Below, piece after piece: positions 1 through 34,276 of a stretch of 34,276 nucleotides of DNA; the stretch's first letter is position 1; the number at the start of each line of letters is the position of its first letter. The notes beneath the pieces are model-generated. The model was not told where the DNA came from, ran no database searches, and saw nothing but the letters and a program-made list of their open reading frames with translations. This DNA comes from Pseudotabrizicola algicola (GTDB taxonomy: Bacteria > Pseudomonadota > Alphaproteobacteria > Rhodobacterales > Rhodobacteraceae), in the NCBI RefSeq assembly GCF_010915705.1, contig NZ_JAAIKE010000016.1:1-34276 (forward strand), read 5' to 3'. The position numbers were made by a program, and so were the translations under genes.

Positions 1-1
1 C

Positions 2-583
2 GACTTCAATCGCGAGGGCCTGGGGATCGAGGTCGATTTTTCGCTGCCCGCCGAACGGGTCGTCCGCTCCCTGAACCTGTCGTCGGGGAAACGGTCCACT
101 GGACCGTTTCCTGATCCTCCTCCCGAATGGCGCGGGAAGCCCTTGGCGATCAGGGTCGACAACGGCCCCGAATATGTCAGTTCAACGCTGACGATCTGGG
201 CTGAGAAGCAGGGCAACGCCCTGACCTACATCCAGAACGCCCTGACCTACATCCAGCCCGGCAAGCCGCAGCAGAACGCTTATGTCGAGCGCTACAACCG
301 CGTTCGCCATTGGGCTCGAACCAATGGCGCCTTCAATGGCTCACTCCGGCACGAATGGCTGGACCTCTACATCTTTGAAACCATCGAGGAGGTGCAGCAG
401 ATCGCCACCGAATGGCTGTGGACGTACAACAACGAACGCCCCAACATGGGCATCGGCGGCGTCACACCCGCCATGAAGCTGAAAATGGCCGCGTGGGTTC
501 TACGGTCGCGCCCCGTTAAAACGGGGAGGATTACCTCTCCTCGTTCATCCTGCCGAGAAAATTCTACTTCCGCATCCCCTTAA
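2..583 (+). CDS. IS3-family transposase (OrfB, DDE integrase core), 5'-truncated by the window, probably inactive
   Basis: This is the integrase-core (rve) part of an IS3 OrfB transposase, which cuts and joins the element ends. The frame is open from base 2. Family hallmarks are FNREGLGIEVDFSLP, RVDNGPEY (second catalytic D), QQNAYVERYNR (catalytic E), EWLWTYNNERPNMGIGG and the TPAMKLKMAA end. The C-terminus then runs about 27 residues past the usual stop. Compared with the family, three in-frame insertions are visible: about 13 extra residues around codons 29-41 built on a palindrome, a tandem repeat of NALTYIQ, and about 14 extra residues after YNRVRH built on a second palindrome. The NALTYIQ repeat changes the D-E spacing from the canonical 35 residues to 42, so activity is doubtful. 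The first catalytic D lies outside the window. Identification is firm; inactivity is inferred. Confidence 0.85.
   Translation, partial: DFNREGLGIEVDFSLPAERVVRSLNLSSGKRSTGPFPDPPPEWRGKPLAIRVDNGPEYVSSTLTIWAEKQGNALTYIQNALTYIQPGKPQQNAYVERYNRVRHWARTNGAFNGSLRHEWLDLYIFETIEEVQQIATEWLWTYNNERPNMGIGGVTPAMKLKMAAWVLRSRPVKTGRITSPRSSCRENSTSASP
87..111. repeat. Perfect 11-bp palindrome inside the transposase
   Basis: The arms ggaaacggtcc (87-97) and ggaccgtttcc (101-111) are perfect inverted repeats around the trinucleotide act. The palindrome falls where related transposases have only about three residues between the RSLN and EWRGKP segments, so it looks like an in-frame insertion. Confidence 0.8.
215..256 (+). 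repeat. Tandem 21-bp duplication in the transposase
   Basis: Two exact head-to-tail copies of a 21-bp unit (215-235 and 236-256) encode NALTYIQ twice. The duplication lies between the second and third catalytic residues of the DDE domain and adds exactly seven codons. Confidence 0.95.
305..329. repeat. Perfect 9-bp palindrome inside the transposase
   Basis: The arms cgccattgg (305-313) and ccaatggcg (321-329) flank a 7-base spacer. They sit in the insertion that separates YNRVRH from its usual continuation EWLD. This is the second palindromic in-frame insertion in the gene. Confidence 0.8.
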
Positions 584-601
584 CCATGGGGAGGATTACC
601 C

Positions 602-1240
602 CTTTCGGCTGCGCAACTTGAGTCCTATGCTCTCACAAGCACACTAGATCCCCGCGTCAACTGGTGGGAAAACATGTATATCGGTCAACGTGAGCTCCAC
701 TTTCACCCATTGCGAAAGAACTCGCTCTTTTCAGCAATGATCTGTGAGGATTTGGCACGCAGTGACCCATGTCATGAGGTACTGAGAAGCATCGCGCCAA
801 ATCTGGTGTTTGTACTTCTCCTTGACGGCGCTCAGATCCCCGGACGATGGTCCGCCAGGTACGCGTCTTCGTTGAGTGACGACCCTGGTTCTTCGGTCCT
901 GACGCTGACAGCTTTTGGAATGGTGGATCGATCAAACAAAACACGGATGCATCCCCATCAGGAAGCTGTAGCATTCTTCTCCAGTGCTTTTGGACAGACA
1001 CCTATTCACTTGCCATACAAGGACGGCGCCCGAGGCGTCCTCATAAGCCTTGTTTCTCAGGCAGACCCTAGACAACAAACGATCGACGGAAGGGTCTCTG
1101 ACACATCGCGCGCTTGGCGGTTGGCCAGCACCCAACCGGTAAAACCGCTAGCACCCGTGGAACGAAAGAAAGCGCCCTCGATTAAGCCGAGACCAAAGTT
1201 AGCCAACCGCAGACCTCACGACATAACAAAGCTAAGATGA
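602..1240 (+). pseudogene. Truncated nitrilase-like C-terminal fragment, possibly of an RT-nitrilase (DRT1/UG1-like) protein
   Basis: The frame is open from the IS junction, so the fragment does not begin at the internal ATG at 674. It reads from about 602 (LSAAQLESYALTSTLDPR) to a stop at 1240. The stretch AMICEDLARSDP contains a cysteine in a nitrilase-like C-E-D context, followed by APNLVFVLLLDG, RWSARYASSLSDDPGSSV and LTLTAFGMV. This pattern resembles the carbon-nitrogen hydrolase domain fused to reverse transcriptases of the UG1/DRT1 defence class, although a stand-alone nitrilase relative is possible. The catalytic Glu and Lys and any RT domain would lie upstream of the insertion sequence and are missing here. 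The basic, proline-rich last 50 residues look non-globular. I infer that the IS inserted into or deleted the front of this gene. The nitrilase resemblance is moderately supported; the RT link comes from recalled family similarity and was not checked. Confidence 0.5.
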
Positions 1241-1508
1241 TTATCATGCTGAAAGTCGGGCAACCTCAGGCTTAGCAGTCTACGCAAACACGGAATTGCT
1301 TATCAAGAAGCTCGACCGCCCAATGCACGAAGACACGCTTGAATGCTGTCGTCTTGGTCAAGCCGATGGCTCCGTGATACCGGGCGTAGGGAAGCGTCTG
1401 CAGCGCCGCACGCTAGAGCGGCGAGTGCGCTAGGTTGGGATGGCCGTCTGGAAGGACGCGGCACTCGATCATGGCGCGATGCTGCCACGGCAGAATCCCC
1501 AACGCGAT
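1241..1508. other. Intergenic stretch without a supported gene
   Basis: I see no convincing gene here. The minus strand contains an open stretch (1303-1488) with low-complexity Arg/Ala/Ser content typical of a high-GC shadow. Another minus frame gives a readable peptide ending in LLDKQFRVCVDC near 1280 but is interrupted by a stop, so a decayed gene remnant is possible. Confidence 0.5.
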
Positions 1509-1511
1509 AAT

Positions 1512-1537
1512 GAAAAAGCCCCCGCTTTTCAGGGGGG
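1512..1537 (-). terminator. Rho-independent terminator downstream of the tRNA scar
   Basis: Read on the minus strand, a ccccc...ggggg stem with a ctgaaaagc loop is followed by ctttttc. It lies about 100 bases beyond the CCA end of the minus-strand half-tRNA. That is where the terminator of the original tRNA gene would be, supporting the idea that the left side is the pre-integration chromosomal flank. Confidence 0.65.
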
Positions 1538-1633
1538 ACTCGTCAAACGTTGAGGTGGCGTTGAGGTAAAACGCGAGTGTCTATACACAAGTGTTTTTGT
1601 CGGATTATAACCATTTGGAAAGGTTAGATTTTT

Positions 1634-1678
1634 TGGTTGCGGGGGCAGGATTTGAACCTGCGGCCTTCAGGTTATGAG
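1634..1678 (-). other. Attachment-site scar: orphan 3' half of initiator tRNA-Met
   Basis: On the minus strand this reads from the CAT anticodon loop (CTCATAACC) through the variable region, the T arm (GGTTCAAATCC core) and the acceptor strand to CCA at 1634. It matches the 3' half of a bacterial initiator tRNA-Met. The 5' half is absent: to the right of 1678 the sequence no longer follows a tRNA. Integrases that target tRNA genes leave such a 3' half at the end opposite the reconstituted gene. Given its orientation, the element lies to the right and the intact tRNA-fMet should be at its far end, outside this window. The tyrosine integrase at 3524-4678 fits this. Confidence 0.8.
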
Positions 1679-1863
1679 TCGTGTCGAACGAACCATGAAC
1701 AATCACTCGGAACCGCGAGTTCTTGCGCAGTTTCCGACACTTCGCGATCCCGGCAAAGCGGCCCGGCTTCGCACGATCTGTCGGAATTGCGCAGCGACTT
1801 TCGGCCTTGTGCTTCCACAATGCTTCCAAGGGGCCGAAACCTGATTTTCCGGTAGCACGACCA

Positions 1864-3303
1864 TCAGGCCTTGGTCAGCGACCAGAAGCCGAACTTCCTG
1901 CCATGCTCCTCCTTGAGCCGGGCGACGTAGGCGTCGTGCGTCTCGAATGCACCGAAGTCGGGGATTTCCCGCGCGAGCCGGGCGCAGGAGACCAGGTGCT
2001 CGGCGGCGTAGCGGTACCGCTTCGCGCGCGACCTGGTGAGCGTGAAGTCGATCATCGCGCGGAGCACCAGCGTCGCGGCCAGCGGATGACGCTCTGACAG
2101 GGCCTCCGCCGCGGGGGCGAGATACTCGTAGTGATCCCCGTCGATCTCGTCGTGCCGGGCCACCAGGAGTTCGGCCGCGCGATCCAGAGCCGGCCAGTCG
2201 AGGAAAAACTGCAACGAGGCGAGAAGGCTTGGATACGCCATGGCATGCGCCATCGCCCGCTCCTCGGCTTCGATGTCGTCGAAGTCGGGTAGCCGCTTCA
2301 GATAGGCCCGCAGGTAGCTGTCCGAGAGCGTGCGCTCGAAACAGTCCCACCGAAACGCCTGCGCCTCCTCGCCACGACCCAGCGCCTCAAGCGTTTGCAG
2401 GCGAATATCCTGCCACGCCAGTGGAACCCGCATCCCGTCGCCGAGCTCCGCGCGCTCGAGGAACCCCAACGCCTCGCCTGCCCTGCCGACTGCCAGCAGA
2501 CGCTGCGCAATCTCGGCCGCGATCTGCGGCACCTTGCGGGTCTTCGGATCATACTGAGCGATGAAGCCGTCGACGTCGCCCTGCGCATCCGCGATGTCCT
2601 TGAACGCCATGGCGACCGTGCTCGCGCGCTCACGCGCCCGCATCTCGTGCTCGTAGGTGGTGCCGCCCGGACCCCAGCCTACCGCCTTCCATTGATCCTT
2701 CGGCGGAACCGGCACAGGCGAGCGGCCGAGTTCTTCGGCCATCGATTTCAGGGCCGCCAGCCCCTCGTCGCCAAGCGCAGGCGCCATTATGGCGATCAAG
2801 CCGTCATACTGGCCATAGCCGTTGTCCTGCAGCGCATCGAGGACAGTGTCGGCGAGCGCCTGCGAATCCGGCCGGACCTTCCCCGCGAGATGGCCCAGAT
2901 CGGCGCAGGCCTGGCGGAAGATGCCAATGACGGTGCCGCTGGAGTCGTCGCAACGCTCGAACACCGGCGTGGCCAGCGCCATGAACCGCCACATGAGCGC
3001 CAGCGCCTCGTCCGGATCGGCCGGCGCGATCTGCTCGACGATGGCGCGCCGCTGCGTTTCGAGATCCGTGACCAGCACCTTGCGGTTCTTCCAGGTAATG
3101 AAGCTGCGGGCACGGGCGATGCTGGTCAATCGCTTGGTGATCTCCCGCGCGGCCTCCCTCGGGCTCTGGGCCCCGGCCAGCGCAAGCCGCAGCTTGCGCT
3201 TGGCCGCCGCGTTCCCGGTGCTGACCTCGATCAGAAGTTCCGCAAGGCGCTCTGCGCCCAGCGCCTCGAGGTTCTTGGCATTGAGGGTGGTCTTGGAAGC
3301 CAT
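1864..3303 (-). CDS. DUF6880 family protein
   Basis: A 479-aa protein starting MASKTTLNAKNLEALG, which matches the N-terminus I associate with the DUF6880 family. An in-frame ATG 96 bases upstream (3399) would add an Arg-rich leader that looks like non-coding extension. The sequence is almost entirely helical in character, with repeated Ala/Leu/Arg/Glu-rich helix pairs (for example AGEALGFLERAELGDG and LQTLEALGRGEEAQAF), suggesting a TPR-like alpha-solenoid. A conserved-looking segment VFERCDDSSGTVIGIF lies around residues 120-135. There is no signal peptide or membrane segment. It is divergent from the integrase and sits between the attachment scar and the integrase, so it belongs to the integrated element. 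Its biochemical function is unknown to me; the island location makes a defence or element-maintenance role possible, but that is inference only. Confidence 0.8.
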   Translation of the reverse strand: MASKTTLNAKNLEALGAERLAELLIEVSTGNAAAKRKLRLALAGAQSPREAAREITKRLTSIARARSFITWKNRKVLVTDLETQRRAIVEQIAPADPDEALALMWRFMALATPVFERCDDSSGTVIGIFRQACADLGHLAGKVRPDSQALADTVLDALQDNGYGQYDGLIAIMAPALGDEGLAALKSMAEELGRSPVPVPPKDQWKAVGWGPGGTTYEHEMRARERASTVAMAFKDIADAQGDVDGFIAQYDPKTRKVPQIAAEIAQRLLAVGRAGEALGFLERAELGDGMRVPLAWQDIRLQTLEALGRGEEAQAFRWDCFERTLSDSYLRAYLKRLPDFDDIEAEERAMAHAMAYPSLLASLQFFLDWPALDRAAELLVARHDEIDGDHYEYLAPAAEALSERHPLAATLVLRAMIDFTLTRSRAKRYRYAAEHLVSCARLAREIPDFGAFETHDAYVARLKEEHGRKFGFWSLTKA

Positions 3304-3523
3304 CGGGATCGCCAGTTTCTTTTCCCCGAGCCTATCAGCCGTCCGCGGGGTCTGGAACCTGCGTTCTGATTCGCGCGGCCCGTCGATTCCCCGCTCCACC
3401 GCGCTGAAACGCCTTGCGTGGAAATGCGCGCCACTTCCTTTTTATTAGCTATTTCAATGTGTTAGTTGACTGTCGCTGGCACTTCAGCACTGTGGAATGG
3501 AGGAAGCACCACCGAAGGTCGCC

Positions 3524-4678
3524 ATGCCCAAGCTCACCAAACGCATCGTCGACGCCGCCGAGGCTCAACCCGCCGAGTATTTCGTCTGGGACAGCGACAT
3601 CCCTGGCTTCGGGCTGAGGGTGCTGCCGAGCGGGCGCAAGGGGTACGTTGTCCAGTACCGCGCCGGACGCCGGTCCCGGCGGATCAGCCTCGGGCCCAGC
3701 ACGGTGCTCACCTGCGAGCAGGCACGCAACCGCGCCATCGCGATCGTTGCCGCCGCGCGCAATGGTGCGGACCCCGCTGCCGAGCGGGACGCGGGGCGCA
3801 AGGCGATCACGGTGAAGGAGCTGGCGGAGCGGTTCGACAAGGAACACATCGCGATCCGCGTGAAGGCGAGCACGGCCAAGGAGTATCGCCGGAACCTCGA
3901 ACGCTTCATCCTGCCCGCGATCGGGCAACTCACGGTCACGGGCATCACCCGGGCAGACGTGGCGAAGTTCCATCACGACATGCGCCACATCCCCTATCAA
4001 GCCAACCGCTGCCTCGAGGTGGTCTCGAAGATGTTCAGCCTCGCCGAGATGTGGGGGCTGCGTCCGGACGGCACCAACCCGCGAAAGCACATCCGGAAGT
4101 ACCCCGAGGAGAAGCGTGAGCGCTTCCTCAGTGCGGCAGAGCTGCGTCGGATCGGCGAGGTGCTGCGCGAGATGGAGGCAGAGGGGATCGAGCTGCCCTC
4201 CGCCATCCTCGCCGCCCGCCTTCTGATCCTGACCGGATGTCGGTTGAACGAGATCATGACGCTGAAATGGGCATACATCGACCTGGCCGAGCGCGTTCTG
4301 CGACTGCCGGACTCCAAATCTGGCGCCAAGGTCGTCCATCTAGGCCAGCCCGCCGTCGACCTGCTCCGTGACGCCCAGCGCCTTGATGGCAACCCGTGGG
4401 TCATCACCGGCACCCTGCCGGGCAAGCCGCTGAGCGATCTGCAGCCCTTCTGGCAGCGCGTCCGCGCCCGTGCCGGCGTCAAGGACGTCCGCATCCACGA
4501 CCTGCGTCACACCTTCGCGTCCACGGCCGTCGCGTCGGGTCAGGGCCTGCCGATGATCGGCAAGCTTCTCGGCCACACGCAGGTTCAGACCACGGCGCGT
4601 TATGCCCATCTCGCCGCCGAGCCGGTGCGGATGGCGGCGGATGCGGTGGCTCAGAACCTCAGGCAATCCTTGGGATAA
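3524..4678 (+). CDS. Tyrosine-type site-specific integrase
   Basis: A 384-aa phage or island integrase with an N-terminal DUF4102-like arm-binding region (MPKLTKRIVDAAE, DSDIPGFGLRVLPSGRKGYVVQYR), a SAM-like core-binding domain (about residues 95-195) and a C-terminal catalytic domain. The catalytic set is complete: Arg240 in TGCRLNEI, Lys265 in DSKSG, His325 and Arg328 in HDLRHTFAS, His351 in LLGHTQ and the nucleophile Tyr360 in TARYAHL. The start at 3524 gives the usual family N-terminus; an in-frame ATG at 3497 would add nine residues. It most likely catalyses integration and excision at the tRNA-fMet site whose 3' half remains at 1634-1678. Upstream DNA (3436-3465) is AT-rich and contains TTGACT at 3466, a possible -35. 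It is full length and appears functional. Confidence 0.93.
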   Translation: MPKLTKRIVDAAEAQPAEYFVWDSDIPGFGLRVLPSGRKGYVVQYRAGRRSRRISLGPSTVLTCEQARNRAIAIVAAARNGADPAAERDAGRKAITVKELAERFDKEHIAIRVKASTAKEYRRNLERFILPAIGQLTVTGITRADVAKFHHDMRHIPYQANRCLEVVSKMFSLAEMWGLRPDGTNPRKHIRKYPEEKRERFLSAAELRRIGEVLREMEAEGIELPSAILAARLLILTGCRLNEIMTLKWAYIDLAERVLRLPDSKSGAKVVHLGQPAVDLLRDAQRLDGNPWVITGTLPGKPLSDLQPFWQRVRARAGVKDVRIHDLRHTFASTAVASGQGLPMIGKLLGHTQVQTTARYAHLAAEPVRMAADAVAQNLRQSLG

Positions 4679-4801
4679 TCGCACCGAACTAGCGGGCACC
4701 CGCTCGATTGAGCGCCACCGTTCAGCCAGACCTCGAGCACTGCGGAACCGGCACCTATATGCTTGAAATGCAGTAGGGCTGCCTACAGCGCATTTTTCTC
4801 G

Positions 4802-4848
4802 TTGACAGCACGCCTGCGCGCACCTACCTTCTGTAGAGAATCTTACAG
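4802..4848 (+). promoter_or_regulatory. Promoter of the restriction-modification operon with an overlapping dyad
   Basis: TTGACA (4802-4807) and TACCTT (4825-4830) are separated by exactly 17 bases, a good sigma-70 arrangement. Immediately after the -10 lies CTGTAGAGAATCTTACAG (4831-4848), whose ends CTGTA/TACAG form a dyad over the expected transcription start. An AGAGGA ribosome-binding site follows and leads to the ATG at 4859. The dyad could bind a repressor or form a short leader stem; no regulator gene for it is recognised nearby. Confidence 0.6.
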
Positions 4849-4858
4849 AGGATTTTCG

Positions 4859-5464
4859 ATGCGCCTCGCTGACGCCTGCACCATACACACTGGCTACACG
4901 GCTCGCGGCAGACTGGAGCCGGCGGCGGCCGGGGGCGTACTGGCAATTCAGTTGCGGGACATATCGCCCGAGGGCATCGTCGATCCCGAGCGGCTCACCC
5001 GCGTCCAGCTAGACGGCCTTGCCGAGCGGTACTTTGTCCGCACCGGCGACGTGGTGTTCCGCTCGCGCGGTGAACGAAACACAGCCTCCGCCCTGGACGA
5101 ACGCCTGCAGGAACCCGCCCTTGCGGTGCTCCCGCTGATGGTGCTGCGCCCGAAGCGTGAGGTGGTGACGCCGGAGTATCTGGCGTGGGCCATAAACCAG
5201 CCTCCCGCCCAGCGCCATTTCGACAGCGCGGCACGCGGCACCAACATTCGAATGATCCCGCGATCCAGCCTCGACGATCTCGAACTCGATGTCCCGGACA
5301 TAGAAACTCAAGGAAAGATCGTCGTGGTCGATGCGCTGGCCGAGCGGGAGCGGGAGCTCACCCAACTCGCCGCCGACACACGCAGAAAGATGATCAGCCT
5401 GCTCCTCGTCGAACGAACGAACAGCATGCGCCCCAAGACGAGGCAGGAAAGGACGTCCAAATGA
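4859..5464 (+). CDS. Half-size type I restriction specificity protein (single TRD)
   Basis: A 201-aa protein resembling one target-recognition half of a type I HsdS subunit. It opens with the DNA-contact style segment seen in TRDs (LADACTIHTGYTARGRLEP, LRDISPEG, YFVRTGDVVFRSRGERNTA) and ends with the typical S-subunit conserved region (GTNIRMIPRSSLDDLELDVP, then a helical ETQGKIVVVDALAERERELTQLAADTRRKMISLLL). Full HsdS proteins have two such units; this one has one. The ATG at 4859 has an AGAGGA site six bases upstream, and the stop overlaps the hsdM start in an ATGA. It could dimerise to form a symmetric recognition subunit, partner with or compete with the full HsdS encoded two genes later, or act as an antagonist. 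Homology to HsdS is clear; the role is inferred. Confidence 0.8.
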   Translation: MRLADACTIHTGYTARGRLEPAAAGGVLAIQLRDISPEGIVDPERLTRVQLDGLAERYFVRTGDVVFRSRGERNTASALDERLQEPALAVLPLMVLRPKREVVTPEYLAWAINQPPAQRHFDSAARGTNIRMIPRSSLDDLELDVPDIETQGKIVVVDALAERERELTQLAADTRRKMISLLLVERTNSMRPKTRQERTSK

Positions 5465-6978
5465 CCGACCAACTCACTCAGCAGCAGGTCAACCAGACGG
5501 CCTGGGCCGCATGCGACACCTTCCGGGGCGTCGTCGATGCCGGACAGTACAAGGACTACATCCTGGTGATGTTGTTCCTCAAATACATCTCTGACCACTG
5601 GAACGATCACCTCGAAACCTATCGCAAACAGTATGGCGGGGATGAAACCCGGATCCGCCGCAGGCTGGAGCGCGAGCGCTTCGTCCTTCCCGAAGGCGCC
5701 AGCTTCTACGACCTCTACGAGGCGCGGAACGAGCCCAACATCGGCGAACGGATCAACATCGCGCTTGAGCGGATCGAGGATGCCAACCGCGCCAAACTCG
5801 AAGGCGTGTTCAGGAACATCGACTTCAACTCCGAAGCCAACCTCGGGCGCGTCAAGGACCGCAACCGGCGCCTCAAGAACGTTCTGGAGGATTTTGCCAA
5901 GCCCGCGCTCGACCTGCGCCCCAGCCGCGTGACCGAGGACATCATCGGCGAGTGCTACATCTACCTGATCTCGCGCTTTGCCTCCGACGCGGGCAAGAAG
6001 GCTGGCGAGTTCTACACGCCCTCCGCTGTCTCCCGCCTGCTGGCGAAGCTGGCCGCGCCCAAGCCGGGCGACACGATCTGCGACCCTGCCTGCGGGTCCG
6101 GGTCGCTGCTGATCCGTGCAGCCGAGGAAGTCGGGTCCGAGAACTTCGCCCTCTACGGCCAGGAAGTGAACGGCGCGACATGGGCGCTGGCGCGGATGAA
6201 CATGTTCCTTCACGCCAAAGACGCCGCGCGCATCGAGTGGTGCGACACGCTCAACAGCCCCGCACTGGTCGAGGGCGACCACCTGATGAAGTTCGACGTG
6301 GTCGTGGCCAACCCCCCTTTCAGCCTCGACAAGTGGGGCGCGGAGAACGCGGACACCGACCAGTTCAAGCGCTACTGGCGAGGCATCCCGCCGAAGTCCA
6401 AGGGCGACTACGGCTTCATCACCCACATGATCGAAATCGCCAAGCGCCAGAGCGGCCGGGTGGCCGTCATCGTTCCGCATGGCGTGCTGTTCAGGGGTGG
6501 GGCCGAGGGGCGTATCCGCCAGGCGCTAATCGAGGAGAACCTGCTCGACGCGGTGGTGGGCCTGCCCGCAAACCTCTTCACGACCACGGGCATTCCGGTG
6601 GCCATCCTGGTGTTCGACCGCTCCCGCGAACAGGGCGGCGCGAACGAGGACCGGCGCGATGTGCTGTTCATCGATGCGAGCAAGGAGTTCACGCCGGGCA
6701 AGACCCAGAACGTGATGGATGAGGCCCACATCGCCAGGGTGCTGGAAACCTATGCTTCGCGGGCGGAGACCCCGAAATACTCCCACCTCGCCAGCCCCGA
6801 GGAGCTCGCCGAGAACGACTTCAACCTCAACATCCCCCGCTACGTCGACACCTTCGAGGCAGAGGAGGAAATCGACGTCGCCGCCCTGCAGAAGCAGATC
6901 AACACCATCGAGGCCGAGCTGGCTGAGGTGCGCGGGAAGATGGCTGGCTACCTGAAGGAGCTAGGCGTCGATGTTTGA
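5461..6978 (+). CDS. hsdM: Type I restriction-modification DNA methyltransferase subunit (HsdM)
   Basis: A 505-aa N6-adenine methyltransferase subunit. The N-terminal helical HsdM domain (residues 1-150; NQTAWAACDTFRGVVDAGQYK-like opening and LVMLFLKYISD) is followed by the catalytic domain with FYTPSAVSRLL (184-194), AdoMet motif I DPACGSGSLL (208-217) and catalytic motif IV NPPF (284-287). A helical C-terminal tail begins near FNLNIPRYVDTFE. It methylates host DNA at the site chosen by the specificity subunit and is also required for restriction. The start at 5461 forms an ATGA overlap with the preceding stop; the longer open frame upstream merely overlaps the previous gene. Length and motifs are complete. 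Confidence 0.95.
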   Translation: MTDQLTQQQVNQTAWAACDTFRGVVDAGQYKDYILVMLFLKYISDHWNDHLETYRKQYGGDETRIRRRLERERFVLPEGASFYDLYEARNEPNIGERINIALERIEDANRAKLEGVFRNIDFNSEANLGRVKDRNRRLKNVLEDFAKPALDLRPSRVTEDIIGECYIYLISRFASDAGKKAGEFYTPSAVSRLLAKLAAPKPGDTICDPACGSGSLLIRAAEEVGSENFALYGQEVNGATWALARMNMFLHAKDAARIEWCDTLNSPALVEGDHLMKFDVVVANPPFSLDKWGAENADTDQFKRYWRGIPPKSKGDYGFITHMIEIAKRQSGRVAVIVPHGVLFRGGAEGRIRQALIEENLLDAVVGLPANLFTTTGIPVAILVFDRSREQGGANEDRRDVLFIDASKEFTPGKTQNVMDEAHIARVLETYASRAETPKYSHLASPEELAENDFNLNIPRYVDTFEAEEEIDVAALQKQINTIEAELAEVRGKMAGYLKELGVDV

Positions 6979-8146
6979 GGGTCATGCCCGCCGGTCGATC
7001 GGAGCCCTGTGCGACTTCTTCAATGGCAACGGGTTTCGCCCCCCTGACTGGCGTCCGTCAGGGTTGCCGATCATCCGGATCCAGAACCTGAACGGATCGC
7101 AGAACTTCAACTACTTCGATGGGGAGCCGAAGCCCAAATGGATTGTCGAGCCAGGTGATCTGCTCTTCGCCTGGGCAGGGGTCAAGGGCGTCTCCTTCGG
7201 CCCCACCATCTGGCCTGGACCTCGGGGAGTGCTGAACCAGCACATTTTTCGGATCGTGCCCAAGAAGGGCGTAGACAAATACTGGCTCTATCTGGCGTTG
7301 CAGGTCGCTACACGCCGGATCGAGTCCAATGCGCACGGGTTCAAATCATCCCTTGTGCATGTTCAGAAGGACGATATCACCAACCAGGTCGTCGACCTTC
7401 CCCCGCTCCCGGAACAGCGAAAGATCGCCGAAATCCTTCGGACATGGGAAGAGGCCATCGAGAAGCTGCAGGCGCTGCGGGCGGCGAACCTTAAACGTCG
7501 AATCTGGATGCGCACTCATCTGTTCACGGGGCGCACGAGGCTGCCTGGTTATTCAGGTGATTGGCGTGAGGTGACGCTTGGCGAGGTGTTGACCGAACAC
7601 GGGCTGCGAGGCACTGGCGCGGAGGAGGTTTTTTCGGTCTCGGTCCACAAGGGCCTTGTCAATCAGATCGAGCACCTCGGCCGGTCCTTCGCTGCAGCCG
7701 AAACCAGCCATTACAACCGCGTCCTGCCTGGCGACATCGTTTACACCAAGAGCCCGACCGGAGACTTCCCGCTCGGCATCATCAAGCAGAGCAAGATCTC
7801 GGAACAGGTGATTGTCTCGCCTCTCTACGGTGTGTTCAGTCCCGCAACGCGCGCGCTCGGCGCTATCCTCGATGCCCTGTTCGAGTCCCCGCTTGCCGTG
7901 CGCAACTACCTGCACCCGCTGGTCCAAAAGGGCGCCAAGAACACCATTGCGATCACCAATCGCCGCTTCCTCGAAGGCAAGTTGCGCCTGCCAATGGATC
8001 ATGCCGAGCAATCCGCCCTCGTCGAGATGGTGGAAGTATCGCAGGCCGAGTTCACCGCCATCGAGGCGAAAATCGAAGCCCTCTCCCGCCAGAAGCGCGG
8101 CCTAATGCAGAAGCTGCTGACGGGCGAATGGAGGGTCAGCCCATGA
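6971..8146 (+). CDS. hsdS: Type I restriction-modification specificity subunit (HsdS), full length
   Basis: A 391-aa specificity subunit with two target-recognition domains. The first covers about residues 1-150 (SGLPIIRIQNLNG, WIVEPGDLLFAWAG) and ends in the conserved LPPLPEQRKIAEILRTW helix, the usual spacer. The second covers about 190-345 (WREVTLGEVLTE, VLPGDIVYTKSPTGDFP) and ends in a coiled-coil-like region with the family ending QKRGLMQKLLTGEWRV. It directs the HsdM/HsdR complex to a bipartite DNA sequence. It overlaps hsdM by eight bases and the DUF3800 gene by four. It is full length, so the half-size HsdS upstream is an extra protein rather than a split copy of this one. Confidence 0.93.
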   Translation: MFEGHARRSIGALCDFFNGNGFRPPDWRPSGLPIIRIQNLNGSQNFNYFDGEPKPKWIVEPGDLLFAWAGVKGVSFGPTIWPGPRGVLNQHIFRIVPKKGVDKYWLYLALQVATRRIESNAHGFKSSLVHVQKDDITNQVVDLPPLPEQRKIAEILRTWEEAIEKLQALRAANLKRRIWMRTHLFTGRTRLPGYSGDWREVTLGEVLTEHGLRGTGAEEVFSVSVHKGLVNQIEHLGRSFAAAETSHYNRVLPGDIVYTKSPTGDFPLGIIKQSKISEQVIVSPLYGVFSPATRALGAILDALFESPLAVRNYLHPLVQKGAKNTIAITNRRFLEGKLRLPMDHAEQSALVEMVEVSQAEFTAIEAKIEALSRQKRGLMQKLLTGEWRVSP

Positions 8147-8982
8147 AGTTCATCTACATCGACGAAAGCGGTGGCCGTGATCAGGGCGATGCCTTCGTCA
8201 TGGCGGGGCTGATGGTCGACGCCTACAAGCTGCGCAAGAAGACCGAAGATTTCGACCGGCGGCTGGAGGCCCTCTTCGCGCTCCATCCCGGCAATCGCGC
8301 GGACTTCAAGACCAGCCGGTTCATCAACGGCAAGGGTGGTTGGCGGGAGGTTGATGCGGCAGAGCGCAAGGCTTTCCTCAAGACGGTCTGCGAGTTGGCA
8401 GTCGAGAATGGCGGCAAGGTCTTCGGGTATGGTCTTTCCTATGCGGCCTTCGATGCGGCCGCCGCCGCAGGCCATGCCCAGCCCTTCGGTTCGAACTACT
8501 GGCTGGCGTCAGCCATGTATACGGCGTGCCTCGTTCAGAAGAGGATGCAAGGCGTCAAGAACAGCAAGGGCCTCACCGTCGTCATCATGGACGACAACAA
8601 GAGCGAGATGCCGAAGCTGTCGGACGGGCTGTATCAGGGCGATACCTGGTTCGATGGCCTCTATCAGGCGCAGGGGAAGAAGCGCGGGAAGACCGTCTGG
8701 CTGGAGCGCAGCAAAAAGGATCGGTTCGACCACATCATCAACACCGCCTTCGCGATCAAGTCCGACCATTCCTCGATGGTGCAGGTGGCTGACGCCATCT
8801 CCTACGTCTATCGGCGGCATCTGGAGCTGCAGACCGTCGCGGAAGCGTGGGCTGGCGAGAAGGCTTACTACGCCGAGCTTGTGGCCATTCTGGAACCCGC
8901 GCGCGAGACGCTCGGCCGCTGCCCGGACGCTCCCTGTGTGAAGTTCTACAAGGCGGCGAAGCATCCGGAGTGGAAGCCATGA
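8143..8982 (+). CDS. DUF3800 domain protein embedded in the restriction operon
   Basis: A 279-aa protein starting MKFIYIDESGG. The YIDESG motif at residues 5-10 is the hallmark of DUF3800, a family predicted to have an RNase H-like nuclease fold. Other acidic segments that could complete a metal site are VIMDDNKSEMP in the middle and VQVADAISYVYRRHLE near the end. Starting at 8143 gives an ATGA overlap with hsdS, and its own stop overlaps the hsdR start in the same way, so it is translationally coupled between the two. The tight embedding suggests it works with the type I system, for example as an accessory nuclease, but no function is established and this is inference. Confidence 0.85.
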   Translation: MKFIYIDESGGRDQGDAFVMAGLMVDAYKLRKKTEDFDRRLEALFALHPGNRADFKTSRFINGKGGWREVDAAERKAFLKTVCELAVENGGKVFGYGLSYAAFDAAAAAGHAQPFGSNYWLASAMYTACLVQKRMQGVKNSKGLTVVIMDDNKSEMPKLSDGLYQGDTWFDGLYQAQGKKRGKTVWLERSKKDRFDHIINTAFAIKSDHSSMVQVADAISYVYRRHLELQTVAEAWAGEKAYYAELVAILEPARETLGRCPDAPCVKFYKAAKHPEWKP

Positions 8983-11900
8983 CCTTCGACGCCGCCGAAA
9001 AGCACCAGTCCCAGATCCCTGCCCTGCAGCTCCTGGTGGCGCTGGGGTTCACGCCGCTGTCCCAGGTCGAGGCTGTGCGCCAGCGTGGCGGCCGCCTGCG
9101 CAATGTGGTGCTCGACGACGTTCTTGCGGACCAGCTTCTGCGGATCAACAGCTTCACCCATCGCGGCCGGGAGTATCCCTTCGACCTCGAGGATGCGCAC
9201 GAAGCCATCCGGCGGCTCAAGCCCACACCTGACCGGCAGAAGGGCCTGCGCGGGACCAACCAGGACATCTACGACACCCTCGTACTCGGGACGACCATCA
9301 CCAAGACGATCCAGGGAGACTCGAAGTCCTATTCGTTCCGCTACGTCGATTGGGCGCGGCCTGCCAACAACGTCTATCACGTCACGGCCGAAGTCTCGGT
9401 CGAACGGACGGCCAGCACCCAGACCAAGCGATGCGACATCGTCGCCTACGTGAACGGCATCCCGTTCCTCGTGATCGAGAACAAGCGGCCGACCGAGAGC
9501 CTGAAGAAGGCCCGCAGCCAGTTGATCGGCTATCAGAACGAAGACAACATCCCGCAGCTGTTCCACTTCGCGCAAATTCTCATGGTGATGAACCGTGTCG
9601 AGGCGCGCTACGCCACCGTGGGCACGCCGCCGCAGTTCTGGCAGACGTGGCGGGACGAGGAAGACAGGGACGAGATCATCGATCCGCTTGCCAATCGGCC
9701 GCTCACCGAGGCGGAGGCCGACGCGGTCTTCTCTGGCGACTTCGCCTTCGCTCGCGCCCATTTCGAAGCCCTAGCCGCCGAAGGTGCGCGCGCGATCACG
9801 GCGCAGGACCGCGCAATCCATGCGATGTGTCGGCCGGAACGTTTGCTGGACCTGATCCGTCGTTTCACGGTTTTCGATGGCGGCGCACGCAAGGTCGCGC
9901 GCCACCAGCAGTTCTTCGGGATCCGCAAGGCTGTCGAACGCGTCCGCCAGTTCAATCTAGACGGCCGCCGCAAGGGTGGCGTGATCTGGCACACTCAAGG
10001 GTCGGGCAAGTCGCTGACCATGGTGATGCTGGGGCGCTCTCTCGCGCTCGACAAGGCCGTCCCCAATCCGCGCATTCTGATCGTCACCGACCGCGACGAT
10101 CTCGACAAGCAGATCAAGGACACGTTCAAGTCCTGCGAACTGGAACCCGTGAGGGCATCCAGCGGCGCCCATCTGATCGAGCTGATCCGAAACCGGACAC
10201 CGCTTGTGACGACTATCATCAACAAGTTCGATACGGCCGCCAAAGCTGCAGAAGATGTCGACGAGGATGCCAACGTGTTCGTCCTGGTCGACGAAAGCCA
10301 TCGCTCGCAAACCGGCCGCTATGGCGGCCACAGCCAGTTCGCCACGCGAATGCGCAGGCTGCTACCGAAGGCCTGCTATCTCGGCTTCACCGGAACGCCG
10401 CTCCTGAAGAAGGAGAAGAATACGCTCTCGACCTTCGGCGGCCTGATCCACAAATACGCGATCGACGAGGCTGTCGCCGACGGGGCCGTTGTGCCGCTCC
10501 TCTATGAGGGACGGCTTGTCGAGCAGCAGGTCAATGGCGGCGTGATCGACAAGTGGTTCGACAAGATCAGCGAGGGCTTGACCCCGAGCCAGAAGGCCGA
10601 CCTGAAGCGCAAGTTTTCCCGTATGGACGCGCTCTCAAAGACGGGCCAGGCGATCCGGGCGAAAGCTTTCGATATCTCGGAGCACTTCCGCCAGCACTGG
10701 CAAGGCACGGGATTCAAGGCGCAGCTTGTGGCGCCGTCCAAGGCAGCGGCCGTCCGCTTCAAGGAGGTGCTCGACGAGATCGGGCACGTCACCAGCGAAA
10801 TCGTCATCTCGCCGCCCGATGACAACGAGGGCAACGAGGAGGTCGACAAGGAATCGAAGGACCTAGTGCGCGGGTTCTGGGCGCGGATGATGGCCCGGTA
10901 CAAGACCGAGGACGAATACACCCGCCAGATCATCGATGCATTCAAGGGCTCGGGCGATCCGGAGATCCTCATCGTCGTGTCAAAGTTGCTGACCGGGTTC
11001 GATGCCCCGCGCAATACCGTGCTCTATGTGTGCAAGTCGCTGCGCGAACATAACCTGCTTCAGGCGATCGCCCGCGTGAACCGGCTCTACGAGGACGGCG
11101 CGACCGAGAAACAGTTCGGCTTCATCATCGACTACGAGGGGCTGCTCGGAGAACTCGACACGGCGCTGACGACCTACAGCGCCTTCGAGGGCTTCGACGC
11201 CGCCGATCTCGCCGGCACGGTCCACGATGTCCGCGAGGAGATCCGGAAGCTGCCCCAGCTGCACGATCAGCTCTGGGATCTGTTCAAGCCGATCAAGAAC
11301 AAGAAGGACATGGAGCAATTCGAACAGTTCCTGGCCGATGAGGCGATCCGGCAGGAGTTCTATGAACGACTGAAGGCGTTCAGCCGCTGCCTCCACATCT
11401 CGCTGTCGTCGGACAAGTTCTTCGACGTCTTCGACGAGGCGAAGATCGACGCCATGAAGAAGGACTGGAAGCAGTTCTCCGAGCTGCGGCGCTCGGTCCA
11501 GCTTCGCTACCAGGAGACCGTCGACGTCAAGGAGTTCGAGCCGAAGATCCAGAAGCTGCTGGACGACCATGTGGTTGCCATGCCGGCCGAGACGATCATC
11601 GAGATGGTCAACATCAACGACCCGGACGCGCTGAAAGCGGTCGTGGAGGAGACTGGCGTCTCCGAAGCCTCGAGGGCGGACCGGATCGCCAGTGCGACGC
11701 GCCGGACCATCACGGAAAAGATGGAGGAGGATCCGACCTTCTACCGCAGTTTCTCGGAACTGCTGGAGGAAACCATCCGCGACTATCGGGCCAAACGGAT
11801 TTCCGAGCGCGATTACCTCAAGAACGTAGTCGATCTGGCCAGCAAGGTCGCGCGCAAGGACCGGGGGCGCGAGGTGCCGGATGCGATCAAGGGCAACGAC

Positions 11901-12194
11901 GATGGGCAGGCGTTCTTCGGGGTCCTTGAAGGCGTGCTCGCGACCGACGACGGTAAACCGATCGCGGCAGATGAGGTTGCCGCCATTGCGCTCACGATCA
12001 TCGACATCATCAAGTCCCATCACATCGTCGACGTCTGGTCCAACGACATCGCTCAGAACAAGATGCGCAACGCCATCGACGATTACTTCTTTGATGTCCT
12101 TCGCGATGAGCGCGGCATCGAGCTGACGGTCGAGGTGATGGACGATCTTGAACTCAAGATCATGGACCTGGCCCGGGCGCGGTTTCCTGGATGA
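8979..12194 (+). CDS. hsdR: Type I restriction endonuclease subunit (HsdR)
   Basis: A 1071-aa motor-nuclease. The N-terminal PD-(D/E)xK nuclease domain shows Asp153 (KRCDIVAYVNG) and Glu167-x-Lys169 (FLVIENKRP). The helicase part has Walker A TQGSGKS (339-345), TDRDDLDKQ, the DEAD-box-like VDESH (437-441), GFTGTPL (469-475) and later motifs SKLLTGFDAPR and QAIARVNRLY. The C-terminal helical region contacts HsdM. In the assembled complex it translocates DNA and cuts it when unmodified sites are met. The start at 8979 couples it to the DUF3800 gene through ATGA; an upstream in-frame extension overlaps that gene and is rejected. All catalytic residues are present, so the enzyme looks functional. 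Confidence 0.95.
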   Translation: MTFDAAEKHQSQIPALQLLVALGFTPLSQVEAVRQRGGRLRNVVLDDVLADQLLRINSFTHRGREYPFDLEDAHEAIRRLKPTPDRQKGLRGTNQDIYDTLVLGTTITKTIQGDSKSYSFRYVDWARPANNVYHVTAEVSVERTASTQTKRCDIVAYVNGIPFLVIENKRPTESLKKARSQLIGYQNEDNIPQLFHFAQILMVMNRVEARYATVGTPPQFWQTWRDEEDRDEIIDPLANRPLTEAEADAVFSGDFAFARAHFEALAAEGARAITAQDRAIHAMCRPERLLDLIRRFTVFDGGARKVARHQQFFGIRKAVERVRQFNLDGRRKGGVIWHTQGSGKSLTMVMLGRSLALDKAVPNPRILIVTDRDDLDKQIKDTFKSCELEPVRASSGAHLIELIRNRTPLVTTIINKFDTAAKAAEDVDEDANVFVLVDESHRSQTGRYGGHSQFATRMRRLLPKACYLGFTGTPLLKKEKNTLSTFGGLIHKYAIDEAVADGAVVPLLYEGRLVEQQVNGGVIDKWFDKISEGLTPSQKADLKRKFSRMDALSKTGQAIRAKAFDISEHFRQHWQGTGFKAQLVAPSKAAAVRFKEVLDEIGHVTSEIVISPPDDNEGNEEVDKESKDLVRGFWARMMARYKTEDEYTRQIIDAFKGSGDPEILIVVSKLLTGFDAPRNTVLYVCKSLREHNLLQAIARVNRLYEDGATEKQFGFIIDYEGLLGELDTALTTYSAFEGFDAADLAGTVHDVREEIRKLPQLHDQLWDLFKPIKNKKDMEQFEQFLADEAIRQEFYERLKAFSRCLHISLSSDKFFDVFDEAKIDAMKKDWKQFSELRRSVQLRYQETVDVKEFEPKIQKLLDDHVVAMPAETIIEMVNINDPDALKAVVEETGVSEASRADRIASATRRTITEKMEEDPTFYRSFSELLEETIRDYRAKRISERDYLKNVVDLASKVARKDRGREVPDAIKGNDDGQAFFGVLEGVLATDDGKPIAADEVAAIALTIIDIIKSHHIVDVWSNDIAQNKMRNAIDDYFFDVLRDERGIELTVEVMDDLELKIMDLARARFPG

Positions 12195-12907
12195 AGATGG
12201 AACGACACAGCGTCCGACATGGTGAACACCGGATCGATTTCTCCATCGTGCGCCGTGACCGGACGACTCTGGAAATCGCCGTAGAGCCCGATGCTTCGGT
12301 TGTGGTCGCTGCTCCACAGGATGCTCAGCTGGCGGCTATCGAGGAGAAAGTGCGCAAGCGCGCCGCATGGATCCGGCGCCAGCAGCGGTATTTCGTCCAG
12401 TTCCTGCCGCGCACCCCGGATCGCCAGTATGTCGCGGGCGAAACCCATCTGTACCTCGGACGCCAGTATCGACTGAAAGTAGTGCCCCACGTTCAGACAA
12501 CGGTAAAGCTCGTGCGCGGCTTTATCGTGGTCCAAACGCATAGGCCCGAGCGGGCCGAGATGACACGCGAGCTTGTCGAGGCCTGGTATCGAAAGCGCGC
12601 TCATGTAAAATTCGTCGAGCGACTTGAAGTGAATCTACTACGCTTCCCAGTGCCCAACGACTTTCGACCCAAGGGCTTGATCGTCCGTCAACTGCGACAA
12701 CGTTGGGGCTCAATGTCGTCGGCATCTCGCCTCCTGCTTAATCGCCGGCTAATCGAGGCACCGATTGACGCGATTGACTACGTCATCACGCACGAACTCT
12801 GCCACATCGCGGTGCCGCACCACGGTCCCGAGTTCTTCGAGCTTTTGGAGCGCGTGCTGCCTGACTGGGAAAAGCGCAAGCACCGCCTCGAACAAAAGAT
12901 GGCGTAG
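12191..12907 (+). CDS. YgjP-like (DUF45, SprT/M48-type) metallopeptidase
   Basis: A 238-aa protein with the zinc-peptidase signature HELCH at residues 201-205 and a further histidine pair in VPHHGPEFF, the pattern of the YgjP/DUF45 group. The preceding RWGSMSSASRLLLNRRL is the usual conserved segment. There is no signal peptide, so it is probably cytoplasmic. The ATG at 12191 overlaps the hsdR stop in ATGA, making it the sixth coupled gene of the operon. YgjP-like genes often accompany type I restriction loci; the substrate is unknown. A role in turning over restriction subunits, which would limit self-damage, is a reasonable guess only. Confidence 0.88.
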   Translation: MKMERHSVRHGEHRIDFSIVRRDRTTLEIAVEPDASVVVAAPQDAQLAAIEEKVRKRAAWIRRQQRYFVQFLPRTPDRQYVAGETHLYLGRQYRLKVVPHVQTTVKLVRGFIVVQTHRPERAEMTRELVEAWYRKRAHVKFVERLEVNLLRFPVPNDFRPKGLIVRQLRQRWGSMSSASRLLLNRRLIEAPIDAIDYVITHELCHIAVPHHGPEFFELLERVLPDWEKRKHRLEQKMA

Positions 12908-12943
12908 TGATCTCACCAACGCGCCTTCGCCCACCCGACAGCG

Positions 12944-15001
12944 CTAGGCGTATTTGACGAACAGTTCTTCCTCTAGGCCAAGCTCCGAAAGCGCCAGCTT
13001 CAGCCGGTCGAACTTTCCCTTATTGTCGATGTTTCCCTCGATGAAATATCCGTCCGCAACCTGAATGGCCTGCCGGAGAAAACCGGGGTCCGAGCTCAGC
13101 TGGACGCGCTCACCCAGCCTCGTGCCATGGAACGCCTCGGGCTGGAGTACAAGGAGCTGCTCGAACACCTCGGCATACAGCCTTGCAACCTGGGTCACCT
13201 CCAAGCGGCTGCCGAAGAACACGGCGTACTCAAGGCGCTTGTGGCGCGGCTCCTCGGCGTCGAAGATGTTCACTTCGTCGGTGTCGGCATCGGCAGCAAC
13301 GCCAACGCTAGGTGCTGGCCAGACCTCCAGAAAGCGCTGCGCGATACGGTCCGCTCGCGCCTCGACCTGCTCCACTCCCCACCGTTCAAGTCCCTGCAGG
13401 TCGCGGTTCAGCCACAAGCGACTGAACCGATACCCCTGCTCGCCCCCGTTCTCGTTCATGTCCCGATTGTCAAGGAAGGTCTTGTTCCCGAGACGCCCAT
13501 TGTTTCCGGACAACGTGAGGTTCCCCACCGTGTTCAGGTACTTCTCGCCCAGCAGGGCATACTCATCCGAGGCAAGCGCACTGCGCCAGCCTGGCTCCGG
13601 ATTCTGCGGGAAGATGTGCTCGACCGTGATGCCCGGCATCGTGACGTCCACAGGCTCGCGGTTGTTGTGGTTCTCGAGCCGGTCGAAGAAATAGGTCCGG
13701 GTGCGGCTCTTGGTGCTGTACATGTCCTTGTCCTTGAGCATTGCAAGGACTTCGGCATCGCGCGGGAAGCGTTGGGTGCCGCTACGCTGCATCAGGGAGC
13801 GCTCGATCGACGCAAGATAGTCCCCGTGCTCGACACGGTCGTAGAGGCTCATGAAGATCTTGTTCAGCGCGTTCGTCGGCAGGCTCAGAATGAACCGGCG
13901 CCAGACGTAGCTCTGCACCAGTCGGAGGACCGAGGCGAACTCGTCGCGCGAGATGGCCCCGGCCACAAAGTCTCGGTAGACGGGCATCAGGAACGGATAC
14001 GCGACGTTGATTTCCAGCGTCCGGATATAGTTCAGCTCACGGCTGATCACCGTGTCTTTCTCGAGCTGCGGGTTCAGGAGCCGCGCATAGACGTTGGAGA
14101 GCTCGCGCAGTTCCTCCAGCGCCTCCATCAGTTCCGGTGAGTTCGGGAGCGGATAGCGCTCCTTGAACTTCTCGTAGACCGCGCCCTTGTTCGGGATGTC
14201 TTTCTGCTTCAACGTCAGAAAGTCGCGGATGAAATCCGAAACTCGGCTGTCGTTGACGTCCAGGTTTCGCGCGTTGGCCTCGATCGGCTCCCAGAATTTC
14301 CGAAAGACCCGTTCCTGCTCCTTCCGCGGCAGCCCCATCAAGATGTAGTTACGAATCAAATCGGCCTGGGAAAGTTCCAGACCTGTCGAGTTCAGGCTCT
14401 CGAAGATGCGCTGGGGGTTGTCCTTTCCACGCTCCAGCGCGATGTCGACGAAGATCAGCTTCGTAAGCCCCTTTTGCACGATGTCGAAATTGGCTTCGTC
14501 GATGCGGCTCTCGAAGAAGCGGAAATTCTCGACCAGCCGTGAGTATCCACTGACCTTCACGGCCTCTTTAGGGTCCATGATCTGTGCGAGCGCAACCTTG
14601 TTGTTGTCGGTTGGCTTCAACTTCAGCTTCTCGGCATCCTCGGCGAACTCGTTGATCAGGAACGTCTTGTAGATACGCTGGGCTTGCTGCTCCCGTCCGG
14701 CGGCGATGGCATGTCGATACAGGGCGATGAAGATCAGGGTCAGCGTGGTAAGCCGCTGCTGCCCGTCGATGATCGTCAGCTCCCGAAGACCGGAGACTGT
14801 GTAGACATCGTCATGCACGTACACGATGCTGCCGATGAAGTGACCGGAAAGGCTGTCGTCCGCGCCTACGCTGAGGATGTCATTGAACAGCTGCTGACAC
14901 TGAACCCGCGTCCAATCGTAGTTGCGCTGGTAGACAGGGATGGCGAATGCCGTCTCGCTGCTGGCCAGAAAGCGGTCGACGCGGGTCTCGGCAGCCTTCA
15001 T
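12944..15001 (-). CDS. GmrSD-type (DUF262/DUF1524) modification-dependent restriction protein
   Basis: A 685-aa fused protein. The N-terminal DUF262 domain has IPVYQRNYDW (21-30) and the family motif IDGQQRLTTL (78-87), the proposed nucleotide-binding/ParB-like site. The DUF1524 domain carries an HNH-like nuclease signature: VEHIFPQNPEPGW (460-472) and VGNLTLSGNNGRLGNK (492-507). A C-terminal extension of about 130 residues follows an acidic linker and ends LEEELFVKYA. Characterised relatives (GmrSD) cut phage DNA containing modified cytosines; whether this one does is inferred. It starts at an ATG preceded by GGAGAAC and is convergent with the type I operon, with only 36 bases between stops. 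It adds a modification-dependent barrier beside the modification-protected type I system. Confidence 0.9.
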   Translation of the reverse strand: MKAAETRVDRFLASSETAFAIPVYQRNYDWTRVQCQQLFNDILSVGADDSLSGHFIGSIVYVHDDVYTVSGLRELTIIDGQQRLTTLTLIFIALYRHAIAAGREQQAQRIYKTFLINEFAEDAEKLKLKPTDNNKVALAQIMDPKEAVKVSGYSRLVENFRFFESRIDEANFDIVQKGLTKLIFVDIALERGKDNPQRIFESLNSTGLELSQADLIRNYILMGLPRKEQERVFRKFWEPIEANARNLDVNDSRVSDFIRDFLTLKQKDIPNKGAVYEKFKERYPLPNSPELMEALEELRELSNVYARLLNPQLEKDTVISRELNYIRTLEINVAYPFLMPVYRDFVAGAISRDEFASVLRLVQSYVWRRFILSLPTNALNKIFMSLYDRVEHGDYLASIERSLMQRSGTQRFPRDAEVLAMLKDKDMYSTKSRTRTYFFDRLENHNNREPVDVTMPGITVEHIFPQNPEPGWRSALASDEYALLGEKYLNTVGNLTLSGNNGRLGNKTFLDNRDMNENGGEQGYRFSRLWLNRDLQGLERWGVEQVEARADRIAQRFLEVWPAPSVGVAADADTDEVNIFDAEEPRHKRLEYAVFFGSRLEVTQVARLYAEVFEQLLVLQPEAFHGTRLGERVQLSSDPGFLRQAIQVADGYFIEGNIDNKGKFDRLKLALSELGLEEELFVKYA

Positions 15002-15161
15002 GCAAGTTCTCCGAATTGCTCGTGATTATCCGTAACTACGTCAGACGCCCGGTCATGTCATCAGACTTGACCTTCTGCGCGCATTGACTGCGGCGCCGGT
15101 GCATGCCGCCAAATCGTATGGTGGGGCACCCGCCACCCTCACATCGCTTGATCGGCTGTCG

Positions 15162-15362
15162 CTACTGGACCTCGAACCAGCGAATGGCAGTCTGCAGGAG
15201 ATGGTCGTAATCGCTCGCCGTGGCCTCAGCCATGAATGTCGTGATTTCTTCCTCCGAGAGTCCGGCTTCGCGCGCGGCTTGGCAGCAGCGACCAAGAACC
15301 ACGAAGGCGTTACCGTCGTGGCCGGTGAGCATGACAATGATGTCTGGGTGCTTCGGGGTCAT
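15162..15362 (-). CDS. Small conserved hypothetical protein, 66 aa
   Basis: A 66-aa acidic protein (MTPKHPDIIVMLTGHDGNAF ... DYDHLLQTAIRWFEVQ) with a strong GAGGAG ribosome-binding site about ten bases before its ATG. The pattern DIIVxLTGxDGNAF, then AREAGLSEEEITTFMAEA, then DYDHLLQT is one I recognise from small conserved hypothetical proteins in mobile regions of many bacteria; no function is known to me. An overlapping minus-strand frame (15053-15337) is a shadow. It lies alone between the GmrSD gene and the phage tail-fibre gene. Confidence 0.75.
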   Translation of the reverse strand: MTPKHPDIIVMLTGHDGNAFVVLGRCCQAAREAGLSEEEITTFMAEATASDYDHLLQTAIRWFEVQ

Positions 15363-15430
15363 TTCTCACAGCTCCTCGGCGTGTTCAACGCGACATCAGG
15401 CGTGGCCTGCGGGCGTAGTCCAGTTGTTCG

Positions 15431-15468
15431 TCAGTGGGTTGCGGAGAGTAAGCGCGTTGACCCACTGA
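15431..15468. repeat. 9-bp inverted repeat at the left border of the phage block
   Basis: The arms tcagtgggt (15431-15439) and acccactga (15460-15468) are perfect, with a 20-base spacer. It lies just downstream of the last minus-strand structural gene, so it could end late transcription, although no T-run follows. Alternatively it could be an operator or a junction. Confidence 0.45.
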
Positions 15469-15503
15469 TCGACGCGGGCGTCTCGACAGCCCCGGCTGGC
15501 CGC

Positions 15504-17411
15504 TCAATAGTCGGTCTCCACGTAGACGCCGCTGCAGTCATAGGCGACGGCGGCGGCGGTGCTGCCGGTGTTCATGTAGTTGCGGGGGCTCAGAAGCTGG
15601 GTGGCGGCGGGGAGGTTCGCGGTGATCTCGACCTCGGCGATGGCGCCGGAGACTTCCTCGACGACCCGGACCCAGACGGAAGTCGCGTTGGGGGCGGCGT
15701 AGAGGAAGAGCGTCAGGACGTTTGTGGGCGCATCGACGGGGAAGCTGGCGCCGAGATTGATCAGCGTGGGCGCGCCGGATCCGGAGTTGTGGACGATCTG
15801 CCAGTTGGCATGTGTGCCGCGCTGGAAGCCGATGCCGATGGCGTTGACGACGGCAGAGAGCGCGAGCGTCGTGGCCAGCGCGGCGGTGGACCCCATCAGC
15901 CCGAAGAACCCCATGCCGGTGGGCTGCAGCGTGGTGAGCGAGAGCCGGTTCACATAGGTGAAGCCGCCCAAGCCTTCGGCATTGCCGCGCCAGCAGACCC
16001 AGCCGGCGGAGCGTTCCTCGGCCGCGGCATCTACCGTGGCGGCGCTGGTCATCCGCCAGCGGCGCATGGAGGTCGAGAGGTTGGTGGTGGCGAGGCCGGG
16101 CGTGGAGGCGGTGCCGACGCCCGTCCGCGGCATGCCGATCGCGTTGATTGTGGTGCCGGAGGACGGGGCCCAGTAGGCGATCCGGTTCACCCCGAAATGC
16201 GGCTGCAGCGGGAAGAGCCGCCCCGAGGGGCGCATGACCTCAAGCCAGGCTGACCCCGCCCGGTCACGGGCATAGAGATGGATGCGGCCTGCAGGCGGCG
16301 GATCGGGCGGCGTCGCGCGTCCGGGCAGGACCATGGGCTCGGGGAGTTCCACCCGGCCGCTGGCGCGGTCGATGCGGATCGCGTCGTAGTAGGCCGATCC
16401 GTCCGGGCTGACCTTGAAGCTGAAGTCGTCGTTGCCCAGAAGCCCGATCAGGGCGCGCGCCGAGAAGCCGGTCTTGAAGGCGAAGGCGGCATCGTCGCCG
16501 GGGGCGTTCTTGTTGAAGGTCGCCTCGATGCCGTTGCCAGCGTGGTTGAACAGCATCGCGGGCGTGTTGATCGAGAAGCGGTTGAAGGCGTCGGCCGTGG
16601 CCCAGCCGAGGCCCAGCGTTTGCGCGGTCAGGTTCGCCTGGGGCATGCCGACCTGCGAGACGCTGTTGGCGAAGGTGACCGTGGGCGTGTTGATCACGGT
16701 AGTGCCGCCCGCGCCTGCGGTGGCCGAGCCGATGTTGACGACCGTGTTCGACCCGGACGCGCCGCCAGTGCCGATGTTCACGGTCTTGGTGGTGCCGTTG
16801 GTGGTGGCGCCGGTGCCGACGCCATAGGTGGCGGTGCCGGTCGATGTGCCGAGGGTCGCCGTTCCCCCTGAGGCGGTCAGCGTGCCGGAGAAGGTCTTAT
16901 TGCCGCTGAATGTCTGGGTGCCCGCGAGGATCGCCAACTCGCTCGAGGTGTTGGGCAGCGTGTAGGTTCGGGTCTGGCCGGTGGAGATCGAGGCCAGCGA
17001 GAACACGGCCTTCCTGGTCGGATCGGCGTCGTTGACGAGACTGAAGACGCTGTCGGGCACATCGCGCGGCTCGCCCACGCTGGCCCAGCTGGAGCCGGAC
17101 CAGACGAGGAAGGCAGCCTCATCCGCGACCCAGACCAGCCAGCCGGGGCGCGGAACGAGCCGGATCCACGCGCCGTCGACCCGGAAGGCCACGTTCAGAT
17201 CCCAGCCCGCCCAGAGCCCGGTCGCGCCCGAAGCCACGAGATGGCGGTCGCCATCGGCTGGGCTCGCGGGCGGCGCGGTGCGGGTGCGGTCGAGGACGGC
17301 CAGCTGCACCATGGCGTCGAGCAGCCGCAGCGCCTCATTGTGGGTGACATGCTTCTGCGCCTGCGCGGCCATGAGATACGGCAGGCCGAGATGGGTGGTG
17401 GTGTCGGACAT
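15504..17411 (-). CDS. DUF2793 phage tail-fibre-like protein
   Basis: A 635-aa protein that opens MSDTTTHLGLPYLMAAQAQK and contains the DUF2793 N-terminal domain (about residues 1-125; HVTHNEALRLLDAMVQLAV, DGDRHLVASGATGLWAGW). A Gly/Thr-rich central region (about 160-260) has repeats typical of beta-rich fibre shafts, including NKTFSGTLTASGGTATLGTS and TVNIGTGGASGSNTVVNIG. A less repetitive C-terminal half is probably the receptor-facing or trimerising part. DUF2793 proteins occur at the distal end of the GTA-like tail modules of Rhodobacterales phages. It is the last late gene and lies 21 bases after the GTA TIM-barrel gene. Structure and position support an adsorption role; the receptor is unknown. 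Confidence 0.82.
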   Translation of the reverse strand: MSDTTTHLGLPYLMAAQAQKHVTHNEALRLLDAMVQLAVLDRTRTAPPASPADGDRHLVASGATGLWAGWDLNVAFRVDGAWIRLVPRPGWLVWVADEAAFLVWSGSSWASVGEPRDVPDSVFSLVNDADPTRKAVFSLASISTGQTRTYTLPNTSSELAILAGTQTFSGNKTFSGTLTASGGTATLGTSTGTATYGVGTGATTNGTTKTVNIGTGGASGSNTVVNIGSATAGAGGTTVINTPTVTFANSVSQVGMPQANLTAQTLGLGWATADAFNRFSINTPAMLFNHAGNGIEATFNKNAPGDDAAFAFKTGFSARALIGLLGNDDFSFKVSPDGSAYYDAIRIDRASGRVELPEPMVLPGRATPPDPPPAGRIHLYARDRAGSAWLEVMRPSGRLFPLQPHFGVNRIAYWAPSSGTTINAIGMPRTGVGTASTPGLATTNLSTSMRRWRMTSAATVDAAAEERSAGWVCWRGNAEGLGGFTYVNRLSLTTLQPTGMGFFGLMGSTAALATTLALSAVVNAIGIGFQRGTHANWQIVHNSGSGAPTLINLGASFPVDAPTNVLTLFLYAAPNATSVWVRVVEEVSGAIAEVEITANLPAATQLLSPRNYMNTGSTAAAVAYDCSGVYVETDY

Positions 17412-17432
17412 CGGGTTTCCTGTGGGAGCGGA

Positions 17433-20400
17433 TCAGAACTGCAGCGTGACGCTGGCTGGAGCGCCGCGCCCGAGGCGGGCGGATAGTTGGAAGATGCGGA
17501 GGGCGAGCGTGTCACCGGGCGCGAGCGGCGCGCCCCAGTCGATCGTCTGCTGGGCGGCTGTGTAGAGAACGGAGGTCGTGCCGCTGCTCAGAACGCGCTT
17601 CACGGATGCACCGTCGTGGATCTCGATCTCATAACCCTCAAGTTCCTCGCCCACCGGCACCTCGACCTGTTCCCAGGCATCGGCTTCGAGCGCGCGGGAG
17701 CGCCGGGTCCAGCGGATGGTGAGATCGCCGGGCGCGCGCGCTTGCCGCCAGGGCTGCGCGACATGGACCGGCGCGAAGGGGCGCAGTCCGGTGCCCGCGG
17801 GCGTAAAGGGCTGCGCCACATAGGTCTCGTCCGAGGGCGGCCGCGTTGCCGGGCCCACGCGCCAGTTCCACGGCAGGCCGATGTCACCGAGCGCGATGGG
17901 CAGAAGGGCGAGCGTGCTGTCGAGGACAACAACGCGCGCCCCGGCGGGAGCCGGATTGCCCATCGCGCCTTCGGTGCCGCGCTGACCACGCAGGAGGCGG
18001 GTCAGCCGGTAGCGACCCGGCGCGATCAGCTCGGCCGCGCCTGCTTGGACGATCTCCCAGACCCCGGGCGCACTCTCGACAGCCAGCGCATTGGCCCCGC
18101 CGAACAGGGCCAGATCGGTGACGCTTTCGAGCGAGCCGGTGAAAAGGTCGAGCGTCAGGGCATTGCCGAGATCGAAGCGCGAGACCGGGCCAAGCCAGAA
18201 GTCGAAGACCAGCACCCCCATCCGCGCCCGGGCGGGCACGGTGGTCAGCAGTTCGAACCCGTCGCTGCCGGGGCTGCGGAAGACCGCCAGCTCCCCCGGC
18301 CAGGGGCGCGCATGGGCGGCGAGGAAGGGCCTGTGCGCGGGCTGGTCCTCGGTCAGCTGCGGCAGGTCGAGGAAGGCGACGTCCGGCGCGGCCAGCACCA
18401 GCGGGCGCGCGAGCGTGGCGGGGCGCAGATCGCCGGGCGGCAGGTCGTAGGCGGCACGGTCCTGGCGGATCGCCTCGATGCCCCGCGCCTCGGCATCGGC
18501 AGTGGAGAGCAGGCGGAAATCGAGACTGCGCCCGTCGTGGACAAGCCGGATCACGTCGGCCGGGTCCAGTGCCAGGCGTGAGGGTGGCAGGCGGAAGCTT
18601 GCGGTCTCGCGGCCGATCCAGGCCTCCATCAGCGCGCGCCGGCAGCGGCGCTCGGCCTCCTCGGGCGCCACCGCCATGGGGAAGGCTTCCGAGGCGATGC
18701 GGCTCGCGGAGACGGTGATCCGCTGCGCCTCGACCTGTGCGGCATCGTAATCCTCGTCGGCCCGTGCCAGCTGCCACTTCAGCGCCTGGGGCAGTTCGGT
18801 CTCCTGCGCGCGGGTCAGTTCCAACCCCTCGGCGCGCGGATCGGGGGTGGCGACCAGGTCGTCGGCGCCCAGTTCCGCAACAGCCGCGCGGCCGCGCATG
18901 CCGAAGCGGATCACCCCGCCGCTCTCCACCGCATCGAAGCCGAAGTGCCGCGCCAGCGTGGTGATCGAGGCGCGGGGACTTTCCAGCGCGCCGATGACAT
19001 AGCCCTCGACCGCGCCCCAGAGGCCGGAGACGTCGATGCGTTGGGCGGGCAACCCGGCGCGCAGGCAGAGGTGGCGAACCAGCGCGGCGAGCGACACCGC
19101 CCCCAGCCGCCCGGTCAGCCAATGACCGAGCCGCCAGTTCGGGCCATCGGTCCAGACGCCGGTCAGCGCGGGGAAGAAGGGATAGGGCCGCGCGTCCCAG
19201 GTCCAGGCGGCGCATTCGGGCACATGCACCATCGGGCCGCCGTAGATGGAGGACAGCGGGTTGTTCGCGGCCTCGCCCCACCAGAGATAAGTCGCCTCGA
19301 GATAGGCCCGCTGGATCGCGTCGTCGCGCCAGCCGCGCGAGAAGTGCGGCGTGAAGCTCTCGGACGACTTCGGGTCGAAGAAGACGTTCGGCTGGTTGGT
19401 GCCCCGGTCGATGGCAGGGCAGCCGAGTTCCGTGAACCAGACGGGCTTCGACTGCGGCACCCATGCGGTGGGCGTCGCGCTCTCGATCCCACCCGGGCGG
19501 TTTAAATGCGGCTCGGACCACCAGGCGCGCAGATCCTTGTAGCGGAAGACCCACGGCTTGCCGACGGCGCCATCGGTGATGAGCGTGCGCAGCTGCGCCG
19601 AGCGATCGGCCTCCGAGGCATAGAACCAGTCGAAGCCCTCGCCGCCCGCGATATTGGCCTGCAGGTAGCCCCGGTCATGGATCGCGGGCCAGCCTGCGAG
19701 GGCATCGGCATGGTCGAAGCCATCCCGCCAGTCCGAGAGCGGCATGTAGTTGTCGATGCCGATGAAGTCGGTGTTGGCGTCGGCCCAGAGCGGGTCGAGA
19801 TGGAACAACACGTCGCCACTTCCATCGCCCGGTTGATGCCCGAAATATTCCGACCAGTCGGCGGCGTAGCTGATCTTCGTGCCAGCCCCGAGGATCTGCC
19901 GCACGGCGGCGGCGAGATCGCGGAAGGCCTGCACGGCTGGATAGGCGGACGCGCCCGAGCGGATCGTGGTCAGCCCGCGCATCTCCGAGCCGATCAGGAA
20001 GGCGTCGACGCCCCCGGCCGCTTTGCAGAGATGGGCGTAGTGCAGGATCATGCGGCGCAGGCCCCAGTCTCCGGCCGGGCCGGTCCAGCCGACGGTCTCA
20101 CCCGAGACGACGAAGTTCGCGGGGGTTGCGCTGCCGAAGAAGCTCGCGACCTGCGTTGTCGCCGTGCCGGTCTTGTCCACGCTGCCCGTGAACCCGGCCG
20201 CGGGAGAGCAGGTGATCCGCCCGCGCCAGGGAAACACCGGCTGGCCGGTCTCGGCGGCGTTGTCGCTGTAGGGGTTGGGCAGCGTATTGCCGGGCGGGAC
20301 ATCCATCAGGATGAAGGGATAGAAGGTCACGCGCAGGCCGCGCGCCTTCATCTCCTGGATCGCCTGCACCACGGCAAAGTCTGAGGGTGTGCCGCCGTAG

Positions 20401-21431
20401 ACCGGGCGGTCCTCGCTGTCGCGGCTGACCAGACGGGCGGCAGAGCGGCCGACGCCGTTCACCGACCAGACCCGCGGGGTCGTGGCTTTCGCCGCCACCT
20501 CGACGCCCGGCCTGATCTGGCAGTTGCCCGCGCGCAGGTCGGTGCCGAACCAGGCAACGACGAGGCTGACGCTCTCCACCGCAGGCGCCATGGCCTGCAG
20601 CCGGTCGAGGGCGACGACGATGTCCGTCGTGTCGGGCAGCGCGTTCAGGTTCTCGGCGGTGGTGGTGCCGCCGCTGGTGCCGCCGAAGGCACCGCCCGTG
20701 GTCTTGCGGATCGCCTGTGTCGCATAGGTGAACTCGCCCGAGGCCGGGATCATGGTCACTGCGCGCGTCAGCCCCTCGGCCGTGTCGGGATCGGCCAGCG
20801 GGCGGAACACCTCGAAGGAGAGCTGCGGGATCCGGTTCCCGAACTCCGCCAGCGGCAGTTCCTCGAAGACGACATAAGCCGTGCCGCGATAGGCGGGCGT
20901 ATTGGCCGCGCCCATCTTCGCCGTGATGAACGGGTCCGGCGCCTGCGCCTCGTCGCCCGGATACCAGCGCATCGTGATGCCGCTAAGATCGAGCGGCTTG
21001 CCGTCGGCCCAGATGCGCCCGATCCCCGTGATCGGGCCTTCGCACAGGGCAACGGCGAAGCTGGCGTAGTAGAGATACTCGGTCGTGCGGACCTTCCCGC
21101 CGCCACCACCCTTGCCGCCGCCGCGCTGGGTCGTGGTCTTCGTCTCCTCGCGGAAATCCGTGGCCCAGACGATGTTGCCGCCGATGCGCATGCGGCCGTA
21201 GAGGCGCGGGATCACGGCGCCCTCGGTCGAGGAGGTGATGCGCAGGCTTTCCAGCCGCGCGCCCTCGATGCGCTGGGTGGGGGCGAGGGAGGAGATGATC
21301 CAGCTGTCGATGACCGAACCCACGGTCGAGCCGATCAGCCCGCCGATGGCGGCACCGGAGAGGCCGAGGATCGCGCCGCCGAAGCCCATGCCGATGCTGG
21401 AGCCGACGACGCCGAGAACGAGGGTGGCCAT
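17433..21431 (-). CDS. GTA TIM-barrel-like / tail hub (host-specificity) protein
   Basis: A 1332-aa protein, homologous in layout to the large baseplate hub/megatron protein at the end of the gene transfer agent tail cluster. The glycine-rich hydrophobic N-terminus (MATLVLGVVGSSIGMGFGGA) is followed by an N-terminal hub region. A GTA TIM-barrel-like glycoside-hydrolase domain comes next (about residues 430-740; ILHYAHLCKAAGGVDAFLIG, SYAADWSEYFG, FIGIDNYMPLSDWRDG, WFTELGCPAIDRG). Then come the phage tail-protein domain (about 790-1000) and a C-terminal region ending in short beta-rich segments. It likely forms the tip of the tail and contacts or digests cell-surface material. It follows the NlpC/P60 gene by eight bases, the same order as in RcGTA. 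Confidence 0.92.
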   Translation of the reverse strand: MATLVLGVVGSSIGMGFGGAILGLSGAAIGGLIGSTVGSVIDSWIISSLAPTQRIEGARLESLRITSSTEGAVIPRLYGRMRIGGNIVWATDFREETKTTTQRGGGKGGGGGKVRTTEYLYYASFAVALCEGPITGIGRIWADGKPLDLSGITMRWYPGDEAQAPDPFITAKMGAANTPAYRGTAYVVFEELPLAEFGNRIPQLSFEVFRPLADPDTAEGLTRAVTMIPASGEFTYATQAIRKTTGGAFGGTSGGTTTAENLNALPDTTDIVVALDRLQAMAPAVESVSLVVAWFGTDLRAGNCQIRPGVEVAAKATTPRVWSVNGVGRSAARLVSRDSEDRPVYGGTPSDFAVVQAIQEMKARGLRVTFYPFILMDVPPGNTLPNPYSDNAAETGQPVFPWRGRITCSPAAGFTGSVDKTGTATTQVASFFGSATPANFVVSGETVGWTGPAGDWGLRRMILHYAHLCKAAGGVDAFLIGSEMRGLTTIRSGASAYPAVQAFRDLAAAVRQILGAGTKISYAADWSEYFGHQPGDGSGDVLFHLDPLWADANTDFIGIDNYMPLSDWRDGFDHADALAGWPAIHDRGYLQANIAGGEGFDWFYASEADRSAQLRTLITDGAVGKPWVFRYKDLRAWWSEPHLNRPGGIESATPTAWVPQSKPVWFTELGCPAIDRGTNQPNVFFDPKSSESFTPHFSRGWRDDAIQRAYLEATYLWWGEAANNPLSSIYGGPMVHVPECAAWTWDARPYPFFPALTGVWTDGPNWRLGHWLTGRLGAVSLAALVRHLCLRAGLPAQRIDVSGLWGAVEGYVIGALESPRASITTLARHFGFDAVESGGVIRFGMRGRAAVAELGADDLVATPDPRAEGLELTRAQETELPQALKWQLARADEDYDAAQVEAQRITVSASRIASEAFPMAVAPEEAERRCRRALMEAWIGRETASFRLPPSRLALDPADVIRLVHDGRSLDFRLLSTADAEARGIEAIRQDRAAYDLPPGDLRPATLARPLVLAAPDVAFLDLPQLTEDQPAHRPFLAAHARPWPGELAVFRSPGSDGFELLTTVPARARMGVLVFDFWLGPVSRFDLGNALTLDLFTGSLESVTDLALFGGANALAVESAPGVWEIVQAGAAELIAPGRYRLTRLLRGQRGTEGAMGNPAPAGARVVVLDSTLALLPIALGDIGLPWNWRVGPATRPPSDETYVAQPFTPAGTGLRPFAPVHVAQPWRQARAPGDLTIRWTRRSRALEADAWEQVEVPVGEELEGYEIEIHDGASVKRVLSSGTTSVLYTAAQQTIDWGAPLAPGDTLALRIFQLSARLGRGAPASVTLQF

Positions 21432-21439
21432 GGCTGCGA

Positions 21440-21889
21440 TCAGTCTCCGGCGGGGAACAGGAAGGCGAAGGCGATGCGCCGGCGCCAGGATGGAGTGAGC
21501 GGTTCTTCGATCACCCCGAGCCGCTCATAGGCATGCAGGAAGGTTCCGGGCCCGGTCAGGATGCCGACATGCTTGGCGATGGCGCGGCTATCCATGCGGA
21601 ACAAGACCAGCGCGCCGGGCCCGGCCTCTGCGGGCGGCATTTCGATCATCACGGCGCGCGCGCCCTCGGCCAGAACCTCACGCGGCCCGATCTCGCCCCA
21701 GTCCCGGCTGTAGGGCGGGATCGGAAAGGGCTCCGGCCCGACCACCTCGCGCCAGACGCCACGCGCAAGCCCGAGACAGTCGCAGCCGACGCCCTTGAGG
21801 CTCGCCTGGTCGTGGTAGGGCGTGCCCAGCCAGGCGCAGGCGATGGTGATGACAAGCGCCGGATCGGCGGCGGCGCGCGGCGCTGTCAC
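21440..21889 (-). CDS. NlpC/P60-family phage cell-wall peptidase
   Basis: A 149-aa peptidase with the NlpC/P60 arrangement: Cys38 in GCDCLGLARG, His107 in AKHVGIL and a further polar residue around FLHAYE (His119). It matches the phage cell-wall peptidase family found between the DUF2163 protein and the GTA hub protein, where it probably opens peptidoglycan locally during DNA entry. The start is GTG at 21889, overlapping the preceding stop as GTGA, which supports this start. Confidence 0.9.
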   Translation of the reverse strand: MTAPRAAADPALVITIACAWLGTPYHDQASLKGVGCDCLGLARGVWREVVGPEPFPIPPYSRDWGEIGPREVLAEGARAVMIEMPPAEAGPGALVLFRMDSRAIAKHVGILTGPGTFLHAYERLGVIEEPLTPSWRRRIAFAFLFPAGD

Positions 21890-22770
21890 AGCACCGCCCC
21901 GTCATGCCCGCCGTCGCGCGAGGCGTAGCGCAGGATCGTGTCCTGCCCCGGAATGTGCGGGAAGCCCCGGAAATTGGTGACATTGCCGAACTTCGCGCTG
22001 CAGGTGGCGACGCGCTTGTCGCAGCCCGCCCGCGCGATGAAGCTGTCGCCCTCACCGATAGGGCGCACCGGTGCTTCCAGCAGCGTCAGGACGGCCAGCC
22101 CATCGACCAGATCATGCGCAAGCACCTCGGCCCGCCGTCCCGCATTGGCGCCGGAGGTCCATTCAACCGTGCCATGCGCGAACCAGCCCGCCGCGAAGGC
22201 GCCGAACCCCGAGGCCGTGAACGCCCGGTCGCGCAGTAGGTCCGTGACCGCGCCCGTGCCCCGGAACGCCGCCGCCTCGAGGTTCACGCCGCAGCGGCCA
22301 TCGCCCAGCGCGGCGTCGCAGCCCGCCTGAAACGTCCGCCCGACCGTCTGACCCAGCACATGCGAAAGGCTCCGGACCTCAGCCACGAAGGCCACCCGGC
22401 CGCGCCGGACCTGGCCGATGGCGCCCCGGCGCAGCAGCACGCGCTGGCCGGGATCGGCCCAGTTCACCCGCCAGAGCTCGACCTCGGCATTGTCCCAGCG
22501 ACCGTCGAGAATGTCGGTCTCGGTGATGCGGTCCGACGACAGAACCCCTTCGGCATCCTGCGCATCGACCGAGAGATCGGAGCCCGCCCGCACCTCGGAG
22601 GCGGTGAACCCGCTCTCGGGCTCGAAGTCGGTCCCCTCGAAGGTCAGCGTCCGGTCGTGGTCTGTGAAGCCGAAGGCCACGCCATCGGCGCGTGTGATCC
22701 GCCAGCACCAGGCCAGCGTCGTGGTCCCATCGTCGAGATGCGCCTGCAGGGCGGGAGGAAGGGTCTTCAT
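21886..22770 (-). CDS. DUF2163 phage tail (GTA gp13-like) protein
   Basis: A 294-aa protein starting MKTLPPALQAHLDDGTTTLA, with DUF2163 features: AWCWRITRADG, FGFTDHDRTLTFEG, YRP-like C-terminal cysteines (GCDAALGDGRCGVNLEA, ARAGCDKRVATCSAKFGN) and FRGFPHIPGQD. In GTA and related phages this family forms a hub subunit of the tail tip, with the C-terminal cysteines coordinating a cluster. The ATG at 22770 overlaps the stop of a 31-aa ORF, which fixes the start; a longer frame to 22800 is rejected. It is coupled downstream to the peptidase by GTGA. Confidence 0.9.
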   Translation of the reverse strand: MKTLPPALQAHLDDGTTTLAWCWRITRADGVAFGFTDHDRTLTFEGTDFEPESGFTASEVRAGSDLSVDAQDAEGVLSSDRITETDILDGRWDNAEVELWRVNWADPGQRVLLRRGAIGQVRRGRVAFVAEVRSLSHVLGQTVGRTFQAGCDAALGDGRCGVNLEAAAFRGTGAVTDLLRDRAFTASGFGAFAAGWFAHGTVEWTSGANAGRRAEVLAHDLVDGLAVLTLLEAPVRPIGEGDSFIARAGCDKRVATCSAKFGNVTNFRGFPHIPGQDTILRYASRDGGHDGAVL

Positions 22771-22862
22771 GGCCCATCCTCCCGCGACGCTGCCACGCAA
22801 AGCGCGACGACGGTGACGCCGATGACCCCGCCGAGGGTCATGCCGATAAGGAACTCAATCAC
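22767..22862 (-). CDS. 31-aa single-span membrane protein (DUF3789-like)
   Basis: A GTG-initiated 31-codon frame encodes an acidic N-terminus, a hydrophobic stretch rich in Gly/Val/Ile and a polar end (IEFLIGMTLGGVIGV, then ALCVAASREDGP). It resembles the tiny DUF3789 phage proteins. Its start overlaps the stop of the 76-aa gene (GTGATTGA) and its stop overlaps the ATG of the DUF2163 gene (ATGA), so it exactly fills an otherwise unexplained gap in a fully coupled operon. A role in lysis or the membrane is possible; none is shown. Confidence 0.6.
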   Translation of the reverse strand: MIEFLIGMTLGGVIGVTVVALCVAASREDGP

Positions 22863-23085
22863 GACCGTGGAACCCACGCTCGAGCCGGTCGCGCAGACCG
22901 ATCAGGCCAAGGCCGAGCGCGATCAGCGCCGCAGGAGAGGCGTCGCCGGAGCCCGAGAGCAGCGTGACCAGCCGGGCGAGCTCGGCGGGCGGGCCGCTCG
23001 CGGGCAGCGCCAGATTGGCGGTGCCGGTGGCAACGGCCATGAGGCCGGCCCACCAGGTCAGGGATCGGGGACGGATGTAGTGCAT
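22855..23085 (-). CDS. 76-aa phage-associated membrane protein
   Basis: A small protein starting MHYIRPRSLTWWAGLMAVAT, with a hydrophobic segment near residues 10-27 and a second near 50-65 (SPAALIALGLGLIGLRDR), then a basic tail (LERGFHGRD). It lies three bases after the lysozyme gene and overlaps the 31-aa ORF by eight bases. The position among the endolysin, the holin and small membrane proteins suggests a lysis-cassette component, but the family is not recognised with certainty. Confidence 0.7.
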   Translation of the reverse strand: MHYIRPRSLTWWAGLMAVATGTANLALPASGPPAELARLVTLLSGSGDASPAALIALGLGLIGLRDRLERGFHGRD

Positions 23086-23088
23086 GGG

Positions 23089-23760
23089 TCAGACCCTCCG
23101 GGTGAGGTTGGCGAAGACAGCGGCCAGCCGGGCAAGCCAGCTGGCCGGGGGTTCGGGATGTCGCGGCATGACGGGTGCCAGTGGCGCGGGCTGCGGGCGC
23201 ATGAAGGCCAGCGCTTCGGTCTCGGTCAGCCGCCGGATGGGCCGCGAGAAGTCGACCCGACCGTTGCGGTCGACCGACCAGACGGGGATCGACCCGCCCG
23301 GATAGCGGCCGTGGCGGAAGAGATCGCGCTCGGACTCGCGGCGGGGGATGATCGAGGCGGGCCTGCGCCAGTTGAGGAAAGCCTCGGCCGCCGCCGCACG
23401 GTCGCCCGCGTTGAGGTGCCGGGTCAGCGCGGCCTTGGCGATGCCGCCGGTGTTGTAGTGGAAGCTCACCAGCGCGTCGAACTCGTGCGGGGCGAGCGGG
23501 ACTTTCACGGCGCGGCGCACCTCGGCCTCGTAGGCGGCGAGGTCCGACCGGAACAGCCCGAAGGCCTCGCGGATCCCGGCTTGCGTGTCGGCGGGCATGC
23601 CGCGGGGCATGCTTGCGGGGTCCGGCGGCCCGGCCTCGGCGGTGTGACCGATGCCGAAGGTCCAGACGTTTTTCACGTCGAGATAGGGTCCGGGCACAAT
23701 GCCCTCGTGGCGGATCAGCGCCAGCTGGCCGCGATCCGTGGTCCTGGTCGTCGTCTGCAT
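23089..23760 (-). CDS. Phage lysozyme (GH24 endolysin)
   Basis: A 223-aa muramidase. The T4-lysozyme-type triad is visible with correct spacing: Glu19 (LIRHEG), Asp28 (PGPYLD) and Thr34 (VWTFGIGHT). The FDALVSFHYNTG segment and the LTRHLNAGDRAAAAEAFLNW helix are also family features. It cleaves the glycan backbone of peptidoglycan at lysis. There is no signal peptide, so release needs a holin, and a holin-like gene lies just upstream in the same operon. The last 50 residues are Pro-rich and extend beyond the catalytic domain. Confidence 0.9.
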   Translation of the reverse strand: MQTTTRTTDRGQLALIRHEGIVPGPYLDVKNVWTFGIGHTAEAGPPDPASMPRGMPADTQAGIREAFGLFRSDLAAYEAEVRRAVKVPLAPHEFDALVSFHYNTGGIAKAALTRHLNAGDRAAAAEAFLNWRRPASIIPRRESERDLFRHGRYPGGSIPVWSVDRNGRVDFSRPIRRLTETEALAFMRPQPAPLAPVMPRHPEPPASWLARLAAVFANLTRRV

Positions 23761-23764
23761 GGGG

Positions 23765-23896
23765 TCACCTCAGGAGCGAGAGGAGGAGGATCAGCCCCGC
23801 GACGACGAGGCCGACGCGGAGGCGATGGGCGAACTGGCGCCCGGGGCTGGGGCTGTCGCAGCGGATCAGGCGCGCGAGACGCAGGAGCTCAGGCAT
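23765..23896 (-). CDS. 43-aa small membrane protein in the lysis cassette
   Basis: A 43-aa frame starting MPELLRLARLIRC and ending in a hydrophobic helix (VGLVVAGLILLLSLLR). Its ATG overlaps the stop of the holin-like gene by eight bases, and its own stop lies four bases before the lysozyme start, so the operon structure supports translation. The basic N-terminal half followed by one C-terminal membrane span could make it an accessory holin or spanin-like factor; this is inference. Confidence 0.6.
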   Translation of the reverse strand: MPELLRLARLIRCDSPSPGRQFAHRLRVGLVVAGLILLLSLLR

Positions 23897-24236
23897 CGTC
23901 CTTGCCCCCCTTGCCCCGCAGGCGGGCGAGCGCGACCTCGATGAAGGCCGGGCCGAAGACGCCGACGAGATAGGCGGCGGAGCCTGCCGCCCCGCCCGCC
24001 GCCACCGTCTCGGGCGGCAGGTCGAGCCAGCGGGCGACGATGGCCATGGAGAGACTGCCCATCCCGGCCGCAATGATCCCGCCGAGGAGGATGTGCCGGA
24101 TCGCGTCACGCAGGCGCATGCGGGTGGTCAGTGCGTTGGTCGCGCCGCCAAGCGCGCCCCAGGCGGCGAGGATGACCGCGGCGGACGTCAGGACATCGCG
24201 CAGCACCCCGAGAATGAAGCTGCCGCTGTCGTTCAT
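23889..24236 (-). CDS. Holin-like membrane protein
   Basis: A 115-aa protein with three probable membrane segments: about residues 8-30 (ILGVLRDVLTSAAVILAAWG), 48-68 (HILLGGIIAAGMGSLSMAIV) and 77-100 (TVAAGGAAGSAAYLVGVFGP). A charged C-terminal tail follows (RLRGKGGKDDA). Size, topology and position directly before a small membrane protein and the lysozyme fit a phage holin, which would open the inner membrane to let the lysozyme reach the wall. The start overlaps the DUF2460 stop in ATGA. Confidence 0.75.
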   Translation of the reverse strand: MNDSGSFILGVLRDVLTSAAVILAAWGALGGATNALTTRMRLRDAIRHILLGGIIAAGMGSLSMAIVARWLDLPPETVAAGGAAGSAAYLVGVFGPAFIEVALARLRGKGGKDDA

Positions 24237-24859
24237 CGGCGGATCTCCAGGAGCGGGATGGAGGCGATCGAGCCGAGGCGCTCGAGGTCGAGCGTCACGT
24301 CGAGCGTGTCGGTGTCGAAGCGGACGGGGGTGTCGAACTCGAAGCCCGCGGTGACGGGGACGCCCGCGCCGGGGGCCGAGCCGAAGGTGACGAGGCCGGT
24401 CATGGTGTCGACCGACCAGCCCGAGAGCTGCTCGGTCCCGCCGAGTGCCACGCGGACGGTGCTCGCGACGGGCTTGGCGATGGCGCGCGTCCAGGACTGC
24501 GGGCCGGAGGCGTAGCGCTTCGCCAGCGGGAATGTCGTGCGGACGCCATTGCCAGTGCCGAGCGGCTGATCCAGCGGCGAGGCCGTGCCCGAGGGCAGGC
24601 AGGACTTGTGGTCGCCCCAGTCCTTGAAGCGGAAGCCGTGGAGCCTGCCATTGCGCGCCTCGAAGAACGCGACCACTGCTGCGAGATCGTCGGCGCGGCG
24701 GATGCCATAGGCGACGTCGTAGCGGCGACGCGAGTTCGCCCAGCTGGCGTTACGCTCCTCGTCGCCCGAGGCCAGCTCGACCACCTGCGTGCGCCGCTCG
24801 GGCCCGCCGCGCGCGCCACGGCTGATCGCGTCCGGAAACCGGACTTCGTGAAACGCCAT
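24233..24859 (-). CDS. DUF2460 phage tail (GTA gp12-like distal tail) protein
   Basis: A 208-aa protein starting MAFHEVRFPDAISRGARGGP, the characteristic opening of DUF2460. Other family segments are RRRYDVAYGIRRADDL, FFEARNGRLHGFRFKDWGDH and the end GFEFDTPVRFDTDTLDV. In gene transfer agents this family is the distal tail protein joining tail tube and hub. It follows the tape measure gene by eleven bases. Here the lysis genes lie between DUF2460 and DUF2163, whereas in RcGTA the two tail genes are adjacent. Confidence 0.92.
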   Translation of the reverse strand: MAFHEVRFPDAISRGARGGPERRTQVVELASGDEERNASWANSRRRYDVAYGIRRADDLAAVVAFFEARNGRLHGFRFKDWGDHKSCLPSGTASPLDQPLGTGNGVRTTFPLAKRYASGPQSWTRAIAKPVASTVRVALGGTEQLSGWSVDTMTGLVTFGSAPGAGVPVTAGFEFDTPVRFDTDTLDVTLDLERLGSIASIPLLEIRR

Positions 24860-24870
24860 GCTAGGGATCC

Positions 24871-27045
24871 TCAGAGACCGCGGCGGCCCATCGACACCGC
24901 GCGGGCGATGTCGGCGGCGACTTGCGTCCGCGATTGCCGGAAGCTCTCCGCGTCGCGGGTCATGATTGTGACGTTGACGGAGGGCGCGGTGCCGCGCCCG
25001 CCATATCCCGCAGCCTCGCGGCGCGAGAGCACCCGCTCGCCGCGCTGCAGGATCGCGGGCACCTCGTCGGGTTTCAGTCCGACCCAGCCGCCGGAGTGCA
25101 TCCGCGGCGCGCCCGCGAAGGCCAGTGCCGGGACCATCCGGCCGGGACCGGGAGCGCCCACCGTGCCGCCCGCATGCAGGACCGAGGCAAACATGCCCCC
25201 GGCGCCGCCGAGCACGCCCGAGAGCAGCCCCGCCAGCGGGCCGAGGATGAAGCGCCGCGCGGCGAGCCGGGCCAGATCGGCGATCATCGAGGTCACCAGA
25301 TCGCGGAAGTCGAACTTGCCCTTGCGCACGAAGTCAGCGACCGCGTTCTCGGCCGCGCCGAACGCTCCCACGAGCGCCTGGCCGATATCCGCGCCGATCT
25401 CGCGCGCTCTTGCGGCATAGTCGGCGAGCGCGGCGGTGACCGCCTGCCATCCGGTGACGGCGTCCTCGGCGCCGGTGGCGGTGTCCGCCCCTGCCTGCCG
25501 CCCAGCGGCGCCCGCGCGGCCTGCCGAGGTCTCCGCCTCGTCCAGCGCCTCGGCAACGCGCCGGGCCCCGGCGGCAGCGGCATCGAGTGCGCCTTCGGTT
25601 TCCTCGCCCGACCCGCGCACGGCCTCGACCAGCGCGGTGACGGCCTCGCGCACCCCGTCGAAGGCTCCCGCGCGGGTGTCCGCTGCCCGCTGGCGGAACC
25701 GCTCGGCCATAGTGCCCGCGTTGCTGGCGGCATGATCCAGCATCGAGGCCCAGGACTGCGCGCCGAACCAGTCGATCTGGAAATCCGCGCCGATCCGGTC
25801 GGCCACGGCATTGAAGGTCGGCCCGATCATCCCGAGGAAGTCGGCCCATTTCCCCGCAAGGAAAGCCATCAGGCGGGTCCAGATGCCCTCGATATCCGCG
25901 CGCAGAGCCCGGAAGTCGTCGACCAGCGAGCCCATGGTCGTCTTGATGCCGTCCCAGACCGCGCGGGCGACATTGCCCATCAGCTCCAGCGCATTGCCGA
26001 AACCCCCGGCGCCCGTGACAAGGCGGGAAAATTGATACACCAGTTCCCCTGCGCCGACGATCAGCGCCCCGATGCCAGTGCGGATCAGCGCGCCGCGCAG
26101 GACCACGAGCGCAGTGGCTAGCCCGCGCACCGACAGCGCCGCAGCCGCCAGCCCCGCGACCCAGCGCCCGGCCATCAGGGCGGCGAATGTGCCCGCGATG
26201 CTGACAAGTCGGCCAAGGTTGTCGAAGAGCATGCGGATCGCGATGCCGAGCGGCCCGGTGGTGCGCGCCACCGCCGCCATGGCATCGGCGACAGCCTCCA
26301 GCGCGGGCGCGGCGGCAACGGCCAGCTGGTTCGACAGCCCGCGCCAGATCAGGCCGAGGCGCGAGATGGCGTCGTTGGTCCGCTCGATCTGGCGCGCGTC
26401 CTGTTCGCTGACGACGACGCCGAAATCCCGCACATCCTGTGTCGCCTGACGCAGCGTGGCGGTATCGATCCGTGTGAACACGAGCGCCGCACGGTCGCCG
26501 AAGAGCTGCGAGGCGATGGCCGCGCGCTCTGCCTCGGGCACGAAGTCCGCCAGCCGGTCCTGGATCAGCGCGATCCGCTGGTCGAGCGGCAGGGCCTGCA
26601 GTTCTCCCGCCGACAGCCGCAGGCGGCGAAGGGCTTCCGTCGCAGGTCCGGCCCCGGCGGCGGCCTGGCTCAGCCGCCGCGTCAGCTGCATCGCCGCCTG
26701 TTCGACCTGGCCCATGGACACGCCCGCCAGATCGCCCGCGCGTTCGAGCACCTGGATGCTCTCGACTGTCGTATCCAGCGAGGCCGCGAGCTTGGCCTGC
26801 GCATCCACGACGGACAGCCCCGAGCGGATCATCGCCGTGGCCGCCGCCGCAAGCGCCCCGGCTGCCGCCGCCGCCGCGATCCGCGCGCGCCGCGCGAAAG
26901 CGGCGAGCCGGGTGTTGGCCAGCTCCATCTCGCGCGACAGTCGACCGAAGCCGCGCGCACCCGCTTCGCCGACACCTTCCAGTTCGGCACGCACCTGCCG
27001 ACCGCCCACCGCCGCAAGGCGGACGCTGACACGCTTTTCCGTCAT
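24871..27045 (-). CDS. Phage tail tape measure protein
   Basis: A 724-aa protein, Ala-rich and mostly helical. It opens with MTEKRVSVRLAAVGG, a basic amphipathic start seen in tape measures of this group, followed by long coiled-coil-like helices (residues 20-110) and hydrophobic segments around 270-345 (AGTFAALMAGRWVAGLAAAALS, LIRTGIGALIVGAGELVYQF). The C-terminal part has a Gly-rich stretch (GPLAGLLSGVLGGAGGM) and ends DIARAVSMGRRGL. It sets tail length and is ejected at infection. Its place after the frameshifting G/GT chaperone genes is the canonical siphovirus arrangement. Confidence 0.9.
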   Translation of the reverse strand: MTEKRVSVRLAAVGGRQVRAELEGVGEAGARGFGRLSREMELANTRLAAFARRARIAAAAAAGALAAAATAMIRSGLSVVDAQAKLAASLDTTVESIQVLERAGDLAGVSMGQVEQAAMQLTRRLSQAAAGAGPATEALRRLRLSAGELQALPLDQRIALIQDRLADFVPEAERAAIASQLFGDRAALVFTRIDTATLRQATQDVRDFGVVVSEQDARQIERTNDAISRLGLIWRGLSNQLAVAAAPALEAVADAMAAVARTTGPLGIAIRMLFDNLGRLVSIAGTFAALMAGRWVAGLAAAALSVRGLATALVVLRGALIRTGIGALIVGAGELVYQFSRLVTGAGGFGNALELMGNVARAVWDGIKTTMGSLVDDFRALRADIEGIWTRLMAFLAGKWADFLGMIGPTFNAVADRIGADFQIDWFGAQSWASMLDHAASNAGTMAERFRQRAADTRAGAFDGVREAVTALVEAVRGSGEETEGALDAAAAGARRVAEALDEAETSAGRAGAAGRQAGADTATGAEDAVTGWQAVTAALADYAARAREIGADIGQALVGAFGAAENAVADFVRKGKFDFRDLVTSMIADLARLAARRFILGPLAGLLSGVLGGAGGMFASVLHAGGTVGAPGPGRMVPALAFAGAPRMHSGGWVGLKPDEVPAILQRGERVLSRREAAGYGGRGTAPSVNVTIMTRDAESFRQSRTQVAADIARAVSMGRRGL

Positions 27046-27066
27046 TGGGGTCGCCTCGTGGAGGGG

Positions 27067-27731
27067 TCAGCCGCGCTCGGCGGCAAGGGTTTCGTTGGTC
27101 TTGCGCACCATCACGGCCTCGATGGGCGGCAGGAACTCGGCCATGGCCAAAGGCGGGACACCCAGCGCGCGGCCGAGGCTGAGCGCCGCGCCCATGTCCC
27201 AGCCGATCACCGCGCCGGGGAGGATTCGCAGCTGGCCGCCGAGGCGCTGCGCGAGGTCCCAGACCTGTGTGCCCTCAAGGGAGAGCGGCCGGTTCAGCCC
27301 TGCCGGGCAGTCCGGGCAGGCTTGCGGACACGCCGCGCAGTAGCTTTCGCCCCCGCCGTAGGACCACTCGGCGAGGGCGCAGAGGCGTTTTTTTCCTGTT
27401 CCAGCAGCAGGCCCTTCGCCACATAGGCCGCCTGGAAGGCCTCGAAGGCGGGCCAGATTTCGAGGAGCGCGTCGATCCCCTCGGGCGTCACGCTGACCGG
27501 GTTGCCCTCGGCATCGCCGATGCCTTCCCACTCGAGCACCGCGCGCCGCGCCACGGCCTTGGCCATGGCGAGCGCCAGTTCCTCGGTCGTGGCCTCGGGC
27601 GGCATGGCCTCGACCACTGGGTCGGCCCGGGCCGAGACCATCAGCGCGGTGGTCAGCGGGCGCAGCTTCAGCCGCACCCCGGGCAGCAGGTCGAGCCAGC
27701 GCGGCGCATTCGTCAGGTCCAGCGTCAGCAT
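27067..27731 (-). CDS. Tail assembly chaperone, -1 frameshift fusion (GT-like)
   Basis: The zero-frame coding runs 27731 to 27387. A -1 slip then continues from 27387 to a stop at 27067, giving about 221 aa (115 plus 106). The -1 frame after the slip reads RLCALAEWSYGGGESYCAAC and ends VMVRKTNETLAAERG. That is clearly protein-like and has no good independent start, and it stops 21 bases before the tape measure ATG. The T part carries a C-x2-C-x3-C-x2-C cluster (CAACPQACPDCP), suggesting a small metal knuckle. The fusion is inferred from the slippery heptamer, gene order and coding quality. Confidence 0.75.
27294..27731 (-). CDS. Tail assembly chaperone, short form (G-like)
   Basis: A 145-aa zero-frame product starting MLTLDLTNAPRWLDLLPGVR. 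Its ATG shares one base with the tail-tube stop (TGATG), so the longer frame from 27770 is rejected. The body (about residues 1-112) is acidic and helical; after the slippery site the zero-frame tail is a low-complexity, basic Ala/Ser/Pro/Arg stretch ending KPARTARQG. In siphoviruses the G protein works with its frameshifted partner to chaperone the tape measure during tail assembly. Function is assigned by position and by the frameshift arrangement. Confidence 0.8.
   Translation of the reverse strand: MLTLDLTNAPRWLDLLPGVRLKLRPLTTALMVSARADPVVEAMPPEATTEELALAMAKAVARRAVLEWEGIGDAEGNPVSVTPEGIDALLEIWPAFEAFQAAYVAKGLLLEQEKNASAPSPSGPTAGAKATARRVRKPARTARQG
27387..27396 (-). promoter_or_regulatory. Programmed -1 ribosomal frameshift site
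   Basis: On the minus strand the sequence is GGAAAAAAAC, read in the zero frame as CAG GAA AAA AAC. It contains the canonical slippery heptamer A AAA AAC in the correct phase. The -1 frame downstream is open for 106 codons. No stem-loop was modelled, but the downstream region is very GC-rich. Confidence 0.8.
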
Positions 27732-28675
27732 CAGTACGTCTCCCTCTCGTTCACCAGCGTCACCGTGCACATCCGCCCCAGCACCGGATCGACCGCCGCC
27801 TGCCAGTCGAAGGTGGCCTGGATGCCCTGCGGGCCGGGCACCTCGATGCGCGGGCGCGGCAGGTAGACGGCGTGGATCGTGAAGGTCAGGCTCTCGCCCG
27901 AGGGCAGCGTCCAGCCGAGTTCGATCTCGCAGGCGTCTCCGGCGATGGCTTGGTTGGCCAGCACCTGATCGGCGAAGCGCACCTCCATCCGGCCCGTGAG
28001 TGCGGCCATGCCGGGGTCGGCGCCGTCGATGCGACCATCGGCGCGGATGGTCTCGATCCGGTCGAGGTTGTTGGCATAGGTCACCTCGGCGGTGACGAGA
28101 TTGCCGAGCGCCGTGCCGTTCCGGGTGACCATGCCGTTGAAATGGCCGAAGCGCAGCAGGTCGAGTGCCGCCGGTGTGGCCGCCCCGGTAGTCGCGGCCA
28201 GCGCCTCGCCCTGCGCGACCAGCCGGGCGGTGGCGGTCAGCAGCCCCGCGCGCTGCATCTGGAACGAGAGCTGGTCGACCACGCAGCCCGCATACATGGC
28301 GAACCGCGGCACCTCGGGCATGGCGACCTCGATGGCCATCGAGGGCAGCACCCAGCCGCCCGAGCGGAACTCGTGGCTATAGGGCCCGGGCGCGGTGCCG
28401 GTGGTTGTCGGCGCCCCGAACGCTCCTTTCAGCCAGAAGCCGAAGGCATTGGCGTCGATCGGCACGACCATGTCGCCATCCGCCGTCAGCGCGTCCTTGA
28501 TCGGCGCCAGCGGATCGCGGCCATAGCCGAGCAGCTCGGAGTTCAGGAGCGGCTGCTCGGCCCCCAGCGTGGTGCTGGCAAACGGCATCCGCGTGTAGCC
28601 GCTGGCCGGCGGCGTGCCATAGGTCGTCTCGAACGCAAGCGCCATCAGCGCCCGCGCCCCCTGGGCTCGTGCCAT
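27731..28675 (-). CDS. Phage tail tube (major tail) protein
   Basis: A 314-aa protein, MARAQGARALMALAFETTYG..., with the N-terminal FETTYGTPPASGYTRMPF pattern of tail tube proteins. Alternating beta-strand segments and a central conserved region (MAIEVAMPEVPRFAMYAGCV, VDQLSFQMQRAGLLTATARL) follow. The end is strand-rich (CEIELGWTLPSGESLTFTIH). It would polymerise into the tail tube. It lies between the tail-terminator-like gene and the G/GT chaperones, the standard siphovirus place. Its stop overlaps the G start by one base. Confidence 0.88.
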   Translation of the reverse strand: MARAQGARALMALAFETTYGTPPASGYTRMPFASTTLGAEQPLLNSELLGYGRDPLAPIKDALTADGDMVVPIDANAFGFWLKGAFGAPTTTGTAPGPYSHEFRSGGWVLPSMAIEVAMPEVPRFAMYAGCVVDQLSFQMQRAGLLTATARLVAQGEALAATTGAATPAALDLLRFGHFNGMVTRNGTALGNLVTAEVTYANNLDRIETIRADGRIDGADPGMAALTGRMEVRFADQVLANQAIAGDACEIELGWTLPSGESLTFTIHAVYLPRPRIEVPGPQGIQATFDWQAAVDPVLGRMCTVTLVNERETY

Positions 28676-28699
28676 GGTATTCTCCTCGGGTTGTCGGGG

Positions 28700-29119
28700 T
28701 CAGGCCAGCGGGTCGGCCGTGGAATAATGCAGAACCACCGGGATCACGGCGGCCTTCAGGCTGGCCGCGCCCTCGACGGGCAGATCGACCGGGCGCGGAG
28801 CTTCCGCCTCGACCCAGTCGCAAAGCCCGCCCAGCGTGCGGTCGGCTGCGAGCGCCGTGCCGATGCTGGCGGTCAGCGTGTCGAAGGCGGCGTCACGGGC
28901 GATGCCCTGCACGATAGCCTCGATCTCGGCGCGATGCTGGTAGTGGTAGGTGAGCGGCGATAATGTCACCTCGGGTTCACCCGGCTCGCCATCCCGCAGG
29001 ACCAGCAGGCCAACGGCCGGCACGCGCTCAGGCAGCACCTCGCCGCGCAGGGCGGTCGCGGGCAGCGCCGAGAGCCGCGCGTGCAGCGCGGCGAGGATTG
29101 TCTCGCGGAAGGTGGGCAT
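28700..29119 (-). CDS. Tail terminator / minor tail protein
   Basis: A 139-aa protein (MPTFRETILAALHARLSALP ... VVLHYSTADPLA). The helical start, LLVLRDGEPGEPEVTLSPLT, the YHYQHRAEIEAIV strand and the DLPVEGAASLKAAVIPVVLH ending match the compact fold of tail-completion proteins just upstream of tail tube genes. It would cap the tail tube and help join it to the head. Its start is 22 bases from the ATG of a divergent plus-strand cargo gene, which separates it from the upstream head-tail genes. Confidence 0.75.
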   Translation of the reverse strand: MPTFRETILAALHARLSALPATALRGEVLPERVPAVGLLVLRDGEPGEPEVTLSPLTYHYQHRAEIEAIVQGIARDAAFDTLTASIGTALAADRTLGGLCDWVEAEAPRPVDLPVEGAASLKAAVIPVVLHYSTADPLA

Positions 29120-29127
29120 GCCGAACC

Positions 29128-29136
29128 TGTTATAAT
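29128..29136 (+). promoter_or_regulatory. Extended -10 promoter of the 723-aa cargo gene
   Basis: TGTTATAAT contains a perfect TATAAT (29131-29136) with the TG extension. The predicted transcript start falls at about 29142-29143, on or next to the cargo ATG, which suggests leaderless translation. No good -35 is seen at the expected distance, as is common for extended -10 promoters. Confidence 0.6.
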
Positions 29137-29141
29137 TCGCT

Positions 29142-31313
29142 ATGTTGCGAGCGCTGATCCGAGCCAGAATCGGAGATATTCATGGGCCGACAATGGCGGA
29201 ACCGATAATGACCGAATTTCAACCAGAGCCGCGTCCTTCAGCGGAAATCTTTGCAGACTTGCGTAGCCTTGCGACCTCAGACGGAGCAATACACGGTATT
29301 TCAGAGATCATCTTCCGCGACTGGGTCTATACGATCGACACGCAAGAGCGAACCGTCGTCGATGATCCGGAACACCGTTGGTCGACTTCCCGCCTAAACA
29401 AGCCGGAATTGATGCTCCTGCTGGGATTGGCAGTCCAGTCTGAGTCTGATCGAACACATACTGTGCTCGGCTACGCCTCGATCTTCATGTCGGAGGCTGA
29501 CCGGCTTCTTCGGGAGCTTCACGACCGCGTCATGATCGACGTCAAATCTGCGCTGCCCGCAAACTTGCTTGAGGTTGAGAACCCCCTTGATGTTGTCGGT
29601 CCGATGGCCCGCGAAGCCATTTATTACGCTGCAGAAAGTTTCTATCTCCATCAGTTCCCACCGTTTATCCGTCAAAGATACCGGCGCGACGGCGACTGGC
29701 TTCTGCGAAGTAAGGGTATCTCTATCCTCCCGATGATCGAAATCGCCCGGTTCATCTCGGACCGGATCAACCGACAGATGTCAGTGGTCGGTCACCTCCG
29801 TAAGTCGGGCACCGCCCTGAATAGCGGTGACCTGACCAACAGCCTAATGATCCCGCTCGCGGACATTCGACGAAAGTTCAAAGGCAAGGCGGACGCGTTC
29901 GACCGACTGTTCGCGATCAATGTGACCGCGACCAACCTCGGCTTCACGGATCCGTTTGCGATCAACGAGGCCATGATCTGTCCGATCGTTCGGATCGGCG
30001 ATTTCCTCTACGTTCCTAATCAGTACCGGCTCTTCGAAACGCTCTATGAGAGCCCCTTCTACTGGATGTTGCGGGATGAGAACTACATGGAAATCGCGAA
30101 GGCTAACCGCGGCACTTTTCTTGAGGCTACCGCGGCGCAAATCCTTCGATCCGTGTTCGGGTCGGAGAACGTCCATGAGAACGTGACCCTCTACAGTGGG
30201 ACGAAGGACAAGGCGGGTGAGATCGACATCCTCGTCACGTACGGAGAGTTCGTGCTGGTCGTCCAAGCGAAGTCCAAGCGGATCACCATGCAGGCTCGGG
30301 CGGGTGACAAGGCCGCATTGCGCCGGGATTTCCGTGACGCTATCCAGGCCCCCTACGGCCAGGCGCTGACGTGCGCACGGTTGATTAGAATGGGTGCCAC
30401 TTGCGTTCGGTCTGACGGAACCAAGATCGAAGTGCGCCGTGTGAACCGGTTGTTCCCGATGGTGGTCCTGAGTGACCACTTTCCCGCGGTAACCATGCTG
30501 GCCCGTAGCCTTCTAGAACGCGAGAAGGAGATTGCGCCTGTCATCTGGGATCTTGGAGTTTTGGACTGTGCCGCCCGGCTCTTTCCGAACCCGATCGACA
30601 TGATCTTCTACCTGAAGAGCCGCTCTGATCTGTACGACCAAGTCATGTCGGAAAGCGAGCACTGCTTCATAGGCTTCCACCTGACGCACAAGTTGGCCCT
30701 GCCAGATGAGTTCCACGGTCTGGCCATCGACCGGGATTACGCGCAGCCGGTCGACGACTTCATGATGCCCTTCGATGTGGGGGTGGAGGGTATCCGCCCG
30801 AAAGGGATCTTGGAGCGCATCGATATACCGATTGTCACCGATCTCCTGAGGGAGCTGAGATCCAAGGGGCCAGAAATCGCCGCGGTGGTGGTCGATCTCT
30901 ACGACTTCTCGAGTGAGATGCTTCGCGACATGGCGGCGCATATCACCCAACTTCGAAAAGAGGTAGCCGCAGGAAAGGCACTTAAGGCATTTTCGATCCC
31001 AACCACGGCCGGAGGCCTGACTTACGTTGTAGTTGACCATTTGAGCGAGAAATCACGCGCAGCAGCGAGCAGCATTGGCAGGAAGCACAAGTACGACACC
31101 AAAAGCTCGCACTGGTACGTGATCGTCGATTGTATCCAGACCGGCAACCCTATCGACGAGCTCGGATGCCTCGTTTGGGAATGGCAACAGGATCACGAGG
31201 AGCAACGACTTGCAGATCAGGTATCAGGTTTGTTTAGATCGAGTCGCTCTGTCATTCAGGTGGGTGATGCATCAAAGGCTTTAGCGGACAAGGCAAAAGA
31301 TGCTTCCACTTGA
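29142..31313 (+). CDS. Putative Mrr-like (D...QxK) nuclease-domain protein, opposite-strand cargo in the prophage late operon
   Basis: A protein of up to 723 aa that I do not recognise as a named family. The helical N-terminal half (residues 30-320) has no clear domain. A nuclease-like core follows: Glu328 (GTFLEATAAQIL), Asp362 in GEIDILVTYGEF and Gln375-x-Lys377 in VLVVQAKSKR. This is the D...QxK form of the PD-(D/E)xK fold seen in Mrr-type restriction enzymes. The last 330 residues are of unknown type. The start is uncertain: 29142 fits a leaderless transcript from the TATAAT box, while 29193 and 29208 are alternatives. It sits on the plus strand between DUF6441 and the tail terminator, both minus, and is visibly less GC-rich than its neighbours. 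These are signs of an acquired moron, perhaps anti-phage. Function is inferred. Confidence 0.75.
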   Translation: MLRALIRARIGDIHGPTMAEPIMTEFQPEPRPSAEIFADLRSLATSDGAIHGISEIIFRDWVYTIDTQERTVVDDPEHRWSTSRLNKPELMLLLGLAVQSESDRTHTVLGYASIFMSEADRLLRELHDRVMIDVKSALPANLLEVENPLDVVGPMAREAIYYAAESFYLHQFPPFIRQRYRRDGDWLLRSKGISILPMIEIARFISDRINRQMSVVGHLRKSGTALNSGDLTNSLMIPLADIRRKFKGKADAFDRLFAINVTATNLGFTDPFAINEAMICPIVRIGDFLYVPNQYRLFETLYESPFYWMLRDENYMEIAKANRGTFLEATAAQILRSVFGSENVHENVTLYSGTKDKAGEIDILVTYGEFVLVVQAKSKRITMQARAGDKAALRRDFRDAIQAPYGQALTCARLIRMGATCVRSDGTKIEVRRVNRLFPMVVLSDHFPAVTMLARSLLEREKEIAPVIWDLGVLDCAARLFPNPIDMIFYLKSRSDLYDQVMSESEHCFIGFHLTHKLALPDEFHGLAIDRDYAQPVDDFMMPFDVGVEGIRPKGILERIDIPIVTDLLRELRSKGPEIAAVVVDLYDFSSEMLRDMAAHITQLRKEVAAGKALKAFSIPTTAGGLTYVVVDHLSEKSRAAASSIGRKHKYDTKSSHWYVIVDCIQTGNPIDELGCLVWEWQQDHEEQRLADQVSGLFRSSRSVIQVGDASKALADKAKDAST

Positions 31314-31442
31314 GTCTCCTCGCGGATCGATAGCAACCCTCAGCCAAACCGAAGATCAGAAGAGCGTTGATGATCGAGGGCACCCGCTGTTCCATTGCCG
31401 GTGGTAATTGACGCGCGATTACCTAACCCAAACCACAATCGC

Positions 31443-32075
31443 TTAACGCATTCGCGCCTCCACCCACTTCGCAACGATCAGCCCCGGCACGGCGTCATGC
31501 GCCCGCGCCGCATCTCGCGCCAGGTCGAGCCGCTTCGGCAGCTTGACCTGCGGCACAAGCAGGAAGATCGGCACCGTGGTCGCGCCCCGACCGGTTTTCG
31601 CCCGTGACGCCACGGCGCGGCCCTTCGTGTTCAGCCGTCCTTCTGCGACAAGCAGGCTCGGCCCCGCTCGGCGATAGACGAAGCGCAGGCGCAGCCCCGA
31701 GCGGCGCTCCCACTCGCCGGGGGTGATCCGCCCCCCGCGCAGGGATTTGCCTGCGGCGGGAAGCGGGATCGCGAGCCAAAAGCCGTTCTTGGAGCGGATC
31801 AGCGGGCCAGTGTCGTGGGCACCGATGATGACCGGGGCCTTCGACCAGACCAGCGCCGCAGCGCTGAGGCTCGGTTTGCCCTTCGGGAACTGCTCGGACC
31901 GGATGGTGCGGGCGAGCCGGGCCCCGAGGCCCGCGCCAGTGATCTGCGCGCGCCAGGCGTCCTTTAGGCCGGTCCCGGCCTCGCGGATCGCGGCTGAGAC
32001 GGCGCGCTCGCCCGCCGCGACTTCGGCCGCCATCATCGCGACGATGTCGGGATCGATGTCGAGCTTCAGTTTCAC
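31443..32075 (-). CDS. DUF6441 phage protein (tail/neck component)
   Basis: A 210-aa basic protein. The GTG at 32075 overlaps the preceding stop as GTGA, giving the start MKLKLDIDPDIVAMMAAEV. Segments such as LGARLARTIRSEQFPKGKPS, APVIIGAHDTGPLIRSKNG and FWLAIPLPAAGK match the DUF6441 family of Rhodobacterales phages, a minor component encoded between the head-tail joining protein and the tail terminator. Its position suggests a neck or tail-completion role. The normal downstream neighbour has been displaced by the 2.3-kb opposite-strand cargo gene. Confidence 0.82.
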   Translation of the reverse strand: MKLKLDIDPDIVAMMAAEVAAGERAVSAAIREAGTGLKDAWRAQITGAGLGARLARTIRSEQFPKGKPSLSAAALVWSKAPVIIGAHDTGPLIRSKNGFWLAIPLPAAGKSLRGGRITPGEWERRSGLRLRFVYRRAGPSLLVAEGRLNTKGRAVASRAKTGRGATTVPIFLLVPQVKLPKRLDLARDAARAHDAVPGLIVAKWVEARMR

Positions 32076-32383
32076 GCGGGCCTCAGATCCACGGTCCAGA
32101 CCAGCCGCTCGCGGTCGCGGACGGGCTCGCCCTGGATGAGGAAAGCGTCGCCGTCGATCTCGACCCGGTCGCCTGCACGCGGATTCGCCACCTCGCTCAC
32201 GCGCAGGTCGATCTGCGTGGTCTCGGTCCAGAGCCGGGCATCGCCGAAGTCGGTGATCGCATCTGCACGCCGGGCGACAATGCGCACCAGTTGTGGCGCG
32301 CCGCCCTCGGCAACATAGACCGCGTCCCGCCCGATGTTCGGATCGGCGAAGAGCAAATCGACAGTGGATGCAAAGACATTCAT
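32072..32383 (-). CDS. Phage head-tail joining protein
   Basis: A 103-aa protein (MNVFASTVDLLFADPNIGRD ... RERLVWTVDLRPA). Small size, a short N-terminal helix followed by beta strands (VRIVARRADAITDFGDARLW, RVEIDGDAFLIQGEP), and position between capsid and tail genes fit head-tail joining proteins. GGGGAC about ten bases before the ATG is a usable ribosome-binding site. The ATG is only 15 bases from the ATG of the divergent plus-strand cargo gene. The stop is coupled to DUF6441 by GTGA. Confidence 0.78.
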   Translation of the reverse strand: MNVFASTVDLLFADPNIGRDAVYVAEGGAPQLVRIVARRADAITDFGDARLWTETTQIDLRVSEVANPRAGDRVEIDGDAFLIQGEPVRDRERLVWTVDLRPA

Positions 32384-32386
32384 GGC

Positions 32387-32392
32387 TATGCT
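32387..32392 (+). promoter_or_regulatory. Possible -10 element of the 280-aa cargo gene
   Basis: TATGCT ends seven bases before the ATG at 32399, so a transcript from it would begin at the ATG itself. No clear -35 or ribosome-binding site is visible. The placement parallels the other cargo gene, but the match to consensus is only fair. Confidence 0.3.
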
Positions 32393-32398
32393 GTCCCC

Positions 32399-33241
32399 AT
32401 GACACTTGTTTCCATTTCCCAGAGCCCCGCTCGCAGCCGTGCGCTTGTTGCCCTCAGAAACGCACTGATCCGTCAGCGCCCTGACGGGTCGATCGACGAC
32501 AACGGCTATGCCTCAGATTTCCGGGGAAACCTGCTTCCGATAGTCCTGCCGGAGGACTTCGAGGCCGATCTCAGTGCGGGCGACGGAAACGAGCTTCAGA
32601 GCAAGTTCCGAGCGGCGCATTCCTCGTCAGCCCTTGCCGTGAACTGCTTTGCGCCGTTCCGTCGTCGCATTGGTGACTTGGTCATGTCAGACAGTGCGGC
32701 CTTCGATCACCTCCAGTTTGAGCGGAAATGCCCCACAGGTCTGCGCGGCGGGCGTTCCCCGAACCTCGACGTTCTGCTTTCAGGCCCAACTGAAGTGGTG
32801 GGGATCGAGTCCAAGCTGACCGAGTACCTTGTCAGACACCGCGCCGCCTTCTCGCCTGCCTACGCCCAGCAAATCCGCGACGACCGCCGCGATCATGGGT
32901 ATTTTCGCGAGATGCTCCGCCTCAATGACGCGCCGGACAGCTATGTCTGGCTCGATGCGGCCCAGCTCATCAAGCATGCCTTCGGTCTGGCGCACACGTT
33001 CCGCGACCGCCCCACCACGCTCCTCTATCTGTTCTGGGAACCGCAGAACCCGGATGAATGCCCCGAGTTTGCGGCACATCGCGCCGAGATCGCGGCCTTC
33101 GCCGAACGGGTCTCGGGCGCAGGCCCGAGTTTCGTCGCCATGAGCTATCCGGAGCTCTGGAAAACCTGGGCGCTGACCGGGCCGGAATGGTTGACGAAAC
33201 ACCTCGCGGAACTCCAAGCTCGGTATTTCGTCACCATCTAG
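32399..33241 (+). CDS. Putative PD-(D/E)xK restriction-endonuclease-like protein, second opposite-strand cargo
   Basis: A 280-aa protein starting MTLVSISQSPARSRALVAL. A nuclease core is visible: Glu65 in GNELQSKFRAAHSSSALAVN, Asp124 in RSPNLDVLLSG and Glu137-x-Lys139 in VVGIESKLTEYL, giving E...D...ExK. This resembles stand-alone restriction-endonuclease-like proteins of the PGN_0703 type. The C-terminal half (TTLLYLFWEPQNPDE, FVAMSYPELWKTW) is mixed alpha/beta. It lies on the plus strand between capsid cement and head-tail joining genes, 15 bases from one start and six bases from the other stop, so it is compactly inserted. No methyltransferase partner is adjacent. A role in defence or superinfection exclusion is inferred; cleavage is not demonstrated. 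Confidence 0.78.
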   Translation: MTLVSISQSPARSRALVALRNALIRQRPDGSIDDNGYASDFRGNLLPIVLPEDFEADLSAGDGNELQSKFRAAHSSSALAVNCFAPFRRRIGDLVMSDSAAFDHLQFERKCPTGLRGGRSPNLDVLLSGPTEVVGIESKLTEYLVRHRAAFSPAYAQQIRDDRRDHGYFREMLRLNDAPDSYVWLDAAQLIKHAFGLAHTFRDRPTTLLYLFWEPQNPDECPEFAAHRAEIAAFAERVSGAGPSFVAMSYPELWKTWALTGPEWLTKHLAELQARYFVTI

Positions 33242-33247
33242 GCCCGC

Positions 33248-33583
33248 TCAGAACGCGCCGTTCAACCGCACCCGGCCGATGGTGTCGCCCGCGCCGCTGG
33301 CCACAGCCTCGGTCGCCACGCCGATGAGGGTGTTGTCGGTCGCGACGGTGGTGCAGCGCTTGTTGGTGTCGTCCCAGTAGACCTTGGCGCCGACGGTCCA
33401 GGCCTGGGAGCCGACCTTGGTGATGTCGAACACGCCGACGAGCGCGGTCTCGACGGGTTCGCCGAGGGCAGCGGTGCCGGAAGCGACGCCGAAGATGGAG
33501 CCGACGAGCAGGCCCTCTCCGGAGGCGACGGCATAGGGCGCGGTCAGGGTGATGGTGTTGCCGGGCTGGACGTAGTTTTTCAT
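33248..33583 (-). CDS. DUF2190 capsid cement/decoration protein
   Basis: A 111-aa protein (MKNYVQPGNTITLTAPYAVA ... GRVRLNGAF) with the DUF2190 signature: an N-terminal YVQPGNTITLTAP, a Gly/Ala-rich SGEGLLVGSIFGVAS and the WTVGAKVYWDD segment. These proteins sit on the capsid surface and stabilise it. An AAGGATC ribosome-binding site precedes the ATG, and the gene lies directly after the major capsid gene, the usual order. Confidence 0.9.
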   Translation of the reverse strand: MKNYVQPGNTITLTAPYAVASGEGLLVGSIFGVASGTAALGEPVETALVGVFDITKVGSQAWTVGAKVYWDDTNKRCTTVATDNTLIGVATEAVASGAGDTIGRVRLNGAF

Positions 33584-33609
33584 GGACGTGATCCTTGTGG
33601 AAAGACGAA

Positions 33610-33631
33610 GGGCGGCCCGTCGGGACCGCCC
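33610..33631. other. Hairpin between capsid and cement genes
   Basis: gggcgg...ccgccc pairs across this 22-base interval, with inner ccc/ggg pairing and one bulge, in the 77-base gap between the capsid stop and the cement start. There is no T-run, so it is more likely a processing or attenuation stem that lets capsid and cement be made at different levels than a full terminator. Confidence 0.45.
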
Positions 33632-33660
33632 GCATGTCAGGGTTCAGCATGGGATGCGGA

Positions 33661-34275
33661 TTACGCGCCCGGGTTCTTGTAGAGGCCGCGCCAGTCGATG
33701 GCCTTGGCGCCGAAGTCGAGGCGGCACTTGATCTCGACGCCGTCGACGTCGAAGCCGTTGCGGGTCTCGATGTAGGCGCCCTGCTGACCCTCGAGGTAGG
33801 CGTACTCGATGGTGTCGATCTGGTTGGGCGAGGCCGCCAGATACCAGGCGGTGGCGCTGGCGGCGTCGAGGCGCGGCTCGCTGATCGGCGACAGCGTGCG
33901 GATCGACTGCGGGACGACCTTGGCGCTGTCGGCGGGGACGAGGTTCTGGGCCACCAGCTGTTCGGCCTTCAGTTCAAGGGCTGCGGGGACGATCAGGAAG
34001 GCGGGGCGGATGTTCAGCACCGTCTTCTTGTCGAGACCCGTCTGCAGCGCCATCGCCGCCCGCGCCGCGCCGACACTCGCCACATCCAGCGCGGCACCAG
34101 TGCCGGCGAGGTTCTTGTGCGTGGTGTGGAACAGCGCGTTGCCGTCAGCCATCGCCGGGTTGGCGGTGATGATGCCCCAGACCACGTCACTTTCCAGCTG
34201 GGCGATGGAGTTGCCGTACATGGCCGGGATCCGGGTGAAGGCGTCGAGATCGTCGTTGATCAGCACCTGCCGGGT
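33661..34275 (-). CDS. Phage major capsid protein, C-terminal part (cut by the window)
   Basis: About 204 residues of the C-terminus are present. The frame is open to the right edge (TRQVLINDDLDAFTRIPAMY at the break), so the start lies outside. Segments such as IAQLESDVVWGIITANPAMA, ALFHTTHKNLAGTGAALDV, RPAFLIVPAALELKAEQLV and the ending IDWRGLYKNPGA match capsid proteins that, in many Rhodobacterales phages, are fused to a prohead protease domain. Whether that fusion exists here cannot be seen. It is the first visible gene of the minus-strand morphogenesis operon. Confidence 0.85.
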   Translation of the reverse strand, partial: TRQVLINDDLDAFTRIPAMYGNSIAQLESDVVWGIITANPAMADGNALFHTTHKNLAGTGAALDVASVGAARAAMALQTGLDKKTVLNIRPAFLIVPAALELKAEQLVAQNLVPADSAKVVPQSIRTLSPISEPRLDAASATAWYLAASPNQIDTIEYAYLEGQQGAYIETRNGFDVDGVEIKCRLDFGAKAIDWRGLYKNPGA

Positions 34276-34276
34276 G

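Follow-up and report, generated by a model that had tools for sequence, protein, structure and literature searches.

The window, by which we mean the whole 34,276-base stretch of DNA analyzed here, is an entire contig (C8 of the host genome) that carries the head-tail operon of a prophage and ends within its capsid gene. An integrase gene at positions 3497-4678 suggests that the element is temperate. Profile searches place a tail terminator gene at 28700..29119 (minus strand; phrog_4204, 5.8e-43) and a DUF6441 gene at about 31443..32156 (minus strand; PF20039, 5.2e-48). Beyond these two genes, the operon continues with the tail tube, chaperone, and tape measure genes on the one side and, on the other, with the head-tail attachment gene (32072..32383, minus strand; PF05354, 2.5e-25) and the major capsid gene, which is cut by the contig end (33661..34275, minus strand; PF25209, 1.4e-39). 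The terminator and DUF6441 genes are separated by about 2.3 kb of cargo (29120..31442), which holds a plus-strand gene for a predicted NERD-type nuclease (29142..31313; 723 aa from the ATG of the listed ORF). A first-pass annotation of this DNA had described a plus-strand gene of lower GC content splitting a minus-strand operon between these neighbors; the profile matches bear out both neighbors, and the GC content is 0.560 in the gene versus 0.713 in window positions 20001 to 28999.

A chance reading frame is excluded by near-identical full-length copies at three other loci (L002, L003, and L076; 94.6 to 96.3% protein identity to the window copy), together with dN/dS values of 0.14 to 0.32 among the four copies, which indicate purifying selection. 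The true start is probably Met23 (nucleotide 29208) or Met18 (nucleotide 29193), with 29208 as the probable choice, since codons 1 to 22 lack the third-position excess seen in the rest of the gene, a weak test given the few differences between the copies. Relatives with about 50% identity begin to align only at residues 16 to 36, and residues 1 to 24 are the sole listed segment of an AlphaFold2 model with a pLDDT below 50. The hexamer TATAAT at 29131..29136 (plus strand), the only plus-strand copy in the whole window, lies inside the block common to the copies elsewhere and is a candidate −10 element that would travel with the gene; a consensus scan found no −35 element for it, and a simple scan found no terminator for the gene.

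A second opposite-strand cargo gene, coding for a REase-ARP nuclease (32399..33241, plus strand, the start at 32399 being a guess within the listed ORF 32291-33241; PF22558, 3.7e-38), is flanked by the attachment gene and by a short ORF of 111 aa (33248-33583). Genes 68% identical to it were found in two others of 82 contig stretches (L086 and L175, the latter matching PF22558 at 1.6e-36). In all likelihood, the ORF 33231-33650 lies in a wrong frame, and the genuine small gene at this place is probably 33248-33583; no count depends on the former. Elsewhere in the window are genes for an 1,115-aa protein (8847-12194, plus strand) matching phrog_3830 (unknown function, 3.9e-169) and a 685-aa protein (12944-15001, minus strand; GC content low for the phage) matching phrog_21165 (unknown function, 1.1e-55).

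The predicted NERD-type core and its family

Searched as a whole protein, the product matched the Pfam NERD domain (PF08378) over residues 324 to 417 at 19.8 bits (E value of 1.2e-3), below the cutoff of 22.1 bits; searched as a genome segment, the same stretch scored 23.9 bits, above the cutoff. A profile of 54 members of the family, compared with a profile of six NERD domains from related genomes, matched it with a probability of 89% (E value of 2.3e-6). Over residues 324 to 417, the NERD profile alignment puts the glutamate and the aspartate in matching places and aligns the last lysine, with a QxK in the protein at the place of the ExK of the six compared domains. These residues, E328, D362, and Q375-A-K377, are present in the translation just as they had first been read and are almost invariant across 61 aligned sequences (E328 in 60, D362 in 61, Q375 in 59, and K377 in 61), a set that includes the window copy, a few near-duplicate rows, and one distant partial relative (L081). 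The AlphaFold2 model, built on a 54-row alignment (mean pLDDT of 88.8, pTM of 0.89), predicts with high confidence a helix at residues 316-339, strands at 344-351, 357-367, and 370-377, a helix at 390-416, and a strand at 436-443. D362 lies on the second of these strands, and the QxK closes the third one. We take this helix-strand-strand-strand-helix-strand order to be the one expected of a PD-(D/E)xK core. Judged from sequence and model, residues of about 316 to 443 (of which 324 to 443 are encoded by 30111..30470, plus strand) are most likely a NERD-type PD-(D/E)xK nuclease core. The first-pass annotation had proposed a D...QxK nuclease core around residues 328 to 377, and the order of helices and strands predicted there agrees with such a core. 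Its assignment of the core to the Mrr type has to be replaced: the D...QxK pattern is one that the core has in common with Mrr enzymes, but profile-profile comparison with nine Mrr domains (PF04471) gave 3.7% against the 89% for NERD, and there is no Pfam Mrr_cat match in the host genome.

Apart from the QxK in place of ExK, the protein differs from NERD proper in that the core sits in a protein of 700 residues between two large flanking regions, many of the relatives also being SEC-C tailed. According to the model, the N-terminal region (residues 25 to 310) is mostly helical and the C-terminal region (445 to 700) is of mixed helix and strand; no Pfam family was found above the cutoff before or after the core. 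In a PDB profile search, the matches were to SEC-C-type tails (the best at 1e-7) and, at the level of chance, to kinesin (two matches, E values of 0.35 and 0.38). Among 54 aligned members, a SEC-C-like motif forms the C-terminal end in 38 and is lacking in the window copy, L002 to L010, L016, L031, L043, L046, L058, and L078.

Portions of two papers describe NERD modules as effectors within BREX PglW and DndF (PMC12839542, PMC10853773). PglW (BREX type 2), DndF, and the present family all have a NERD nuclease built into a large protein, but no kinase or P-loop family was detected in the protein studied here, and a scan of ten window proteins around its gene found none of BREX or Dnd type. The earlier remark that no named defense system has this architecture still stands, as PADLOC-DB of 2023 gave only a weak "Viperin-associated NERD" match (8e-5). 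No viperin gene lies beside the NERD gene, the scanned neighbors being phage structural genes and the REase-ARP gene.

Of 80 candidate stretches taken from the genome collection, 73 encode relatives with 22 to 95% identity, so that there are at least 73 such loci, in hosts that span Proteobacteria, Bacteroidota, several candidate phyla, and archaea. Relatives were found in 32 of 72,556 plasmid records, in none of 50,697 phage records, and on five IMG/VR contigs, one of which is the window itself. In the host family, 4 of 295 genomes (that of the window included) gave any match; two of these have weak partial matches only, and the presence of a full-length copy in only 2 of 295 marks the gene as accessory. 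Copies with 95% protein identity in Gemmobacter tilapiae (L002, with L080, on a contig of equal length, 14797, probably being the same record) and in a Rhodobacteraceae MAG (L003) lie outside recognizable phage head-tail sequence and have in common with the window only the DNA of 29103-31320. The first 17 bp of this common block fall within the terminator gene; because they are only partially similar, and because the sequence immediately upstream of that gene varies between phages with other inserts, we draw no direction of transfer between phage and non-phage copies.

In L002, the NERD gene is directly followed by a gene with a SMEK_N domain (2785-3957; PF21941, 3e-34), and a closely similar second gene follows it in L003 (12317-13489). 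This linkage is limited to L002, L003, and L080, and the phage has no SMEK_N gene; the phage copy could therefore be missing a partner that is present after the non-phage copies. Among 745 neighbor ORFs of the relatives, no conserved operon partner was found, with no cluster reaching beyond five loci, which suggests that the NERD protein may work alone.

For 37 of the 73 relatives, we also compared the four nearest filtered ORFs (90 to 900 aa), a set of 147 proteins after one self-fragment was dropped, with 141 control ORFs taken from 37 chosen places that lie on these contigs at a distance of no less than about 32 kb. At 1e-10, the neighbors matched 291 PADLOC models and the controls 31, these being counts of overlapping models rather than of proteins. 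Among the neighbor matches listed, the top ones are to type IIG enzymes (four proteins) and type I specificity subunits (three proteins); the listed control matches include DpdF, BrxHI, mad8, and caspase models, with one protein each and none with more than one. HsdR- or HsdM-like genes lie within 6 kb of 7 of 71 relatives versus 0 of 37 controls (HsdR-like genes alone, 5 of 71 versus 0 of 37), with seeds that came from the test set, so the comparison is not decisive. The sequence neighborhoods are thus suggestive only of chromosomal relatives sitting near restriction and other defense genes more often than controls do.

The cargo slot between the DUF6441 and tail terminator genes

The NERD gene sits at a junction with exceptional variability in related phages. 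We collected the best 80 IMG/VR matches to the DUF6441 gene of the window and the best 80 to its tail terminator gene, a sample selected for likeness to the window rather than a census. It yielded 132 contig stretches with both genes on one strand, 129 of which have 375 to 3,232 bp between the two genes and 3 of which have none. These include the window contig twice and the phage contig L076; with both removed, along with the duplicates of three contigs listed under two locus numbers, the junction is filled (at least 300 bp) in 123 of 126 distinct related contigs. Insertions of at least 300 bp are present at the neighboring attachment/DUF6441, terminator/tube, and tube/chaperone junctions in 3 of 130, 8 of 131, and 5 of 115 cases, respectively, and the capsid/attachment junction exceeds 700 bp in 9 of 78 (median of 415 bp). 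The chaperone/tape measure junction (about 27045-27294 in the window) is at least 300 bp long in 22 of 98 relatives (median of 222 bp) and may be a lesser variable site in addition to the slot or else the product of a misplaced start.

Clustering of the DUF6441 genes at 97% nucleotide identity reduces the 132 stretches to 114 groups. In 112 of these every slot is filled, and the other 2 include an empty one; among the three empty contigs, L124 and L126 have identical DUF6441 DNA. Two groups each hold two different inserts, which reflects recent exchange of the slot content. Whatever the insert, similarity resumes at the terminator start codon in the 66 rows compared (every second one of 132). 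The inserts have a mean GC content of 0.574 (standard deviation of 0.052; n = 128, including 30 bp of flank on each side) against 0.692 (standard deviation of 0.017) for the DUF6441 genes. By the longest protein-like ORF, 68 of 129 inserts run against the operon and 53 with it, with 8 unassigned; by codon-position GC, the figures are 68, 42, and 18 of 128. Both counts are heuristic and include three contigs twice, and the longest-ORF count misread cases such as the cation efflux slot of L346.

The same arrangement extends beyond this sample. Among 20 fetched genome loci, 19 show both flanks; in 18 of these the flanks lie 429 bp or more apart, and in 1 the slot is empty (the 20th, L354, is without the terminator gene); three of the 19 (L350, L352, and L353) have DUF6441 DNA identical to that of IMG/VR contigs and so are not independent. 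In the cultured phages RcKemmy, RcKvothe, and RcOceanus, 3 of 11 matching Rhodobacter records, the slot is empty and the DUF6441 and terminator genes, at 46 to 47% and 49 to 52% identity to those of the window, overlap by 4 bp. The NERD gene is thus absent from the same place in relatives and unlike its surroundings in GC content, as the first reading of it as a phage-borne moron implied; related contigs apart from L076 and L077 have either different inserts or an empty slot, so it is not a structural gene conserved in all relatives. As judged by these sequences, the junction is a hypervariable cargo slot of temperate tailed Rhodobacteraceae phages.

Between the window and L076, the NERD genes are 96.4% identical, whereas the terminator genes are 85.5%, the tube genes 76.7%, and the available parts of the DUF6441 genes 80.8% identical, which indicates that, in these phages, the NERD gene is of more recent date than the backbone. 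The same insertion point and the same disparity would also be produced by a selfish homing-type nuclease spreading into the empty site of related phages. Nucleases of another type do occur close by: at the junction between the capsid gene and the 111-aa ORF, HNH endonuclease-type genes in operon direction are present in 6 of 82 contig stretches having capsid and attachment matches (HNH_3 by Pfam in L099 and L153; genes 82 to 95% identical to that of L099 in L085, L152, L203, and L209), and these are likely homing-type insertions, though at a junction other than the slot. Recombination through the conserved flanks gives the same pattern, however, many non-nuclease genes occupy the very same site, and the NERD gene is also found outside phages without phage flanks; we accordingly regard homing as the least probable of the explanations considered here, with only a slight chance of being right.

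The host genome itself illustrates the range of cargo. Eight DUF6441 matches at seven places on contigs C1, C2, C8, C28, and C29 mark seven related prophage loci (the window and L343 to L348), counted by these matches with no implication that the prophages are complete, and the loci have six different payloads and one empty slot. Besides the NERD gene on C8, the payloads are ShosTA on C29 (ShosA, 1.4e-100; ShosT, 7.7e-38), a toxin-antitoxin-like pair of a Gp49-family toxin-like gene and a helix-turn-helix (HTH) gene on C2, a chromate transporter (by Pfam) with a putative rhodanese-like gene on C1, two cation efflux genes at a second place on C1, and, on C28, a gene for a protein of 505 aa with a Phage_Mu_F domain, together with an ORF of 136 aa; the second place on C28 is empty, with a gap of −4 bp. 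A gene for a shorter, canonical NERD protein (332 aa; Pfam, 2.7e-14; PglW-like, 4.8e-14) occupies the slot in a second genome of the genus, indicating that two different NERD proteins have reached this site.

More broadly, we obtained 142 slot ORFs from 90 inserts (421 ORFs, 279 clusters, then 185, and finally 142, nested or unprotein-like frames having been dropped). They match 95 Pfam families, 15 by two or three ORFs and the others by one. The matches listed include GNAT acetyltransferases (three), cation efflux, TauE, ParE toxin, and HEPN families (two each), NERD (two, one being the studied family, in L076), DarT1-associated NADAR, sulfate and chromate transporters, and QueC; hydrolases are found as well. 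Fifty-one PADLOC models are also matched, among those listed PDC-S31 (two), PD-Lambda-2_B, PDC-M19A/B, PDC-M72B, DarT, mad1, PD-T4-5, and PglW, although PADLOC holds generic enzymes and a match is not in every case a defense gene. ShosTA is an experimentally proven defense system and is reportedly among those described by Rousset et al. in 2022. With conserved flanks and varied contents that include this known system, the slot qualifies as a hotspot; given chromate transport, cation efflux, acetyltransferases, and hydrolases among its contents, position in the slot does not imply defense.

It is this mixture that lends weight to a second explanation, in which the NERD gene is a moron with a nondefense fitness role for the lysogen, such as DNA repair or DNA end processing. 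The breadth of the family across bacteria and archaea is in keeping with such a role, and the SEC-C-like end of many members says nothing of defense. Against it stand the patchy occurrence in the host family and the greater number of restriction and defense models matched by chromosomal neighbors than by controls. We consider a nondefense role unlikely, though the strongest of the competitors to a defense function.

Portions of the study of P2-like and P4-like phages by Rousset et al. (2022; PMC9122126) describe hotspots at a fixed place in a phage clade with variable small payloads, including antiphage systems, the P4 hotspot lying beside the cos site. The present slot differs from these in lying inside the head-tail operon, where it splits two genes that, with the slot empty, share 4 bp, and in having metal and transport genes among its payloads as well. 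Morons of lambdoid phages are extra genes between structural genes with their own promoter and terminator and a differing base composition, and those of temperate phages are said to have been treated by Cumby et al. in 2012. The NERD gene resembles them in its place between structural genes, its own base composition, possibly its own promoter, and its absence from close relatives; it differs in that the scan found no terminator at the gene and in that the slot is filled in nearly all of the sampled contigs. Portions of a paper on the Paracoccus virome describe prophages with toxin-antitoxin and metal resistance genes and mention no fixed slot there (PMC6536676), and the word "moron" is absent from the portions consulted of a Rhodobacter phage paper (PMC8601537). 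No prior account of the slot or of the NERD family was found in the literature searched, in which subscription journals were thinly covered. Morons and phage defense hotspots as such are already known.

Proposed role of the NERD gene and of the slot

On the balance of these observations, we favor as reasonably probable the proposal that the NERD gene is a single-gene, DNA-cleaving defense or superinfection exclusion effector carried as cargo. In a lysogen, it would be expressed from its own short TATAAT promoter, and the flanking regions of the protein might serve to sense, or to bind, a signal related to infection or the end of a DNA molecule. The nuclease would then cut the DNA of an incoming competing phage or, as an abortive response, that of the host, and such cleavage would protect the lysogen and hence the prophage.

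The location of the gene inside a phage structural operon would suit an antidefense or anticompetitor gene acting in lytic growth, for instance, by degrading host or satellite DNA, and matches to defense models cannot separate defense from counterdefense. However, the gene opposes the operon and has a TATAAT of its own, and its relatives are mostly found in bacterial and archaeal genome contigs, some near restriction genes. A role in lytic growth therefore appears improbable to us, and a defense effector acting in the lysogen remains the preferred reading.

A wider proposition combines two parts, namely, that the slot is, in a large clade of Rhodobacteraceae phages, a dedicated and almost always occupied site that spreads single-gene defenses and that the NERD family is an undescribed single-gene, DNA-cleaving immune family. 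We advance this combination only tentatively, as a possibility that we would not yet bet on. If it is true, the slot would be a natural collection point for small defense and fitness genes in this phage clade, the testing of its uncharacterized contents would amount to a direct screen for new defense genes, and the NERD family would represent an additional nuclease system of a single gene, with putative sensing regions. The slot could then be read from two conserved neighbors without a prior model of its contents. The seven related loci in one genome, with their six payloads and one empty slot, make both payload swapping and the cost to virion assembly directly testable.

As a separate observation on slot content, a protein of 505 to 545 aa (Phage_Mu_F in L348) accompanied by a small second ORF is found both in L348 (6604-8522) and in L361 (7229-9090); the two genes could be a toxin/immunity-like pair.
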